From contig CALKCP010000009.1 of assembly GCA_938083445.1 (NCBI GenBank), positions 1 through 64,000 on the forward strand: a stretch of 64,000 bases of DNA. The letters run 5' to 3'. A program made the position numbers and the translations under genes. Below, one piece after another: positions 1 to 64,000 of this stretch (its first letter is position 1; every line of letters starts with the position of its first letter). Origin of the DNA: an uncultured Ulvibacter sp. (GTDB taxonomy: Bacteria > Bacteroidota > Bacteroidia > Flavobacteriales > Flavobacteriaceae). A model generated the notes under the pieces. The model worked only from the letters and a program-made list of their open reading frames with translations, did no database searches and was not told the DNA's origin.

Positions 1-1476
1 GGTGCTCAATTAACTAGAATTGAGTACATGTTCGGAAGAACATACCTTGCAAATTACACTCCTGAAAACACTAATTTCGAATGGGGATTGGCATACCAAG
101 GAATGTTTTCTGATATAGTAGGTGCTGAACTTCTTGCCACTGAGCAAGGACAATACAAACACCTTGCTGTGATGAACGTTATGAAAGCCTATACTTTAAT
201 GACTTTAGTAGATTTTTACGGCGACGTACCTTATAGCGAAGCATCAAATCCTTCAGAATTCCCATTTCCTTCAGCAGATGATGCAGCGACTGTTTATGCT
301 GGCGCCCTCACTTTGTTAGAAGACGCTGAAAATTATTTATCTTTAGGTGGAGGGTCCATTCAAAATGAATTCTTTTATGACAACGATTATAGTAAATGGC
401 GTAAGTTAATTGGAACTCTAAAAATGAATGCCTATCTAAATACAAGATTGGTAGATTCAGGTGCACTCGGAAAATTTAACGCTATCGTTAATTCTGGAAC
501 CTACATTTCTTCAAGTGATGATGATTTCCAATTCCGATATGGAACTAGCGAATCAAATCCAAATACAAGGCATCCTGCTTATGGTTCAGATTATGGGAAT
601 AGTGGTGCTGGAAGATACAGATCGAATTGGTTAATGGAGTTAATGTTAAATAACAATGACCCAAGGATTCGTTATTACTTTTTTAGACAAATAATCTGTA
701 CTCCAGGAACAATTGGTGCGGATGGCGTTGCTTGTGCTCCTAATGGACCACAACTTCAATGCTCACAACAAGCGAAACCACCGCATTTTCCAACAGACAT
801 GACTTTTTGTAATGTAAACTCAGGATACTGGGGTAGAGATCACGGAAATGATGAAGGTATTCCACCAGATTCATTCAAAAGAACTGCGATGGGTGTTTAT
901 CCTGCAGGTGGACGATTTGATGGTGACGATTTCGACTTTGTCGGTATAGGCCAAGGTGGTGGTGGAGCAGGTGTTACTCCAATCATGCTAGCATCATGGG
1001 TAGACTTAATGCGAGCTGAAGCTGCAATGGCATCAAACAATACTAGTGCTGCCGGAACACTTTTACAAAGCGCTCTTACGAAGTCTATAGCTAAAGTTCA
1101 ATCTTTTGGATCTTTAGATGCTACTGCTAATTCTTCTTTCTTTCCAAGTTCTGCCGATGTTAACGCTTTTAAATCGTCAGTATCTGCTGCTTTCAATAGC
1201 GCAAACACAACAGGAAAATGGAACATATTAGCAAACCAAACGTTCGTTGCATATTACGGAAATGGTATAAATCCTTATAACTTCTACAGAAGAACTGGAT
1301 ATCCAACAACCTTACAATACAATATCGAGCCTAGCTCAGGAGATTTCGTTAGATCATTCTTGTATCCAGCCGATGAGGCTAATACAAATAGTAACATAGT
1401 ACAAAAACCAAATGTAAGCCAACAAGTGTTCTGGGATAACAATCCAGCTTCACCTGCGTTTCCATTTGCTAACTAA
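1..1476 (+). CDS. SusD/RagB-family nutrient-binding outer-membrane lipoprotein (5' truncated by window)
   Basis: The reading frame is open from base 1, so the N-terminus, including the lipoprotein signal, lies outside the window; 491 codons are visible. The sequence has SusD-family features: an N-terminal helical TPR-like part (the LAVMNVMKAYTLMTLVDFYGDVPYSEA segment type near residues 63-89), the conserved 'DFYGDVPY' turn, and a C-terminal end with paired Tyr/Asn-rich segments (NPYNFYRRTGYP, FLYPADEANTN). SusD proteins sit on the cell surface as lids over a TonB-dependent SusC transporter and bind glycans or peptides. The partner SusC is expected just upstream, outside the window. The substrate cannot be told from this fragment. 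A lipoprotein gene follows 18 bases downstream, which fits an operon. Confidence 0.93.
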   Translation, partial: GAQLTRIEYMFGRTYLANYTPENTNFEWGLAYQGMFSDIVGAELLATEQGQYKHLAVMNVMKAYTLMTLVDFYGDVPYSEASNPSEFPFPSADDAATVYAGALTLLEDAENYLSLGGGSIQNEFFYDNDYSKWRKLIGTLKMNAYLNTRLVDSGALGKFNAIVNSGTYISSSDDDFQFRYGTSESNPNTRHPAYGSDYGNSGAGRYRSNWLMELMLNNNDPRIRYYFFRQIICTPGTIGADGVACAPNGPQLQCSQQAKPPHFPTDMTFCNVNSGYWGRDHGNDEGIPPDSFKRTAMGVYPAGGRFDGDDFDFVGIGQGGGGAGVTPIMLASWVDLMRAEAAMASNNTSAAGTLLQSALTKSIAKVQSFGSLDATANSSFFPSSADVNAFKSSVSAAFNSANTTGKWNILANQTFVAYYGNGINPYNFYRRTGYPTTLQYNIEPSSGDFVRSFLYPADEANTNSNIVQKPNVSQQVFWDNNPASPAFPFAN

Positions 1477-1494
1477 TATTAAAACTTAAGAATT

Positions 1495-2082
1495 ATGAAA
1501 AATATATATAAAATATTTTTAGTTGGGCTAATTGCAGCGGGAAGTACAATTAGCTGTACCGATAGCGAGCTAGCTATAGATGCTCTTTACGAAGGTGTTG
1601 ATAAATCGGGTGCTTTTATTAGAACCATTGAATCTCCTTTTCAATTAGTAAACCTTTCTGATCCAACCAAAAATTTTATCGCTGCGACGATTGAAGTTCA
1701 AGAAGGACAAGGGGACGTAAGCACATTTACAGAAGTAAGGGTCTTTATAAGCTCTTACAACGATCAAGATCAGTTGGAAGCAACCTTAGATACATCGGGT
1801 AATCCACTAACAGAGGTATTACTTTCTACCTTGCCAGCCTCAGACTTTACGCCAAGTGCAGGTAATCGTTTGCCAAGCAATGCTTTTAGTATTCCAACGC
1901 AAACTCTTGTAGATTTATATCCGGACGCTGTTTTTACTATTCCTACGTTCGTTGTAATTCGATTAGAACTTGAACTTGCTGATGGTAGAGTTTTTACGGA
2001 TGTTAATGTAGGACCAACAGTTTCTACTGGAAATTACTTTACTGCACCTTCTTTTTACAATATCATTTTCTTACCAATCTAG
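1495..2082 (+). CDS. Surface lipoprotein downstream of SusD homologue
   Basis: A 195-residue protein with a type II signal peptide: positively charged start, hydrophobic stretch and a lipobox ending in Cys21 (STISC). The mature part is rich in beta-type residues and acidic, with no recognised catalytic motif. It starts 18 bases after the SusD homologue and is followed by a strong terminator at 2117-2153, so it is the last gene of the uptake operon. Such third or fourth lipoproteins in Sus-like loci usually help bind the glycan or peptide substrate at the cell surface; that role is inferred from position only. Confidence 0.85.
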   Translation: MKNIYKIFLVGLIAAGSTISCTDSELAIDALYEGVDKSGAFIRTIESPFQLVNLSDPTKNFIAATIEVQEGQGDVSTFTEVRVFISSYNDQDQLEATLDTSGNPLTEVLLSTLPASDFTPSAGNRLPSNAFSIPTQTLVDLYPDAVFTIPTFVVIRLELELADGRVFTDVNVGPTVSTGNYFTAPSFYNIIFLPI

Positions 2083-2116
2083 GAGGCAAAGTACATTAAA
2101 TAATATCTAAAAAAAA

Positions 2117-2153
2117 ACAGAGATTTCTTAAATGAAATCTCTGTTTTTTTTTT
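2117..2153 (+). terminator. Rho-independent terminator of the SusD operon
   Basis: An 11-bp perfect stem (ACAGAGATTTC with GAAATCTCTGT) with a 6-base loop, followed by a run of ten T. It lies 34 bases after the lipoprotein stop codon. Confidence 0.93.
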
Positions 2154-2326
2154 GGTTTTTAATGATATTAATGTAAATTAATTCGTTCCATTTTTTAACT
2201 ATAGAAATCAAAATCCCCGCAACCTTAGCCCAAAGAAATCGTGTTATATATGTATAACATTTCATTTACTCTACTAATTCGTAATCAAAAAATAAGAAAT
2301 TTTTCGCCTAATTCAAATAATATGTG

Positions 2327-2334
2327 TATTTTTG
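2327..2334 (+). promoter_or_regulatory. Candidate -7 element of Bacteroidota promoter (TATTTTTG)
   Basis: TATTTTTG matches the Bacteroidota -7 consensus TAnnTTTG exactly and lies 28 bases before the start codon at 2363. No clear TTG was seen at the expected -33 position, so only the -7 half is supported. Confidence 0.55.
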
Positions 2335-2362
2335 ATGTAAACTAACTTTAAAAACTAATATT

Positions 2363-3283
2363 ATGAAAAAAAATTATTTCTTAGCAGTTCTTTTTGCTTT
2401 CAGCATGATATCTGCAAACGCGCAATTCGCTATGGACGACATGGAGTCTTACGGAGGTGGTAATGCACCTATCTTAGACGCACAATGGGGATCTTGGGAT
2501 GGTACAGCTGGAACAGCAATGCTTTCTTCAGGTACTTATGCTCAAAGTGGCGCTTTATCAGGATGGGTTGATGGTTCAGGAATTGATCCACTACTATTAT
2601 TAGGTGATAAAATATTTGGATCTTGGGGTCTTAAATTTGCATCGTATATTCCTGCTGGGTCAACTGGATATTGGAACATGCAAGGTCAAGAAGCTCCTGG
2701 TGTACAATGGGTAGTTGGAAACGTTACTTTCGTAGACAATGTAGGTACTATTGATTATAGTTCATCTGATCCTCTTGATTATACGGTATTCGCTTATCCT
2801 TCTGATCAGTGGTTTGAGACGATAATTAATTTCGATTTCAATTCTGGAGCAGGTGCTTCAACATGGACAGTGTGGGTTGACGGTGTAGAAGTTGTAGCTG
2901 CAGGTACTCCTTATGCTGATGCTGCTGGAACTTATGCTCAGGCTTTAGGTGGAGTTAACATATATTCTGCTGCTGCTACTAACTCAATGTACTTTGACGA
3001 TGTTGAGTACATTAACGACTTTTATCCAGGACCTCTTGGAGTTGCTGATTTAGATGCTGTAGGTTTTTCTGCATACCCTAACCCAGTAAAAAATGTTTTA
3101 AACTTACAAGCAAACGAAGAAATTTCTACTGCTGTTGTTTATAACGTATTAGGTCAAGAAGTATACAACGCGAACATCAATGCTTTAAATGCAACTATCG
3201 ATATGGCTAGTTTTGCAAGTGGAGCTTACTTTGTAAAAGTAAACGTTGGTGGAACTGAAGGTGTTGTTAAAGTTCTTAAATAA
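2363..3283 (+). CDS. T9SS-sorted secreted protein, jelly-roll/LamG-like
   Basis: A 306-residue protein with a classical Sec signal peptide ending at about NANA-Q (residue 20-21). The body (about residues 25-220) is rich in Gly, Trp and Asp and resembles a concanavalin/LamG-like jelly roll, with repeated Trp-rich strands and a 'MYFDDVEY' end strand. The last 75 residues are a type A T9SS sorting domain: 'AYPNPVKNVLNL', 'VYNVLGQEV', 'GAYFVKV', ending in KVLK. It is therefore exported and anchored or released by the type IX system, whose core genes porU and porV are in this same window. Ligand unknown. It is a single transcription unit bounded by its own promoter element and terminator. Confidence 0.9.
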   Translation: MKKNYFLAVLFAFSMISANAQFAMDDMESYGGGNAPILDAQWGSWDGTAGTAMLSSGTYAQSGALSGWVDGSGIDPLLLLGDKIFGSWGLKFASYIPAGSTGYWNMQGQEAPGVQWVVGNVTFVDNVGTIDYSSSDPLDYTVFAYPSDQWFETIINFDFNSGAGASTWTVWVDGVEVVAAGTPYADAAGTYAQALGGVNIYSAAATNSMYFDDVEYINDFYPGPLGVADLDAVGFSAYPNPVKNVLNLQANEEISTAVVYNVLGQEVYNANINALNATIDMASFASGAYFVKVNVGGTEGVVKVLK

Positions 3284-3312
3284 GAATAGATAATACTATG
3301 TACCTTATTATT

Positions 3313-3346
3313 AAAGAGGCAGTCTACCAGACTGCCTCTTTTTTTT
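3313..3346 (+). terminator. Rho-independent terminator
   Basis: A 13-bp perfect stem (AAAGAGGCAGTCT with AGACTGCCTCTTT), 3-base loop and a following T tract, 30 bases after the stop of the T9SS-sorted protein. Confidence 0.95.
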
Positions 3347-3367
3347 AGCAACTATTTTTATATTTAA

Positions 3368-4117
3368 ATGAAATTAATGGAATACAATCAATCTACAATA
3401 TTTGGAATCTACCCCGTCCAAGAGGCCGTATCATCAAATATTCATATAGATAAACTATTTATACAAAAGGGAACCGTCAATCCTAAAATAGAAGCCATTG
3501 TTAAGGATTTAGAAAAAAAGAATTCAACAATCTCTTTTGTGCCGTTTGAAAAACTTGACAAGCTAACTCGAGGCAATCACCAGGGAATCGTTGCTATAAC
3601 CTCTCCTATTTCATTTCACTCTCTCGAAAACATAGTAGAAACAGTACTTGAAACAAAAAAGCAACCCTTATTTATAATCCTAGATCAAATTAGTGATGTT
3701 CGTAATTTTGGAGCCATATTAAGAACTGCAGAATGTACTGGCGTTGATGCGGTTATTATTCAAAAAAAAGGAGGAGCTCCAGTATCTGGGGACACTGTTA
3801 AAACATCGGCAGGAGCGATCTTCAAAATTCCAATTTGTAAGGTTGACCATATTAAAGATGCTATCTATTATTTACAAGGATCGGGCATTAAAACAATTGG
3901 TGCTACTGAAAAAACAGCTGAGCATATTTATAACTTAGAATTAAACCAGCCAGTAGCAATTGTTATGGGTTCCGAAGACAAAGGAATATCTCGATCTGTC
4001 TTAAACATCTTAGATTATAAAGCCTCTTTGCCATTATTGGGCGAAATCAACTCTTTAAACGTCTCGGTAGCTTGCGGAGCGTTTCTATATGAGATTGTTA
4101 GACAACGGTCCTTATAA
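3368..4117 (+). CDS. rlmB: TrmH/RlmB-family 23S rRNA 2'-O-ribose methyltransferase
   Basis: A 249-residue SpoU/TrmH-type methyltransferase. It has an N-terminal L30e-like substrate-binding domain (about residues 1-80, with the 'GNHQGIVAI' element) and a C-terminal knotted SPOUT domain. SPOUT motif 1 is seen as 'DQISDVRNFGAILRTAE', motif 2 as 'IVMGSEDKGIS' and motif 3 as 'LPLLGEINSLNVSVACGAFLYE'. This layout fits RlmB, which methylates the 2'-hydroxyl of a guanosine in 23S rRNA using S-adenosylmethionine; a TrmH paralogue with another RNA target cannot be excluded. The first ATG (3368) and a second ATG three codons later (3377) are both possible. TATTTTTA at 3353-3360 sits very close to the start, implying a very short leader if it is the promoter. 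Confidence 0.9.
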   Translation: MKLMEYNQSTIFGIYPVQEAVSSNIHIDKLFIQKGTVNPKIEAIVKDLEKKNSTISFVPFEKLDKLTRGNHQGIVAITSPISFHSLENIVETVLETKKQPLFIILDQISDVRNFGAILRTAECTGVDAVIIQKKGGAPVSGDTVKTSAGAIFKIPICKVDHIKDAIYYLQGSGIKTIGATEKTAEHIYNLELNQPVAIVMGSEDKGISRSVLNILDYKASLPLLGEINSLNVSVACGAFLYEIVRQRSL

Positions 4118-4182
4118 GTGCTTAAATAAGCTTAGATAATATTATGAACCTCTTTTTATTTTTACAATATGGAAGGCAGTGA

Positions 4183-4938
4183 TTATTTTAAGTTTTCACC
4201 GTCCTTCTTATTATCTTTATTTAAAGTGTACACAATTCTAATAGGCGGGTTCTCTATATCTGGTAATTCTTCCGGTACTTTTTCAATGAAATTTCCATCT
4301 TCATCAAATTGTTTTAAGAAATCATCTTCTTCAGGATTATAATCGTCTTTTTCCCAATCATATTTTTTAGTTTCAATAGGAGTTTCTTTAAAGAAAAAGG
4401 CAAACGCCAAACCTACTACAAATCCAGCCGTGTGTCCTTCCCAAGAAATTTTCGGATCTATTGGTAACAGATACCAAAGCAAGCCGCCATATAAAAAGAC
4501 AACCACCAAAGACAATGCAGTTAGCTGATATTGTTTTGAGAAGATTCCTTTAAAAAACAAGAAAGCTGCTAACATGTATACGACCCCACTCGCACCTATA
4601 TGAAGAGATGGTCGACCAATCAGCCAAGTTAGCAATCCACTTAACAAAAATCCATAAATTAGTACCTTCCAGCGAAGGCTTTGATAAAAATAAAACAGCG
4701 CAGTAGAGAGCACCAATAGCGGAATTGAATTATTAAAAAGATGCTTCAGGTTTCCATGAATAAATGGTCCTAGAACAATACCTGCCAAACCAGAAACTTT
4801 GCGTGGATTGATTCCCAAAGAAGTAAAATCCCAATTAAAACGTATTTCAGCCCAAAATACAATCCACATAAGCAAAACTAATGCTAATGGATATAAAACG
4901 ACTTCTACTGAAAAGTCTAATTTATTTGTTTCTGACAT
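4183..4938 (-). CDS. Rhomboid-family intramembrane serine protease
   Basis: A 251-residue polytopic membrane protein. The rhomboid catalytic dyad is visible: Ser117 in the 'HIGASGVVY' motif and His169 in 'WEGHTAGFVVG', and the His-rich 'HGNLKHLFNN' element of transmembrane segment 2 is at residues 61-70. About six hydrophobic segments are followed by an acidic soluble tail of about 60 residues after residue 190 (rich in D, E, K). Rhomboids cut transmembrane substrates within the inner membrane; the substrate is unknown. It is convergent with rlmB (65-base gap) and divergent from rarA, so it has its own promoter in the 88-base gap at 4939-5026. Confidence 0.93.
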   Translation of the reverse strand: MSETNKLDFSVEVVLYPLALVLLMWIVFWAEIRFNWDFTSLGINPRKVSGLAGIVLGPFIHGNLKHLFNNSIPLLVLSTALFYFYQSLRWKVLIYGFLLSGLLTWLIGRPSLHIGASGVVYMLAAFLFFKGIFSKQYQLTALSLVVVFLYGGLLWYLLPIDPKISWEGHTAGFVVGLAFAFFFKETPIETKKYDWEKDDYNPEEDDFLKQFDEDGNFIEKVPEELPDIENPPIRIVYTLNKDNKKDGENLK

Positions 4939-5026
4939 GCTTCGGTTACTTCAATAAATGAGCCTTATTTCAAATTTATGATATTTTGTCAGTAAATAGA
5001 TTGCTTTATTATCGTAATTTTAAACC

Positions 5027-6307
5027 ATGATGAACGCACCACTCGCTGAACGCATAAGACCGAAGACACTAAACGACTATTTAAGCCAGCAACATTTGGT
5101 GGGACCAAAAGGTGCTCTTACTGCTCAATTGGCTTCTGGTATACTGCCATCAATGATATTCTGGGGGCCTCCAGGCACGGGTAAGACAACCCTTGCAACC
5201 ATTATAGCCAATCAATCGAAAAGACCTTTCTTTTCATTGAGCGCTGTTGATAGTGGCGTTGCTGCGGTAAGAGAAGTTATAGAAAAAGCAAAAAAGGCCG
5301 ATACCCTATTCACCACTAAAAATCCAATCCTTTTTATTGATGAAATACATCGATTTAGCAAATCGCAGCAAGATTCACTGCTAGGAGCAGTGGAAAAAGG
5401 CCTGATAACGCTCATAGGCGCTACTACAGAAAATCCAAGTTTCGAGGTAATACCAGCTCTTCTATCACGGTGCCAAGTCTATGTTCTAAAAGCTTTCAGT
5501 AGAAAAGACCTAGAAGATCTGTTGAAAAGAGCTCTAGAAATAGATGAGAAGTTATCAAAAAAGAAGGTTTCGCTAAAGGAAACAGAAGCCTTGATACGTT
5601 TATCTGGAGGAGATGCAAGGAAGTTATTGAATGTCCTTGAACTCATTGTACTTTCAGATAAAGGTGAGCACGTAATTATTACCAACGATATTGTGCAACA
5701 AAAAGTCCAAAAGAACACCGTTCTTTATGACAAGACTGGAGAGCAGCACTACGATATCGTGTCTGCCTTTATAAAATCGATTCGCGGGAGTGACCCAAAT
5801 GCATCTGTTTACTGGTTGGCAAGAATGATTGAGGGTGGTGAGGATTTAAAATTCATTGCCAGAAGACTTGTTATATTAGCTTCTGAAGATATTGGAAATG
5901 CCAATCCAACGGCATTAGTCTTAGCAAACAATACTTTTCAAGCGGTAAATACCATTGGGTTTCCTGAGGCTCGTATCATCCTAAGTCAATGCACTATATA
6001 TTTAGCTACATCACAAAAAAGCAATGCATCCTATACTGCCATTAAAGAGGCGCAAAAGCTAGTGAAGCAAACAGGAGACCTATCTGTACCTTTATCTATT
6101 AGAAATGCCCCAACTAAATTAATGAAAGAACTAGGTTATGGCGAAAACTATGAATACGCTCATAATTATGAAGGAAACTTTATCGCACACGAATTTCTTC
6201 CTGAAGAGATAAAAGGCACCTCCTTCTATAAAACAGGCAACAACCCAAAAGAAAATTCATTAAAAGTGTATCTCAAAAGTCTTTGGAAAGAAAAATATGA
6301 TTTTTAG
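5027..6307 (+). CDS. rarA: Replication-associated recombination protein A (RarA/MgsA AAA+ ATPase)
   Basis: A 426-residue AAA+ ATPase related to clamp loader subunits. Walker A is GPPGTGKTT at residues 47-55, Walker B 'ILFIDEIHRF' at 101-110, sensor 1 is in 'LIGATTENPSF', the arginine finger region is 'ALLSRCQVY', and the C-terminal MgsA tetramerisation domain follows ('YDIVSAFIKSIRGSDPNASVYWLARMIEGGED', 'LKFIARRLVILASEDIGNA'). Length matches the family. RarA acts at stalled replication forks. The start may be the first or second of two adjacent ATG codons (5027 or 5030). Its stop overlaps the convergent downstream gene by 4 bases, so no terminator fits between them. Confidence 0.96.
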   Translation: MMNAPLAERIRPKTLNDYLSQQHLVGPKGALTAQLASGILPSMIFWGPPGTGKTTLATIIANQSKRPFFSLSAVDSGVAAVREVIEKAKKADTLFTTKNPILFIDEIHRFSKSQQDSLLGAVEKGLITLIGATTENPSFEVIPALLSRCQVYVLKAFSRKDLEDLLKRALEIDEKLSKKKVSLKETEALIRLSGGDARKLLNVLELIVLSDKGEHVIITNDIVQQKVQKNTVLYDKTGEQHYDIVSAFIKSIRGSDPNASVYWLARMIEGGEDLKFIARRLVILASEDIGNANPTALVLANNTFQAVNTIGFPEARIILSQCTIYLATSQKSNASYTAIKEAQKLVKQTGDLSVPLSIRNAPTKLMKELGYGENYEYAHNYEGNFIAHEFLPEEIKGTSFYKTGNNPKENSLKVYLKSLWKEKYDF

Positions 6308-7089
6308 CGCACGCGCCTATATGTTTTAGAATTACCCTCTTTTTGTATTACGAGGTTTTCTGTTGCATCAAAGGTCGCATCATATATAGTATTATCTGTA
6401 TCAATAAAGAGAAGCTTTGCAGTATCATCGGCTACGTCAATTTTTCCAAGCAACATCAACCCATCTTCCATGGTTGCTGTCTCTTTAAATAAAGAATATC
6501 CTGCTGTAGTTTTTCGAAGCATATAGGTCCCATCCTCATTGTCATAACTTGAGAATCGAGCCTTAGGCAGGTTCAAGCTTATAACACCATCTGCAATCAT
6601 TGTATCATTGCCTTGAACTGGGTTTTGAGCTGCAGAACTAGCCAGCTCGTCTTCAAAATAGACAATTTCTTTTTGCTTCACTCCCATTTCATCAAAATAT
6701 GCAAATGCCTTTCTCAATGCATCTTGATGGGCTTGCTTAAACTCTTTAAGCCTAGTAACGCCCTCTGGACTTCGATATACCTCAAAGCCGTTACAGTCTC
6801 TTAGGATCAGCACCAACTTTGTTCTTAAAAGTGCCCTTATATTAACAACATCTGCGTATAGTCCGTCACATGGTCTCGTATTGGGCACATTATTACTTTT
6901 AAAAGCGTGAAAGCCATGTTTATTAAATAAAAACTCGGCGATAGAATTTAGTTGGTATTTATCTACTTCGTTCAAAAAATTGAATCGCTCAGGGACGATA
7001 ACGAAACTATAATCACTCATGCTTGATTGAGATAAACCCTTAGAAATGACGCTTAAAAAGAAAAACAACACTATTAAATACTTACTCAT
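6304..7089 (-). CDS. Exported hypothetical protein, last gene of an envelope operon
   Basis: A 261-residue protein with a Sec signal peptide (hydrophobic residues 4-20, likely cut after GLSQ). No known domain was recognised. The N-terminal half (residues 27-130) looks alpha/beta and includes 'YSFVIVPERFNFLNEVDKYQLNSIAEFLFNKHGF', suggestive of a small periplasmic globular domain. The C-terminal third looks like beta strands ending in a basic 'YRRVR'. Its start codon overlaps the stop of the DUF5723-like gene by 4 bases, so the two are translationally coupled. Function unknown; cell-envelope localisation is inferred from the signal peptide and the neighbours. Confidence 0.85.
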   Translation of the reverse strand: MSKYLIVLFFFLSVISKGLSQSSMSDYSFVIVPERFNFLNEVDKYQLNSIAEFLFNKHGFHAFKSNNVPNTRPCDGLYADVVNIRALLRTKLVLILRDCNGFEVYRSPEGVTRLKEFKQAHQDALRKAFAYFDEMGVKQKEIVYFEDELASSAAQNPVQGNDTMIADGVISLNLPKARFSSYDNEDGTYMLRKTTAGYSLFKETATMEDGLMLLGKIDVADDTAKLLFIDTDNTIYDATFDATENLVIQKEGNSKTYRRVR

Positions 7090-8504
7090 TCTCTATCAAT
7101 TTTTATATTAAATCCCAACTGTAAAGATACACTTTTTGCTTTTGCCAAATTCTGATACCCCAATAGGTTGTCTGCCGCAAGGTAAAAATTAACCACCCCA
7201 ATATCCGCAACCAATCCTAATCCAATGTTGCTTGCTGAAAAGGAATCTACCGTGTAAGTTGCCTTTAGTGCAAGAAAATTTGTGAACCGTCTTGAGTAAA
7301 ATAATGTCCCGGCTAGTTGAGGGCCTTTGGGTCTAAAAATACTGTAATACTGGATGCCGGCTTGTTGATTTCGAGCAGGAGCAGTACTCGATTTTTTACA
7401 ATTACAATCCTCTGAGTCATCAAGACTTCTTCCAAAACTGTAGGCCAAACTAGCATTAACTTTTATGGGTCGTAACTGTGTATATAAATTATTAAGTGTG
7501 TCGATAACTACTTCTCTTTCCACCTCATCCTCAAGATCCTCAAAATAAGGAGGTGCAACACCTCCATTTAGGATTACAGGAAACAACAACTCAATTCCAT
7601 CAAGCGTATAATTACTGGATACACTATAACTTTCTACATCTTTGGTATGAAAAATTGCTCCCAAATCTAAAATACTAGCACTTGCTGTAATATTATTTGT
7701 AATGTCATACGTAGCTCCAACATCTACTCCTAGTCCCAGATTACCACCAAACAAAGCACGACCCATTAGATTTTCCCTTACTTCTCCCGAACCATTCAAG
7801 TCTTGAAGCGACGCCAGACCAGAAGTTTCAATTGACATGGCCATGTTTTTAAGCGTATGCTCATAAATATTAGGACCATCTTGATCCATAAGCGTGGTGA
7901 CGAATGTACCTCGGTTATTCGTGCTTTTATAACTAAGCATACTTGAATATAACTTGGCTCGAACACCAACTGTCAGTTTATCATTTATCTGCTTGTTGGC
8001 CCCAAAATGATATACGGATAATAAATCTCCTGTCGTACTAATTTGACCAAAGTCAAATTCATAATTTAAATAATCACTATTCCCCTCCCATGCAAGAATC
8101 GCAAGATCTCTTGGGAAATATAAAATAAAATCAAGCTCTTGGTATACCCCTCCAGAATAATATATTTTATTCTTAGCAAGCCATCCAAAATTAATAATTT
8201 CCAATTGTTGCGTCGCAGTGAAAAAATCTCTATCACTTAACTCAAAAATCTTATTGCGAATAATTGTGTTAATATCTTGATCTGAATTTCCAAAAATATC
8301 ATAAGCATTAACTCCTGAGGACCCTCCGTTAAGATGAATCTGTGATAAAAAAGGAACCCCAAAATGCATTTTCTGAGGAATTTTACTGCCAGGGTTTAAA
8401 AGTAGGTTTTGAGGAAGATCAGTCATACCATAGAGCACCTGCTTATTTTGTGATATAGCAGAGGTGATCCAAAGAATAATTATTAATCGCAGTAGGCTAC
8501 GCAT
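7086..8504 (-). CDS. DUF5723-like outer-membrane beta-barrel protein
   Basis: A 472-residue protein with a signal peptide (to about residue 18). It opens with the 'YGMTDLPQNLLLNPGSKIPQKMHFGVPFLSQI' type of N-terminus that I associate with the DUF5723 family of Bacteroidota. Alternating hydrophobic strands and a run of 'LxAxY' strands toward the C-terminus (ATYTVDSFSASNIGLGLVADIGVVNFYLAADNLLGYQ) suggest an outer-membrane beta-barrel like those related to PorV/PorP. A Cys-rich insert 'DDSEDCNCKK' lies near residue 360. It is preceded by a lipoprotein gene 5 bases away and followed by a 4-base overlap, giving a three-gene operon. Function unknown. Confidence 0.82.
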   Translation of the reverse strand: MRSLLRLIIILWITSAISQNKQVLYGMTDLPQNLLLNPGSKIPQKMHFGVPFLSQIHLNGGSSGVNAYDIFGNSDQDINTIIRNKIFELSDRDFFTATQQLEIINFGWLAKNKIYYSGGVYQELDFILYFPRDLAILAWEGNSDYLNYEFDFGQISTTGDLLSVYHFGANKQINDKLTVGVRAKLYSSMLSYKSTNNRGTFVTTLMDQDGPNIYEHTLKNMAMSIETSGLASLQDLNGSGEVRENLMGRALFGGNLGLGVDVGATYDITNNITASASILDLGAIFHTKDVESYSVSSNYTLDGIELLFPVILNGGVAPPYFEDLEDEVEREVVIDTLNNLYTQLRPIKVNASLAYSFGRSLDDSEDCNCKKSSTAPARNQQAGIQYYSIFRPKGPQLAGTLFYSRRFTNFLALKATYTVDSFSASNIGLGLVADIGVVNFYLAADNLLGYQNLAKAKSVSLQLGFNIKIDRE

Positions 8505-8509
8505 AGTGG

Positions 8510-9058
8510 TTATAGTTCCAAATAGTATGTGGTTTTTGATTGTAATTTTATTGAACCGTCCAGGTTTGCATTTGAAGATGCTATTGTTACGGATACCGCA
8601 ACCTTTCCCGCCCCAGTCAAATTGATTAACTCCTGACCTTCAAAATTCTCTGTGTATTCAGTTATCACCGGGTTTGAAACAGTACCCTGAGCAACAGGTA
8701 TTTGAATCGTAGAGGTAACTTGATTTTGATCGTCTAAAAATTCGAAGTCTACTTGAAACTCTCGTTGTATACTATTTCCAACTTTAAACGAAAACACGGC
8801 TCTCTTTAAATTATTACGAATTTCAGCATCATTAAGAAATGGCAGGTCTGTGGTATCCCTAACTGTTAAAACAGGGATTGACATAGCAGTATCGAAGAAC
8901 GTAATTGCTGGTAAATCGAAATATAGTAGATCTAACTCAACAATAGGTGTCAACACAATATTGTTAGCCTTTTCAAAGTCTGTATCCTTGACACAGGCGG
9001 AGAAAAATACAATTAATAAAAATACACCTATAGAGGTAAAGACTGAACTTGTTTTCAT
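8510..9058 (-). CDS. Hypothetical lipoprotein, first gene of an envelope operon
   Basis: A 182-residue protein with a lipoprotein signal: hydrophobic stretch then 'FFSAC' with the lipid-modified Cys22. The mature part looks like an all-beta domain with even spacing of hydrophobic residues. No motif for catalysis was recognised. It is followed after 5 bases by the DUF5723-like barrel gene and then a further exported protein, so the three products may work together in the envelope. It is preceded by a 197-base gap before the next gene upstream. Confidence 0.82.
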   Translation of the reverse strand: MKTSSVFTSIGVFLLIVFFSACVKDTDFEKANNIVLTPIVELDLLYFDLPAITFFDTAMSIPVLTVRDTTDLPFLNDAEIRNNLKRAVFSFKVGNSIQREFQVDFEFLDDQNQVTSTIQIPVAQGTVSNPVITEYTENFEGQELINLTGAGKVAVSVTIASSNANLDGSIKLQSKTTYYLEL

Positions 9059-9250
9059 TATTTAGGGTATTATGTAAGAACGTTTTGAAAAAAGGCTGGA
9101 AACTGGAATAACTAATAATAAGCCAGTTAGGTAGATTAAATTCTTCGTTGGGTTCTTTTTATTCTCGATAAAAGTAAACAAAATATTTTCATAATGCCGA
9201 TAAGTGGCAATATTTATCGACGAAAGACCTAGCTAACCTGCTCAGTATAC

Positions 9251-9940
9251 TTACAAATGTTTTTTAATTTCTAGTAGATTATCAATATACTGATAACCCT
9301 TAGGAACTTTTTCTTGTCGGTAATTATAAAATAAAGTCTTCATGCCCGAGGCTTCTGCGCCGAGTATGTCTGCTTCAAAACTGTCTCCTATCATCAAGCT
9401 CTCTTCTTTTTCAACATGGGCCTTTTCAAGAGCTCTTCTAAATATGACAGGATTGGGCTTCTTCACCCCTACTTCTTCTGAAGAAGTAATGGTTTTAAAG
9501 TAACTATGAATGCCACTATTTTTAAGCTTGATGTGCTGCACTTCCTCAAATCCATTTGTAATGATGTGAAGCGTATACTTTTCTCTTAAATAATCCAGAA
9601 TTTCAATCGCTCCATCAAAAAGATGATTGTCGACAGGTAACTCATCAATATAAGCATCTGCCATAGCATCTATTTTTCGCAGTGAAAAACGCATTTCAAA
9701 CTGCTTAAATGAGTCGGTTAGTCGCCCACGGCGAAGTTGTTCTTTCGAAAGCTTCTCCTCTCGAAACAGTTTCCAGTAGGCCTCATTAATTGGCTCGTAA
9801 ACCGCCGCAAACTTCTTTACCTCAAGATTTATTTTATGTTTACTAAATACCCGTGCAAGCGCAAGAAGAGAGTTTCGATCAAAATCCCAAAGCGTGTGAT
9901 CAAGATCAAAGAAAATATCGGTGAGACCATTTTTATCCAT
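9251..9940 (-). CDS. HAD-superfamily YjjG-type nucleotidase
   Basis: A 229-residue haloacid dehalogenase hydrolase from the preferred start at 9938-9940 (MDKNGLTDIFFDLDHTLWDF). HAD motif I is 'FFDLDHTLW' with nucleophile and acid Asp residues, motif II is the Thr in 'HIITNGF', motif III is the Lys in 'VGVKKPNP', and motif IV is 'MIGDSFEADILGA'. The overall pattern matches YjjG, which dephosphorylates noncanonical pyrimidine nucleotides. A longer frame begins at 10006, but its extra 22 residues are basic and lie inside the upstream gene; the chosen start overlaps that gene by 8 bases, typical of an operon. Confidence 0.9.
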   Translation of the reverse strand: MDKNGLTDIFFDLDHTLWDFDRNSLLALARVFSKHKINLEVKKFAAVYEPINEAYWKLFREEKLSKEQLRRGRLTDSFKQFEMRFSLRKIDAMADAYIDELPVDNHLFDGAIEILDYLREKYTLHIITNGFEEVQHIKLKNSGIHSYFKTITSSEEVGVKKPNPVIFRRALEKAHVEKEESLMIGDSFEADILGAEASGMKTLFYNYRQEKVPKGYQYIDNLLEIKKHL

Positions 9941-11225
9941 ATTCCTGAAGTTTTTCTGAAAAAACAGAACGCCAAATTTTGTTCTTTTCTGATTTTGTAA
10001 AATCACAATTACTAAATACCACTGAAAAAGTTCCGTTCACCTTGTCAACTGAATCGAACAATATTCTGAATGTTTTATTTATTTCCGACTCATATTTGTG
10101 TTCAAAAGCCTTCGTGGTGCAAGCTAAGGGGTGAATTATTAGTGGTGTTTTAGTCTCGCTATCCAAGTCGTAAAATAAAAAAGGGGTGCAAGTTCCAGCT
10201 CTAAAACCTGCCTTATTCTCGTAAACCATTGTAAAATCTCGTTCTACTTCAAGCTCAACCATGTTCCGATAAATAGACGGTAAATTAACCATATAATTTG
10301 CATTCATAGCGCTTGCCAAGGTACGGTTCGTAATTTCCTCCATCGATTCTTTTTCTCTTTTAACTTTCTGATAGTCGGCAGCGGTTTCCGTAGAAAAAAC
10401 AAGTCCAACTTCTTTATAATCGGAAATGAATTTAACCAACAATTTAAACTTCAGACGTTTTGTATTTATGCCCTCTTTATAATCTGAGCTATCACCCAAT
10501 CTAAAAAAGAAGGTATGTTTAGAAATACTCCGCTTAGCTGTATTGATAATCCAATTAAACGTATCATATGGATCTTTCCGAAGTGTCATTAGCACCTGCC
10601 CTCTTGTTAGAATGGCTCGTATTTTCATTTTCCATAAATCTGAGCCAAACCCCATAATGGCACGCAAAAAACCACGTTGGACAAAGGCATAGGGCTTGCT
10701 TGCATCAATGACATTATGAATCTTCATTTTTTTTACTGGAAAAACCAGCCTAGGAAATGACTCCAACAAAATATTTTTAAACTTATAGGCCCAAACATCG
10801 ACTACGGGTTCTTGCAAAAATCCCTCTCTATAAGCCAAACTCTGCGTGTGTGGGAAACGACCTAAGGTGTCTTTCACATGTGGTAAGTATTCTTCGTATC
10901 TGCTCATTAAATAAAAGCTAGCTGAAAATATATCAAAGGGAACCGCGCTATTAGAAATCGAGGAGAAAAAACAGGTTGTACCCTCCCATTTCTTAATCAT
11001 TATGTCAATAGACTCAAATCCTTGTTGGGTTAACAATCCTTGGCTATGGATAAACATTTCATTCCCTAGTGGCTGTTTTCCATAGGATACCTTTGCGCCA
11101 TTATGAGCTAAAAATGTCTCAATGGTAGAAGTAAACTGAGTTTCAATACCCAAAATACGCGTGCAAATATGTCTAAACGCATACGTAATTCTTGGCGTTA
11201 TCTTCTGAGTATATACGAGTAGCAT
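9933..11225 (-). CDS. Polysaccharide deacetylase-like family protein
   Basis: A 430-residue protein resembling a Bacteroidota family with a DUF7033-type N-terminal domain ('ITYAFRHICTRILGIE', 'DIFSASFYLMSRYEEY') and a polysaccharide-deacetylase-like C-terminal region ('HTFFFRLGDSSDYKEGIN', 'EVGLVFSTETAADYQKVKREKESMEEIT'). The metal-binding Asp/His pattern of classical NodB enzymes is not obvious (SSDYK rather than TFDD; 'VFSTETA' rather than 'HxxxH'), so catalysis is uncertain. It lies 6 bases downstream of radC and overlaps the YjjG-like gene by 8 bases. No signal peptide is evident, so it seems cytoplasmic. Confidence 0.8.
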   Translation of the reverse strand: MLLVYTQKITPRITYAFRHICTRILGIETQFTSTIETFLAHNGAKVSYGKQPLGNEMFIHSQGLLTQQGFESIDIMIKKWEGTTCFFSSISNSAVPFDIFSASFYLMSRYEEYLPHVKDTLGRFPHTQSLAYREGFLQEPVVDVWAYKFKNILLESFPRLVFPVKKMKIHNVIDASKPYAFVQRGFLRAIMGFGSDLWKMKIRAILTRGQVLMTLRKDPYDTFNWIINTAKRSISKHTFFFRLGDSSDYKEGINTKRLKFKLLVKFISDYKEVGLVFSTETAADYQKVKREKESMEEITNRTLASAMNANYMVNLPSIYRNMVELEVERDFTMVYENKAGFRAGTCTPFLFYDLDSETKTPLIIHPLACTTKAFEHKYESEINKTFRILFDSVDKVNGTFSVVFSNCDFTKSEKNKIWRSVFSEKLQEYG

Positions 11226-11231
11226 TGGCAG

Positions 11232-11930
11232 TTATAAGAGGTTTTCGTCGGCAAAGCTAAAGTACGATTTTTCAGTAATAATTACATGGTCTAGCACTTT
11301 AATATCTAGACTTTCACTAGCCCTCTTCAGTTTCTTAGTAAGTCCAATATCCGCCTCACTTGGTATTAAGCTACCGGAAGGATGATTGTGCGATAAAATA
11401 ATAGCAACAGCACTTAATTGCAGAGCGTTTTTTAAAACCAAGCGCACATCAACCAAGGTTCCTGTTATTCCGCCTTTGCTAAGCTGTTTTATTTGCAACA
11501 CCTTGTTTGAATTATTGAGGTATACAACCCAAAACTCTTCGTGTGGCAGATCGCCAATAACGGGCTGCATTAAATTAAAAATGGAATTACTCGAGTGTAC
11601 TTTCATCTTTTTGAGTGCATCCTCCACTCTTCTCCGGCGACCTAATTCTAAAGCAGCAGTTATTGCAACAGCTTTCGCCTCACCAATACCCTTAAAAACC
11701 ATCAATTCTTTGATCTGTAGTTTACCCAGTTCATTTAAGTTATTATCTACGGAAGAGAGTATCCGTTTGCTTAATGAAACAGCGCTTTCATTGCGACTTC
11801 CCGAAGCAATTAATATCGCAACCAACTCCGCGTCGCTCAGTGCGATACGACCTTTGAGTATTAATTTCTCTCTAGGACGATCGTCTTCGTTCCAGCTTTT
11901 AATTGAAAAGTATTGGTTTTTATCAGACAT
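11232..11930 (-). CDS. radC: RadC-family JAB/MPN domain protein
   Basis: A 232-residue protein from the preferred start (MSDKNQYFSIKSWNEDDRPREKL). The N-terminal part has a helix-hairpin-helix-like UPF0758 region ('FKGIGEAKAVAITAALELGRRRR'). The C-terminal part has the JAMM metal motif 'ILSHNHPSGSLIPSEADIGLT' (H-x-H with downstream Asp). RadC was named for DNA repair but its function is not settled; the fold suggests a metal-dependent hydrolase. A frame extending to 11987 exists, but the extra 19 residues do not resemble the family N-terminus. First gene of a run with the deacetylase-like and YjjG-like genes. Confidence 0.92.
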   Translation of the reverse strand: MSDKNQYFSIKSWNEDDRPREKLILKGRIALSDAELVAILIASGSRNESAVSLSKRILSSVDNNLNELGKLQIKELMVFKGIGEAKAVAITAALELGRRRRVEDALKKMKVHSSNSIFNLMQPVIGDLPHEEFWVVYLNNSNKVLQIKQLSKGGITGTLVDVRLVLKNALQLSAVAIILSHNHPSGSLIPSEADIGLTKKLKRASESLDIKVLDHVIITEKSYFSFADENLL

Positions 11931-12165
11931 AGCTTCAACGTTTAAAGTGGGGAGCTGAATCTTCTGTCTTAAGGAAGCGAATGCCAAGTAAATATATAAA
12001 ACTAATACCTAGTTTTGCAGCTTTTAGAAAACGAATCTGTTTTACTATGAAATTGTGGTATTACAAAAACAGGCGTAACGACGCAGTGGATTGGATGGGT
12101 ACATCTTATTCTAAAAAAATCGGGCGAAGCTATGTCATCCATTACAAACGACATGTACAACCAGT
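11931..12165. other. Intergenic region between mpl and radC
   Basis: 235 bases with no convincing gene. A 62-codon plus-strand frame (11981-12169) runs through it but has unremarkable composition and overlaps the mpl stop; see rejected items. It may hold the radC promoter, but no clear -7 element was picked out. Confidence 0.4.
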
Positions 12166-13521
12166 CTAGGTAATATACTTCTTTAATTCATTAAAGTCCA
12201 AACCGCCATAATCTCCGCTGCTCATAAGCAATAGAGATGTATCTTCGAAATTCTGGTCGAAAAGAAAGTCTTTGAAACCAACAGGATCGGTAAAAATTAA
12301 TAGGTCTTCCCTCTCAAAAGATTCGGCAATCTGCTTTTCAGAAATAGGGTGTAGCTTCTTAACCTGAACTGCATGTGGAGAGTAGAATACCACGGCTTTA
12401 TCAGCTGCATCTAATGCACCCTTGTATTCTTTTAAAAAATCTGGATTCAAACTACTGTAAGTATGTAATTCAAGACATGCAAGAAGCTCTCTATCTGGAT
12501 ATTGATTTTTTAATGCTTCGGTGGTTGCTTTCACTTTTGAAGGCGAATGAGCAAAATCTTTGTAAGCGACTGATCTTGTACTTTCAGCAATCTTTTCTAG
12601 GCGTTTACTCGCACCTTTAAAGGTGGAAATAGCCTCGTAAAAGTCATCGGCATCGACACCCATTAACTGACAGATCCAACGTGCTCCCTCTAGATTATTG
12701 AGATTGTGTTTTCCAAAGACTTCAATTGGCATATGTCCTTCTGGGGTATCTAACAATGTCTGTCCGTCTTCTACTGAATAGCTAGGCGTTCCATAAGGAT
12801 ACCTCTTTATTGCACTCGCAGATTCTTCTACGACACGTTTTACTTCAGAATCTTCTTCATTGTAGATAATTGCCCCACCATTGGTAATCTGATTTAGAAA
12901 AACTTCAAACTGCTCCACGTAATTTTCATAGGTTGGAAACACATTGATGTGATCCCAAGCAATACCGCTTAATAAGGCAATATTTGGCTTATATAGATGA
13001 AACTTTGGCCTTCTATCAATGGGCGACGATAAGTATTCATCACCTTCTAACACAATGAAGTCATTCTCGTTGGTAAGTTTCACCATGACGTCAAAACCTT
13101 CAAGCTGTGCCCCTACCATATAATCAACTTCTTTGTCGTGATAATGCATCACATGTAATATCATCGAAGTGATGGTTGTTTTACCATGCGAGCCTCCAAT
13201 AACCACTCGCGTTTTATTCTTAGACTGCTCGTATAAAAACTCAGGATAGGAGTAGATGGATATCCCCAATTCTTCGGCTTTCAATAGTTCAGGATTATCC
13301 GCTTTCGCGTGCATCCCTAGAATAATGGCATCAATGTCTGAAGTAATCTTTTCAGGAAACCAACCAAAAGTATCTGGCAACAATCCCCTTGCTTCCAACC
13401 TTCCTTTTGAAGGTTCGAAAATTTCGTCATCACTGCCGGTTATGTGATCGCCTTTAAGATGCAGCGCCAAAGCCAAGTTGTGCATGGCACTTCCACCAAT
13501 TGCAATAAAATGTACTCTCAT
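12166..13521 (-). CDS. mpl: Mpl-type UDP-N-acetylmuramate:tripeptide ligase
   Basis: A 451-residue Mur ligase. The N-terminal Rossmann-like UDP-binding motif is 'HFIAIGGSAMHNLALAL' (residues 4-20), the ATP-binding motif 'IGGSHGKTTITSMI' is near residues 108-121, and the middle and C-terminal domains follow ('YKDFAHSPSKVKATTEAL'). The 'GGSAMHNLA' start and the 'DFAHSPSK' element distinguish Mpl, which recycles murein tripeptide by ligating it to UDP-MurNAc, from MurC. It acts in the cytoplasm in peptidoglycan recycling. Length fits the family. Its upstream region (13522-13747) contains a candidate structured RNA. Confidence 0.92.
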   Translation of the reverse strand: MRVHFIAIGGSAMHNLALALHLKGDHITGSDDEIFEPSKGRLEARGLLPDTFGWFPEKITSDIDAIILGMHAKADNPELLKAEELGISIYSYPEFLYEQSKNKTRVVIGGSHGKTTITSMILHVMHYHDKEVDYMVGAQLEGFDVMVKLTNENDFIVLEGDEYLSSPIDRRPKFHLYKPNIALLSGIAWDHINVFPTYENYVEQFEVFLNQITNGGAIIYNEEDSEVKRVVEESASAIKRYPYGTPSYSVEDGQTLLDTPEGHMPIEVFGKHNLNNLEGARWICQLMGVDADDFYEAISTFKGASKRLEKIAESTRSVAYKDFAHSPSKVKATTEALKNQYPDRELLACLELHTYSSLNPDFLKEYKGALDAADKAVVFYSPHAVQVKKLHPISEKQIAESFEREDLLIFTDPVGFKDFLFDQNFEDTSLLLMSSGDYGGLDFNELKKYIT

Positions 13522-13597
13522 GGAATAAATAAATTCAAGAAAACGCTGTTTTACTTTGTCAGCGAAAAATGGTTAAAAATAGTGTCTAAAGGTACAT

Positions 13598-13714
13598 AAT
13601 TTCGCCCGACAATGGGAGGATGATCAGGCGCTTTTGAATCGAACAACCACAGCTAACAATCCATTCTTTGATAACACAGTTCCATCCTCCACCGAGAACT
13701 CGAGCAGGCGAATT
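13598..13714. ncRNA. Candidate structured RNA (6S-like two-stem layout)
   Basis: A gene-free stretch between mpl and the TPR gene can fold as two coaxial stems separated by an asymmetric bubble. The outer stem is AATTTCGCC (13598-13606) with GGCGAATT (13707-13714), with one bulged T. The inner perfect 8-bp stem is GGAGGATG (13615-13622) with CATCCTCC (13683-13690). The central bubble is 8 and 16 bases, and a terminal region of about 60 bases follows. The GC content is higher than in the surrounding gaps. The shape recalls 6S RNA, and a '6S-Flavo' class is known from flavobacteria, but I cannot confirm membership. The strand is undecided; a TTG about 21 bases before TAGTGTCT on the plus strand could be a weak promoter. 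Confidence 0.4.
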
Positions 13715-13747
13715 GCCCCACGTAAGCGTGAAAGGAAATGTTTTCTA

Positions 13748-14704
13748 CTACAATGTTTTAATCCTCTTTTTCTCTTCCAATGCTTCTTTGAAATCGGGAC
13801 GGTTGCTCAAAGCCTCATCTATCCAAAATAAAGCATCCTCCTTCCTACCCAAATTTTTATAAATTTGAGCCATTCGAAGATATGCCCAGTCTTTTGGTAC
13901 ACCATCTTTTATTGAATGGTTTTTAATATATTCTTGAAGAGATTCAAGTCCTAATTGAGAGTAGATATTATATTGAGCAGCAATCTTACCGATCTGATAC
14001 TGCAGCTGATTGCGCTTGTGCAGTTTCAAAGATCTCACAGAAGTCTCAATAGCTTCCTGCGGTCGTTCGTTATTTTCATAGAGTGCACTTAACTTTTCGT
14101 AGGTATGAGGTGAACCTCCTACCTCGATGGCTTTCTTATAAAAATTTTCAGCATCCAAAGGGCGCTCGGTATACTCGGCAATATACCCATTGGCTAAATA
14201 CCCATCTACAAGTGATAGTTTCCCCAATTCGTTCGCATACTCCATTGCCTTGTCTTCGCTCCCTCCAATGATACCTGGCAACTGTATGTAAAATTCGACC
14301 AATGCCCAGCGCGTTTCGATATGCTCTGAATCTAAGCTAGCAGCGGTTTCAAAGGCTTCTTTTATATCACTTACGTAAAGCAACGCGCGCAGTTTACTAC
14401 CTTCAAGTGCTTTCATGCTTGTTGCTCCTCCAAATTTGAAATGATAGTTGGCGCTCGTTGCATCAAGAAAAACCAAATCCTTATAATAATCGATTGCGGT
14501 TTCCCAATCTTTCGAATAACTTGCAATATCACCCAAATATTCCTTGCACTTAAGACTGTTAGGGTGCTCCTCTAAATAATCCTGAAAGAGTGGCTTTGCG
14601 ATATCAAATTTTTCTTGTTGAAAATAAACTTCTGCCAGCTCAAAATTACTTTGAGACCAACAGAAAAAAGGGAAAATAAATAGGAGGTTGCGTACGTACT
14701 TCAT
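13748..14704 (-). CDS. Tetratricopeptide-repeat protein, exported
   Basis: A 318-residue protein with a short signal peptide (MKYVRNLLFIFPFFCWSQ) followed by about seven TPR-like helical repeats: 'FELAEVYFQQEKFDIAKPLFQDYLEEHP', 'KCKEYLGDIASYSKDWETAIDYYKDLVFLD' and 'AYLRMAQIYKNLGRKEDALFWIDEALSNRP'. TPR arrays mediate protein contacts; in Bacteroidota many sit in the periplasm. No catalytic domain. It is 51 bases downstream of the K+ channel gene and on the same strand. The exact role is unknown. Confidence 0.88.
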   Translation of the reverse strand: MKYVRNLLFIFPFFCWSQSNFELAEVYFQQEKFDIAKPLFQDYLEEHPNSLKCKEYLGDIASYSKDWETAIDYYKDLVFLDATSANYHFKFGGATSMKALEGSKLRALLYVSDIKEAFETAASLDSEHIETRWALVEFYIQLPGIIGGSEDKAMEYANELGKLSLVDGYLANGYIAEYTERPLDAENFYKKAIEVGGSPHTYEKLSALYENNERPQEAIETSVRSLKLHKRNQLQYQIGKIAAQYNIYSQLGLESLQEYIKNHSIKDGVPKDWAYLRMAQIYKNLGRKEDALFWIDEALSNRPDFKEALEEKKRIKTL

Positions 14705-14755
14705 TCTGAAATCTGGATTCTCGAAGGTGATTCCAAAAACTGAACGTGTTTTTTC

Positions 14756-15484
14756 TTAGTCCATTTTCTCATCGTTTGAGGTTTTGAGTGTCGAAGTTGA
14801 CCTCGTAAGTGCCGACGATAAGATCCCTGTAGGAATTGCAACAACTCCCAAGCCTACCATTAGAATAATGAATGTAAAAACACGTCCACCAATAGTAATT
14901 GGGACCACGTCGCCATATCCTACAGTAGTAAGTGTAACAATGGCCCACCAGAGACTTTCGAATATAGAGGAGAAATGTTCGGGTTGTGCTTTATTTTCAA
15001 AATAATAAATACCAACCGCAGATAAATAGATGAGAATTAACGTTATAAAAAGGAATAATAAAATCTCTTCTTTAGCTATGGATATGGCCCTCCCAAAATG
15101 CTTTAATGCCCTATTGTAGCGAACCAATTTAAATAATCTAAACAACCTCAAGAATCGAAATGTTCTTAACGACCTCAAATCAAGCCCAAATGCAAAATAA
15201 AATGGCAACACCGCGACTAAGTCAATAATTCCAAAAAAACTAAAAATAAACTTAAACTTTTTATCGGCGACATAAATACGGAGCAGGTATTCTAAAGAGA
15301 ATACAATCACACAAAATAACTCGAAAACTTCCAAACCATCTCTCGTCTGAGGATCTAATAGTGGGAGTGTCTCTATCGAGAAAGTAACTATGGATAGGAT
15401 AATTAACACCTGTATGGAAAAACCGAAAACCCTGCTTAATCTATTATCATTAAGCTCGATTATACTCTTTAAATATTCTTTCAT
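14756..15484 (-). CDS. Voltage-gated-type potassium channel
   Basis: A 242-residue ion transporter with six membrane segments. S4 carries regularly spaced Arg/Lys ('LRSLRTFRFLRLFRLFKLVRYNRALK', about residues 99-125), the pore loop has the K+ selectivity filter 'TLTTVGYGDVVP', and S6 is 'GRVFTFIILMVGLGVVAIPTGILSSAL'. A short cytoplasmic tail follows, with no RCK domain. It resembles the KvAP/Kch-like family of bacterial channels that carry K+ across the inner membrane. It lies 9 bases downstream of the LRR-like T9SS gene, though the functions seem unrelated. Confidence 0.93.
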   Translation of the reverse strand: MKEYLKSIIELNDNRLSRVFGFSIQVLIILSIVTFSIETLPLLDPQTRDGLEVFELFCVIVFSLEYLLRIYVADKKFKFIFSFFGIIDLVAVLPFYFAFGLDLRSLRTFRFLRLFRLFKLVRYNRALKHFGRAISIAKEEILLFLFITLILIYLSAVGIYYFENKAQPEHFSSIFESLWWAIVTLTTVGYGDVVPITIGGRVFTFIILMVGLGVVAIPTGILSSALTRSTSTLKTSNDEKMD

Positions 15485-15493
15485 TGATGGTAA

Positions 15494-16873
15494 TTACCTT
15501 TTTAACACCTTTTTAGTAATGCTTCCTTGGTCTGTTGTAATCTCCACAAAATAGACCCCTTGTGAAAAGCTTGAGAAATTGACAAACCCATCTGTAGAAA
15601 TGATTAGTTGCTGCCCTAATAGTGAGGATACAACAATGCTTTCTAGTACAATTTCTTCAGAGACGTCTACTTTTAAAACTTCTGACACAGGGTTCGGATA
15701 AACTACGACTGCTTGGTTAAGGAAACTATCTGTAACAGACAAGGCGCATGAGTCCTCAATTTCTTCAAGTGTGTTGCAACCTAGGCTATTGTTAAAAACT
15801 GATTTCACAACACCAGGAACGGCTATTACGGAACACATAAACAAACTATTACATACAGACAGGGAGGTGTTATTGACCACCGCAATTTCACTCACCTGAG
15901 AAAAAGATAAATCATTAATGGCATCAATGGAGACTAACGATAAATTTCTACTTAAAAACAAACGATTGCTCACAACTTGTAGATTCTCCAATCCTGATAA
16001 TGAAACTAAATTATCATTATCATAAATATCAAAGTTTCCAACACTGTTTAAATTGCTGAAAATAGACATATCGGTTAGCGAGGGATTAAATCCAACTCTA
16101 AGCCTTCCACTAATGTTTTGTATGCTTTCTAGACCTGAAAAATTAGCTAAACTAGGACATCGTATTATGTATAAATCTTCTAAAGATTCGATATTACTAA
16201 AGACAGTTATATCATTAAGAAACATATTATTAGTGATTTCTAATGATCCTCCGATCGATTGCAAGCTTGAAAGTTCATTGAGATTTATCAGGCTTTCATT
16301 CGTTATTGATAAATCTTCGTAAATAGTATGTATGTTCTCAAGTCCGCTAAGCGAGGCCAGTGCATTATTGGTTATGTTCATTGAATTAATCGTTTCAAGA
16401 AAGCTCAATTGTGAAATATCTGTCAACGATGGATTCGAGAAAATATGCACGTTTTGAATGGCTTCGATACTATTCATACCTGATAAGTCCATTATATTAT
16501 CGCTAAAAAAAATCTGTAATAGATCCATAGTTCTTAACGAGCTCAAACCATCTAGATTCTGGATATTATTACTAAACTCAGTTGAAAGAATGAGCACCTC
16601 TTCAAGATTATGTAAACCTGAAAAATCACTGATCTGTGTGTGGCGTAAATGGATGTTTTGCGCGCTCGTAATTAAAGACAACCCATCTAAGTTTGTAACA
16701 TTACCGTTTACCTCTCCAATTCGAAGGTCGTTAGTAAGGACTGTACAATTAGGATAATTCGCGGCAAAATTATCTATGTCGGCCTGAGTTTCTAATAATA
16801 GCTCGGTTGTTGGGCACTGAGAAAACCCAAAAAATGAGACACAAAAAAGTGCAAGAGGTAGTATTTTTTTCAT
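15494..16873 (-). CDS. T9SS-sorted surface protein with receptor-L/leucine-rich repeats
   Basis: A 459-residue protein with a signal peptide (to about GFSQ, residue 18). Twelve or so repeats of roughly 23 residues follow, with the pattern 'L-sGLe-l-xI-xxLxIxxN-xLxdls' (for example 'MDLSGMNSIEAIQNVHIFSNPSLTDIS'). This pattern resembles receptor-L-domain-like repeats seen in surface proteins. The C-terminal 75 residues form a T9SS sorting domain ('VYPNPVSEVLKVDV', 'GVYFVEITTDQGSITKKVLKR'). It should be exposed on the cell surface and may mediate adhesion; the ligand is unknown. A good promoter lies immediately upstream. Confidence 0.9.
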   Translation of the reverse strand: MKKILPLALFCVSFFGFSQCPTTELLLETQADIDNFAANYPNCTVLTNDLRIGEVNGNVTNLDGLSLITSAQNIHLRHTQISDFSGLHNLEEVLILSTEFSNNIQNLDGLSSLRTMDLLQIFFSDNIMDLSGMNSIEAIQNVHIFSNPSLTDISQLSFLETINSMNITNNALASLSGLENIHTIYEDLSITNESLINLNELSSLQSIGGSLEITNNMFLNDITVFSNIESLEDLYIIRCPSLANFSGLESIQNISGRLRVGFNPSLTDMSIFSNLNSVGNFDIYDNDNLVSLSGLENLQVVSNRLFLSRNLSLVSIDAINDLSFSQVSEIAVVNNTSLSVCNSLFMCSVIAVPGVVKSVFNNSLGCNTLEEIEDSCALSVTDSFLNQAVVVYPNPVSEVLKVDVSEEIVLESIVVSSLLGQQLIISTDGFVNFSSFSQGVYFVEITTDQGSITKKVLKR

Positions 16874-16898
16874 AGCATTGAATTAAATATTTACACTA

Positions 16899-16929
16899 CT
16901 AAATTACACATTTATAACGAGAAAAACAA
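16899..16929 (-). promoter_or_regulatory. Candidate promoter TTG-N20-TAATTTAG
   Basis: Read on the minus strand, TTG (16927-16929) is followed after 20 bases by TAATTTAG (16899-16906), one mismatch from the Bacteroidota -7 consensus TAnnTTTG. The predicted transcript would start about 20 bases before the LRR-like gene. Confidence 0.6.
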
Positions 16930-16986
16930 TCTACTAAAAGAGGGAGTTTTTTGTAATTACGCTATTGAATTTTGGAGGAAGTTCGG

Positions 16987-17985
16987 CTAATTCAGCATTT
17001 CCCACAGTTTATCTTTTAGTTCCATAAGCCCTTGATGTGCCACGGAGGAGAAAAACAAATAAGGAATCCCTTCAAAATCTACGTCTAACAATTCCTTCAT
17101 TTCAATTCTCAATTCATCGTCCAACATATCGCTTTTTGAAATAGCAACGAGACGCTCTTTATCCAAAAGTTCGGGGTTATATCGTTTCAGTTCGTCCAGT
17201 AAAATGTCATACTGTTCTTTTATGTCATCGGCATCGGCAGGAATTAAAAACAATAATGTAGAATTTCGTTCGATATGTCGCAGAAAACGATGCCCAATTC
17301 CTTTGCCTTCAGCCGCTCCTTCAATAATTCCGGGAATGTCGGCCATTACAAAGGTTTTATGGTCGCGGTAATCTACAATTCCTAAATTGGGTTTTAAAGT
17401 TGTAAATTCATAATCAGCGATTTTGGGTTTTGCTGCTGTAACTACAGAAAGCAAGGTCGATTTCCCTGCATTCGGAAACCCAACCAAACCTACATCTGCT
17501 AATATTTTTAATTCGAGCGTGAAGTCTAATTCCTGACCATCGATTCCTGGTTGTGCATACCTTGGCGTTTGATTTGTAGATGTTTTAAAATGTGCATTTC
17601 CTCGGCCTCCCTTGCCGCCTTCACCAATAATTCGTTCTTCCCCATGCTCTGTTAACTCGAATAAAACTTCCTGTGTTTCAGTGTCACGAACTACAGTTCC
17701 TAGTGGCACTTCTACATAAACATCTGCCCCATCAGCTCCTGTGCTCGTTTGCTTACTACCGGGAGCGCCGTGTCCTGCTTTAAAGTGACGTTTAAACTTT
17801 AAATGATACAGTGTCCAAAGTCCTTTGTCTGCTTTTACAATAATATGGCCTCCACGTCCACCGTCACCCCCATCAGGACCTCCTTTGGGAATATATTTTT
17901 CTCTTCTTAAATGCGCAGAACCCTGCCCTCCTTTTCCGGAAGTCACGTGAACCTTTACATAATCTACAAAATTGCCTTCAGTCAT
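16987..17985 (-). CDS. obgE: Obg/CgtA GTPase
   Basis: A 332-residue protein from the preferred ATG at 17983-17985 ([20 protein letters not shown]). The N-terminal glycine-rich Obg fold has repeated '[10 protein letters not shown]' and '[14 protein letters not shown]' turns. The G domain begins near residue 160 with G1 '[11 protein letters not shown]', G3 '[17 protein letters not shown]' and the G4-like 'AISKSDML'. No C-terminal OCT extension is present. Obg binds the large ribosomal subunit and couples GTP level to ribosome assembly and growth. A frame five codons longer begins at 18000. It lies downstream of adk on the same strand; this pair is common in Flavobacteriaceae. Confidence 0.96.
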
Positions 17986-18133
17986 TGTAATTCCCTGCAC
18001 AGGCAGGGATCTTATTAAAATTAGTTCTTAATGCTCACCACTATGATGCGTTAGGGATAGAGGCGGCATCCTTTTTTGCTACTACTTTATACTTAACTGC
18101 AGAGAAGCAAAAAAGAGTAAGCCGAAAGCCCGA

Positions 18134-18165
18134 CCCTTAAGTAAACCGCAGGATTTACTTAAGGG
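18134..18165. repeat. Perfect 12-bp inverted repeat in a REP-like element
   Basis: CCCTTAAGTAAA (18134-18145) and TTTACTTAAGGG (18154-18165) flank an 8-base loop. On the minus strand it is framed by GGGCGTT and GTCGGGCTTTCGGCT, a pattern that resembles dispersed palindromic elements of Bacteroidota. It lies between adk and obgE, 7 bases past the adk stop, and lacks a proper T tract, so it is probably a repeat element or a processing site rather than a normal terminator. Confidence 0.6.
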
Positions 18166-18171
18166 AACGCC

Positions 18172-18744
18172 CTACAATTTATCAATCACCGCGCTCAATC
18201 GGACGGTTATTTCTTCAATACTCCCAACACCATCAGCGCCAAAATATTTCTCTTGCTCCTGATAATAGTTTTTGAGAATATCCGTCTTTCTGTAATATTC
18301 TGCAATGCGTTCTCTTATTACATCTTCATTGGCATCATCTGCTCTCCCGCTAGATTTTCCACGATCTAAAAGTCTCTTAACCAAAACCTCATCATCAACC
18401 TCCAAAGCTACCATTGCATTAATTTGAGTATTCTTATCGATCATTAGTTGCGCCAAAGCATCTGCCTGAGCAGCTGTACGTGGAAATCCGTCGAAAATAA
18501 ATCCATTCGCATCGGCATTTTTATCAACTTCCGCATTTAACATTTCGATGGTCACCGCATCAGGAACCAAATGTCCCTTCTCCATATAGGATTTTGCCAA
18601 GGTCCCAAGAGCCGTAGCATTTTTAATGTTGTAACGAAACACATCTCCAGTGGAGATATGCACTAATTTATATTTGTCTTTTAAAACTTCTGCCTGGGTT
18701 CCTTTTCCTGCACCCGGAGGGCCAAATAGTACAATGTTCTTCAT
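18172..18744 (-). CDS. adk: Adenylate kinase
   Basis: A 190-residue enzyme from the preferred start at 18742-18744 (MKNIVLFGPPGAGKGTQ). The P-loop is GPPGAGKGTQ (residues 8-17), the AMP-binding region includes 'STGDVFR' and 'GFPRTAAQADAL', and the short LID region has 'LLDRGKSSGRADDANEDVIRERI'. It converts AMP and ATP to two ADP in the cytoplasm. A six-codon longer frame (18762) is less likely, as MKNIVLFGPP is the usual family start. A minus-strand -7 element TATCTTTG lies upstream at 18876-18883. Confidence 0.97.
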   Translation of the reverse strand: MKNIVLFGPPGAGKGTQAEVLKDKYKLVHISTGDVFRYNIKNATALGTLAKSYMEKGHLVPDAVTIEMLNAEVDKNADANGFIFDGFPRTAAQADALAQLMIDKNTQINAMVALEVDDEVLVKRLLDRGKSSGRADDANEDVIRERIAEYYRKTDILKNYYQEQEKYFGADGVGSIEEITVRLSAVIDKL

Positions 18745-18875
18745 GTTCGCTTCCCGCGTCACCGGGTATGGGTTTTGTGTTTTTTATTATCTATTTCAAG
18801 CAATGATTGTATTCGACACCATATACTTAACTATCTTTCAAGAAATAATAAAAATATTAATAATCAATAATTCGG

Positions 18876-18883
18876 CAAAGATA
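18876..18883 (-). promoter_or_regulatory. -7 element TATCTTTG, candidate adk promoter
   Basis: CAAAGATA on the plus strand reads TATCTTTG on the minus strand, an exact TAnnTTTG match. It would give adk a leader of roughly 125 bases. No convincing -33 TTG at the usual spacing. Confidence 0.5.
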
Positions 18884-18902
18884 ACAATTGCTAAGAAGAT
18901 TG

Positions 18903-18910
18903 TACCTTTG
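18903..18910 (+). promoter_or_regulatory. -7 element TACCTTTG, candidate purK promoter
   Basis: TACCTTTG matches TAnnTTTG exactly and ends 15 bases before the purK ATG at 18926, so the mRNA leader would be only about ten bases. This also argues against any purK start further upstream. Confidence 0.6.
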
Positions 18911-18925
18911 CGCAAAGAAACCTTT

Positions 18926-20083
18926 ATGGCAGATTATTTTTCTTCAGAATTTACTTTAGGAATACTTGGCGGTGGTCAATTAGGTAAAATGTTACTGTAC
19001 GAAACTCGCAAGTATGACATTAAAACCAAAGTAATAGACCCTAGTATTGATGCACCTTGCCGAATCGCTTGTGATGTTTTTCAACAGGGTGACCTCATGG
19101 ACTTTGACACCGTTTATCGCTTTGGTCAAAACGTGGACCTTCTCACTTTTGAGATTGAAAACGTGAACGTTGCCGCATTAGAAAAACTAGAGTCTGAAGG
19201 CAAAAAAATCTATCCGTCGTCAAAAACGCTTCGCAACATTCAAGATAAGGGCATTCAAAAGCAGTTTTACAAAACACACGGAATCCCAACGGCACCATTT
19301 AATATCCTTCAGGATAAGAATGAGCTACATGCGCTAATTGCCCAAAAAGAACGCCCCTTCCCATTTGTCTGGAAGAGTTGTACTGGAGGCTACGACGGAA
19401 AAGGTGTAAGTGTTATTCGCACCGCAGAAGACATCGCTCCATTGCCAGACGTAGCTTGTATCGCTGAAGAACTCATTCCTTTTAAAAACGAATTAGCAGT
19501 TATTGTTGCTCGCAACCCAAATGGCGAAGTGAAAACCTACCCTGTTGTAGAAATGGAATTTCACCCCGAAGCCAATCAAGTGGAATATGTAATCTGTCCG
19601 GCTAGAATTGAGACCTCTGTGGCTCAGAATGCTCGCGAGATTGCAGAAAAAGTTTCCGAAGCATTTGAGCATGTTGGGCTTCTAGCCGTAGAAATGTTCC
19701 AAACTAATGACAACAAAATTATAGTGAATGAAGTCGCTCCAAGACCTCATAATAGTGGTCATCACACCATCGAATCGAGTTACACCAATCAGTTTGAGCA
19801 GCATTTACGAGCAATTTTAAATCTACCCTTAGGGAAAACAGATAGTAAGGTTGGCGGTATTATGGTAAATCTCGTTGGAGCCGAAGGTCATAACGGGAAT
19901 GTTATATATCAAAACATTGAAGCTGTTTTGGCAATGGACGGTGTTACGCCGCACATCTATGGAAAAAAAGAAACACGCCCTTTTCGAAAAATGGGACATA
20001 TTACCATCATCGATAAGGACCTAAAAGTCGCCAGAAAAATTGCGGCAGAAGTAAAGAGAACCATTAACGTAATAAGTAATTAA
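18926..20083 (+). CDS. purK: 5-(carboxyamino)imidazole ribonucleotide synthase
   Basis: A 385-residue ATP-grasp enzyme starting MADYFSSEFTLGILGGGQLGKML. The N-terminal 'GILGGGQLGKM' nucleotide-binding loop, the ATP-grasp core ('FVWKSCTGGYDGKGV', 'AEELIPFKNELAVIVARN') and the C-terminal 'NEVAPRPHNSGHHTIE' motif are all present. It carboxylates AIR to N5-CAIR using ATP and bicarbonate in purine synthesis. The frame remains open back to 18650 because of an antisense overlap with adk, but family length and the promoter at 18903-18910 support 18926. purE follows 13 bases downstream. Confidence 0.97.
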   Translation: MADYFSSEFTLGILGGGQLGKMLLYETRKYDIKTKVIDPSIDAPCRIACDVFQQGDLMDFDTVYRFGQNVDLLTFEIENVNVAALEKLESEGKKIYPSSKTLRNIQDKGIQKQFYKTHGIPTAPFNILQDKNELHALIAQKERPFPFVWKSCTGGYDGKGVSVIRTAEDIAPLPDVACIAEELIPFKNELAVIVARNPNGEVKTYPVVEMEFHPEANQVEYVICPARIETSVAQNAREIAEKVSEAFEHVGLLAVEMFQTNDNKIIVNEVAPRPHNSGHHTIESSYTNQFEQHLRAILNLPLGKTDSKVGGIMVNLVGAEGHNGNVIYQNIEAVLAMDGVTPHIYGKKETRPFRKMGHITIIDKDLKVARKIAAEVKRTINVISN

Positions 20084-20096
20084 TAAAATTGATTTT

Positions 20097-20582
20097 ATGG
20101 CAAAAGTAGGAATCATTATGGGAAGCACGAGCGACTTGCCGGTTATGCAAGACGCAATTGATATTTTAAAAGGGTTTGATATTGAAGTAGAAGTTGATAT
20201 TGTTTCTGCACATCGCACCCCTGATAAGCTTTATGATTATGGAAAAAATGCACATACCCGCGGCATTTCTGTCGTTGTTGCAGGAGCAGGAGGCGCTGCC
20301 CACCTCCCTGGGATGATTGCTTCGCTTTCGCCTCTACCCGTTATTGGCGTGCCCGTAAAATCTAGTAATTCGATCGATGGCTGGGACTCCATCCTTTCCA
20401 TTTTACAAATGCCGGGTGGCGTACCCGTTGCAACTGTTGCATTGAATGGGGCCAAAAATGCCGGAATACTAGCGGCTCAAATCATTGGAACTTCCGATTC
20501 ATGTGTTCTAGACAAGATTCTGGCCTATAAAGAAGGACTTAAGATGAAGGTGGAGAAAGGTGCTGCTGAAATGAAAAAATAA
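20097..20582 (+). CDS. purE: N5-CAIR mutase (PurE)
   Basis: A 161-residue protein with the class I PurE signature: 'GIIMGSTSDLPVMQDA' at the N-terminus, 'VSAHRTPDKLYDYG', 'VVVAGAGGAAHLPGMIASLSPLPVIGVPV' and 'SILQMPGGVPVATVAL'. It rearranges N5-CAIR to CAIR, the step after PurK. It forms an operon with purK (13-base gap), and its end is followed by a large inverted repeat. Confidence 0.98.
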   Translation: MAKVGIIMGSTSDLPVMQDAIDILKGFDIEVEVDIVSAHRTPDKLYDYGKNAHTRGISVVVAGAGGAAHLPGMIASLSPLPVIGVPVKSSNSIDGWDSILSILQMPGGVPVATVALNGAKNAGILAAQIIGTSDSCVLDKILAYKEGLKMKVEKGAAEMKK

Positions 20583-20598
20583 TCTTTTTGAAAAAACG

Positions 20599-20651
20599 AT
20601 GTCCGGTCGAGTGCAGTCAAGTAGAGGTACCGATGGCACTCGACCGGACAT
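20599..20651 (+). repeat. Perfect 16-bp inverted repeat (dispersed stem-loop element)
   Basis: ATGTCCGGTCGAGTGC (20599-20614) and GCACTCGACCGGACAT (20636-20651) flank a 21-base loop that itself contains AGTCAAGTAGAGGTACCGATG. The GC-rich stem contrasts with its surroundings. GGTCGAGTGCAGTC-like palindromes are, to my knowledge, a dispersed element in flavobacteria. There is no long T tract, so termination after purE is possible but not certain. Confidence 0.7.
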
Positions 20652-20669
20652 GTTAAAAATAAAAGCCCC

Positions 20670-22694
20670 ATGACAAACCCCTTATTACAAGCCTTCGATA
20701 CTGCTCCCTTTTCAAAAGTAAAAAGCGAGCATTTTCTTCCTGCGATACAAGAATTGATAAAAGCAACAAAAGGGGAAATTGAGGGAATCACATCGAATAC
20801 AGAACCCGCTACTTTTGAAAATACAGTTGAGGCTCTAGAAAATACTGGTTTACAATTAGACCGTGTAACAAGTATATTCTTTAACTTAAATAGCGCTGAA
20901 ACAAACGAAGAAATTCAAAAGATTGCGCAAGAAGTATCTCCGCTCTTATCAGAATTTGGCAATGACATCTTACTAAACCAAGCACTTTTTAAGCGGGTTA
21001 AACAGGTGTTTAAAATAAAAGATGAGTTGCCATTAAATGGGGAACAAAAAATGCTCCTTGAAAAGCAGTACAAAGGATTTTCAAGAAACGGAGCGAATCT
21101 CTCAGAAACAGAAAAACTTGAACTTCGAAAAATCGATGCGGAATTATCAAAACTGAAACTGACCTTCGGTGAGAATGTTTTAGCTGAAACGAATACGTTT
21201 GAAATGCTAATTTCCGATAAAGAGGAACTTTCTGGGCTTCCTGAAGGTGCCAAAGAGGCAGCAAGTCAGACTGCTAAAGAAAAGAACAAAGAAGGCTGGA
21301 TGTTTACATTAGATTATCCAAGTTACATACCCTTTATGATGTATGCCGACAATAGAGATCTCCGCAAAAGAATGTCGCTTGCCGCCGGCGCTAAATCATT
21401 CCAAGGTGACGCATTGGACAATCAACAAAACGTTTTAAGTATCGTACAACTTCGTCACAAACGTGCAGTGCTATTAGGCTATCAAACGCACGCACACTTT
21501 GTCTTGGAAGAAAGAATGGCCGAATCGCCTGAAAAGGTCCAATCATTTTTGAGCGAGTTACTTGAAAAAGCCAAACCCGCTGCCACAAAAGAATTTAATG
21601 AATTAGCGACTTTCGCAAAAGAATTAGATGGTATTGATCAACTTCAAAAATGGGATGGCGCTTATTATGCTGAAAAGCTCAAAGAGAAACGATTCAATCT
21701 CGATGATGAAAAACTCAAACCCTATTTTGAACTTGATAAAGTGATCGAAGGGGTGTTCACATTGGCTGGAAAACTTTATGGACTTTGTTTTGATGAGGTT
21801 TCTAACATTGACAAATACCACGAGGATGTAAAAACCTTCAGCGTTACCGACAATGACGGCGTATTGGTTTCTATATTCTACGCAGATTTCCATCCCCGAC
21901 CAGGAAAAAGAGGAGGCGCTTGGATGACATCTTACAAGCCTCAACAGATTAAAAAAGGGGTAAACGATCGTCCTCACGTATCCATTGTATGCAATTTCAC
22001 GAAGCCCACGTCAAGCAAGCCTTCTTTGTTAACTTTTAATGAGGTTACTACTCTTTTCCATGAGTTTGGACATGCTTTGCATGGAATGCTAGCGAATACC
22101 ACCTATAAAGGTCTGTCAGGAACGAATGTTTCCTGGGATTTTGTAGAGCTTCCAAGTCAGGTTTTAGAAAATTGGTGTTATGAAAAGGAAGCCCTTGAAC
22201 TCTTTGCTACTCATTATGAACACGGAGAAGTGATCCCTATAGAATTGATTGAAAAAATTAAAGACTCGGCCACTTTTCACGAAGGAATGCAAACAGTAAG
22301 ACAGTTAAGCTTTGGAATGTTAGACATGGCTTGGCACGGAAGCGACCCAACAAATATAATCGATGTGAAAGCATTTGAAAAAGCGGCATTTGCAGACACC
22401 TCGCTGTACCCCGACAATGCTGAAAACTGCATGAGCACATCGTTTTCTCATATTTTTCAAGGCGGTTACTCTGCCGGCTACTATAGCTACAAATGGGCTG
22501 AAGTACTCGATGCAGATGCTTTTGCTTACTTCAAGCAAGAAGGTGTTTTTAATAAAAAAATTGCTTCCAAATTTAAAAATTATGTGCTGTCCCAAGGAGG
22601 TACTCAAGATCCTATGGATTTATATATAAAATTTAGAGGACAAAAACCAAACCCCGAGGCCCTATTAAAGCGTGCTGGACTTCTAAAAAGTTAA
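20670..22694 (+). CDS. M3-family zinc metallopeptidase (oligopeptidase A/Dcp type)
   Basis: A 674-residue thimet-oligopeptidase-like enzyme. The zinc motif HEFGHALHG is near residue 466 ('LTFNEVTTLFHEFGHALHGMLA'), with the third ligand Glu about 26 residues later in 'SWDFVELPSQVLENW'. The C-terminal 'HIFQGGYSAGYYSYKWAEVLDADAF' segment, typical of the family's substrate-binding loop, is present. No signal peptide, so cytoplasmic. It degrades short peptides, for example after proteasome-like proteases or from signal peptides. Length is normal for the family. Convergent with the following membrane protein gene. Confidence 0.96.
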   Translation: MTNPLLQAFDTAPFSKVKSEHFLPAIQELIKATKGEIEGITSNTEPATFENTVEALENTGLQLDRVTSIFFNLNSAETNEEIQKIAQEVSPLLSEFGNDILLNQALFKRVKQVFKIKDELPLNGEQKMLLEKQYKGFSRNGANLSETEKLELRKIDAELSKLKLTFGENVLAETNTFEMLISDKEELSGLPEGAKEAASQTAKEKNKEGWMFTLDYPSYIPFMMYADNRDLRKRMSLAAGAKSFQGDALDNQQNVLSIVQLRHKRAVLLGYQTHAHFVLEERMAESPEKVQSFLSELLEKAKPAATKEFNELATFAKELDGIDQLQKWDGAYYAEKLKEKRFNLDDEKLKPYFELDKVIEGVFTLAGKLYGLCFDEVSNIDKYHEDVKTFSVTDNDGVLVSIFYADFHPRPGKRGGAWMTSYKPQQIKKGVNDRPHVSIVCNFTKPTSSKPSLLTFNEVTTLFHEFGHALHGMLANTTYKGLSGTNVSWDFVELPSQVLENWCYEKEALELFATHYEHGEVIPIELIEKIKDSATFHEGMQTVRQLSFGMLDMAWHGSDPTNIIDVKAFEKAAFADTSLYPDNAENCMSTSFSHIFQGGYSAGYYSYKWAEVLDADAFAYFKQEGVFNKKIASKFKNYVLSQGGTQDPMDLYIKFRGQKPNPEALLKRAGLLKS

Positions 22695-22750
22695 TTCGCA
22701 GAGAAAGCCTGTAAAACGTTTTTATTTTTGGTTAGAACATTAGAGAAACT

Positions 22751-23572
22751 TCAAAACAACTTTGATAAAAACAAGAGTAACCCGAACCAAATAATCGGGA
22801 TTCCCTCAATCCAAAACGAGGCAAAGTTCTTAGACTGTCTTTTCTCAGAGCGCATTAACCCAATAGCTATTAAAGCAGTAACAAGGACTAAACTTAGTGC
22901 GTATGCTGCGGAGAACTCGTCTTTAAATCCCTCCAAAATAAGACAAATAAAGAGTAGAGATACCCCGAGCGCCTTTACCCTTCTTATTCCTAATTGCTGT
23001 GGGAGTGTTTTTAGAGATGCGACGTCGAACTCCAAATCTCTAATTTCAAATGGAATGGTTAGCACAATAACGATGATAAAACGTTGTATACATGTCAACA
23101 AAACATCTATATCTAACTCAATAACTGCTGCCATTATCGGCACTATCACGGTTACACCTGCCCAAACCAGCGCAACAACAAAAACCTTTAAACTCGTTAA
23201 ACTTCTTAAGTTCTCAGATCTAAGGAGAGGTACCGCATAAAAAAAAGTGAGCAATGCAAATCCGCCTAGCACAAGTAAGATATCTAAGGACAAACGAAAG
23301 CTCAAATAGAAGACAATTGCGAAGCATATAAAAGAAAATATTTGAATAGATTGGAGTGAATCCTTGAGTTCGCGGTGTCCTAATCCAGCAATATTTGCAT
23401 ACTTTACAAAGTTGTAACCTGTAATTGTTCCAAAGAAAACAAAGAACCACAGCGCATTTGGTATTTGTAAATCGTATTCAATCCAACTAATCCCAACCAA
23501 TGCTAAAACTGCAAATGCCACATGAATACTCGCACTAATATAAAACCTAAAAACACTTGAAAGAAGTTGCAT
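22751..23572 (-). CDS. UbiA-like polytopic membrane protein
   Basis: A 273-residue protein with eight to nine hydrophobic helices. It has the layout of UbiA prenyltransferases, and the second motif is visible as 'PFEIRDLEFDVASLKTLPQQLGIRR' (D-x3-D type). The first Asp-rich motif expected near residue 55 is degenerate: 'YNFVKYANIAG' replaces NDxxDxxxD. It may therefore be a divergent UbiA family member with altered activity. Convergent with the M3 peptidase and divergent from gcvP. The antisense frame inside it is not a gene. Confidence 0.8.
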   Translation of the reverse strand: MQLLSSVFRFYISASIHVAFAVLALVGISWIEYDLQIPNALWFFVFFGTITGYNFVKYANIAGLGHRELKDSLQSIQIFSFICFAIVFYLSFRLSLDILLVLGGFALLTFFYAVPLLRSENLRSLTSLKVFVVALVWAGVTVIVPIMAAVIELDIDVLLTCIQRFIIVIVLTIPFEIRDLEFDVASLKTLPQQLGIRRVKALGVSLLFICLILEGFKDEFSAAYALSLVLVTALIAIGLMRSEKRQSKNFASFWIEGIPIIWFGLLLFLSKLF

Positions 23573-23669
23573 TCTGTAAAAATAGCCAAAGTGTTTATAA
23601 CCTCCATTTTTCGTTGAAAAAATGTCTCTTCAAAAAGGATAAAACTCGAAATTTTAGTAATTTATATCG

Positions 23670-23677
23670 TAATTTTG
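23670..23677 (+). promoter_or_regulatory. -7 element TAATTTTG, candidate gcvP promoter
   Basis: TAATTTTG is an exact TAnnTTTG match, 25 bases before the gcvP ATG. No good -33 TTG is evident. Confidence 0.55.
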
Positions 23678-23702
23678 TCAACTTAAATTTAACAGCAATT
23701 CG

Positions 23703-26552
23703 ATGAATACAGATTCTTTTGCCTTACGACATATTGGTCCGCGTAACAGTGACCTAACTGAAATGCTCTCTGCCATTGGCGCCGACTCAATGGAGCAATT
23801 AATTCTCGAGACAATTCCGAGTGATATTCGCTTAAAAAACGAATTAAACCTGGACCCTGCGCTAAGTGAAAATGAATACCTAGAACACATCAATGCCTTA
23901 GGATCCAAGAACAAAGTATACAAAACCTATATTGGATTAGGTTATAACCAATCCATTACACCCCCTGTTATTCAGAGAAACATACTAGAAAACCCGGGAT
24001 GGTATACGGCTTATACACCCTACCAAGCAGAGATTGCCCAAGGAAGATTGGAAGCGCTGCTAAACTTTCAGACGATGGTAGTTGACCTTACAGGGATGGA
24101 ATTGGCAAATGCATCTTTATTAGATGAGTCTACTGCAGCTGCAGAAGCTATGGCTTTATTATTCGCGGTAAGAGAAAGAGATCAAAAGAAAAGTGAAGTT
24201 CGAAAGTTTTTTGTTTCAGAAGAGATATTACCGCAAACGCTCTCTCTCTTGCAAACTAGGTCAGAACCTTTAGGAATAGAATTAGTTATTGGAAACCATG
24301 AAATCTTCGACTTTTCAGAAGCATTCTTTGGTTGTATTTTACAATATCCGGGTAAATCGGGAAAAGTCTATGATTTTACGGACTTTGTTTCAAAAGCAAA
24401 AACAGCTCGAATAAAAGTAGCGGTAGCGGCAGATATCTTAAGCTTGGTGAAATTAGAAGCACCCGGAAATTATGGTGTTGATATTGTAGTTGGAACAACC
24501 CAGCGTTTTGGAATACCTTTAGGTTATGGTGGACCACACGCAGGATATTTTGCTACCAAGGAAGAATACAAACGATCTATTCCTGGCCGAATAATTGGTG
24601 TTACAAAAGATACGGATGGCAATCGCGCTTTGCGAATGGCTTTGCAAACACGCGAACAACATATAAAACGTGACAAAGCAACTTCTAACATTTGCACCGC
24701 ACAAGTATTACTTGCGGTAATGGCAGGAATGTATGCTGTTTATCATGGACCAGAAGGTTTAGATTATATTGCTTCTAAAGTGCATAGCGGAGCCGTTACG
24801 CTGAGTAATGCGTTGGAAAAAATAGGATACACCGAGTTAAATGGATCTTATTTCGACACCTTGTCTATGAAAGCGAATGCGACTAAAATTAGAGACATCG
24901 CTGAAACAAAAGAGGTAAATTTTTTCTACCATGATTCGGAAACAGTTTCAATCTCAATTAATGAAACTACAACACTGAAAGACTTAAACGCAATTGTAGC
25001 AATTTTTGCAGAAGCTGCCAATCAAGAGGCTCCATTAATTACAGCCTTCGTCTCCGAAAGTAAAATTCCGGTCGCGGTGTCAAGAAAGACTGAATTTCTT
25101 AGCAATCCAATTTTCAACACCTACCATAGTGAAACCGAGTTGATGCGTTATATCAAAAAGCTAGAGCGTAAAGATCTTTCATTAAACCATTCAATGATCG
25201 CACTGGGTTCTTGTACGATGAAATTAAATGCTGCTGCCGAAATGCTTCCTTTGAGCAATCCACAATGGGGAAATATGCATCCTTTTGTACCTGTAGAACA
25301 AGCAGAGGGCTATCAAATAATGCTAAAAAAGTTAGAAGAACAGCTTACTGAGATCACAGGTTTTGCCGGAACTTCGTTACAGCCTAATTCTGGTGCACAA
25401 GGCGAATATGCAGGCCTAATGGTGATACGAGCATATCATGAATCGCGCGGTGACACCCACAGAAACATCTGTTTAATCCCATCTTCAGCACATGGAACGA
25501 ATCCTGCAAGTGCAGTGATGGCCGGGATGAAAGTTGTTGTTACAAAAGCGACTGAGGATGGTAATATTGATGTGGAAGACCTTCGTGAAAAAGCCATTCT
25601 TCATAAAGATAATCTTTCGGCATTAATGATTACCTATCCTTCAACGCATGGTGTGTACGAATCGGCCATTAGAGAAATTACAGGCTTAATACACGAAAAT
25701 GGCGGACAAGTATATATGGACGGTGCAAATATGAATGCACAGGTTGCATTAACAAACCCAGGCGCGATTGGGGCCGATGTTTGCCACCTCAACCTACATA
25801 AAACATTTGCAATACCTCATGGGGGCGGTGGTCCTGGTGTTGGTCCAATATGCGTTGCAAAACAATTGCTTCCATTCTTACCATCAAACCCAGTAATCGC
25901 TACTGGAGGTGAAAAGGCCATTACGGCAATTTCTGCGGCACCTTGGGGAAGCTCACTGGCTTGTTTGATTTCGTATGCCTATATCTGTATGTTAAGTACA
26001 GATGGTTTAAAAGCGTCTACTGAATATGCCATTCTAAATGCAAATTATATTAAAGAACGGCTTGATGGTCACTTCCAAGTTTTATATGTTGGCGAAAAAG
26101 GGCGTGCTGCTCACGAAATGATTGTTGACTGCCGTCCCTTTAAAGAACATGGGATCGAGGTCACAGACATTGCAAAGCGTTTAATGGATTATGGTTTTCA
26201 CGCACCGACGGTTTCATTCCCTGTCGCTGGAACAATGATGATTGAGCCTACTGAAAGTGAGAGCAAAGCTGAATTAGATCGTTTTTGTGATGCTATGATT
26301 TCAATTCGAAAAGAAATTAATGTGTCCACTAAAGAAGACGGCAATAATGTTCTTAAAAACGCGCCACATACATTGGCAATGATTACATCAGATACCTGGG
26401 TTTTCCCTTACTCGAGGCAAGAGGCTGCATTCCCATTATCCTATGTTTCGGAGAATAAGTTTTGGCCCACAGTTAGACGCGTCGACGATGCCTATGGTGA
26501 TCGCAATCTAGTTTGTAGTTGTGAACCAATTGAAGCGTATATGGAAGCCTAA
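23703..26552 (+). CDS. gcvP: Glycine dehydrogenase (decarboxylating), P protein
   Basis: A 949-residue single-chain P protein of the glycine cleavage system. N-terminal hallmark 'RHIGPRNSDLTEMLSAIG', N-domain 'YTPYQAEIAQGRLEALLNFQTMVVDLTGME', and the PLP lysine region 'CHLNLHKTFAIPHGGGGPGVGPI' near residue 700 are visible. It decarboxylates glycine with PLP and passes the aminomethyl group to the lipoyl H protein. Length fits the fused alpha-beta form. Monocistronic: it is followed by a strong bidirectional-looking terminator. The other gcv genes are not in the window. Confidence 0.98.
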   Translation: MNTDSFALRHIGPRNSDLTEMLSAIGADSMEQLILETIPSDIRLKNELNLDPALSENEYLEHINALGSKNKVYKTYIGLGYNQSITPPVIQRNILENPGWYTAYTPYQAEIAQGRLEALLNFQTMVVDLTGMELANASLLDESTAAAEAMALLFAVRERDQKKSEVRKFFVSEEILPQTLSLLQTRSEPLGIELVIGNHEIFDFSEAFFGCILQYPGKSGKVYDFTDFVSKAKTARIKVAVAADILSLVKLEAPGNYGVDIVVGTTQRFGIPLGYGGPHAGYFATKEEYKRSIPGRIIGVTKDTDGNRALRMALQTREQHIKRDKATSNICTAQVLLAVMAGMYAVYHGPEGLDYIASKVHSGAVTLSNALEKIGYTELNGSYFDTLSMKANATKIRDIAETKEVNFFYHDSETVSISINETTTLKDLNAIVAIFAEAANQEAPLITAFVSESKIPVAVSRKTEFLSNPIFNTYHSETELMRYIKKLERKDLSLNHSMIALGSCTMKLNAAAEMLPLSNPQWGNMHPFVPVEQAEGYQIMLKKLEEQLTEITGFAGTSLQPNSGAQGEYAGLMVIRAYHESRGDTHRNICLIPSSAHGTNPASAVMAGMKVVVTKATEDGNIDVEDLREKAILHKDNLSALMITYPSTHGVYESAIREITGLIHENGGQVYMDGANMNAQVALTNPGAIGADVCHLNLHKTFAIPHGGGGPGVGPICVAKQLLPFLPSNPVIATGGEKAITAISAAPWGSSLACLISYAYICMLSTDGLKASTEYAILNANYIKERLDGHFQVLYVGEKGRAAHEMIVDCRPFKEHGIEVTDIAKRLMDYGFHAPTVSFPVAGTMMIEPTESESKAELDRFCDAMISIRKEINVSTKEDGNNVLKNAPHTLAMITSDTWVFPYSRQEAAFPLSYVSENKFWPTVRRVDDAYGDRNLVCSCEPIEAYMEA

Positions 26553-26565
26553 GCAGCTATTTTAA

Positions 26566-26613
26566 ATATATTAAAAAAGGGTTTTTCTACTGAAAAGCCC
26601 TTTTTTAATATAT
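26566..26613 (+). terminator. Rho-independent terminator after gcvP
   Basis: ATATATTAAAAAAGGG (26566-26581) pairs perfectly with CCCTTTTTTAATATAT (26598-26613); the A-rich and T-rich arms make it usable in both directions. Confidence 0.93.
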
Positions 26614-26736
26614 CACTAAACACAAACCATGATAATATCAAATTGCTGATATTTAGATAAATAATTCCCCAATCATGATAAAAAACATGTATTTTTATGA
26701 TCTGTTGAAATTGTCATTATTTCGACCCGCTTAGTA

Positions 26737-26766
26737 TTGAAACATTATTCTATTTGACTATTTTTG
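26737..26766 (+). promoter_or_regulatory. Consensus promoter TTG-N19-TATTTTTG
   Basis: TTG at 26737-26739 and TATTTTTG at 26759-26766 with a 19-base spacer match the Bacteroidota promoter consensus fully. It overlaps the TTG codon at 26764, so the true start of the following gene must be the ATG at 26782. Confidence 0.75.
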
Positions 26767-26781
26767 AAAAAAAGAAAAGAA

Positions 26782-27840
26782 ATGGGTGTAACCATCACAG
26801 GGACTGGAAGCTTTATTCCCACCGGAATCGCAAAAAATGAACGGTTTGAAAACAACACTTTTTTTAACGAAGACGGCTCCCTTATCGGGCAGAAAAATGA
26901 AGTTATTATTAAAAAATTTAAAGCAATTACGGGCATTGCTGAAAGGCGATATATAGAGGATAAATTATCCACCTCAGACATCGCTTCCTCTGCAGCTTTA
27001 AAGGCGATTGAAAATTCTAAAATCGATATAGAAACATTGGACTATATCATAGTAGCCCACAATTATGGAGACGTAAAACATGGAAGTGTTCAAAGCGACG
27101 CTGTACCAAGTATTGCATCTCGTGTGAAGCACAATCTAAAAATTAAAAATCCCTCCTGTGTCGCTTACGATGTCTTGTTTGGATGTCCCGGTTGGATTGA
27201 GGGTGTTATACAAGCAAATGCCTTTATCAAGGCAGGAATGGCAACAAAAGCATTGGTTATTGGGGCCGAATCTCTTTCGAGGGTGATTGATCAGCATGAT
27301 CGAGATTCAATGATATTTAGTGATGGTGCAGGAGCCACAATTCTTGAAACCGCAGATGGTGCGAGTGGAATTTTAGCACACCTTAGTGCCACCTACGCAT
27401 ATGATGAAGCGCATTTTATTTATTTTGGAAAATCGAACAACAAGGAAGTAAAGGATTCTCCTAACTATATAAAAATGCATGGAAGGAAAATATATGAGTT
27501 TTCTTTAATAAAGGTGCCCGAAGCCATGAAATCTTGTTTGGATAAAAGCGGCATTCCCATTACAGATTTGAAAAAAATCTTTATTCATCAGGCAAATGAA
27601 AAGATGGATGAAGCGATAACGAATCGGTTTTATGCTCTTTATGATTTAGATCCACCCGAGGGCGTTATGCCCATGACTATAAACATGCTTGGCAATTCCA
27701 GTGTTGCGACTGTGCCTACCCTATATGATCTTGTGCTCAACGGTAAAATGGAAGGTCAAAAGGTCGAAAAAGGAGATGTTGTAATGTTCGCAAGTGTTGG
27801 CGCAGGAATGAATATTAACGCTATCGTTTACAGAGTTTAA
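26782..27840 (+). CDS. 3-oxoacyl-ACP synthase III family protein (FabH-like)
   Basis: A 352-residue ketoacyl synthase III homologue. The triad is visible: Cys in 'YDVLFGCPGWIEG', His in 'IFIHQANEKMDE' and Asn in 'MLGNSSVATVPT'. The C-terminal 'MFASVGAGMNINAIVYR' is typical. KS III enzymes join an acyl-CoA or acyl-ACP starter with malonyl-ACP. This one may be the housekeeping FabH-like enzyme or may serve a special lipid, since it is followed closely by a methyltransferase and a glycosyltransferase (gaps of 2 and -4 bases). ATG 26782 is chosen because of the promoter position. Confidence 0.88.
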   Translation: MGVTITGTGSFIPTGIAKNERFENNTFFNEDGSLIGQKNEVIIKKFKAITGIAERRYIEDKLSTSDIASSAALKAIENSKIDIETLDYIIVAHNYGDVKHGSVQSDAVPSIASRVKHNLKIKNPSCVAYDVLFGCPGWIEGVIQANAFIKAGMATKALVIGAESLSRVIDQHDRDSMIFSDGAGATILETADGASGILAHLSATYAYDEAHFIYFGKSNNKEVKDSPNYIKMHGRKIYEFSLIKVPEAMKSCLDKSGIPITDLKKIFIHQANEKMDEAITNRFYALYDLDPPEGVMPMTINMLGNSSVATVPTLYDLVLNGKMEGQKVEKGDVVMFASVGAGMNINAIVYRV

Positions 27841-27842
27841 AG

Positions 27843-28367
27843 ATGTACGAAGGTAAATTTCCTGTCAAAAGATACAAACATACCTTGCATTTTGTAGAGA
27901 ATACACTTTCAAAAGAACACTCAATTCTTGATTTAGGGGTGTCCAATCCTTTTTCTGAATTATTAGCAAAGCAGGGTTTCAATGTCACAAACACAAAAGG
28001 TGAAGATCTAGACCTCGATACTTCATCAGTTCAAACCGATGCTTTTGATGTTGTTACAGCCTTTGAAATTTTTGAACATTTAGTATCTCCTTTTAATGTC
28101 TTGAAAGATATAAAAGCAAAGAAATTAGTTGCTTCTATACCATTAAACTTATGGTTTGCTTCAGCGTATAGGAGCAAAACAGATAAACGCGACCGGCATT
28201 ATCACGAGTTTGAAGATTGGCAATTTGATTGGCTTCTAGAAAAAGCGGGGTGGCGAATAATCACACGAGAAAAATTCACAAACCCAGTAAAAAAAATTGG
28301 TTTTCGCCCTATTTTAAGATACTTCACACCGAGATATTATTTGGTATACGCTGAGCGAGTTTCATGA
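27843..28367 (+). CDS. Small SAM-dependent methyltransferase
   Basis: A 174-residue class I methyltransferase-like protein. It has a short motif I region 'SILDLGVSNPFSELLAKQGF', an acidic 'KGEDLDLDTSS' second strand, and 'FDVVTAFEIFEHLVSPFNVLKDIKAKKLVASIPL', typical of the UbiE/UbiG-like fold. It is shorter than usual, so it may be a minimal domain. It starts 2 bases after the FabH-like gene and overlaps the glycosyltransferase gene by 4 bases, so it belongs to an operon. Substrate unknown. Confidence 0.85.
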   Translation: MYEGKFPVKRYKHTLHFVENTLSKEHSILDLGVSNPFSELLAKQGFNVTNTKGEDLDLDTSSVQTDAFDVVTAFEIFEHLVSPFNVLKDIKAKKLVASIPLNLWFASAYRSKTDKRDRHYHEFEDWQFDWLLEKAGWRIITREKFTNPVKKIGFRPILRYFTPRYYLVYAERVS

Positions 28368-29212
28368 GAACCTATATCATCATACCAACATATAACGAAG
28401 AAACCTATCTCGCTCAAACACTTCAATCGTTAGTAGCGCAGACTATTATTCCAGATAGAATTATTGTTGTTAATGATAATTCGACCGATCAAAGTCAAAA
28501 TATTATTGACGATTTCGCTAACAAATATCATTTCATCACCGGCGTCTTGAATGTCTCTGCGCCGAACCATGAACCGGGCAGTAAGGTAATAAATGCCTTT
28601 AGCAGAGGCTTGAAAGAATTAGACGATGACTATGACATCTTATGTAAATTTGATGCAGATTTAATTTTTCCGAAGCATTACCTAGAGTCTATCATTTCAA
28701 TATTTAAAGCAAATCCAAAATGCGGTATGGCTGGAGGGTTTTGTCATATCCTTGACAAAGGTGACTGGAAATTGGAGAACCTAACGAATAAAGATCATAT
28801 TCGTGGAGCATTAAAAGCTTACAAGAAAGATTGTTTTAAACAAATTGGTGGACTGAAGAGCACTATGGGTTGGGACACGATCGATGAATTACAAGCGCAA
28901 TTTCACGGTTGGAAAATAAAAACAGACAGCTCCTTAGAGGTGAAGCACATGAGGCAAACGGGAGCTTCTTATTCTAAAACGGTAATACATAAGCAAGGGG
29001 AAGCCTTCTACAAAATGCGATATGGGCTTCTGCTTTCCTTTATAGCTGCCATAAAATTAGGGTCAAGAAAGAAAAATTTGATGTTTGTCATAAACACCAT
29101 GAAAGGCTACTATATGGCCCTAAGAAATGACACACCTTATTCCGTTTCAGATGAGGAAGGGATATTCATTCGTCAGCTAAGATGGAAAGGCATAAAAAAC
29201 AAATTATTCTAG
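28364..29212 (+). CDS. Family 2 glycosyltransferase
   Basis: A 282-residue GT-A glycosyltransferase. N-terminal 'YIIIPTYNEETYLAQTLQSLVAQT', 'IIVVNDNSTDQSQNIID', the DxD-type metal site in 'DILCKFDADLIFPKHYLE', and the 'GWDTIDELQAQFHGWKI' acceptor-site region are visible. No transmembrane segment is obvious. The 4-base overlap with the methyltransferase indicates coupled translation. It may decorate a lipid or surface glycan. Confidence 0.92.
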   Translation: MRTYIIIPTYNEETYLAQTLQSLVAQTIIPDRIIVVNDNSTDQSQNIIDDFANKYHFITGVLNVSAPNHEPGSKVINAFSRGLKELDDDYDILCKFDADLIFPKHYLESIISIFKANPKCGMAGGFCHILDKGDWKLENLTNKDHIRGALKAYKKDCFKQIGGLKSTMGWDTIDELQAQFHGWKIKTDSSLEVKHMRQTGASYSKTVIHKQGEAFYKMRYGLLLSFIAAIKLGSRKKNLMFVINTMKGYYMALRNDTPYSVSDEEGIFIRQLRWKGIKNKLF

Positions 29213-29242
29213 GCTTTCCGCAGCAATGACCTTTCTTATACC

Positions 29243-29250
29243 TATTTTTG
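29243..29250 (+). promoter_or_regulatory. -7 element TATTTTTG, candidate alkaline phosphatase promoter
   Basis: Exact TAnnTTTG match 24 bases before the start codon at 29274; no clear -33 TTG. Confidence 0.5.
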
Positions 29251-29273
29251 AAATCACTCCAAATAGATAGACT

Positions 29274-30347
29274 ATGAACCCTTTGCTTCGACAATTTATT
29301 GTTTTAATATCCCTAAGTATTGCTGGGTCTTTTAGCTTGATTGCTCAAGAGAGTCCAAAACCTAAAAATATTGTGCTTCTTATAGGAGACGGGATGGGAC
29401 TAAGTCAGGTTTCGGCAAGCTTATTTTACAATAAAGAAACAACCAACTTTGAACGGTTTTCAACAATAGGTCTTGTTAAAACCTCTTCTTCTAAGGAATT
29501 GGTTACCGATTCGGCATCCAGCGCTACTGCCTTTGCGACAGGAATAAAAACATACAATGGCGCCATTGGAGTTGATGAAAATGGTGTCGCTGTTGAAACC
29601 ATTATAGAGCAGCTTGTTAAGAAAGGATATGCCACAGGATTAATTTCAACATCATCTATAGTACACGCAACGCCTGCTAGTTTTTTTGCTCATTCTAAAT
29701 CTAGACGCCTGTATGAGGACATTGCCGCTTTCTTACCTTCTTCCAATATTGACTTTATAGCTGGTGGAGGAACAAAGTTTTTCGATAGCCGTGAAGATGG
29801 AAAGAATTTATTTTCAGTATTTAAAAAAAATGGATACGAAATTCACACGGAAGAACTGCCTAAGACCTTATCCACAAGAAAGCAGGTCATTCTGCTCGAA
29901 GAAGACGAAATGCCAAAGATGTTGGACGGCCGAGGAGATTTTCTTCCAAATGCGACAATATTAGCACTCGAAGCCTTGTCGAAAAATGAGACTGGCTTTT
30001 TTCTCTTGATAGAAGGGTCGCAAATTGATTGGGGTGGTCATGACAATGATGCAGATTATTTAATTAGCGAATTATTAGACTTTGATAAAACAATAGGAGC
30101 TGTTTTAGATTTTTCTAAAAAAAATGGAGAGACCTTAGTTATCGTCACTGCAGATCACGAAACAGGAGGGTTTACACTTAGCACAGACGATGGAGATTAC
30201 AACAAAATTAAGCCAACGTTTTCTACGACAGGACATTCAGCTAGCATGGTTCCCTTATTTGCTGAAGGCCCTGGAGCCTCTTTATTTGGTGGTATTTATG
30301 ATCATAGGGGCATTTATCAGAAAATGCGGGCCCTTCTTATCGAATAA
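29274..30347 (+). CDS. Exported alkaline phosphatase (PhoA-type)
   Basis: A 357-residue protein with a signal peptide (cut near SLIAQ, residue 25). The alkaline phosphatase signatures are 'NIVLLIGDGMGLSQVSAS' (metal site), 'VTDSASSATAFATG' with the phosphorylated Ser, 'IEGSQIDWGGHDND' and 'VTADHETGGFTL' with the metal-binding His. It releases phosphate from organic phosphate esters in the periplasm or outside. Shorter than E. coli PhoA and close to compact marine bacterial forms. It is preceded by its own -7 element. Confidence 0.95.
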   Translation: MNPLLRQFIVLISLSIAGSFSLIAQESPKPKNIVLLIGDGMGLSQVSASLFYNKETTNFERFSTIGLVKTSSSKELVTDSASSATAFATGIKTYNGAIGVDENGVAVETIIEQLVKKGYATGLISTSSIVHATPASFFAHSKSRRLYEDIAAFLPSSNIDFIAGGGTKFFDSREDGKNLFSVFKKNGYEIHTEELPKTLSTRKQVILLEEDEMPKMLDGRGDFLPNATILALEALSKNETGFFLLIEGSQIDWGGHDNDADYLISELLDFDKTIGAVLDFSKKNGETLVIVTADHETGGFTLSTDDGDYNKIKPTFSTTGHSASMVPLFAEGPGASLFGGIYDHRGIYQKMRALLIE

Positions 30348-30423
30348 TAGCGCGATGCAGGGCGAAGAATATTTTCGGAAAACAATTAGCAAAATTCCTT
30401 ACTTTAGCGGTACTTAGATTTAT

Positions 30424-31161
30424 ATGAAATATATTGAAGACATCGGTTCCTATTTCTTAATGCTTAAGAAAGTTTTTAGCAATCCTACCAAAACGTCGGT
30501 TTTGAAGGACCTAATTTTAAAAGAAATTGAAGATTTAATCATTGGTTCCATACCTATTGTTGCATTTATCTCATTTTTTGTTGGAGGTGTGGTTGCAATC
30601 CAAACTGCATTAAACATTGACAACCCGCTCATCCCATCTTATTTGATTGGTTTCGCGACAAGACAATCCATTATCCTCGAATTTGCGCCCACTTTTATCT
30701 CTGTTATCATGGCTGGTAAAGTCGGATCTTTTATCACCTCAAGCATAGGTTCTATGCGCGTTACCGAGCAAATAGACGCTCTGGAAGTAATGGGTGTCAA
30801 TTCACTTAATTATCTCGTTTACCCTAAAATAGTAGCCTTGCTACTCTATCCATTTGTTATTGCAATTGCCATGTTCTTGGGCATATTTGGGGGATGGGTC
30901 GCTGGTGTTTATGGCGGATTTAGTTCGTCTGATGCCTTTATTCAAGGGCTACAGCAAGACTTCATTCCATTTCATATACTATATGCTTTTATAAAAACGA
31001 GTGTATTTGCTTTTATCTTGGCTACAGTTCCATCTTGGCAAGGGTATTATATGAAAGGTGGTGCTTTAGAAGTTGGAAAAGCAAGCACGAACGCTTTTGT
31101 TTGGACAAGTGTTCTCATTATTTTAGCAAATTATATAATCACTCAACTTCTTTTAAGCTAA
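30424..31161 (+). CDS. mlaE: MlaE-family ABC transporter permease
   Basis: A 245-residue permease with about five to six membrane helices and the MlaE signature 'TRQSIILEFAPTFISVIMAGKVGSFITSSIGSMRVTEQIDALEVMGVNSLNYLVYPKI' (residues 76-133). It forms the membrane part of a phospholipid-moving ABC transporter that keeps the outer membrane asymmetric. Its stop codon shares a base with the start of the ATPase gene. The substrate-binding MCE/MlaD subunit is not adjacent. Confidence 0.93.
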   Translation: MKYIEDIGSYFLMLKKVFSNPTKTSVLKDLILKEIEDLIIGSIPIVAFISFFVGGVVAIQTALNIDNPLIPSYLIGFATRQSIILEFAPTFISVIMAGKVGSFITSSIGSMRVTEQIDALEVMGVNSLNYLVYPKIVALLLYPFVIAIAMFLGIFGGWVAGVYGGFSSSDAFIQGLQQDFIPFHILYAFIKTSVFAFILATVPSWQGYYMKGGALEVGKASTNAFVWTSVLIILANYIITQLLLS

Positions 31162-31925
31162 TGATTAAAGTAGAAAATATAAAAAAGAGCTTTGGTGAAG
31201 AAGAGATTCTAAAAGGGATTTCAACCACCTTCGACAAGGGGAAAACAAACTTAATAATTGGCCAGAGTGGAAGTGGAAAAACAGTATTACTTAAATGCTT
31301 GATTGGGTTGTTCGAGCCTAATGATGGTCTTATTTATTTTGAAGATAAGGTTTTAAAGAAAATGAACGACGAGGACCGTCGTAACCTAAGAGAAGATATT
31401 GGCATGCTATTTCAAGGCGGAGCGCTCTTTGATTCTATGACCATAGAAGAAAATGTCATGTTCCCTTTAAAGATGTTTTCAAGCCAGAAGAAAAGCGAAA
31501 TGCTGGAGCGGGTAAATGAAGTTCTTAAAAGGGTAAATCTTGAGAATGTCAATAATAAGTTTCCATCAGAAATCTCAGGCGGGATGCAGAAGAGAGTCTC
31601 CATTGCCCGAGCAATTGTAAACAAGCCTAAGTACCTTTTTTGTGACGAACCTAACTCAGGATTAGATCCCAACACCGCCATAGTTATTGACAACTTAATT
31701 CAGGAAATAACACACGAATACAATATTACGACCATCGTGGTAACCCACGATATGAATTCAGTTATGGAAATAGGTGAAAAAATTGTCTTTTTGAAAAATG
31801 GTTTGTTAGTTTGGCAAGGAACCAATGATGAAATTTTCAAAACTGACAATGATGATGTCACTAAATTTGTCTACTCGTCTGACTTATTTAAAAAAATACG
31901 AGATCTTCAAGTGAAAAAGAGCTAA
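31161..31925 (+). CDS. mlaF: MlaF-type ABC transporter ATP-binding protein
   Basis: A 254-residue ABC ATPase starting MIKVENIKKSFGEEEI. Walker A is 'IIGQSGSGKTVLLK' (near residues 33-46), the Q-loop is 'MLFQGGALFDSMT', the signature is 'EISGGMQKRVSIARAI', and Walker B is 'KYLFCDEPNSGLDP', followed by an H-loop in 'TTIVVTHDMNS'. The long upstream frame (from 31035) lies inside mlaE and is not coding; the 1-base overlap TAATG is typical of mlaE-mlaF pairs. Confidence 0.94.
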   Translation: MIKVENIKKSFGEEEILKGISTTFDKGKTNLIIGQSGSGKTVLLKCLIGLFEPNDGLIYFEDKVLKKMNDEDRRNLREDIGMLFQGGALFDSMTIEENVMFPLKMFSSQKKSEMLERVNEVLKRVNLENVNNKFPSEISGGMQKRVSIARAIVNKPKYLFCDEPNSGLDPNTAIVIDNLIQEITHEYNITTIVVTHDMNSVMEIGEKIVFLKNGLLVWQGTNDEIFKTDNDDVTKFVYSSDLFKKIRDLQVKKS

Positions 31926-31975
31926 GTTTTTCCTCCTAACTCTTTATAAATCAATTAAATTCTGCTAATTTAGCT

Positions 31976-31983
31976 CAAAATAA
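31976..31983 (+). promoter_or_regulatory. Candidate -7 element TAATTTAG
   Basis: One mismatch from TAnnTTTG, 13 bases before the ATG at 31997; the same octamer is used in the candidate promoter at 16899-16906. No clear -33 element. Confidence 0.35.
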
Positions 31984-31996
31984 AAAAGAAAATCTA

Positions 31997-33613
31997 ATGA
32001 AAAATTATTTACTTCTCTGTGTATATATCCTCTTTGGAGCATCTGTTATGGCACAAGTCACATTTACCAATCACGGAAGCATGTTGGGTAATTATGCCGA
32101 TTCTTCGGAAGTTGGTGCGGATATGAATGGTGATTATCTCGACGATTATGTTCGTGTTTCTCAAAATGGTATTGGTATTGACTATCAAAATGCAGATCAA
32201 ACCTTTACCTCTATTTGGATTCCTATGGCCATTCCAAATGTTCCCAACTGGAGTATTGCAGCTGGAGATTTAGATAAAAATGGGTATAACGACCTTCTTT
32301 TAGGGAATGGATCGCGCGTAACTTTCCTTCTTGCGAGCGCTGATGGAACCTCATACACACCCCAAGATTTTCCAGAATATATTTTCTCTCAACGATCTAC
32401 AATGGCCGACATCGACAATGATGGAGATTTGGATGCATTTGTTTGTCATGATGTTGATTTAAGCCACCCCTACAGAAATGATGGAACTGGCAATATGACA
32501 CTCGATCAAACACTCATCGAAACCATCGACGCACCAGGAAACTATGCTGCGGTATGGGTCGATTATGATAATGATGGTGACCAAGATATGTATTTAACCA
32601 AGTGCAGAGGTGGAGCCTCCCCAGGAGATCCATACAGAGACAATGCAATGTATACAAATGATGGAACAGGGGTCTTTACTGAAAACGCACTGGACATTGG
32701 AATGCGAGATAACGCACAATCATGGGCAACGGTTTTTGAAGACTTTGACAATGATGGAGATTTTGATGCCTTTATTGTAAATCACGATTTTAAAAATCGC
32801 TTTATGCTGAATGACGGGACGGGTAATTTTACGGACATTATCGATACAACCGGCATCGACTCATCCGACCTAGGAGCCTGGGAAAACCAAGCAGGTGATT
32901 TTGATAATAATGGATTTATAGATATTTTTTCTGAAATGTCTTCAGAATTATATTTGAATAATGGCGACCGTACATTTACAGGAATGAGCTTAAACTTTGA
33001 TGAAGGCGCAATTGGAGACTTTAACAATGATGGTTTTCTTGACGTGATGAACGATGGAAATTTCTATGCAAACACGACAGCAAATGGAAACAATTGGATG
33101 AAAATTGGGCTTTTGGGAACAACAAGCAATATCAATGGCATTGGAGCACGTATTCAAATTCTTGGTGAATGGGGAACTCAAATGAGAGAAATTCGATCTG
33201 GTCAAGGGTTTAGTCACATGAACTCTTTAATTGGACATTTCGGTATCGGACAAAGCACTGTTATAGACGAGATCATTATTACATGGCCTGATGGAACTGT
33301 AGACATCATTACAGATCCTGCAATTAACACACAAATTATTGTTGAACAAGGAAGTTCTCCGCTTGCCATAACCGATTTCCAAAAAGAAGGAATTAGTTTA
33401 TACCCTAATCCTACTGTTGACGTTGTTCGATTTTCGCTACCGGGCTTGCAAGAAGTACCTGTAAGCGTTATTGATGTGAATGGCAAAGTAGTATTGAATA
33501 CGAGAATTTCTCAGGAAAACAGCATCAATGTAGGTCTACTAAAAAGTGGTATCTATTTTGTGCAAATGGAGATTGAAAAGAAAATTGTGAATTATAAGCT
33601 GCTTAAAAAATAG
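31997..33613 (+). CDS. T9SS-sorted FG-GAP/VCBS repeat protein with UnbV/ASPIC domain
   Basis: A 538-residue protein with a signal peptide (cut near SVMAQ, residue 20). The body has repeated Asp-rich calcium-binding FG-GAP-like loops such as 'DIDNDGDLDAFVC', 'DYDNDGDQDMYLT', 'DFDNDGDFDAFIV' and 'DFNNDGFLDVMND', forming a seven-bladed propeller. An ASPIC/UnbV module follows ('GIGARIQILGEWGTQMREIRSGQGFSHMNSLIGHFGIGQ'). The last 75 residues are a T9SS sorting domain ('LYPNPTVDVVRFSL', 'GIYFVQMEIEKKIVNYKLLKK'). It is likely a calcium-stabilised surface protein, perhaps for adhesion or polymer binding. Confidence 0.92.
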   Translation: MKNYLLLCVYILFGASVMAQVTFTNHGSMLGNYADSSEVGADMNGDYLDDYVRVSQNGIGIDYQNADQTFTSIWIPMAIPNVPNWSIAAGDLDKNGYNDLLLGNGSRVTFLLASADGTSYTPQDFPEYIFSQRSTMADIDNDGDLDAFVCHDVDLSHPYRNDGTGNMTLDQTLIETIDAPGNYAAVWVDYDNDGDQDMYLTKCRGGASPGDPYRDNAMYTNDGTGVFTENALDIGMRDNAQSWATVFEDFDNDGDFDAFIVNHDFKNRFMLNDGTGNFTDIIDTTGIDSSDLGAWENQAGDFDNNGFIDIFSEMSSELYLNNGDRTFTGMSLNFDEGAIGDFNNDGFLDVMNDGNFYANTTANGNNWMKIGLLGTTSNINGIGARIQILGEWGTQMREIRSGQGFSHMNSLIGHFGIGQSTVIDEIIITWPDGTVDIITDPAINTQIIVEQGSSPLAITDFQKEGISLYPNPTVDVVRFSLPGLQEVPVSVIDVNGKVVLNTRISQENSINVGLLKSGIYFVQMEIEKKIVNYKLLKK

Positions 33614-33633
33614 CCGCCTCATACTTACAAATT

Positions 33634-33669
33634 AAAAAAGGCATCCCGATACAACGGGATGCCTTTTTT
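33634..33669 (+). terminator. Rho-independent terminator
   Basis: AAAAAAGGCATCCCG (33634-33648) with CGGGATGCCTTTTTT (33655-33669), 6-base loop. It could work for the gene on either side. Confidence 0.94.
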
Positions 33670-33772
33670 AATGGTGTAAAAGCACCTCAGTTATTTCAAT
33701 ATCAGGGTGTCAGTTTTGGTGAAATTTGATTTTAAGACACTTGCATAACGTATCGTTTATAAATTCTCATAA

Positions 33773-33886
33773 TTAATTTTCGGGCCCATAGATATCTCCT
33801 GAAATGGAATTATGTCTTGTTCTAAGCTTCACAGTTTTAACATCCTTTAATCTAGGTAGGTCGTCTTCTAATCTCTTATCACCAAA
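33773..33886 (-). pseudogene. Possible short gene relic downstream of sprT-like gene
   Basis: On the minus strand a frame of about 37 codons, closed by TGA upstream and TAA downstream, reads like ordinary protein (GDKRLEDDLPRLKDVKTV then KLRTRHNSISGDIYGPEN) and has no ATG. The peptide has balanced composition, unlike most AT-rich noncoding frames here. It may be the decayed end of an old gene; chance is also possible. Nothing else was seen at 33670-33909. Confidence 0.25.
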
Positions 33887-33909
33887 TCAAGAGACTCTCT
33901 AGAACCCAG

Positions 33910-34506
33910 TTATTTTAGAAATTCAACCTCAGCATTCGGGTTGAACAAATAGATCCGTCCGGTTGCGATTTCAACACACTCATATCGCTTTACTCGTTGT
34001 TTACCTCGTTTAAAAATCTTTCCATTATACAAACGAAAATTTGCTCCAAAGGGGATTTCGAATATATAATTTTTATCATTTGGAGGATCGTAGGCTTTTA
34101 GCGCTAAGGACAAGCGAGAATCTGTATCGCTGGTGGCCTTGGGGTTCTTAAAGTGAACTGCTAAGAATGGCAACAACTGATGAGGAAATATCTCCGGACG
34201 AATAAAGGGTAGCATAAGCCCTTGGAATGTAAATTTCCACTCGGTCCCATGTGGCTTAATAGTGCGACCGTATTTTTGAAAAGCGACTAAGTGCGCTATC
34301 TCGTGAATTAAGGTAATGAAAAAACGAAACCTGTTTAAGTTTGCATTGACTGTTATTTGATGCTCTCCATTTGGTAGTTTTCTATAATCTCCATGCCGAG
34401 TAACACGCTCATTTACAATTTTTAAATGAACATGATTTGATTGAATCAATTCAAAAGTTGATTCAACCGCAGCCTCAGGTATATATCTCTCAAGCACCTC
34501 AGTCAT
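33910..34506 (-). CDS. SprT-like zinc metalloprotease-domain protein
   Basis: A 198-residue protein with the SprT-type zinc motif 'FITLIHEIAHLVAFQKYGRTIKPHGTEWKFTF', that is HExxH with a downstream His, at about residues 84-115. A basic C-terminal part ('KIFKRGKQRVKRYECVEIATGRIYLF') resembles the nucleic-acid-binding tail of SprT proteins. The Cys zinc-ribbon pattern is weak (only one clear Cys). Cytoplasmic. The role is uncertain; eukaryotic Spartan homologues act on DNA-protein crosslinks. It lies 6 bases downstream of an SDR gene. Confidence 0.87.
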   Translation of the reverse strand: MTEVLERYIPEAAVESTFELIQSNHVHLKIVNERVTRHGDYRKLPNGEHQITVNANLNRFRFFITLIHEIAHLVAFQKYGRTIKPHGTEWKFTFQGLMLPFIRPEIFPHQLLPFLAVHFKNPKATSDTDSRLSLALKAYDPPNDKNYIFEIPFGANFRLYNGKIFKRGKQRVKRYECVEIATGRIYLFNPNAEVEFLK

Positions 34507-34512
34507 ATTTAA

Positions 34513-35193
34513 TTAGGGTGTTGAACTGGAAACTTGTAAAATTTTACCATTGTAGAATTTATTAGCCTTTAGCGAAAAATCGTAGATGTAAGATGCCATT
34601 TCGTCTGCAGTTAAAGGGGCCTTATACCCAGGAAATGCTTCTTCCAGCATTTCGGTCTGGACGGCTCCTAGGGCGAGTACGTTAAAAGATGGACCAGATT
34701 CCTTGTATTCTTCTGCCAATAGCTCAGAGAGCGTTATTACAGCTCCTTTGCTACTACTATATGCACTGAGACCAGAAAACTTAGAACTTCCTTGTATGCC
34801 CCCAATACTGCTTATGGTGACCACATGCCCAGCGGAATTCATAAATGGAATAACGGCTTGCGTAATTGCTGCAACACCAAAAACATTTACCTCATATACT
34901 TTTCTAAAGTCTTCTACGCTTATTTTTGAAAAAGCTTCGTTCACGAGTAAGCCCGAATTATTAATTAAAATATCTACCTGACTCCAATGTTCTTTTATAT
35001 AGGCTGAAACCTTTGCAATGTCTGAGGCGTCTGTTATATCAAATGGAAATGCCGCGCAGTTTTTTAGCGACAACTCCTGAATTGGCAAAACATTTCTTGA
35101 TAGCGCTAAGACCTTATGGCCAGCATCGGTAAAATACTTGGCAAGCTCCAAACCAATTCCTCGGCTAGTTCCTGTTATGATTACGTTTTTCAT
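34513..35193 (-). CDS. Short-chain dehydrogenase/reductase
   Basis: A 226-residue classical SDR. The NAD(P) motif 'IITGTSRGIGLEL' is at residues 4-16, 'NNSG' near 85, catalytic Ser in 'VVTISSIGG' and the YxxxK motif in 'SGLSAYSSSKGAVITL'. It is somewhat short, so the C-terminal substrate part is minimal. The substrate cannot be told. TATCTTTA lies just upstream of its start and is one mismatch from the -7 consensus. Confidence 0.92.
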   Translation of the reverse strand: MKNVIITGTSRGIGLELAKYFTDAGHKVLALSRNVLPIQELSLKNCAAFPFDITDASDIAKVSAYIKEHWSQVDILINNSGLLVNEAFSKISVEDFRKVYEVNVFGVAAITQAVIPFMNSAGHVVTISSIGGIQGSSKFSGLSAYSSSKGAVITLSELLAEEYKESGPSFNVLALGAVQTEMLEEAFPGYKAPLTADEMASYIYDFSLKANKFYNGKILQVSSSTP

Positions 35194-35302
35194 AGTCTAA
35201 AGATACACAAATCCCGCTACTTTCTGAATTCGAAAACAACGGGATTTATAATTTTAAGAGGAAGCTTTCATTTATATATTTTGCTTCCGTAGTTCAATGC
35301 TC

Positions 35303-36910
35303 TTACACAAACATAGTGACAGGATTCTCAATATATTGTCTTAGGGTCTGCAAAAATTTAGCTCCTGTTGCTCCATCGACCGTTCTGTGGTCGCATGCTA
35401 AGGTTACCGTCATCGTATTTCCTACAACGATAGCCCCATTTTTTACAACGGGTTTTTCTACGATAGCACCTACAGACAAGATCGCTGAATTTGGCGCATT
35501 GATAATAGAAGTAAATTCTTTAATACCAAACATTCCTAGATTTGATACTGTAAACGTACTGCCATCCATTTCTTGTGGTGTTATTTTCTTGGCCCTTGCT
35601 TTTCCCGCTAAGTCTTTTACGTTTGCCCCTATTTGAGAGAATGACATTTGATCTGCAAATTTCAAAACCGGTACTAAAAGCCCATCATCTACAGCAACAG
35701 CAACACCAATATGAATGTGCTTGGCGAGTCGAATAGCGTCTAACGTCCATTGGCTATTTACCTGCGGATGTTTGCGAAGTGCCATTGCACAAGCCTTAAC
35801 GATCATGTCGTTGAAAGATATCTTAACAGTTGGATCTTCATTAATTGCCTTACGAGCAGCAATAGCATGATCCATGTCTAATTCTATATTCAAGTAATAA
35901 TGAGGAGCACTAAATTTCGACTCTCCAAGGCGCTTCGCAATAGTCTTGCGCATTTGCGAATTTTTAATCTCTTCAAAACGCTCTTCACCCACAGCAACAT
36001 ATGCCTCTGTTTGACTCAAGCTGGGTTGGAAGTTTAGGATGTCGTTTTTTACAATACGCCCATTTTCACCGGTTCCCTTCACCTGTTGCAGGTTGATGCC
36101 TTTTTCAGCCGCCATTCGCTTAGCCAATGGTGATACAAATAATCGTTCGCCAGAATTGTTTGGAGTAGGCTCCACCGATTCTGGAAGGGCTACAGGCACT
36201 TCAATCGGGCTTGCGGCTTGATCTTTCTTAACTTCCGTACTGGTTTCTTTCGATTCAGAAAAAGCCTCGTTATCACTTTTATAATTCTCTGCAATACCAG
36301 TCACATCGGTTCCTTTAGGACCTATGATAGCCAAAACTGAATCCACGAGTGCGGACTCGCCCTCTTTTATTCCAATTTGAAGTAATGTTCCTTCATTAAA
36401 GGATTCAAATTCCATGGTCGCTTTATCCGTCTCAATCTCGGCAAGAATCTCACCTTCTACTACGGTATCGCCAACCTTCTTCAACCAGCTGGCTACTGTT
36501 CCTTCCGTCATTGTATCACTTAACCGCGGCATCGTTACAACAATAACTCCTTCTGGAACTTCGGATGGCGCATCAGTTGGCACCGCCACGTTCACTTCTT
36601 CTTTTGGAGTTTCAACAGCTTTATCCTCTTTACGAGCTTCTCCACCGTCAATTAATCCTGAAATATCTTCTCCTTTTTCACCGATAATCGCCAATAACAC
36701 ATCTACGGGAGCAGTTTGACCTTCTTCTATTCCAATGTACAGCAGCGTTCCATCATGAAATGATTCGAACTCCATAGTAGCTTTGTCGGTTTCAATTTCA
36801 GCAAGGATATCGCCTTCTTGAACACTATCTCCAACTTTTTTGAGCCAGGAAGCAACAGTTCCTTCTTCCATTGTATCGCTCAATCTCGGCATGTTTATTA
36901 CTACGGCCAT
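35303..36910 (-). CDS. pdhC: Pyruvate dehydrogenase E2, dihydrolipoamide acetyltransferase
   Basis: A 535-residue E2 with two lipoyl domains: the first covers about residues 1-80 and the second 120-205, each with the 'EIETDKATMEFES' motif holding the lipoylated Lys. A peripheral-subunit-binding domain follows ('FVSPLAKRMAAEKGINLQQVKGTGENGRI', about 258-286), then the catalytic domain ending in 'ACDHRTVDGATGAKFL' with the active His and Asp. It moves acetyl groups from E1 to CoA. It starts 5 bases after pdhA. The E1-beta gene is not adjacent, as is usual in Flavobacteriaceae. Confidence 0.97.
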   Translation of the reverse strand: MAVVINMPRLSDTMEEGTVASWLKKVGDSVQEGDILAEIETDKATMEFESFHDGTLLYIGIEEGQTAPVDVLLAIIGEKGEDISGLIDGGEARKEDKAVETPKEEVNVAVPTDAPSEVPEGVIVVTMPRLSDTMTEGTVASWLKKVGDTVVEGEILAEIETDKATMEFESFNEGTLLQIGIKEGESALVDSVLAIIGPKGTDVTGIAENYKSDNEAFSESKETSTEVKKDQAASPIEVPVALPESVEPTPNNSGERLFVSPLAKRMAAEKGINLQQVKGTGENGRIVKNDILNFQPSLSQTEAYVAVGEERFEEIKNSQMRKTIAKRLGESKFSAPHYYLNIELDMDHAIAARKAINEDPTVKISFNDMIVKACAMALRKHPQVNSQWTLDAIRLAKHIHIGVAVAVDDGLLVPVLKFADQMSFSQIGANVKDLAGKARAKKITPQEMDGSTFTVSNLGMFGIKEFTSIINAPNSAILSVGAIVEKPVVKNGAIVVGNTMTVTLACDHRTVDGATGAKFLQTLRQYIENPVTMFV

Positions 36911-36915
36911 ATCAG

Positions 36916-37914
36916 TTATAATTTATGAGGTAAAAATGGATAATTCTCTTGGTCGTATACCACGTCGTACATTACACTTTTGTCTGGATATGGCGAATCC
37001 TCAGCGAATTTTTCACATTCGAGTACTCTTTCTTTCACACCTTGATCGATCGCTTTAATTTCAGCTTCCGTGGCCCATTTATTCTCGTATATTTTATTCA
37101 GCACATACAAAATAGGATCTTCTTCTTGTTTCTTTGCAACTTCCTCCTTTGAACGATAGTGTTGCGCATCACTCATCGAATGCCCTCTGTACCGATAGGT
37201 TCTAAGCTCAAGGAAAGTGGGGCCATCACCGCGTCGTGCACGGGCGATTGCTTCGTCCATTTCTTTGGCGACAATCTCAGGATTCATTGCATCTACAGGC
37301 TTACAAGGCATCTCATACCCTAAACCAAGTTTATAGATATCTGTGTGATTTGCTGTTCTTGCTACCGAAGTTCCCATAGCATACCCATTATTTTCAACAC
37401 AAAACACAACGGGTAATTTCCAGAGCATTGCCAAATTAAATGACTCATGCAAAGAACCTTGACGTGCCGCTCCATCTCCAAAGAATGTAAGTGTTACAGC
37501 ATCGCTTCCTTTATATTTATCTCCAAAAGCAAGACCTGCTCCCAACGGTATTTGTCCTCCAACAATTCCATGACCACCATAAAACCGATGTTCCTTAGAA
37601 AAAATATGCATGGACCCGCCCAAACCTTGCGACGTTCCTGTTGCCTTACCGTAGAGTTCGGCCATTACGCGTTTAGGGTCTACTCCCATTCCAATTGGCT
37701 GAACATGATTTCGGTAAGCCGTTATCATCTTATCTTTCGTTAGATCCATGGCATGCAAGGATCCAGCAAGAACTGCTTCTTGTCCGTTATATAAATGTAA
37801 AAAACCCCTTACCTTTTGGTTTATATATACCTGCGCAAGTTTGTCTTCAAATTTGCGCCAAAACAGCATGTTTTCATACCAATCGAGGTACGTTTTTTTT
37901 GTTATTTTCTTCAC
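36916..37914 (-). CDS. pdhA: Pyruvate dehydrogenase E1 component, alpha subunit
   Basis: A 332-residue thiamine-diphosphate enzyme subunit. The ThDP motif 'FFGDGAARQGSLHESFNLAMLWKLPVVFCVENNGYAMGT' lies at about residues 143-181, the phosphorylation-loop-like 'TYRYRGHSMSDAQHYR' near 242, and 'MHIFSKEHRFYGGHGIVGGQIPLGAG' near 102-127. It decarboxylates pyruvate together with an E1-beta subunit encoded elsewhere. It is the first gene of the pdhA-pdhC operon and has a good promoter about 180 bases upstream. Confidence 0.97.
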   Translation of the reverse strand: MKKITKKTYLDWYENMLFWRKFEDKLAQVYINQKVRGFLHLYNGQEAVLAGSLHAMDLTKDKMITAYRNHVQPIGMGVDPKRVMAELYGKATGTSQGLGGSMHIFSKEHRFYGGHGIVGGQIPLGAGLAFGDKYKGSDAVTLTFFGDGAARQGSLHESFNLAMLWKLPVVFCVENNGYAMGTSVARTANHTDIYKLGLGYEMPCKPVDAMNPEIVAKEMDEAIARARRGDGPTFLELRTYRYRGHSMSDAQHYRSKEEVAKKQEEDPILYVLNKIYENKWATEAEIKAIDQGVKERVLECEKFAEDSPYPDKSVMYDVVYDQENYPFLPHKL

Positions 37915-38091
37915 ACGTCTAAATTTTTGTAATTCTTTCTAAAAATTTAATTAAACCTTGACAAGGCTATTCGCCCATATGCCAACAAAATAATTCACAA
38001 AAGCAATCTTTAAAGTATCTTAAAGTCAACTTAATGAATATTTGCAATATCCATTAATCTGCTAGAAAATCGCTTCTTTTGATGCGGACAA

Positions 38092-38120
38092 CAAAAATAA
38101 CATAATCTGTATGACTACAA
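38092..38120 (-). promoter_or_regulatory. Consensus promoter TTG-N18-TATTTTTG upstream of pdhA
   Basis: Read on the minus strand, TTG (38118-38120) and TATTTTTG (38092-38099) are spaced by 18 bases, a full match to the Bacteroidota promoter. The pdhA leader would be about 170 bases long. Confidence 0.7.
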
Positions 38121-38152
38121 ACTTGTTCGTCCTAAAAAAATCTACGAAAACG

Positions 38153-38665
38153 TTATAGAAAAGCACTATCGAATATGAGCGGTAATAAATCTTTAACAGA
38201 CAACGCTTTCACAACCTCCCCTGCTTCCCCCATAAAGTAAATTGGAATAGGTGTGTCCTGGTTTACCTCATACTCCGCTAGAGACTGTCTGCAAGAGCCA
38301 CAGGGCGCTATTGGTGTTGTCGTCAATTTTTTCAATGATCGCGCTGTAATAGCCATAGCCGTGATAGCCACATTGGGGTGTGTCGCACCGGCATAAAACA
38401 CGGCAACCCGCTCTGCGCATAAGCCAGACGGAAAGGCGGCATTTTCTTGATTATTCCCAGTAATAATTTCCCCTGTTGCGAGTTGGAGCGCAGCACCTAC
38501 TTTAAAATGCGAATAAGGCGCATAAGCATTTTCACGTGCTTCATGCGCCTTATTCATAATTTTTTGAATGTTCTCTGGAAGCTCTGACATTGTATCAAAA
38601 ACTTCTAAATGCGATTCAATTGTTATTTTTTTCAATGGGCTAGTATTCGTCGTATTCGTCTCCAA
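38153..38665 (-). CDS. cdd: Cytidine deaminase
   Basis: A 170-residue enzyme. The zinc-binding motifs are 'SGLCAERVAVFYAGA' (Cys-Ala-Glu) and 'APCGSCRQSLAEY' (PCxxC), with the substrate-binding 'NAYAPYSHFKVGAAL' earlier. It deaminates cytidine and deoxycytidine. An N-terminal extension of about 25 residues precedes the usual core, and the start overlaps the 3' end of porV by 26 bases, so translation is probably coupled; a start nearer residue 26 (MSELPENIQ) is possible. Confidence 0.94.
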   Translation of the reverse strand: METNTTNTSPLKKITIESHLEVFDTMSELPENIQKIMNKAHEARENAYAPYSHFKVGAALQLATGEIITGNNQENAAFPSGLCAERVAVFYAGATHPNVAITAMAITARSLKKLTTTPIAPCGSCRQSLAEYEVNQDTPIPIYFMGEAGEVVKALSVKDLLPLIFDSAFL

Positions 38666-39773
38666 ATCCGAATGTTATTCCAAAACGAAGACTTCCTTCT
38701 AATGGACTTACAACCTGAGACGTCGAGAATAGGTACGAGACATCAAAATTAATGGTGGTATATTTAAATCCTGCTCCTAGAGAAACAAACTTTCTAGAAC
38801 CAGATTTTTCAGATTCATTAAAATAACCCATTCTAAATGCGAACGAATCTTGATACCAATATTCAGCACCTAAACCCCAAACAGGCGAAAAAGTACCAAA
38901 CGATGAAAACATACCGCTAAAGAAGCTTTGATTGTAATAATCATCATTTCTATCTATTACTTCATCTCCATTGGAATCTTCAGGTGTTGGCACCAATAAT
39001 TTATCAAATTCCATGGTAACACCCACCTTGTTGTATTCATCCAGAATAAAATCAAAGCCTCCTCCAATAGAAAGGTTCGTTGGGAGACTACTTCCTTCAG
39101 GATCTCCGTCATCATATTTCATTTTTGGTCCTACATTAGAAATATTAAAACCTCCTCTCCAACGCCCGTTAAAGCTATCGTATGATATTTCTTCACTCTG
39201 GTAGTAACCGGCAACATCAACAGCAAAAGAGCTGGCTGCCTTACTACTTTCAATTGCTGTTTGTAATTTTAAGTCGGAACGGATATACCTTCCGGCTACC
39301 GCCATTGAAAAACGGTCACTTAAACGCAGCGAATAAGAGATATCAAAAAGAAACTCATTCGGCTTCACTATTAAAGGTACTTGATCTGCCGTTTCTCTTA
39401 ATTCAATTTCCCCAGCACTAAAGTATCTGAAACTAGCACCTACGGCACTTTGTTCGTTAATCCGGCTGTAGTAGGTAATGTTTCCAAGAAAAATGTCATT
39501 TACCAACTTACTTAAATACGGAGTATACGTTACTCCAATACCTTGTTTTCTGAGCGAGAAAGCATATTTTGCTGGATTCCACTGTTGCGAAAATGCATCT
39601 GAAGCCGTCGCTGCACCCATATCGGCAAGTCCAGCCGATCTAGCGTCACCTGCTATCAACATAAAAGGAACCGCTGTAGTTATGACACCCTGAAGTGTAT
39701 TACCTGAACCTTCCTGTCCATTGGACTTAAATGTTATTAGGGCTATTATTGTTAAGATGAAATATTTTTTCAT
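38640..39773 (-). CDS. porV: Type IX secretion outer-membrane protein PorV (LptO)
   Basis: A 377-residue outer-membrane barrel protein. It has a signal peptide and the PorV start 'GVITTAVPFMLIAGDARSAGLADMGAATASDAFSQQWNPAKYAF', followed by barrel strands and a terminal aromatic-rich strand 'GSLRFGITFGFGDEYDEY'. PorV shuttles T9SS cargo from the translocon to the attachment complex with PorU. It lies directly downstream of porU (37 bases), the usual order in this phylum. Confidence 0.94.
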   Translation of the reverse strand: MKKYFILTIIALITFKSNGQEGSGNTLQGVITTAVPFMLIAGDARSAGLADMGAATASDAFSQQWNPAKYAFSLRKQGIGVTYTPYLSKLVNDIFLGNITYYSRINEQSAVGASFRYFSAGEIELRETADQVPLIVKPNEFLFDISYSLRLSDRFSMAVAGRYIRSDLKLQTAIESSKAASSFAVDVAGYYQSEEISYDSFNGRWRGGFNISNVGPKMKYDDGDPEGSSLPTNLSIGGGFDFILDEYNKVGVTMEFDKLLVPTPEDSNGDEVIDRNDDYYNQSFFSGMFSSFGTFSPVWGLGAEYWYQDSFAFRMGYFNESEKSGSRKFVSLGAGFKYTTINFDVSYLFSTSQVVSPLEGSLRFGITFGFGDEYDEY

Positions 39774-39810
39774 GAGGTTGAAATTTTGAGCAAATATAAT
39801 TTTAATTTAT

Positions 39811-42800
39811 TTAAAGAATAACGAGTTTCTCAAATTTCTCAACTCGCTTATTGGTTAACGTAGATTTAACAGTAATCTTATATATGTAAACTCCTTTTCC
39901 AATTTTATCTCCAAAATCGTCTTTTCCGTCCCAAGTAATTTCTCTTGATAGGAAGCCATCGGTAGTAATCACCTGGTTTTTCGTCCACACTATCTTTCCT
40001 GTAACTGTAAAAACCTGTACCTGAACTTCCAAAGGCTCCATGGGCCTATTGTGGTTGAACCAAAATTCGGTATAACTTACAAATGGATTTGGATAATTAA
40101 GCACTTTTGTAATCTCGAGAGTATCATTTCCCGCAACAACAAACTGAATTTCTTCCGTTGATGAATTGTTATACACATCCCATGCTTTAAAGGTAAGGGT
40201 ATGCACACCGTCCTCTAAATCTCTTAATTTAAAATCAAGAGTGCCTTTCGTGTAGTCATCTACATCTGCTTGGTAATATTCGTTGACAACGTAGGGGTTT
40301 GACTCATCACCATCAAGAATAGCAATCATATCATGACCGATCCCACTGGCTGTATTCATGCCGTTTGGATCCTCTAATTTTGCGATCAAAATTGGTGAAT
40401 CATTTGTAATACCGCCAGATGTAAAGCTTTCGTCGTTCATAAATAATGCAATTAAGGGGCCTTGGTCATCGGTTGGGGCATTCTCATTAAGACCGCCCAT
40501 TTTTACATCCAAATTAACCCCCGTTTGATCTTCAGCCGCATTGTTTCTCTGAGCGTAAAAACTAATACGTCCATCACCAATCGGGATCTGAGTATCTCTG
40601 GGCATTACAAAATCAAACTCAAAGGTTCCATTACTAATTGTCGATTTCCCATTGAACAAGGCTTCCCCAAGAGTCAAGAAGGTCATTTTAAAATTATCGG
40701 ACTCGCCGTCATTGGCAAGTGTTTGGCGCTCTACATTTTTATCGTACACCTTCGCCTCTAACACGCCATTATAATTTGTCATGACACTCCCTGCTGTATC
40801 AACTATTTCTCCACCAATACGAACTTTACTTAATGCCTTCAGCGTGTCTGTAGCCTGAGAAATAGGGGTTCCGTTTAAAGTGGTTAGGCGAATGTCTCTC
40901 TTCGGAAAAGCCAACCTCAAGGCAGGGTCACCGATGTAAAAAACAACTCTTCGCTCATCACTTGGAATGTTGTTTTTAGAAATTCGCAATCCTTCAGCTG
41001 GTGGATTAGGCGTTTCAATTCCGAAGCCAAAAAGCTCTGACGCTAGTGCTTCATTAAATTCAACACCCAAGGAAATACTAATCGATCGGGTGGTTGTAAC
41101 TAGGGAGATTGCCCCGCCATTTCTATTGGTATAGGTAAGTTCACCTGCGGTTATTCTCAGCGGGTTATCAAATTTTGTAAATTCACAGGTTACCGTCACA
41201 ATGCAGGGGTATCTATTGGTGTTTTGAAGGTTGTTTGCAATATCTTTTGTATAAATGAATTCTGCAGCCAAACCATCCTCACCTCCATGACCAAAGTAAT
41301 TTATGATTACGGCCCCCAATTCAATTTGATCTTTTATAGCCTCATTGACCGCGGGGTAGCGATTACCACCAGCAGAGGTTTCTTGTTGATATGCATCACT
41401 GTGTATCTTCTTCACATTTACAAAGGGCTTTTCTACAGAAATACTATCACCCAATGCATCTAGCTTCACTTCTAATATTTGCTCTCCACTCTTATCCACA
41501 TCATCTGAAATTAGTAGGTAATTGTTACGCCAATTTCCATAAGATACCTTCTTTGTGTAGTTCACTACTTTGTCGACCATCGCGTTTGCTAAATCAACAT
41601 CATCGGCGAGAATTCTGCCAACTGCTATGTCTAGCAAATCGGAGGCAAGCATCCTACCTTCATCGATATCCATCATTCCGAAGAAATCATCCGACATATA
41701 GGAAAAATGTGTGCTCTCACTGTTTAACGTATGAAAGGTGGGTACAATATTATTGTTGTTACTTAATCGGTCCTTATAATCTACCGATGTATCTCCCAAC
41801 AAACCAATGTACTTTATACGTTTGGAAGGGGAAGATGCATTTTCATAAATGTAGCGAACAAAGTTTCGTATTGCTGAAATGTCTTGCTTTCCCGAACTAA
41901 ACTCCTCATAAATTTTATCTAGAGTAACAACTTTTACATGAATACCTGAATAATTTTTATGGTGATTTGCCAGTCTTAACGCCGGTTGAATAAGAAATGA
42001 GGGCGTTATTATTAAGTAGTCAATATCCCTAAAATTACCAGACTCATCATTAAAAATACTCCCCTTAAGGTTTTGATTGGATACTCTTGATCTCGAAATC
42101 TTGATGGGTTCAAAATAATCATTTGGGTTCACCGCTACATACTTGCGAACTTCTCCAAGAGTTGCGTTAAAGCCAAAAACATCTGCAGCTGTTTCATTTT
42201 GTTTTGCTGAAATAAAATCGGTAGTGGTAACGTCCCATATTTGTGTGAATTGTGAGGCATTACTAATCTGATATGCACCTACCCCACTCAAAACAGCCGC
42301 CTTGTTATATTTAAACATCAATTGGCCATCAACACCTCGAAGCTCTCGTAAGGCATCGATACCTATGTAGTCTAAATAACCAATGCTGGATGGGTTTCCA
42401 CTGTTATTATAGGAGAGATCTACGGTAATACTGCCGTTGCTGCTCGAGGCTGGAATATCCACTTCTCTTGTCGCCGAACTTAAAACACGCTGCCCTGATA
42501 GGGCACTAAAGTTGATGGGGTCCAGACTTGTGCCATTTATTGATAACGCCATAGACGTTGTACTTTCAGATGCAGCTGCGCACTTTATAACCACCTTCAT
42601 AGGGTCGCCATTTGAAACTAAATTGGGAAAGTCAAACGCATAGGTCTGTTCACTTTCAATGTCGAACCGATTTCCATACCATCTTCTTCCAACCAATCCT
42701 GGACTAAAATCATCTACTTCATAAAACTGATAATCGTTAAATTGAGCGATGGTAGTTGAAGGAGCCGTTGTAGGCTCTACCATGGTCTGAACTCTTAATC

Positions 42801-43653
42801 CTGGTCCTCCGTCGGTAGTTACGTAATAGTAGGTTTCATCACTGTAGGGGTTCAGGTTGGTATCATTATCACCAATTTCATCCTGACCCTCCAATCCAAT
42901 TCCATAAAAAAGAATGGCATCATTCCCACTAAAGACCCCATCTTCTTCCCCTATTACCTGAATGGCATTTTGTGGCAAGTCAAATTGAGTGTTTAAGTTG
43001 TTTGCGAATGGGAGTGGTTTTCCCCCATGGCCGAAAATTTTTAGGTTGCGGGGATTGATATTATCTGTATTCATACCAAGGTCATTTAAAAACCCTTTGT
43101 CTATTCTGTAAATTCCGCTTTTCTCAATTCGAAATTTAAACCAATCGCCCGAGGCTAAAACAGAATTTGTAATTTCAATTCGTGTACTTTTATTTCTTTT
43201 TGCTTGCTTCCTATAAGTAAGGTTAAAAGAAAGTATTTTTTTTGGAATACCATTCACCCTAACAATTGGTGACAAAATTATACGCGTGTAAACAACATCT
43301 CGTGCTCCAGCACTTTTTAGTACAAAATTTGGATCAACGGGTATTGCACCGCTTTCAACTTTAGCGAGTTCTTCGCTTGAAAGCAGGCCGTATTTAATGT
43401 TGCTTATAACCAACGAGGCCTTATCGGCAAATCCATTATCCTTCCATTGCCCAATAAATTGCATTTGATCTTTGTCCAATCTCAAACTTTGAGTAATACC
43501 AGCTTGGTTCATTCGAACCGCTTCGGATGTGTTGCTTTCCGTTTTTAAATTATCGGCAGTGCCTGTTTTCCAGTCGATAGCAACAGTTTTTACCTGCGCG
43601 TTGCCCAAGAATACACACCATATAAAACCGCAAAAAAGTATCGTTTTTTTCAT
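39811..43653 (-). CDS. porU: Type IX secretion system sortase PorU (C25-like)
   Basis: A 1280-residue protein from the preferred ATG at 43651-43653 (MKKTILFCGFIWCVFLGNAQ signal peptide). The C25 gingipain-like domain occupies roughly residues 510-900, with the catalytic His in 'VIINYFGHGGEDG' (near 788) and Cys in 'CIVTVTCEFTKFDNP' (near 820). C-terminal Ig-like modules end in a sorting-domain-like 'VLNYPNPFVSYTEFWFNHNRP' and 'GVYIYKITVKSTLTNKRVEKFEKLVIL'. PorU cuts the sorting domain from cargo at the cell surface. Length fits PorU. It is followed by porV and is divergent from gldJ. Confidence 0.95.
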   Translation of the reverse strand: MKKTILFCGFIWCVFLGNAQVKTVAIDWKTGTADNLKTESNTSEAVRMNQAGITQSLRLDKDQMQFIGQWKDNGFADKASLVISNIKYGLLSSEELAKVESGAIPVDPNFVLKSAGARDVVYTRIILSPIVRVNGIPKKILSFNLTYRKQAKRNKSTRIEITNSVLASGDWFKFRIEKSGIYRIDKGFLNDLGMNTDNINPRNLKIFGHGGKPLPFANNLNTQFDLPQNAIQVIGEEDGVFSGNDAILFYGIGLEGQDEIGDNDTNLNPYSDETYYYVTTDGGPGLRVQTMVEPTTAPSTTIAQFNDYQFYEVDDFSPGLVGRRWYGNRFDIESEQTYAFDFPNLVSNGDPMKVVIKCAAASESTTSMALSINGTSLDPINFSALSGQRVLSSATREVDIPASSSNGSITVDLSYNNSGNPSSIGYLDYIGIDALRELRGVDGQLMFKYNKAAVLSGVGAYQISNASQFTQIWDVTTTDFISAKQNETAADVFGFNATLGEVRKYVAVNPNDYFEPIKISRSRVSNQNLKGSIFNDESGNFRDIDYLIITPSFLIQPALRLANHHKNYSGIHVKVVTLDKIYEEFSSGKQDISAIRNFVRYIYENASSPSKRIKYIGLLGDTSVDYKDRLSNNNNIVPTFHTLNSESTHFSYMSDDFFGMMDIDEGRMLASDLLDIAVGRILADDVDLANAMVDKVVNYTKKVSYGNWRNNYLLISDDVDKSGEQILEVKLDALGDSISVEKPFVNVKKIHSDAYQQETSAGGNRYPAVNEAIKDQIELGAVIINYFGHGGEDGLAAEFIYTKDIANNLQNTNRYPCIVTVTCEFTKFDNPLRITAGELTYTNRNGGAISLVTTTRSISISLGVEFNEALASELFGFGIETPNPPAEGLRISKNNIPSDERRVVFYIGDPALRLAFPKRDIRLTTLNGTPISQATDTLKALSKVRIGGEIVDTAGSVMTNYNGVLEAKVYDKNVERQTLANDGESDNFKMTFLTLGEALFNGKSTISNGTFEFDFVMPRDTQIPIGDGRISFYAQRNNAAEDQTGVNLDVKMGGLNENAPTDDQGPLIALFMNDESFTSGGITNDSPILIAKLEDPNGMNTASGIGHDMIAILDGDESNPYVVNEYYQADVDDYTKGTLDFKLRDLEDGVHTLTFKAWDVYNNSSTEEIQFVVAGNDTLEITKVLNYPNPFVSYTEFWFNHNRPMEPLEVQVQVFTVTGKIVWTKNQVITTDGFLSREITWDGKDDFGDKIGKGVYIYKITVKSTLTNKRVEKFEKLVIL

Positions 43654-43812
43654 TAGTATCAATAACGCTTCAAATATACGCTTAGTATTATTCCATGTTC
43701 AAAATTTATTTTATTTTTATTCCTCAATAATAATATTTAAAGTAATACGTTTGCATATGGATTAGTGGGTTTTTATCCCCACGCCAAACAGATCATTATT
43801 AATAAAATATTC

Positions 43813-43842
43813 TTGCAATTTTAGCGTTAATCACTATATTGC
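43813..43842 (+). promoter_or_regulatory. Candidate gldJ promoter TTG-N19-TATATTGC
   Basis: TTG at 43813-43815 and TATATTGC at 43835-43842 with a 19-base spacer; the -7 half deviates from TAnnTTTG. It ends 27 bases before the preferred gldJ start at 43870. Confidence 0.45.
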
Positions 43843-43869
43843 GTTCCCAAATTGTTCATAATTGAAACT

Positions 43870-45546
43870 ATGAAATTAAAAAAAAGTCTATTATTACAGT
43901 CCTGCCTCGTCTTAACTGTATCCCTATTTTTTGTTAGCTGTAAGAAGTCGAGAGACTACAAAAGCAGCTCTAGAGCCACTGGATGGAGTATGAATTCCAA
44001 AGAAGGAGGTTTTCAATACGATCGAAAAACAGAAGAACAAGAAACTGGTCCTGGACTGGTGTTTATTGAAGGCGGTACTTTTACGATGGGCCGCGTTCAG
44101 GATGATCCTATGCACGATTGGAACAACTCTCCCAATCAGCAGCACGTTCAGTCCTTTTATATGGATGAAACTGAAGTGACGAATGTAATGTATCTCGAAT
44201 ACTTAGATTGGTTGAAAAAGGTTTTTCCACCCTCAGAAGAAAATTTTCGAAGAATTTATGAAGGAGCCCTTCTCGATACACTCGTTTGGAGAAACAGATT
44301 AGGTTACAATGAAGTAATGACAAATAATTACCTAAGACATCCTGCGTATGCAGACTATCCTGTCGTAGGCGTTAGTTGGATACAAGCTGTTGAATTTAGC
44401 AATTGGAGAACCGACCGTGTGAATGAGATGGTTTTAGAAAATGAAGGAATCACAGTGAGAGGAGCTCGTTACGACGTTAGCAGTGGGTCAACATTCAATA
44501 CAGAAACCTATCTAAACGCACCGAATTTAACCTACGGCGGAAACGACTCTATCACAAGGGGTGGAAAACGCTCTGAAGGAATTGCGAAGCAGAGTAAAGA
44601 CAGTACAAATTTATATATCCAAAGAAAAGACGGATTACTTTTGCCTTCTTATAGACTGCCTACTGAAGCTGAATGGGAATATGCCGCGCTTGGATTGGTA
44701 GGTCTTCGTAACTACAATGTGTATAAAGGAAGAAAAAAGTATCCATGGGATGGGCAGTATACTCGTTCTGGTAGTAGAAAAAGCCGAGGAGACCAATTAG
44801 CAAACTTCAAACAAGGAGATGGTGATTATGGTGGAATTGCTGGATGGAGTGATGATGGTGCAGATATTACTGCGGAAGTAAAATCGTATGCCCCTAACGA
44901 TTACGGATTATACGATATGGCTGGAAACGTTGCCGAGTGGGTTGCTGATGTTTACCGACCTATTGTTGATGATGAATTTAATGACTTTAACTATTACCGA
45001 GGAAATGTGTATAGCAAGAACGCTATAGATGAAGAAGGTAAGGTGAAAATCGTAACGGCTGATTCTATAGTGTATGACACCTTGAGCAATGGAAAAATCA
45101 TTGCAAGAAACTTGCCTGGTGAAATCCTTCAGGTACCAGTTGATGATAATGAAACCTATTTAAGAACGAACTTTTCTGACAGTGACAATCGAGATTACAG
45201 AGATGGTGATAAGAGGTCGACACGTTATTATCAATCTTTTGGAGATGAAGAAGAAGAGGAAGTAGACGAATCTAAAAGAATGTATAACTCACCAAAACAT
45301 AGAGTGAGTGCAGACAGTACGGGTAAAATAGACCGCTCATTTGATAAATCGGGGAGCAGAACAACGCTTATAAATAATGAAGTACGTGTGTATAAAGGAG
45401 GTTCTTGGAAAGATCGTGATTATTGGTTAGATCCAGCACAAAGACGTTATTTTCCAGAAGATATGGCGACAGACTACATTGGGTTTAGATGTGCTATGTC
45501 TCGCGTAGGATCAAAAGCAAAAGAAGGAAAAAGACCAAGAAATTAG
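43870..45546 (+). CDS. gldJ: Gliding motility / T9SS lipoprotein GldJ
   Basis: A 558-residue lipoprotein from the preferred ATG at 43870 (MKLKKSLLLQS), with lipobox 'LFFVSC' and Cys near residue 24. The body is a formylglycine-generating-enzyme/SUMF1 fold: 'FIEGGTFTMGRVQDDPMHDWNNSPNQQHVQSFYMDETEVTN', 'YRLPTEAEWEYAALG', 'DMAGNVAEWVADVY' and the C-terminal 'YKGGSWKDRDYWLDPAQRRYF' and 'YIGFRCAMSRV'. GldJ stabilises GldK and forms part of the track for SprB adhesin movement. Acidic inserts such as 'GDEEEEEVDESKR' are in the second half. It is divergent from porU and upstream of murF. Confidence 0.96.
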   Translation: MKLKKSLLLQSCLVLTVSLFFVSCKKSRDYKSSSRATGWSMNSKEGGFQYDRKTEEQETGPGLVFIEGGTFTMGRVQDDPMHDWNNSPNQQHVQSFYMDETEVTNVMYLEYLDWLKKVFPPSEENFRRIYEGALLDTLVWRNRLGYNEVMTNNYLRHPAYADYPVVGVSWIQAVEFSNWRTDRVNEMVLENEGITVRGARYDVSSGSTFNTETYLNAPNLTYGGNDSITRGGKRSEGIAKQSKDSTNLYIQRKDGLLLPSYRLPTEAEWEYAALGLVGLRNYNVYKGRKKYPWDGQYTRSGSRKSRGDQLANFKQGDGDYGGIAGWSDDGADITAEVKSYAPNDYGLYDMAGNVAEWVADVYRPIVDDEFNDFNYYRGNVYSKNAIDEEGKVKIVTADSIVYDTLSNGKIIARNLPGEILQVPVDDNETYLRTNFSDSDNRDYRDGDKRSTRYYQSFGDEEEEEVDESKRMYNSPKHRVSADSTGKIDRSFDKSGSRTTLINNEVRVYKGGSWKDRDYWLDPAQRRYFPEDMATDYIGFRCAMSRVGSKAKEGKRPRN

Positions 45547-45567
45547 ACACTACGCATGAATTAATAT

Positions 45568-45606
45568 AAAAAACCCTTCCTAGCGTTCTGCTAAGAAGGG
45601 TTTTTT
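45568..45606 (+). terminator. Rho-independent terminator after gldJ
   Basis: AAAAAACCCTTC (45568-45579) pairs with GAAGGGTTTTTT (45595-45606); the loop also holds a small TAGC/GCTA stem. Confidence 0.93.
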
Positions 45607-45621
45607 ACTATTTTTATTTGA

Positions 45622-46902
45622 ATGAAAATTGAAACACTTCATACTTATTTTTTAAAAAGCTCAGGCGTCTGCACAGACACAAGAAACATAAAAGATGGCT
45701 GTCTTTTCTTCGCCCTAAATGGTGATAACTTTAATGGGAATACGTTTACAGAAGAAGCTCTTAATAAGGGCGCAAAACACGTCATTATTGACCAAATAGG
45801 CTATCATAAAAATACCGGAGAAACCATACTAACCTCCAATAGTTTGAAAACTTTGCAAAAGCTGGCTGCCTATCACAGGCTGTTTTTAAAACTACCTATC
45901 ATAGCTATTACTGGAAGTAACGGAAAAACGACTACCAAAGAACTTATGAGTGCTGTGCTCAAACAAAAATTTAATACCGTAGCTACAAAAGGTAATTTAA
46001 ACAATCATATTGGCGTTCCTCTTACGCTTCTTTCCATGTCAAAAAATACGGAAATAGGTATTGTTGAAATGGGTGCCAACAATCCAAATGAAATAGAACA
46101 GCTATGTGATATTGCACGGCCCGATTTTGGATATATCACCAACTTTGGAAAAGCACATTTAGAAGGTTTTGGAAGTATAAAAGGCGTGATTAATGCAAAA
46201 ACAGAGCTTTATCGCCATTTACAAAAACACAACAAATCTGTCTTTGTAAATACGAATGACTCTATACAGCTTAGTCATTCAAAAGAACTACGATGCATTC
46301 GCTTTGGGAATAATACACAAGACACGCATATCGAACTTTTAGAATCATCAAGCAGTCTTAAAGTTATATTCAACAACAGGAGCATCCAGAGCAACCTCAT
46401 TGGGGTTTACAACTTCAGTAATATATCGGCTGCTATCGCCATCGGTGATCACTTTGGAGTTTCTAGTGAGGATATACAGAAGGCTATAGAATCGTATGTC
46501 CCAGAAAACAACCGTTCGCAGTTGCTTGACCTAGGCACGAACAAGATCATCTTAGATGCGTATAACGCGAATCCGTCCAGCATGCTCGCCGCCTTGGAAA
46601 ATTTTAAACAAGCAGCAGGGTTACACAAAGTGCTGTTTCTTGGAGATATGTTTGAATTGGGGCCTGAGGCACTAAAGGAACATCAATATATTACATCATA
46701 TATCGAAGAAAACACGCTTGGACTCGCCTATTTAATTGGAGAAAATTTCGGACAAACGATATCCGATTCGTCCCAAATACATACGTTTGATTCTTTTGAT
46801 GAACTCAAGAACCACATAAAAGAAAATCCTCTAAAAAACAGTCTGATTCTTATTAAAGGATCACGAGGAATGGCGTTAGAAAGGGTTTTGGACCTTCTTT
46901 AA
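45622..46902 (+). CDS. murF: UDP-N-acetylmuramoyl-tripeptide--D-alanyl-D-alanine ligase
   Basis: A 426-residue Mur ligase. N-terminal domain with 'VCTDTRNIKDGCLFFALNGDNFNGN', ATP motif 'IAITGSNGKTTTKELMSAVL' (near residues 94-113), 'TKGNLNNHIGVPLTLL', 'NTEIGIVEMGANNPNEI' and C-terminal 'LDAYNANPSSMLAAL' are the MurF marks. It adds D-Ala-D-Ala in peptidoglycan synthesis. It begins 16 bases after the gldJ terminator; TATTTTTA at 45609-45616 overlaps the gap and could be a minimal promoter with a very short leader. Confidence 0.96.
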   Translation: MKIETLHTYFLKSSGVCTDTRNIKDGCLFFALNGDNFNGNTFTEEALNKGAKHVIIDQIGYHKNTGETILTSNSLKTLQKLAAYHRLFLKLPIIAITGSNGKTTTKELMSAVLKQKFNTVATKGNLNNHIGVPLTLLSMSKNTEIGIVEMGANNPNEIEQLCDIARPDFGYITNFGKAHLEGFGSIKGVINAKTELYRHLQKHNKSVFVNTNDSIQLSHSKELRCIRFGNNTQDTHIELLESSSSLKVIFNNRSIQSNLIGVYNFSNISAAIAIGDHFGVSSEDIQKAIESYVPENNRSQLLDLGTNKIILDAYNANPSSMLAALENFKQAAGLHKVLFLGDMFELGPEALKEHQYITSYIEENTLGLAYLIGENFGQTISDSSQIHTFDSFDELKNHIKENPLKNSLILIKGSRGMALERVLDLL

Positions 46903-47019
46903 GACCGCATGAAAAGGAAATTAGTAAATGCCCTGATGACCTGAAATTAAACGAGGTATTTGTATTCTTTATAAAAGAAGTTCCCTAAAAACTCTGTTTT
47001 CAAATCATCCCAGTTTTCG
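46903..47019. other. Boundary gap between murF and the polysaccharide region
   Basis: 117 bases between two convergent genes. On the minus strand a short frame here (about 46953-47050) reads NENWDDLKTEFLGN then FFYKEYKYLV before a stop, and a second frame reads IPRLISGHQGIY. These look like possible remains of a coding end, but are too short for any call. No terminator with a T tract is clear. Confidence 0.3.
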
Positions 47020-47781
47020 TTACAAAATAGAGGTCCTACCACCATCAATAACAATAGATTGACCCGTTATCCATTTTGACGCGTTAGAAAGCAAGAAGAT
47101 AACGGGTAATGCAATATCTTTAACTTCCCCATAACCTAGAGGGTATTTGGCACGATCGATATCCATTATATCTTTTGACAATATATTCTCTGCTTGCAAA
47201 GACATATCTGTTTCTACCATGCCCGGTTGGAGCGTATTAACTCTAATGAATTTTGAGGATAGTTCATTTGCATACACTTTACTTATCGTATCTAAGGCTG
47301 ATTTAGTAATAGCATATAATCCATTTCCTTTAGCACCCCTAATTGCAGAAATAGAACTTATAAAAATTACCGATGACTTTTTATTAATTTTCTTTTTCTT
47401 CAACAATTCAGAAAACAATACTAAAACACAATCTAAATTTATTTTTCTTATTTTTTCATACTCACTATAATTAAAAAAATGCATTGGACTTACATTTGCA
47501 ATTCCAGCCGAATGAACAAAACCATCAATTTTTAAATGTAATTCAGACACTAATAAATGAATATCATCTAATGCTGTTAAATCAAATTTGACAGCCTTGG
47601 AAAGCGCTAATTTATTGTCAACGATGAACTGATGTAGGCCTTCAATATTTCTTCCAATACCAATAAAATTACCTCCAGCAACAGTAATTTGTTTGCATAT
47701 TTCAAAACCTATACCGGATGTAGCTCCAGTTACTAAAATTGTTTTATCAATTAAAGAAAAATTATCTTCCTTCATATTCAA
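47020..47781 (-). CDS. SDR-family oxidoreductase, likely 3-oxoacyl-ACP reductase type
   Basis: A 253-residue SDR. NAD(P) motif 'ILVTGATSGIGFEI' at residues 15-28, 'HSAGIANVSP' near 92, catalytic Ser in 'VIFISSISAI' and YxxxK in 'GNGLYAITKSALDTI', with the FabG-like end 'WITGQSIVIDGGRTSIL'. Its start overlaps the end of the KS III gene by 20 bases, so it is the last gene of the acyl-building operon. In this setting it most likely reduces a beta-ketoacyl-ACP to the 3-hydroxy form; that role is inferred from context. Confidence 0.9.
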   Translation of the reverse strand: MNMKEDNFSLIDKTILVTGATSGIGFEICKQITVAGGNFIGIGRNIEGLHQFIVDNKLALSKAVKFDLTALDDIHLLVSELHLKIDGFVHSAGIANVSPMHFFNYSEYEKIRKINLDCVLVLFSELLKKKKINKKSSVIFISSISAIRGAKGNGLYAITKSALDTISKVYANELSSKFIRVNTLQPGMVETDMSLQAENILSKDIMDIDRAKYPLGYGEVKDIALPVIFLLSNASKWITGQSIVIDGGRTSIL

Positions 47782-48823
47782 TCAATTCATTAATAAACCT
47801 ATCACCTATTTCAAAATATCCAGAACCAATACTTAATCCAATACCAAAACCACAAATAGCAAATTTTTTATTTCTTGCATCATCACCTAAAAGTGATAAT
47901 GTAAGAGGGATACTTGCAGAACTTGTGTTTCCGTATTTTATCATTGAATAAGGCATTTGACTCGGATCTAATTTTATTTTTTTTCTAATCATTTCTAACA
48001 TAAACTTATTCGCTTGATGAAAAAGAAAATAATCAATTTCAGAAACTTCCTTATTCAAGTTTTGTAGAAATGATTTTAACACACGCGGAACTTGTGTTAT
48101 ACCAAAAGAAAAAACATCTGTTCCATTCATTTTAGGATTTACCTTAGTTCTTTTACTACCATCTTTATCTTCTACAACTTGCAGTGATTCTTCTGATAAT
48201 ATGTTTCGAAAACCACCATCTGGAATCATGATTGATTTAAATCCAGATCCATCTGTCCAAAGTTTAAATTTTAAATCTTTGCCTTCGTTAAATTCAAAGG
48301 CTGTTGCACAACCCGCATCACCAAATAATGGAGATAATGTTTTATCTTCTTTATGTGCAAGAAGACTAGATGAATCTCCTACTAATAAAATTCCCTTTTT
48401 AAAACCTTGAGATGTTATCATTGATGAAAGAACTGATGCACCGTAGACAAATCCACTGCATCCCAGGGGGATATCAAAACAAGCGGTGTTCTTTGACAAA
48501 CCTAGACGGTTCTGTAAAATTATTGCAGTATTAGGAATTAAATAATCTGGTGTTTGGGTAACCATAATTAAAACTCCTATTTCATCTTTATTCCAAGCTA
48601 ATTTTTTAATTAATAACGCTGCGGCTTCATAACATAAATCTGACACCAAAACACCTGGATCTAAATGTCGTTTTTCTTCAACGCCTGTCATTTCAACAAA
48701 TTTTAATGCTTCGTCAGTAGAGTTGAAAAGTGTATTTTCTAGGTTGGAAATTTTAGTTTTTGGGACGCAACTAACGGAACCTGAAACTTGAACATTAGAT
48801 ATATTTAAGATGCCGTCTGTCAT
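47762..48823 (-). CDS. 3-oxoacyl-ACP synthase III homologue (KS III no. 2 of the surface locus)
   Basis: A 353-residue KS III. The active Cys122 is in 'FDIPLGCSGFVYGAS', His in 'FLFHQANKFMLEM' (near 278) and Asn in 'YGNTSSASIPLT' (near 308); all three catalytic residues are kept. It is about 20-30 residues longer than E. coli FabH, as in KS III enzymes of secondary or surface pathways. It starts 2 bases downstream of a dedicated ACP. Likely role: add a malonyl-derived C2 unit to a carrier-bound acyl group for decorating a surface glycan; the substrate is not known. Confidence 0.92.
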   Translation of the reverse strand: MTDGILNISNVQVSGSVSCVPKTKISNLENTLFNSTDEALKFVEMTGVEEKRHLDPGVLVSDLCYEAAALLIKKLAWNKDEIGVLIMVTQTPDYLIPNTAIILQNRLGLSKNTACFDIPLGCSGFVYGASVLSSMITSQGFKKGILLVGDSSSLLAHKEDKTLSPLFGDAGCATAFEFNEGKDLKFKLWTDGSGFKSIMIPDGGFRNILSEESLQVVEDKDGSKRTKVNPKMNGTDVFSFGITQVPRVLKSFLQNLNKEVSEIDYFLFHQANKFMLEMIRKKIKLDPSQMPYSMIKYGNTSSASIPLTLSLLGDDARNKKFAICGFGIGLSIGSGYFEIGDRFINELIEYEGR

Positions 48824-48825
48824 AA

Positions 48826-49047
48826 TTATTTAGATTGTATTCTCATAAATAAGTTTTCAAGAGTCAGACTTTCTTTGAGATCCGTACCACTTATTTGCTT
48901 TGCGTAATTTTCATCTACCATAGCAATTAACATTAAGGTGACCATAGAATCCCATTCATCTAGATTTTTGAAATCAGTATTTTTATTTATTTCATTTTTT
49001 TCAGTTTCATCTAAAATATCGTAAAAGCTTTCAATAAATTCTTCCAT
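48826..49047 (-). CDS. Acyl carrier protein (no. 2 of the surface locus)
   Basis: A 73-residue acidic protein with the ACP fold. The phosphopantetheine site is Ser34 in 'LDEWDSMVTLMLIAMVDENY', a DSM variant of the usual DSL. It is not the housekeeping AcpP, which has a 'GADSLDTVE' site. It is placed between the hexapeptide transferase and a KS III with gaps of 10 and 2 bases, so it belongs to the acyl-building operon. Confidence 0.9.
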   Translation of the reverse strand: MEEFIESFYDILDETEKNEINKNTDFKNLDEWDSMVTLMLIAMVDENYAKQISGTDLKESLTLENLFMRIQSK

Positions 49048-49057
49048 AATAATTATT

Positions 49058-49714
49058 TTAAATTTTTATTTTTTTTGCGGGCATACCAAAGTAGGTACAG
49101 TTATTTTTGATGTTTTTAAGGATCATTGTATAAGACCATATGTCATTATCATTTCCAATCGTTTTGTTTTGTAAGATTGCAGAATTTAAACCGAATGTAT
49201 TGCCATTGCCAATTACAACATGCCCTGAGACAGAAACTCTAGGAGAGAACGTGTTAAAATTAGCTATTTTCGAATCATGCCCTATTCCAGTTCTAGCTCC
49301 TACAATGTTAAAGTTTCCAATATGAACATTCCCGGTTATACCAACAAAATCCATTATAATATTGCCTTTCCCGATTACACTATTTTCTTTATCAATTACA
49401 ACCGTTTGATCAAAAATATTTGGGAAATTTATTCTAAACTTTTCTTTCTCTAAAACGGCAACAGTACGATTTCTGACTTTAGGGTCATTTATAGTAATTA
49501 ATACGTCCTTTTCAATATCTTTTTCATTCCGGCATTTACTTATAAAGTCATTTATAGTAGAGATGATTTTTATATTTCTAATTTTAGTATCTATTTTTTT
49601 TGGATCGTCATCTATAATATAAATATTACGCCAAACATTTTTGTAAAACCTATCAATCAAAAACAACACTTCTATAGTAAATCCTCCTCCACCGATTATA
49701 TATAAATCTTTCAT
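49058..49714 (-). CDS. PglD/NeuD-like hexapeptide-repeat acyltransferase
   Basis: A 218-residue sugar O/N-acyltransferase. The N-terminal Rossmann-like sugar-nucleotide-binding part starts 'LYIIGGGGFTIEVLFLIDR'. From about residue 100 there is a left-handed beta-helix of hexapeptide repeats ('SVIGKGNIIMDFVGITGNVHIGNFNIVGARTGIGHDSKIANFNTFSPRVSVSGHVVIGNGNTFGLNSAIL') with the likely catalytic His in 'GIGHDSKI'. Relatives acetylate UDP-4-amino-sugars. Here, between two ACPs and two KS III genes, it may use an acyl-ACP rather than acetyl-CoA; that is inference. Confidence 0.9.
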   Translation of the reverse strand: MKDLYIIGGGGFTIEVLFLIDRFYKNVWRNIYIIDDDPKKIDTKIRNIKIISTINDFISKCRNEKDIEKDVLITINDPKVRNRTVAVLEKEKFRINFPNIFDQTVVIDKENSVIGKGNIIMDFVGITGNVHIGNFNIVGARTGIGHDSKIANFNTFSPRVSVSGHVVIGNGNTFGLNSAILQNKTIGNDNDIWSYTMILKNIKNNCTYFGMPAKKIKI

Positions 49715-49717
49715 AAT

Positions 49718-50782
49718 TTAATAATTTATTATTTCGCAAAAATCTAATTTCTCTAATTTCCACTTAATAATACTCCAGGTTAAACCAACACCAAAGCCAC
49801 CAAAACAAACTTTGTACGAATTGTTAAGTGCTTTTTCACCAATGTTTTCGCAAACATTTAAAGGAACTGTAATACTGCTTCCATTTCCATACTTTTGGCT
49901 AATGTTATTAGGCATTTTCTCGTACGGAATTTTCATTTTTTGAGCCAATTTCTCTAACATAAATTTATTAGGTTGATGAAAGAGATAATAATCAAAATAG
50001 GATTTGTCAATTTTTAACGTATCAAACATTTCCTGAATCATTTCAGGAACTTTGGTTTGCACGAAATTAAAAACTTCGTCACCTTTCATTATTAAGTGAT
50101 CTAATGAACGAAAATTACCCGACTCATCTTCTGTCAATACCCCAGTTTGAGGAGTAGAAGGAAGCTTGAAACCACCTGCGGGAATTTGCAAACTCAAGGC
50201 ACTTGATCCGTCCATCTTAATAAACATATCAATTTCCTCATCATCTGTTGAGTTTTCGATAATTGTTATTGTTGCGCCATCACCCACTAAGGGACGACTA
50301 TTTCTATCTTTCAACGAAACTTTTTTGCTCAAAACATCTGCATTTAAAAGGACTACCTTATCAATACTTCCTGTGTTTAAAAGCATAAATGCTTGCATCA
50401 ACCCTACTTCAAAACCCGCACATCCTTGATTGATATCCATCGAAATAACATCTTGTCCTAAAGCAAGTCTTCCAGAAATTACATTTGATGTTGCGGGCAA
50501 AAAATAATCGGGAGATTGAGTGCACAAAACAACGGCTCCAATAGACTCTTTGTCAAGCAAATCTTTTTTAAACAAATAATTCATACCAAAAACACATAAA
50601 TCCGAAACGGTAGTCCCATCTTCGGCAATTCTCTGGCTTCCATAACCCATAATTTTTCCCAGCTTGGCACTTTGTTTTTCGGTAAAATTATAATTGTCTA
50701 TTTCGTCCAAATAATGAACTTCATGCTTGGGAAGAACGGAAAGCATACCAGTTATTTTTTTGTTTTTGAATGACAACTTCAT
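49718..50782 (-). CDS. 3-oxoacyl-ACP synthase III homologue (KS III no. 1 of the surface locus)
   Basis: A 354-residue KS III with Cys121 in 'MDINQGCAGFEVGLM', His in 'YLFHQPNKFMLEK' (near 280) and Asn in 'YGNGSSITVPLN' (near 308). It shares the long N-terminus and general layout with the second KS III of the locus, but many residues differ, so the two are old paralogues rather than a recent copy. It starts 5 bases downstream of an ACP gene. Likely role: condensation on a carrier-bound starter. Confidence 0.92.
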   Translation of the reverse strand: MKLSFKNKKITGMLSVLPKHEVHYLDEIDNYNFTEKQSAKLGKIMGYGSQRIAEDGTTVSDLCVFGMNYLFKKDLLDKESIGAVVLCTQSPDYFLPATSNVISGRLALGQDVISMDINQGCAGFEVGLMQAFMLLNTGSIDKVVLLNADVLSKKVSLKDRNSRPLVGDGATITIIENSTDDEEIDMFIKMDGSSALSLQIPAGGFKLPSTPQTGVLTEDESGNFRSLDHLIMKGDEVFNFVQTKVPEMIQEMFDTLKIDKSYFDYYLFHQPNKFMLEKLAQKMKIPYEKMPNNISQKYGNGSSITVPLNVCENIGEKALNNSYKVCFGGFGVGLTWSIIKWKLEKLDFCEIINY

Positions 50783-50787
50783 GTACG

Positions 50788-51018
50788 TTAGGAGTTACTT
50801 TTATTAATGAGGTCAACAAGTGCTTGTATACTATCAAAGTTTTCGGGGAGAATTTGCGCTCCGTCTATTGCTATATTAAAACTTTCTTCAATGTCTGATA
50901 CTATTGAGATGATATCGAAAGAATCTAACATTCCTTTACTTACAAAACCATCTGTTTCGGTATTAAAATCGAATTCTGGACGAATTTCAGTCAATATTGT
51001 AATTACTTTTTCTTTCAT
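50788..51018 (-). CDS. Acyl carrier protein (no. 1 of the surface locus)
   Basis: A 76-residue ACP. The phosphopantetheine Ser33 is in 'GMLDSFDIISIVSDIEESFNI', a DSF variant seen in DltC-like and specialised carriers rather than in AcpP. Its start overlaps the end of the GNAT-like gene by 4 bases (ATGA), and the adenylation enzyme gene precedes that. An adenylation enzyme next to a DltC-like carrier suggests loading with an amino or carboxylic acid. Confidence 0.9.
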   Translation of the reverse strand: MKEKVITILTEIRPEFDFNTETDGFVSKGMLDSFDIISIVSDIEESFNIAIDGAQILPENFDSIQALVDLINKSNS

Positions 51019-51797
51019 TTTTTTCTATGTAATATATAATTTGTTAGTCCGTCTTCTTTGAACCCCATTTGCTTGTGTGCATGAATTACATTATCGTTTC
51101 CTTGTCTTATCCAAGAAGTAACTCTCTTTATTTCTGGATCAAAAGACAACACTCGTTTCATTAATAAATCTCCGTATCTCCTGCCTCTAAACTCTTCTAA
51201 CACCAACCAATATCTAAATTCTAGAGTTACTCCTTTTTTTTCAGTTATAAAAAAAGCTACTATTTCCAGATCATTTTTAATTATAAAAGTTGTTTCTCTA
51301 AATTCTTTTAACTCTAATACAGATGGAATTTTATCAGTATGTGGACTAAAATTTAATTCTATAAGTTGCTGTATGGAATCAAAGTCTTCATTGTTTGGTT
51401 TTTCTAGGCTACTAAAATCTATACCAGCAACATCTACAATAGTTTGTTCTTTAAAGTATCTATCGTAAACATCATGCACTTTAAAGCCACCCATTTCCTG
51501 AAACGCTTGTATTATTGGAAGCCATTTCTCTTTTTTAGAATTACGAATTACAATTTCAGCAATTAAAGTTTTTTCTTTAAAAATTGCCCAATCAATTTTT
51601 GTAATATCTTGAATGTAAAAATAGAATCGCCAAAATTTATAGCGCGTTTTTTCAATGAACAGCAATGCATTTGATTGCTCCTCGAATAAGACGCCATTTT
51701 TTTCAATCTTACTCGAGACTACTTTACCGGACTCGTATGAATTCGTACAATTAATGCCACGTTTTATTTTTTCTAGATATTTCTCTTTTCTATGCAT
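51015..51797 (-). CDS. GNAT-like acyltransferase domain protein
   Basis: A 260-residue protein. The C-terminal part (about residues 150-260) has a GNAT-like acyl-CoA site 'YWLVLEEFRGRRYGDLLMKRVLSF' (R-G-x-x-Y-G variant) and a final 'NDNVIHAHKQMGFKEDGLTNYIL', typical of GNAT ends. The N-terminal half resembles a second degenerate GNAT-like fold ('FYFYIQDITKIDWAIFKEKTLIAEIVIRN'), so it may be a tandem GNAT. It lies between the adenylation and ACP genes, 9 bases after the first and with a 4-base overlap with the second. It may acylate the amino group of a carrier-bound amino acid; this is a hypothesis. Confidence 0.75.
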   Translation of the reverse strand: MHRKEKYLEKIKRGINCTNSYESGKVVSSKIEKNGVLFEEQSNALLFIEKTRYKFWRFYFYIQDITKIDWAIFKEKTLIAEIVIRNSKKEKWLPIIQAFQEMGGFKVHDVYDRYFKEQTIVDVAGIDFSSLEKPNNEDFDSIQQLIELNFSPHTDKIPSVLELKEFRETTFIIKNDLEIVAFFITEKKGVTLEFRYWLVLEEFRGRRYGDLLMKRVLSFDPEIKRVTSWIRQGNDNVIHAHKQMGFKEDGLTNYILHRKK

Positions 51798-51806
51798 CGG
51801 CCTATC

Positions 51807-53330
51807 TTAAACCATGCTTTTTAAGGCTTTTCGATCAATTTTCCCATTGGCATTTAGAGGAAATTTTTGCATAGTAATCCATTTTGTCGGAATCATATAT
51901 TTTGGCAAGGAATGTGAAAGTTTTTTCCTGATTTGAGCACTTGTTTCATAGTGGTTAATGAATGCCACAATTTTTTTTTGGTTATCATTATATAAAACAC
52001 ATGCATTTCCTACTGCCTTGATTCCTGAAATTGCTGTTTCAATTTCACCCAATTCAATACGATAACCTAAATGCTTAATTTGTGAATCTTTTCTGCCCAC
52101 AAAAACAATATCATTTAAGTCATTTTCATACACTAAATCACCTGTTTTATAAACAACGTCTGAATAGGTATTATGTAATGGATTTTGCACGAATACTTCT
52201 TTGGTTTTTTCGATATCATTATAATAACCAAGCGCCAATAAGGAGCCTCTTAGGTATAATTCTCCCGTCTCTCCCTTTTTTATTAATTGTCCTTTATCAG
52301 AAAGGATTAGGGTTTGGGTATTTTTACAGGCCTTTCCTATAGGTAAAGGCTCATCGTCTTTAAAGGCTCGATTCACGATAAAATAGGTGGCTATAACTGT
52401 AATTTCGGTTGGCCCATATAGGTTTGAATATAAGGCGTTGGGATGATGTTTACGCCAATAGTTTAAATGTTTATTGGACATTACTTCACCAGCAAATAAG
52501 ATTTTTTCTAATGATGAAGGTTTTATTACTGAAAAGGCGTCAAAATTAGAAACACTATTTAACACTGATGGCACCCAGAAAATAAAATTGATGTTTTTTT
52601 CGTTCACATATTCAATCAATTTGATAGGGAAAGCAAAGCGATCTTCTGGAATAATCTGCAGTGTAGCCCCAGTAAAAACCATTAAATAAATGTCTAAAAC
52701 TGACATATCAAAATAAAATGGAACTTGGTTGCCTATACTCGTTTTATTACTTAAATCGTAGGTTGTAATGGCCCATTCTATAAAATCAATAACGCCTCTA
52801 TGAGAAATTAAAACACCTTTGGGAGCACCTGTAGATCCTGATGTAAAAATTGAATAAATTGGATCTAAATCTATAATAGAATTCGCTATATGATCTAGCC
52901 TTGTCATTTCAGCATCAGAGATTGAAACATCCAAAACAGTTTCAATACAACTGATGTTTCCTTTATATCCTAAGTTGATTAATTCTTCCTTGTGTTCAAA
53001 ATCTGTAATAATCAAATCGGCCCTAAGTGTCTGAATAATTTTTAACACATGGCCCCCAGCGGATTTTGTGTTTAAAGGAATGTAAAAATTACCACTTTTA
53101 AATATTCCGATAAATGACGCTACAGACCATCGGTTTTTGGGCAAATAAACAGCAATAGGTTGATTTCGCCCCTTTGTTTTAGAAATGATTTCTACTGCAA
53201 TTTGGTCGGATATTTTATTGAGCTCTGCAAATGACAACACAGCTTGATTATCATCAATTGCTGTATTATCAGGAAACTTAGCTACTGTATTGTTAAAATA
53301 TTCAGTGAGATTATTTTTCATTGTTGCCAT
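51807..53330 (-). CDS. Stand-alone adenylation enzyme (DltA-like amino-acid:carrier ligase)
   Basis: A 507-residue ANL-superfamily enzyme. The P-loop 'IFTSGSTGAPKGVLISHRG' is at residues 161-179, A5 is 'NLYGPTEITVIATYF', A7 'YKTGDLV', A8 'FVGRKDSQIKHLGYRIELGEIE' and A10 'NANGKIDRKAL' with the catalytic Lys. Asp208 in 'FYFDMSVLDIYLMVFTGATL' is at the place where amino-acid-activating domains hold the alpha-amino group, and the segment resembles DltA, which loads D-alanine on DltC. No carrier or condensation domain is attached; the carrier is the separate ACP downstream. It is the first gene of the acyl-building operon. ATG 53330 or the ATG three codons later may be used. Confidence 0.93.
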   Translation of the reverse strand: MATMKNNLTEYFNNTVAKFPDNTAIDDNQAVLSFAELNKISDQIAVEIISKTKGRNQPIAVYLPKNRWSVASFIGIFKSGNFYIPLNTKSAGGHVLKIIQTLRADLIITDFEHKEELINLGYKGNISCIETVLDVSISDAEMTRLDHIANSIIDLDPIYSIFTSGSTGAPKGVLISHRGVIDFIEWAITTYDLSNKTSIGNQVPFYFDMSVLDIYLMVFTGATLQIIPEDRFAFPIKLIEYVNEKNINFIFWVPSVLNSVSNFDAFSVIKPSSLEKILFAGEVMSNKHLNYWRKHHPNALYSNLYGPTEITVIATYFIVNRAFKDDEPLPIGKACKNTQTLILSDKGQLIKKGETGELYLRGSLLALGYYNDIEKTKEVFVQNPLHNTYSDVVYKTGDLVYENDLNDIVFVGRKDSQIKHLGYRIELGEIETAISGIKAVGNACVLYNDNQKKIVAFINHYETSAQIRKKLSHSLPKYMIPTKWITMQKFPLNANGKIDRKALKSMV

Positions 53331-53803
53331 AAATTATCGTGCAGCCTGTATTTCAAGATACCTTGATTTTTATTCATGAAAACAACAAAAAAACTATACA
53401 CCAAATACTTTGTACCCAATAATCAATATAAATGCCCAATACAAGGAGTTAGATACAATTAAATTACTGCTTCAAAAAATAAAAAGAACACCCGTCAACA
53501 GCTTTGTTGTAGTGTTGTATGGGTTATTATTACAATTGATGTAGTCTTTTTGTCAGATATGTATTTTAAACACATGAAATAAATGAATAATATATTATCA
53601 ATCATCTAGCTTTTTTGAATAGAGGCATTGCATTTATAATGAAGAATTTGATGTTTTTTTTGCACTTGTATTTAAGATAAAAGGATTGGCTTCTTGCACT
53701 GCCTTTAACAAAACACTTTTAATAACTAAAACAGATGCTCGTAATAACAGTACTGTAAGTAAAATAATAAAGTCGATGAATCTTATAAAATAGTATCTAG
53801 ATA
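53331..53803. other. 473-base gene-free region upstream of the acyl-building operon
   Basis: Very AT-rich. No ORF with believable composition was found on either strand (the longest plus-strand frame at about 53625-53800 has no start codon). The stretch 53501-53519 contains TTGTTGTAGTGTTGTA, similar to a stretch at 63511-63530. It probably contains the promoter of the minus-strand operon that starts at 53330, but no consensus element was identified with confidence. Confidence 0.5.
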
Positions 53804-54940
53804 TTAAACATTTTGATTATAAAATTCCACCCATTTTTTTGATATGGTTTGGGCTGAAAAGTTCTTCAAGACATATTCTCTTCCTCCTTTGCCTAATGCC
53901 AATCTTAGATCTTGATTATGAAGTAATTTCTCCATAGCGAAATATAGAGAATCAACATCTGCAACTTTATGCCTTAATCCAGTTTTTTGGTCAATAATAG
54001 TTTCCATAAGCCCATAAGTATCACTACAAATTATTGGTTTTTCTAAAAGGGAGGCCTCTATAACACTTGTGCCAAAACCTTCTCTGTAACTAGGCATACA
54101 AAATACATCACAGGCTTGTAATAACCGTTCTGGTGTTAATGTAACTCCATAAAAAATAACAGCCTTATCGACATTTACTTTTTGCTTTACTAATGGCGCC
54201 ATATTTTCTTCATCTTCACCAACTAACAATAAAAGAGCATTATTATATTTTTTTTTAATTGTACTAAAAGCCTCAGCCAATTCATTTATACCTTTATCCG
54301 TATTCATTCTGCCTAAAAACATAAATACTACTTCATCTTTCTTTATTCCTAATTCTTCTCTAACTTCCTTTTTCATTATTACGCTTGGTACAAACCTCTT
54401 TGTATCTACACCACTTATGGACCCTTTACCTAAAACAAAAGAATTGGATTCTTCAACTATTTTATTCTTAATTAAAAATTGCCTTTGAGATTCTCCATCA
54501 ACCAAAATGTGAGTTGTATTCCAAACTAAGAAACGATCTAAAAACATTAAAAAAGTCTTAATAAAGCCCGTTTTTGTATGCCAAACTTGACCTGTAAAAA
54601 TATGGATTCTTGTACGTACACCTCCTAAGCGCGCGGCTAAAATGCCTAACAAACCAACTTTTGGCGTTACTGTATGCACTGCATCAAACTTCATTTCTAT
54701 AAAATAAGTTCGTAAATGTAATACCGCACGAACATCTTTCACCAAACTTACATTCCTCGGTATTGCTATATTTTTTATGCCTTTTATTGGCAGCTCTTTT
54801 AAAAAAGGCATTGCTATCTCTTCGTAGTTCCCGACTAAATAAATATCAAAATGAACGTTTAATTCCTGAATATGATTCATTAGAAATACTTTTGCTGTAC
54901 CCAAGGAAGAAACCACAAAACATATTTTTTTTCTTTTCAT
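53804..54940 (-). CDS. Family 4 glycosyltransferase
   Basis: A 378-residue GT-B glycosyltransferase. N-terminal domain with 'FDAVHTVTPKVGLLGILAARLGGVRTRIHIFTGQVWHT', which resembles PglA/WbnK-like transferases using lipid-linked acceptors; C-terminal donor domain with 'FMFLGRMNTDKGINELAEAF', 'LLLVGEDEE' and the EX7E motif in 'PSYREGFGTSVIEASLLEKPIICSDTYG'. It adds a sugar to the undecaprenyl-linked unit on the cytoplasmic face. It is the only glycosyltransferase in this locus within the window. Confidence 0.94.
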   Translation of the reverse strand: MKRKKICFVVSSLGTAKVFLMNHIQELNVHFDIYLVGNYEEIAMPFLKELPIKGIKNIAIPRNVSLVKDVRAVLHLRTYFIEMKFDAVHTVTPKVGLLGILAARLGGVRTRIHIFTGQVWHTKTGFIKTFLMFLDRFLVWNTTHILVDGESQRQFLIKNKIVEESNSFVLGKGSISGVDTKRFVPSVIMKKEVREELGIKKDEVVFMFLGRMNTDKGINELAEAFSTIKKKYNNALLLLVGEDEENMAPLVKQKVNVDKAVIFYGVTLTPERLLQACDVFCMPSYREGFGTSVIEASLLEKPIICSDTYGLMETIIDQKTGLRHKVADVDSLYFAMEKLLHNQDLRLALGKGGREYVLKNFSAQTISKKWVEFYNQNV

Positions 54941-55008
54941 AATGAAAGCTATTGATTTAGAATATCTCTTTAAAAATTATTAAAGCAATCCATAAAAAAG
55001 ATGACTCA

Positions 55009-56277
55009 TTAAATGCTACTATTTTTCCTTTCAAAAAAATAAATCATAATAATATAAATGGTTAACATGGTTAAACTAATGTAGTTTGCATATACAAAGC
55101 ATTTAGATAGTAGTATAGCATCGCCGACGACATCTAATCTAATAAATACAACAAAAAAACATATCGTTAACCCCTCTCTTAGGAATCTAAAGAAAAGATA
55201 ACTCCATCTTTTCTTTATAGAAATTAAATACTGAAGTAACACAAGACTGGAACAGAATGGTAAAACACCGTAGATTAAATAAATAAATACCTCGGTGCCA
55301 TTTTCTTCAAAATCGGGTCCAAAAAGCGAGAAAATTTGGTTAGAAAAAATATAAAAAACAAAACCAATAAAACCAGACAGCAATAAATTTAGAAGAACTG
55401 TTTTAACTAAAAATCGTTCCTTATTAATTTCAGTAGATAAATAGGAGAGTAAAATATTATTTAATAAATTAGGTATAAAAACAATAAACATAACCATTCG
55501 CATGGCCACGTTATAAATACCTAACTCTTCAAAATTTGCAGTCTGAATTAAAGCTATGGACGTTAAAAACGCTGTAAAAGTCACTAATATTTCACCAATG
55601 CCTATTGGGAAAGAAAAAGCATACAGTTGTTTTAAGTCATTTTTTATGTCATTAAAATCCCTTTTGTTAAATTGATTCTTCTCTTTTAAATAAATATAAA
55701 AAAACTGTATCGTAAAGTGAAGAAACAAAGCGACAAAGACCCCCATTATTCCGTATTTGTAACCAAAAATATAGGCTAGTGGTAAATAAAATAGCACCGA
55801 AATAATTACAGACTTAAAGTATGTTTTTAAAGACTTAATGCCTATAAAATAGCCTTCAATAAAGATAACTAGCACATTTAATAAAATTGAGGATGCAAAA
55901 ATTATTAGGAAAAATACATTGTAAGAAAAATTATAATCAGCTAGTAATTGGTCTCTTACAAACACACTAATTATAAATAGTAATATGATAATTAGTATCA
56001 CGAATTTAATGACACTTATAAGCTTAACCAGACCGTCACTTTTATTAATTGCAGAAAAGTATATTAGAGATTTATCTCCTCCGAACAAAATAAAAACAAT
56101 TAAAACATCGAATGCCTGCCTTAAAAAAGCGTATTCCCCAAATAGTTTAGGGCCAAAAAGACGAGCCAACAGCAATGCAACAATTAAAAAAGCCCCTTTT
56201 TGAATAAAATTAGCGGCAATTGAAAGAATTCCATCTCCATATTTATGCTTAGTGGTTTTAATGAATTTTTTTATCAT
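55009..56277 (-). CDS. wzx: O-antigen/polysaccharide flippase (Wzx-type)
   Basis: A 422-residue protein with 12 or more hydrophobic helices and a MATE/MVF-like start 'GILSIAANFIQKGAFLIVALLLARLFGPKLFGEYAFLRQAFDVL', typical of the PST/Wzx family. It flips lipid-linked repeat units across the inner membrane. The start overlaps the upstream polytopic gene by 20 bases. Confidence 0.92.
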   Translation of the reverse strand: MIKKFIKTTKHKYGDGILSIAANFIQKGAFLIVALLLARLFGPKLFGEYAFLRQAFDVLIVFILFGGDKSLIYFSAINKSDGLVKLISVIKFVILIIILLFIISVFVRDQLLADYNFSYNVFFLIIFASSILLNVLVIFIEGYFIGIKSLKTYFKSVIISVLFYLPLAYIFGYKYGIMGVFVALFLHFTIQFFYIYLKEKNQFNKRDFNDIKNDLKQLYAFSFPIGIGEILVTFTAFLTSIALIQTANFEELGIYNVAMRMVMFIVFIPNLLNNILLSYLSTEINKERFLVKTVLLNLLLSGFIGFVFYIFSNQIFSLFGPDFEENGTEVFIYLIYGVLPFCSSLVLLQYLISIKKRWSYLFFRFLREGLTICFFVVFIRLDVVGDAILLSKCFVYANYISLTMLTIYIIMIYFFERKNSSI

Positions 56278-57586
56278 TCCATATAGCGAGTTTGTTCTGT
56301 TTAATACTTTGAGAAAAAAGGACTGCGATTAATAAAGCCGGGAAAATTTTGGATCTATGCCTCATAGCGGTTCCTGAGTTATCTGTTGCCATGCCAAAGC
56401 CTAAGGCAATTGTTAAGAATAAAAAAAGAAATATTTTAGGAAATATTCTACGTGTATCTTCACGGAGAAAATTTCTACTTTGTACGAGTTTATAGACTAA
56501 AAAGTAGTAAAAAGAGCTGTCGAATAAAATTGCAATTAAGCTACCTACCCCTCTTATATCGTATGGCATTGGTGAAAAAATAAAGTAAATTAACCTCAAA
56601 GGCATTAATGCTATAAAACTATACGCAGAGTTTACTTTAAAATTAGTTAAGTAAGTGGACCCTCCAACATCAACTACCCTCGTGTTAAATTTTTCAGCTA
56701 AACTCAGATTTTCACCTAAAAATATAAATGAGAGCTTACCACTTAAAAGTGACATGTTATTTATGATCAAAACAAATACCAAAGCGGAAAGTGAAACTAA
56801 CAAAATTGTATTCTTAACAGAAAAATTAAATGTGTGTGTGTGCGTGTCAAAGTATAAAAACATTAATCCATAAAAAACAATTCCAAGCATCATTCCAGGA
56901 TGAAACATTGCACTTAGTAGAGCAAAAATTAAAGTTGTTATAATGTGGGTCTTATCATTTGACCTTAGCCATTTTGTAAAAAATAATAAACTATAGATAA
57001 AAAAGAATTGAATCAAAGCCTCTCTTAATAGTATAGAAGAAAATATGATATTATGTGGGTATAAACCATACAAAGCTAAAAGCAATAATTTCTTAGATTC
57101 TTTTAATTTAAAGAGATCCAAAATATTATAGAAAATAAAAATGGACCACATTCCTAGAATTAAATTTATGAATTGAGAAAACAGTCTTTGATCACCAATG
57201 AACCAATACACCAAACCTAAGAAATCGGTATATTTAGTATATGAAATCTCTTTCATTTTACTTAAATCCTCAGAAATAAGTCTTGCCAAATTATAAAAAT
57301 TTTCTGAATCATTACCGCTATGCAGCACATATCCAATGTCTCTGCCATAATAATCAAAGTAGAGTAATACTACTCTTAAACAGAAAAATATAAATATTAG
57401 AAGTTGAACTTTTTTATTTTTAAAACCACATGCCACTAAGAATACCAAAAAAAATATGATATTAAATCCTACTAATACATTAGCTAAATATTGATGATCT
57501 ATAAAATATTTACAGAAAAAAGAAATAACAACGCTGAAAATCAGTGTTGTTATAAAAAACTTTTCAGCTAATTTTAAATATATCAT
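56258..57586 (-). CDS. Polytopic membrane protein, likely O-antigen polymerase (Wzy-like)
   Basis: A 442-residue protein from the preferred ATG at 57584-57586 (MIYLKLAEKFF); a frame 14 codons longer begins at 57628. It has ten or more hydrophobic segments and a large loop near residues 75-130 ('FDYYGRDIGYVLHSGNDSENFYNLARLISEDL'), a layout found in Wzy/EpsG-type polymerases. Sequence identity among such proteins is low, so the call rests on position between the wzx and wzz genes and topology. A (CA)6 run encodes the 'THTHT' stretch at 56831-56842. Confidence 0.7.
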   Translation of the reverse strand: MIYLKLAEKFFITTLIFSVVISFFCKYFIDHQYLANVLVGFNIIFFLVFLVACGFKNKKVQLLIFIFFCLRVVLLYFDYYGRDIGYVLHSGNDSENFYNLARLISEDLSKMKEISYTKYTDFLGLVYWFIGDQRLFSQFINLILGMWSIFIFYNILDLFKLKESKKLLLLALYGLYPHNIIFSSILLREALIQFFFIYSLLFFTKWLRSNDKTHIITTLIFALLSAMFHPGMMLGIVFYGLMFLYFDTHTHTFNFSVKNTILLVSLSALVFVLIINNMSLLSGKLSFIFLGENLSLAEKFNTRVVDVGGSTYLTNFKVNSAYSFIALMPLRLIYFIFSPMPYDIRGVGSLIAILFDSSFYYFLVYKLVQSRNFLREDTRRIFPKIFLFLFLTIALGFGMATDNSGTAMRHRSKIFPALLIAVLFSQSIKQNKLAIWNDKKIH

Positions 57587-57628
57587 TTCAGTATTAGATC
57601 GATTTATTACCTGTATTAAACTGCACAA

Positions 57629-57937
57629 TCAATTAAATTAGCCTATAAACACTCTTCTAAAATAACTATAAAAACGAGGGCTTTCTTTAATTATATCGTT
57701 TCGTCATTAACACATAATTATTCAAACACCACGTTGGACTCTCTTATTTAAAAGCCAAGAATAATTTGTCCTGTTTAGAATATCCTTGTTTGTAAAATAA
57801 TTTTTGAATTTCCTTGAATACAAAATCTTGCCTAGTTAACTTGAACAAATGGGCAAAATAACCTTGGCATAAAAACACATATTAGATTATAAACAAATCA
57901 ATCTTAAGGCCAATTCCTATGTCGAATGTGATGTCAA
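57629..57937. other. Gene-free gap between the wzy-like and wzz genes
   Basis: 309 AT-rich bases (or 351 if the shorter wzy-like start is used). No ORF, hairpin with T tract, or consensus TAnnTTTG element was seen on the minus strand. It separates the export genes from the rest of the region and may hold a promoter. Confidence 0.45.
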
Positions 57938-59002
57938 TTATTCCATTATTTGTTTAAAAAACACCTTTAAAATTAAATAAAGTAAGGCAATCATTAAGCC
58001 AGCGATACCTCCTATAACAACACCAACTAACTTGCCAATTTTCTCTTTTTCTAATGGTAAAATAGGTTTGTCAATCACTTGAATAAGCGGAATTTCTTTT
58101 CGTAATGCGACTTTAGCTAACTCGGACTGTTTCACTAATTCTTTTAGAATAGCAGTATTAGCTTGCACATCTACTTTTTTACGAGAAGTAGTTGTCCTAT
58201 TTACATTCAAGGCTGGATTTAGATTAAATGTATTATCTACAGAAACGGCAACTTCAGCTATCGCAGTGTTCAATTGTTCACGAATAGAATCTGTCTGTTT
58301 GGTTAAAATTTCTACATTTTGTCGCGATTTTTTACTTTTATAATCAATGTAAAAGTTAGAAACTTGGTCTGCCAAGGCTTCTGTAAATTGCTTCGCAAAT
58401 AATTCGCTAGAAGATTTTAAATTTATCGTTACAATTGCAATCTTTTTATCCTTTTGAGAAACATCTAAATTGCTTTTAGAAAGTTCTTCATAGATTACTC
58501 CCAAAATACTATCCTGAGCGCGACTAAAGTCTGAGCGGGTTGCATTTGCTGAAAACTGAATTCCTTTTAATGAGGTGGTTTTTTCCCAGTTAGTGCGCCA
58601 ACCTTCGTTCTGAATATACATTTCTGCCAATGATATTTTTTGGCTTTCGAAAACAATGGGTGTTAATAAGGTTTTTTCTACCATATTACGAGACAGAAAA
58701 AGTTCGGGTAAGTTAGAACTTGAAAATGCACCACCACTGTTACTTCCACCCAATTCAATAGCAAAAGATCCTATGTTTAAATCCCCAACACCGCCAGGAC
58801 TAGTGTCTTCCAGTGCAAAAGATAAAGACGCAGTATAAACGGGCTTTTCTACATATGAATAAACCAGGCCTAAAACTGCTCCTATTATCATAGCAATAAT
58901 AATCGTTTTACGTCGATACATTAAGTACTCCCAAAATCCTTTTACTCGCATAACTATATCTTTAACAGATGGTTCATCGTTTGTATTTTGGTTAAGTTCC
59001 AT
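57938..59002 (-). CDS. Wzz-type polysaccharide chain-length determinant
   Basis: A 354-residue protein with an N-terminal transmembrane helix ('KTIIIAMIIGAVLGLVYSYVEKPVYTASLSFALE', about residues 33-60), a periplasmic coiled-coil region, a Pro-rich 'VIDKPILPLEKEKIGKLVG' motif and a C-terminal helix ('VVIGGIAGLMIALLYLILKVFF'). This is the polysaccharide co-polymerase layout, without a tyrosine kinase domain. It controls polymer length with Wzy. It lies 19 bases after the SLBB export gene. Confidence 0.92.
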   Translation of the reverse strand: MELNQNTNDEPSVKDIVMRVKGFWEYLMYRRKTIIIAMIIGAVLGLVYSYVEKPVYTASLSFALEDTSPGGVGDLNIGSFAIELGGSNSGGAFSSSNLPELFLSRNMVEKTLLTPIVFESQKISLAEMYIQNEGWRTNWEKTTSLKGIQFSANATRSDFSRAQDSILGVIYEELSKSNLDVSQKDKKIAIVTINLKSSSELFAKQFTEALADQVSNFYIDYKSKKSRQNVEILTKQTDSIREQLNTAIAEVAVSVDNTFNLNPALNVNRTTTSRKKVDVQANTAILKELVKQSELAKVALRKEIPLIQVIDKPILPLEKEKIGKLVGVVIGGIAGLMIALLYLILKVFFKQIME

Positions 59003-59021
59003 GCTAAAAGTTTGAGATTTG

Positions 59022-61403
59022 TTAATTAAAAGCTGTGATAAGTAACAAAGTCATGCTTGTAATGATGCTTCCAATACTCACAATTTCAAGGGCATTCAAT
59101 TTATTGCGTTCAGGCTTTTCAGGAATAATGATTTGTGAACCAGGGGTCACCTTCGGTCTATTGTGAATGAATAAAAAAGATTTTGTAGTTGCTGCTTTCC
59201 CATTTGGATAAATAACATACGCTTTTCTAGTCCATCCTTTAGAATCTGCCCCACCTACCGCATCTAAATAATGTTTTAGGCCTTTACCTTTGTTATAAGG
59301 AATTTCAGATGTTAAAAGGACATTACCTGTCACTTTTACACCTTCCCTAAAAGTTCTCACTTCAATCACGTCTCCTGGAAATATGGTAACATTGGTATAG
59401 CTATTTTGATTCTTTTGAATTTCTTTCCAATCTACAGGTATTGTAGCATGTTTGGTTTTAGCCATTATCTTTTTTTGAATAGAATCTTCTCCTTTACCTA
59501 AATTTAAATCAACATTCTGCATGTCTCCAATCTGCTCTAAATCTATAGGTCTAAGTACTTTTACACCTTCAATATTCGCTATAGAAGATAGTCCTCCCGC
59601 TCTTATGATCAAATCATAAATTTTTTCTTTTTTGTTCACCAGCGCATATCGTCCAGGATAATTTATAGCTCCCTTTATTGTTACCATCTCTGGCTTTTCA
59701 TAAACAGGCATTTTTCGTATGCTTACTACATCAAACGGTTTTAAGCGAACGTTTTTTGCTTGTTCATTATCAGCTGGAGAAATTTCTAATCTAATTAATT
59801 CTACCCTATTACCATTCAAATCATCAACTGAGTCTAATTGTATCATCCGTGCCACTTCCACGTGCTTTGATGCCGATCCAGAAAGGCCTCCTGCTTGAAC
59901 CAATAAATCATTTAAGGTGAGGTTTTCATAATATTGATATACGCCTGGCCTATTAATTTCGCCATCAATTGTAATCTTAAAATCTTCTTTAAAAGTAAGA
60001 CTAGAATATATGTTCACACGATCTTCCTTTTTCAAAATAACATTTGATTCAGAATCACCCTTTAGTGCTTTTGCAAGATTGACATTCACGATTTCTGTAG
60101 TTAAATCGGATTTAACCCTAATAATTGTAGCTCTATTGGTATACGCATCTTCTTTTAAACCATCAGCTTTAGTGATTAGGTCTAAAATGCGCATCCCTTC
60201 ACTAAACGAATATGTATTTGGGCGAAAAACGGCTCCTTCAATAGTAATTCTATTTTCAAAACGATCTAAAATTTTTGAAACTTTGAATGCATCCCCTAGT
60301 TTCGGAGTATAGACGTTAAATTCACTGGCCTTCAAATCCTTCACTTTAAATTCTTTGTCTGTTTTTTGAATCACGCTCACGGACGCTTTGTAAGCCATGT
60401 CGTTAAATCCAGACGCAAATTTTAGTAAATCATCAAATGTTTCGCCCTCTTTTATTTCAAAAATACCTGGACGTTTAACTTCACCCTCCAAGCTCACTCT
60501 ATTTTTGTAGGCTGGAATCCGTATCACATCATTATCTTTTAGCCCCACATTATCCGTTTGGTCTCCACTAACTAAAAAATTGTAAATATCTATTTTTCGT
60601 ATTACTTCATTATTTCGAAGCAACTCAATGTTTCTATACGTTTTATTCGATCCAGGGCCACCACCTAAAAAGAGCGCATTGTAAACCGTTCCTAAAGAAG
60701 ATATAGAATAATTACCTGGTTGTTTACTTCCTATTAAGGTTATTTTGATGGTTCTAATGCGACTCAGGCTAATCTCAACTTTCGACTGTCCAGAAGCTAC
60801 GGTAGTATAAACCCTGGCAATGGCCTTTTTTATCTTTTGGGAGGCTGCCTCAAAACTCAAATTCAAAACTGATAGCTGACCTACATTTTGGATATTCACT
60901 TTTCCCTCAACACTTACTGGAATATTTGCACTAAACTCTTGCACTCCAAAAACAATTACTTGTAATTCATCACCAGGGCCTAGAATATAATTCATCGGAC
61001 TTGCAATCTTTAAGTTCGGCTCAAAATTTAGTGATGGATTGTCAAATAATTCTGATCCGAAAATAATTGCATTCTCATCATCTTTTATCTTTGTGTTCTT
61101 AACGACCTCTTGTTTTCGAATAGATTCAGATTCATTTGCCTGAATCATTGAAGATTCCATTCGCAATTTCAATTTGACAAACTGTTCTGAAGTCATTCCC
61201 CTGTCTGAAGCCAATGCCATCACATCTTCAATAGTTAGCTTTTTTGCTTCTAGCTGAGATCTGAAAGTTGCAATATCTTCGTCGCTAAGAGTATTGATTT
61301 CTAAGGTGCTTAAATCTGGGCTTTCTATTAAATCCTGAGCCTGAGTCAAAATTGTTTGAAAAAGAACAAAAGTTAATAAAAGGAAAGTGATTTTTTTATT
61401 CAT
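59022..61403 (-). CDS. SLBB-domain polysaccharide export protein (Wza-like)
   Basis: A 793-residue protein from the preferred start at 61401-61403 (MNKKITFLLLTFVLFQTILTQAQ signal peptide). A poly-export domain is visible at 'YILGPGDELQVIVFGVQEFSANIPVSVEGKVNIQNVGQLSV' (near residue 140-180), followed by about six SLBB repeats ('RVSLEGEVKRPGIFEIKEGETFDDLLKFASGFN', 'RITIEGAVFRPNTYSFSEGMRILDLITKADGL', 'KITIDGEINRPGVYQYYENLTLNDLLVQAGGL'), and a C-terminal membrane helix. It forms the outer-membrane channel for the polymer. First gene of the export pair with wzz. Confidence 0.93.
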   Translation of the reverse strand: MNKKITFLLLTFVLFQTILTQAQDLIESPDLSTLEINTLSDEDIATFRSQLEAKKLTIEDVMALASDRGMTSEQFVKLKLRMESSMIQANESESIRKQEVVKNTKIKDDENAIIFGSELFDNPSLNFEPNLKIASPMNYILGPGDELQVIVFGVQEFSANIPVSVEGKVNIQNVGQLSVLNLSFEAASQKIKKAIARVYTTVASGQSKVEISLSRIRTIKITLIGSKQPGNYSISSLGTVYNALFLGGGPGSNKTYRNIELLRNNEVIRKIDIYNFLVSGDQTDNVGLKDNDVIRIPAYKNRVSLEGEVKRPGIFEIKEGETFDDLLKFASGFNDMAYKASVSVIQKTDKEFKVKDLKASEFNVYTPKLGDAFKVSKILDRFENRITIEGAVFRPNTYSFSEGMRILDLITKADGLKEDAYTNRATIIRVKSDLTTEIVNVNLAKALKGDSESNVILKKEDRVNIYSSLTFKEDFKITIDGEINRPGVYQYYENLTLNDLLVQAGGLSGSASKHVEVARMIQLDSVDDLNGNRVELIRLEISPADNEQAKNVRLKPFDVVSIRKMPVYEKPEMVTIKGAINYPGRYALVNKKEKIYDLIIRAGGLSSIANIEGVKVLRPIDLEQIGDMQNVDLNLGKGEDSIQKKIMAKTKHATIPVDWKEIQKNQNSYTNVTIFPGDVIEVRTFREGVKVTGNVLLTSEIPYNKGKGLKHYLDAVGGADSKGWTRKAYVIYPNGKAATTKSFLFIHNRPKVTPGSQIIIPEKPERNKLNALEIVSIGSIITSMTLLLITAFN

Positions 61404-61500
61404 ATGTCGCAATAGTATTCAATGTTTTATAACAACTCAAAGGAAAAAAAGAATGGGTTTTGCAACGCACCGTTTTTGTAAAAACTAACTAATTATAAAA

Positions 61501-63243
61501 TTATCTTTTCAATAGTTTGAATGTTCTAACACCGTTGTTTGTTTTAACTTGTGCAAAATACAATCCAGAATTTAGTCCAGAGCCATCAACCAAAACTTCG
61601 GTTGCATTTGGCGAAAGAGATAGTATATTCTTTCCTAATATATCATACACTTTTACAGAAGTTATATCTTGGCTAACCGCCCTGATATTCCAAACATCAG
61701 AGGTTGGATTAGGATAAACACTCACTTCTGATACTTGAAAATCGTTTGTACCTAAAACGTTCTCATGAAAATAAACATTATCATAAAATACAATCCCAGG
61801 GTTCAAATTAGATTCTGTACCAATTTTATATTGAAAAAAGTTGTTTTTATCAAATCCTAGATTTTCGTAAAAGGATAAATCGATACTTACCCGAGTCCAT
61901 GCATCATACACAAATGGCTCTTGAGTTGGTAATTCATAGTAGTATTCTGTGATCGCTCCTCCTACGTTGTCGATAAGTATGATTCTTAACTGAGATGCAT
62001 AGGCCGTATAATAGTCAAAATTCAAGTAATTATACGCAGAGATATCGTTGACGCCAGTTGTACCTTGGCCATACCCTTGTTGGCCAAAATCCATTTTGAT
62101 TGCAAAATTTTCAGTTGCACTTGGATCCAAGTCTATTTCAGCTATAAAATCACCAAAACTGTAGTCGGGAGTCCAAATATTTGTAAACCCACCCGTATCG
62201 CTATAAATGCTTAATACTTCCGAATCTGGAGCATTTGGGGTTGGCGATGGTGTTGTTGGGTCTGCAGGAAGAACAAAATTGGTGCCTCCCATCATATCAT
62301 CAATTAAGTAGGTGTCTACCAAACTTGTGTTTAAATCTGGGATGAGTACCAACTTACCAAAATTCCCTAAACCAGCTGGAAAGTCAATATTGATGGTTTG
62401 CCAATCGGTCGTTCCATCTGTAAAGAAATCAATTGCTATATCATTAGGGATTGATGTTCCATTTTCTACTTTGAATTGATGTGCATTGCTCCCTGTTCCA
62501 TTTAAAGGTCGCATTCTAAAAGAAATGGTATTGTTTGTGTTGTCTTCAAGGTTTACGAGTTGGCTCAACTCTATAGACGCATTATCAAAAGGTCCTGATC
62601 CAACAACAATTTGCATCACATCGTTTGTAGCATCGTCTGGATCCACTTCCATAGTTACAATAGAACCTCCACCATTAAAAATCTGGTCGGGATTACTAAA
62701 ATCAAAAGGCAATACAGCGTTCGGTGGTGAAATATTGGTTGCACCTTCAAAATCATCTACTAAATAGGTGTCATTTAATGCACTTTGGAAGGCATCAGGA
62801 ATTACAACTAATTTACTATAATTACCCAATCCTGGGCCAAAGTCTGCCGTAATAGTCTGCCAATCGGTTCCCGTTGTTGTAAATTCAAACTCTACATTTC
62901 CTGTGGTACCGTCCTCAAACTTCAATAGATGTCTTGCAGCACCACCCCCATTAGATCCAGTTCCAAACACAGGCTTAATACGAAACGTAATGGTATTGTT
63001 ACTATCGTCTGATAAATCTAAAAACTCGGCAAGAACTAACTGCATATTACTAAAGTCCTCACAACAATTTGTGAATTCTCCCACATTTTCTCCAGCAGTA
63101 TCAGGGTCTGCAATCACATTAAACACGCCGCTATCAGCACCAATCATATTTGCATCCAACGGATCTTCAAAGTCAATTGGAAATGATTGAGAGTATCCAA
63201 AAGATACCATCATTAAACTTAGTGTAAGGACAAAGTTTTTCAT
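61501..63243 (-). CDS. T9SS-sorted protein with tandem beta-sandwich modules
   Basis: A 580-residue protein with a signal peptide (MKNFVLTLSLMMVSFGYSQ). Two related modules of about 155 residues follow: 'LPFDF', 'NTISFRMRPLNGTGSN', 'TDWQTINIDFPAGLGNFGKLVLIPD' and 'DTYLIDDMMGGTN' recur in both. A third, different carbohydrate-binding-like module is at about residues 345-500 ('LSIYSDTGGFTNIWTPDYSFGDF'). The C-terminus is a T9SS sorting domain ('VYPNPTSDVWNIRA', 'GLYFAQVKTNNGVRTFKLLKR'). Being next to the export genes, it may bind the exported glycan at the surface; this is inference. Confidence 0.9.
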   Translation of the reverse strand: MKNFVLTLSLMMVSFGYSQSFPIDFEDPLDANMIGADSGVFNVIADPDTAGENVGEFTNCCEDFSNMQLVLAEFLDLSDDSNNTITFRIKPVFGTGSNGGGAARHLLKFEDGTTGNVEFEFTTTGTDWQTITADFGPGLGNYSKLVVIPDAFQSALNDTYLVDDFEGATNISPPNAVLPFDFSNPDQIFNGGGSIVTMEVDPDDATNDVMQIVVGSGPFDNASIELSQLVNLEDNTNNTISFRMRPLNGTGSNAHQFKVENGTSIPNDIAIDFFTDGTTDWQTINIDFPAGLGNFGKLVLIPDLNTSLVDTYLIDDMMGGTNFVLPADPTTPSPTPNAPDSEVLSIYSDTGGFTNIWTPDYSFGDFIAEIDLDPSATENFAIKMDFGQQGYGQGTTGVNDISAYNYLNFDYYTAYASQLRIILIDNVGGAITEYYYELPTQEPFVYDAWTRVSIDLSFYENLGFDKNNFFQYKIGTESNLNPGIVFYDNVYFHENVLGTNDFQVSEVSVYPNPTSDVWNIRAVSQDITSVKVYDILGKNILSLSPNATEVLVDGSGLNSGLYFAQVKTNNGVRTFKLLKR

Positions 63244-63286
63244 ATTGAAATAATTTTTAATTGATTAGGTTGTTACCGAAAATCAC

Positions 63287-63316
63287 ATTGAAAATCAAAA
63301 AATATTGATTTTCAAT
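63287..63316. repeat. Perfect 12-bp inverted repeat upstream of the T9SS gene
   Basis: ATTGAAAATCAA (63287-63298) and TTGATTTTCAAT (63305-63316) around AAAATA, 44 bases before the start codon at 63243. There is no T tract at either end. The size and place suit an operator or a leader hairpin. Confidence 0.6.
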
Positions 63317-63863
63317 GAATTACGAAATCTGCAACTCAAACATAAGGGGAATAGATTGATTTTTATGTATGGTGGCACCCTACAAATATCATACACTAGA
63401 ATATTGTTTTACGTTCTACAAGACTACCCTCGTGAGATATGACTCTCAATGCCTTAAGTGAAACATGTCTGTAAGACGCACTATTTGCTCAGGCTACAGT
63501 AAAGCACCTTATGTTGTAGTTGTGTTGTAGTGATATGGTACATTTTTAACGACACGGCTAAGAAATTCCTATGCGAGTTGCTTTTAATTAGAAGCGTACA
63601 ATTAAGGAATACAAGCCATATCAAACCAGTAATGAAAAGACCCTATTAAACAACAACCATGCTAACACTCTTCTCGAAACCTTATAATTCATGGCGCACA
63701 CTCAACAAGAACAACAACTCATACATTTAATTTATAGTCGCCTAAAGTGTTATCTACATAGTAGCTCGCCATTAATAATCCGAACATATAACATCTAGTA
63801 GTGCCTTATATAGTTGAGAGAAGAATTTCTAATAAAGTGGTGAAACGCCATGGAATTTGTTCC
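63317..63863. other. Gene-free region near window end
   Basis: About 550 bases with many stops in all frames and no believable ORF. The only repeated feature noticed is the TTGTAGT/TTGTAG direct repeat at about 63514-63530. No tRNA cloverleaf or terminator was recognised. Confidence 0.45.
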
Positions 63864-64000
63864 TTATGAACTTGAAGAAGACAGCTTTTTTTTAGCTGCC
63901 GTTTTTTTTCTGATCACATGGAAAAACCTAGCTAATGCAATAAATATGACTAGTAGTATTATCAACATTTGAATACTGTTGAAAGAAGAAGAAAGATAAA
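63864..64000 (-). CDS. Possible small or window-truncated membrane protein C-terminus
   Basis: On the minus strand a frame open from the window edge ends at TAA (63864-63866). It reads a hydrophobic helix MLIILLVIFIALARFF followed by a basic tail HVIRKKTAAKKKLSSSSS. Either it is the end of a gene that starts beyond the window or a 34-residue microprotein starting at the ATG at 63966-63968. The helix plus basic tail is a common real pattern, but an opposite-strand 40-codon frame (63850-63972) overlaps it, so the call is weak. Confidence 0.35.
   Translation of the reverse strand, partial: YLSSSFNSIQMLIILLVIFIALARFFHVIRKKTAAKKKLSSSSS

Follow-up and report, generated by a model that had tools for sequence, protein, structure and literature searches.

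A flavobacterial surface polysaccharide locus with an operon that may build an amino acid-primed N-acyl group

Why should a surface polysaccharide locus hold a compact set of genes that looks half like a peptide synthetase and half like fatty acid synthesis? The question is raised by a 64,000-nucleotide stretch of DNA from an uncultured Ulvibacter sp., called the window here. The initial annotation described eight minus-strand genes in it, separated by gaps or overlaps of about -20 to +10 bases, and the ORF list bears this out in position, strand and spacing, the gaps in transcription order being +9, -4, +5, +3, +10, +2 and -20. Pfam also supports each of the proposed gene identities (AMP-binding, GNAT, PP-binding, ACP_syn_III, PglD_N plus Hexapep, PP-binding, ACP_syn_III and SDR). 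The features are as follows.

47020-53330, minus strand: eight-gene acyl operon (ORF list of the window)
51807..53330, minus strand: stand-alone amino-acid adenylation enzyme, 507 aa (Pfam AMP-binding, 203 bits; TIGR01733)
51015..51797, minus strand: tandem-GNAT protein, 260 aa (Pfam GNAT)
50788..51018, minus strand: ACP1, 76 aa (Pfam PP-binding, 22.2 bits, cut-off 20.8)
49718..50782, minus strand: KS1, KS III-type condensing enzyme, 354 aa (used as query to define the cassette family)
49058..49714, minus strand: PglD/NeuD-like acyltransferase, 218 aa (PglD_N, 28.7 bits, cut-off 23.4; Hexapep, 37.9, cut-off 27)
48826..49047, minus strand: ACP2, 73 aa (PP-binding, 18.0 bits, below the cut-off of 20.8)
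47762..48823, minus strand: KS2, KS III-type condensing enzyme, 353 aa (Pfam ACP_syn_III)
47020..47781, minus strand: SDR, 253 aa (Pfam adh_short_C2, 136.8 bits)
53331..53803, no strand: intergenic gap of 473 bases, 27% GC, upstream of the operon (ORF positions, sequence and GC)
53804..61412, minus strand: context genes, namely GT4, Wzx, an unassigned 456-aa protein, Wzz and a Wza-type export protein (Pfam)

Since a comparable gene order is found in dozens of genomes, the arrangement is not a matter of chance. The gap upstream is presumed to hold the promoter. The SDR ORF starts with TTG, and an ATG follows two codons further on. The flanking labels GT4, Wzx, Wzz and Wza-type stand, all passing their Pfam cut-offs, Wzz narrowly (26.7 vs 25.5); the label "Wzy-like" does not, and is only a guess, because the 456-aa protein at 56258-57628 has no match in Pfam or NCBIfam.

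That an acyl group built on a carrier is put on an amino sugar seems to us highly probable. The fuller reading, in which the operon couples an NRPS-type starter module to a type II fatty-acid-type extension module for an unusual polysaccharide N-acyl group, is held as a whole with only a little more belief than doubt. The same slight preference attaches to its specific form, the 3,5-dihydroxyhexanoyl pathway of Flavobacterium psychrophilum with an N-acetylated amino acid as starter, feeding UDP-Qui2NAc4N; the amino acid, the rounds of extension and the glycan are unproven. Gene content, catalytic residues, the recurrence of the cassette, the link to sugar genes and one fusion of cap to ACP1 are direct observations, whereas the pathway is predicted from sequence without biochemical proof, there being no product or enzyme assay.

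On the starter side, the adenylation enzyme is predicted to load an alpha-amino acid onto ACP1, the predicted carrier for it. It passes the NCBIfam model for amino acid adenylation domains narrowly (TIGR01733, 318.4 bits, cut-off 317.4), and all the adenylation motifs searched for are present. Its pocket code, DMLFLALVI, includes Asp235, which we take to be the residue that binds the alpha-amine and which the window shares with every aligned relative other than L083, L089 and L092. By hand count the code is closer to that of the prolyl ligase PigI (6/9) than to that of DltA (3/9, structure 3fcc). Asp331 in the code of relatives might point to serine; the window has Ile at that position. The code thus does not fix the amino acid that is loaded. 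An identity as DltA itself was rejected, the enzyme scoring 308.8 bits against a cut-off of 559.85 for TIGR01734 and reading FAGE where DltA has FCGE, the Cys of which is presumably a pocket residue.

The tandem-GNAT protein is predicted to N-acetylate the amine of aminoacyl-ACP1. The best structural matches of its AlphaFold2 model (pLDDT 89.8) are MshD (Z 18.0, rmsd 4.2, 245 aligned) and MAB_4324, with WecD lower (Z 14.9, rmsd 3.4, 194 aligned), and a motif search found RGRRYG, which we take to be a CoA-type motif. A phmmer search of the protein against the PDB gave nothing useful. Single-sequence searches picked up no full-length relative, either among 98 other relatives or among 298 other genomes of the family; the latter yielded five partial GNAT-domain matches. 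The notion that the gene is unique was nevertheless dropped: an iterated profile over the KS1 neighbourhoods gave 34 GNAT relatives, and hence no rarity is claimed. The phosphopantetheine Ser, said to be retained in both ACPs, is indeed there, as Ser33 in ACP1 (motif search) and as Ser34 in ACP2 (within EWDSM, assigned by visual inspection of the translation, the motif search having chosen a different Ser).

On the extension side, both KS III enzymes keep the Cys-His-Asn triad that had been attributed to them, as do 80/80 rows of the KS1 family (the best 80 of 131 loci) and 16/16 of the KS2 family. Trp32, Arg36 and Thr37, which we take to be the CoA clamp of FabH, the acetyl-CoA-primed KAS III, occur together in 18/18 housekeeping FabH sequences and in none of those 80 KS1 rows, one of which is gapped there; among KS2 rows, Trp32 and Arg36 are found in 0/16 and Thr37 in 11/16. 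This loss is no proof of an ACP-bound starter, because the KS2-type enzymes of one-KS cassettes also lack Trp32 and Arg36, and KS1 mostly retains Arg151 (78/80 rows, from the best 80 of 131 loci). Both enzymes fall below the FabH cut-off of 292.1 bits (TIGR00747, NCBIfam; KS2 154.4, KS1 153.5), and matches to KS1 at 54-68% identity occur in 6/298 other genomes of the family. ACP2 is the predicted extension carrier and the SDR a predicted 3-oxoacyl-ACP reductase, with the expected YxxxK present as YAITK together with a Gly motif. The PglD-like enzyme, whose predicted role is transfer of the acyl chain to a sugar amine, scores 136.9 bits against TIGR03570, under the NCBIfam cut-off of 160.8, and no second PglD_N match turned up in the genome.

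KS1 belongs to a cross-phylum family that sits in a recurring cassette, ordered adenylation enzyme, then GNAT, formyltransferase or nothing, then ACP1, KS1, ACP2, an optional SDR and PglD. The best 80 of 131 loci, all named, were kept, and the slot behind the adenylation enzyme was scored in the 79 with a KS1 ORF above 45% identity (L112 has none and was dropped). The slot holds a GNAT in 27, a formyltransferase in 10, nothing in 21 and something else in 4, and in the remaining 17/79 no adenylation enzyme lies within reach; L123 and L097, with GNAT or adenylation genes on the opposite strand, were placed in the classes "none" and "no adenylation enzyme". L074 (Bacteroides luti) has a natural fusion of formyltransferase and ACP1, with Formyl_trans_N and PP-binding domains and 46% identity to ACP1, which makes it probable that the slot caps a carrier-bound amino acid. 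A cap cannot be needed in every case, nor can a local reductase, since of the 21 uncapped loci 20 also lack a following SDR. A GNAT or formyltransferase occurs in L084 and L088 without an adenylation enzyme in the stretch examined (on the other strand). An SDR accompanies 22/27 GNAT loci and 1/21 uncapped ones (p 5.7e-8 in a plain table that ignores kinship), but this association was discarded as evidence, as on the tree it is not independent of kinship, with a single starred pair remaining. Likewise discarded were the N-terminal extensions of KS1 in L122 and L125 as possible ACPs, since by eye they do not resemble one.

The link to sugar genes rests on the neighbourhoods of these loci. With single-sequence queries from the window's genome, PglC-, PglE- or PglF-like genes lie near 37/54 long loci and in 0/15 control neighbourhoods, and with profiles trained partly on the same loci, PglD excluded, near 38/54 against 0/15. 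A first count of 49/54 against 0/15 was rejected because it used those profiles and counted the cassette's own PglD. Only the 54/79 loci of at least 15 kb entered these counts, and the controls come from the window's family only, whereas the cassette loci come from several phyla. In the window's genome PglC-, PglE- and PglF-like genes stand in that order on contig C22, with neither a PglD nor an acyl module beside them; contig C9 has no DegT-family match, and no PglE- or PglF-like gene was seen among those of its ORFs that were inspected. Contig C23 encodes a hexapeptide-type protein without PglD_N, and the assembly is 93.8% complete. Hence, with the sugar genes on another contig, a different acyltransferase for the C22 sugar remains possible. 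The PglD-ACP2-KS2-SDR part is closest to an O-antigen module that has sugar genes of the F. psychrophilum type, L172 (identities: PglD 47%, ACP2 51%, KS2 55%, SDR 57%), where Fnl-, Rml-, PglC-, PglE- and PglF-like genes are found (Fnl and Rml named by eye). L172, having the same kinds of sugar genes, stands in for the wfp sequences, for which PMC6519341 gives accession MK214917; wfpC-G themselves were outside the comparison. Three one-KS cassettes (L170, L177 and L179) run PglC-ACP-KS2-SDR-PglD-PglE-PglF. The inference of an ACP-built short hydroxyacyl or aminoacyl chain on an amino sugar thus draws support from the L172 similarity, the sugar genes near relatives and the C22 set without PglD, and the suggestion of a starter unlike that of F. 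psychrophilum from the adenylation and capping enzymes in starter position.

As we picture it, the adenylation enzyme would charge ACP1 with an alpha-amino acid whose side chain is non-polar, and the GNAT protein would N-acetylate that amino acid there (the formyltransferases of relatives would formylate). KS1 would then condense the capped aminoacyl-ACP1 with malonyl-ACP2, the SDR would reduce the ketone, and KS2 with the SDR would carry out a second round. The PglD-like enzyme would pass the chain to the 4-amine of UDP-Qui2NAc4N, supplied by the PglF- and PglE-like enzymes encoded on C22, and the PglC-like enzyme, GT4, Wzx and the export proteins would assemble and export the glycan. The expected group is a chain of the 6-acetamido-3,5-dihydroxyhexanoyl type, with calculated acyl increments of +187.08 (Gly), +201.10 (Ala) or +227.12 Da (Pro).

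The same genes could instead make separate blocks, an amino acid on ACP1 and a 3-hydroxyacyl chain on ACP2 from KS and SDR, with the GNAT protein joining them as an amide and PglD attaching the N-(3-hydroxyacyl)aminoacyl product. We think this unlikely, but there is a precedent in the N-[(S)-3-hydroxybutyryl]-D-alanyl group on Qui4N of E. coli O123 (PMC10609480), and the one-KS cassettes with ACP, KS2, SDR and PglD would fit it. One GNAT subgroup lacks, by eye, the presumed CoA-type motif; the GNAT of the window, however, retains it. Moreover, formyltransferases occupy the same slot and would not do amide joining, and KS1 also lies near a starter carrier with FkbH, where no amine is expected (L096, L109, L113 and L115; adjacent only in L096, with 1-2 genes between in the others). 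It is also conceivable, if still less probable, that the GNAT protein acetylates the sugar amine and the amine of the chain stays free. The structural matches include WecD, which is a TDP-fucosamine acetyltransferase, and the 21/79 capless cassettes (from the best 80 of 131) would be accommodated. This sits poorly with the conserved position of the slot next to ACP1, with the fusion in L074, and with the lack of any GNAT or formyltransferase in FkbH-only loci (0/6, of which two are short) and in LuxE loci (0/3).

Least credible, in our estimate, is a diffusible metabolite or lipid whose genes lie in a polysaccharide locus by chance. Adenylation-ACP-KS sets are known from natural-product clusters, and 17/54 long loci have no PglC/E/F-like gene in the stretch examined. 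Against it count the other 37, with none in the 15 controls, the PglD-like enzyme encoded within the operon itself, and, in three Flavobacterium loci (L098, L102 and L107), Wza and Wzz of 54-61% identity that precede the cassette on its upstream side.

The preferred reading, a capped amino acid extended and moved to a sugar, has partial precedents. The O-antigen case that had been invoked is real: in F. psychrophilum the R-group is 3,5-dihydroxyhexanoyl on Qui2NAc4N, with UDP-Qui2NAc4N the proposed acceptor, and is assigned to wfpC and wfpE (KS), wfpD (ACP), wfpF (reductase) and wfpG (PglD homologue) (PMC6519341). The polysaccharide locus of the window likewise combines two KS III with an ACP, a 3-ketoacyl reductase and a PglD homologue, but it adds an adenylation enzyme, a capping enzyme and a second ACP, none of which the accessible part of that source names for wfp, and pglE and pglF lie inside the F. 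psychrophilum locus rather than on another contig (PMC6519341). In the F-A-PCP initiation module of the linear gramicidin synthetase LgrA, formylation permits further elongation (PMC5053139). There too an adenylation enzyme, a carrier and an amine-capping enzyme act jointly before elongation, and L074 fuses formyltransferase to carrier; the window differs in its stand-alone proteins, in a GNAT for F, formyltransferases filling the cap slot only in relatives, and, by inference, in elongation by KS III rather than by peptide condensation. Tetronate pathways use FkbH, glyceryl-ACP and a FabH-like enzyme that accepts an ACP-bound C3 starter (PMC7489565), and FkbH replaces the adenylation enzyme in several cassette relatives; ring closure and polyketide release follow there, whereas here we infer a linear acyl chain destined for a sugar. 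Campylobacter PglD/NeuD shares the PglD_N and hexapeptide domains, but the window's enzyme falls below the NCBIfam cut-off and is predicted to use acyl-ACP, not acetyl-CoA. The Cj1307/Cj1308 locus of Campylobacter was also weighed as a parallel, but the literature on it yielded nothing of use.

As far as the accessible parts of reviews go, N-acyl groups are mostly acetyl, formyl, hydroxybutyryl or amino acids, along with some unusual ones, substituted 5-oxoprolyl among them, and narrow searches of titles and abstracts in the open-licence literature found no description of such a cassette or product. If the reading is right, many bacteria build richer N-acyl groups on a line that is half peptide synthetase and half fatty acid synthesis, small soluble enzymes couple an amino acid to malonyl units, and part of O-antigen and capsule diversity is explained, with serotype-level prediction from sequence. 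Tentatively, and with somewhat less than even confidence, we suggest a widespread class of stand-alone hybrid NRPS/type II FAS lines that add amino acids, N-capped and extended by C2 units to statine-like beta-hydroxy acyl groups, to surface glycans. Antigenic diversity would arise as the lines are shuffled: the starter may be an amino acid, glyceryl or LuxE-type, the cap acetyl, formyl or absent, and the extensions may differ in number and the last acyltransferase in kind. On a quick KS1 tree of 78 named rows, the window and L041 (L112 and L099, the latter with its KS split in two ORFs, left out), the slot switches state no fewer than 14 times; L053 (Aureivirga marina), which among loci with an uncut cassette stands nearest to the window, carries a formyltransferase in it.

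The acyl-building cassette of the window is most probably the acyl pathway of the Flavobacterium psychrophilum O-antigen (wfp genes, 3,5-dihydroxyhexanoyl on Qui2NAc4N; PMC6519341) with its starter exchanged; the chemistry is unproven. The eight tightly packed minus-strand genes of the initial annotation were borne out by ORF calls, with intergenic gaps of -20 to +10 bases, and their assignments are backed by Pfam and NCBIfam with two weak points: ACP2 scores under the Pfam PP-binding cut-off, and the PglD-like protein under the NCBIfam TIGR03570 cut-off. The "Wzy-like" label placed on a flanking protein is unsupported, with no family match in either database. The operon and the border of the polysaccharide locus read as follows, the PorV, PorU and GldJ names being by eye:

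47020-53330, minus strand: in transcription order, adenylation enzyme, GNAT protein, ACP1, KS1, PglD-like protein, ACP2, KS2 and SDR
38640-46902: PorV-, PorU-, GldJ- and MurF-reading genes, border of the polysaccharide locus

Pfam found an FGE-sulfatase domain and a Mur ligase among the border genes. At the locus edge (61501-63243), a 580-aa protein carries a type IX secretion sorting domain at its C-terminus. The assembly totals 2.3 Mb on 38 contigs at 93.8% completeness, and the window takes up positions 1-64,000 of a 66,902-base contig, C9.

The recurring cassette is real. Clear KS1 orthologues, at 54-68% identity, occur in 6 of 298 other Flavobacteriaceae genomes, beyond which the next match drops to 34%; five of the six loci have the adenylation enzyme, ACP1, KS1, ACP2 and PglD-like gene together, and in the sixth (L045) FkbH substitutes for the adenylation enzyme. 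The best 80 of 131 KS1 relatives from a profile scan of named genomes are, going by their record titles, mostly from Bacteroidota, with some from Bacillota, Acidobacteria and others. In the recurring order the adenylation enzyme comes first, with a GNAT or formyltransferase after it in some loci; ACP1, KS1 and ACP2 follow, then SDRs and an MBL-fold protein where present, and the PglD-like protein is last. Among the 54 loci of at least 15 kb to which context counts were limited, 37 have a PglC-, PglE- or PglF-like gene (queries from this genome), and none of 15 similarly long neighbourhoods of housekeeping FabH genes does; counting PglD as well gives 49/54 versus 0/15, but the profiles used for this had in part been trained on the same loci.

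What varies is the slot between the adenylation enzyme and ACP1, which across 79 loci holds a GNAT in 27, a formyltransferase in 10, nothing in 21 and something else in 4; 17 loci have no adenylation enzyme in reach. All four formyltransferases tested (L040, L042, L074 and L125) exceed the Pfam cut-off, and the remaining ones rest on a profile built for this analysis. A quick tree of KS1 (80 rows; of its 77 inner branches, 23 are weak) implies at least 14 changes among the three slot states and groups the window with L052, a locus cut by a contig end, and L053, whose slot holds a formyltransferase. The slot also changes without a change in the commonest pocket code, DNLFLALVD, since among named loci this code occurs with a GNAT (5), a formyltransferase (4) and neither (9). 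Neither enzyme was found in FkbH-only loci (n = 6, two short) or LuxE-type loci (n = 3); L084 and L088 are the opposite exceptions, with a GNAT or formyltransferase present and the adenylation enzyme absent. In Bacteroides luti (L074, 7904-9004) the formyltransferase is fused in one open frame, in a stretch without N, to an ACP1-type carrier (46% identical along the whole of ACP1), so that nature offers here a parallel to the F-A-PCP logic of LgrA, the linear gramicidin synthetase. The LgrA F domain formylates carrier-bound valine and thereby permits elongation (PMC5053139), a precedent for capping by the slot enzyme. That enzyme would cap the amine of aminoacyl-ACP1, and the cap in the window would be acetyl.

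The GNAT protein is modelled confidently as a tandem GNAT fold (pLDDT 89.8). Its best structural match (VIA-align 2) is mycothiol synthase MshD (Z 18.0, rmsd 4.2, 245 aligned), followed by MAB_4324 (Z 17.6); the sugar acetyltransferase WecD gives Z 14.9, rmsd 3.4 and 194 aligned. Such matches fit amine N-acetylation and do not identify the acceptor. Asp235, the residue that binds the alpha-amine, is kept in the adenylation enzyme, so the expected substrate is an alpha-amino acid. The window's pocket code, DMLFLALVI, has 6/9 positions in common with PigI (prolyl) and 3/9 with DltA, by hand count from alignments. The substrate prediction goes no further than a non-polar side chain, as in proline, alanine or a similar amino acid.

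Cys-His-Asn, noted initially as kept in both KS III enzymes, was found in 80/80 KS1 and 16/16 KS2 family rows. The Trp, Arg and Thr with which FabH binds CoA are present in 18/18 housekeeping FabH of Flavobacteriaceae; Trp and Arg are absent from every KS1 (n = 80) and KS2 (n = 16) row, and Thr is found in 0/80 and 11/16, respectively. Arg151 is kept in 78/80 KS1 rows. The KS1 pattern agrees only weakly with a carrier-bound starter, because KS2-type enzymes without Trp and Arg also occur in cassettes lacking an obvious carrier-bound starter. Directly upstream of the adenylation gene in a Trichococcus locus (L091) lie an AccA gene (NF041504, 331.4 bits versus 300) and a gene that by eye reads as AccD, as would suit an enzyme line that uses malonyl units. 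A 3-keto-5-aminohexanoate cleavage enzyme-like gene, under its family cut-off, lies near the same cassette (L091, 13030-13902).

The second module has counterparts in L172, an O-antigen-type locus, at 47% (PglD), 51% (ACP2), 55% (KS2) and 57% (SDR) identity and in the same order except for a Rieske protein. L172 also holds FnlA/B/C-, RmlC/D/A-, PglC-, PglE- and PglF-reading genes (Fnl and Rml genes named by eye), the same kinds of sugar genes as reported for F. psychrophilum, and three further loci (L170, L177, L179) have the order PglC-ACP-KS2-SDR-PglD-PglE-PglF. Two O-antigen-type loci have a Rieske oxygenase within the acyl module (L172, 8424-9512; L171, 9425-10522), which suggests further oxidation of the acyl chain. 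On contig C22 of the window's genome, three consecutive genes encode a sugar transferase, an aminotransferase whose nearest family is LegC (368 bits, under the cut-off of 420) and a PglF-like dehydratase, with no PglD among them; the window's PglD_N match is the only one found in the genome. UDP-Qui2NAc4N is the likelier acceptor, and not the only possible one, since FdtA and DegT make up another amino-sugar set on contig C23, accompanied by a hexapeptide-type protein.

Among the N-acyl groups already described (available portions of PMC3210612 and PMC10609480) are N-acetylalanyl, N-(3-hydroxybutyryl)alanyl, D-glyceroyl, 3,5-dihydroxyhexanoyl and substituted 5-oxoprolyl groups. No N-capped, C2-extended amino acid appears in those portions, an absence that is weak evidence, with the subscription literature mostly uncovered.

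Several other gene sets accompany KS1 relatives. Near the cassette of L059 (11034-11882), and in other loci as genes of similar length (279-292 aa), lies a protein resembling aminoglycoside 3-N-acetyltransferase that may substitute for PglD there; the Antibiotic_NAT match was checked in L059 alone. In L083, L089 and L092, KS1 is preceded by an acyl ligase-like enzyme, an Fe-alcohol dehydrogenase and a LuxE-LuxC fusion, the dehydrogenase and the fusion having been tested in L083. These loci appear to use a different type of starter. In two FkbH loci, a small Glyoxalase_4-family protein adjoins the carrier (L066, 7287-7688; L113, 8432-8854).
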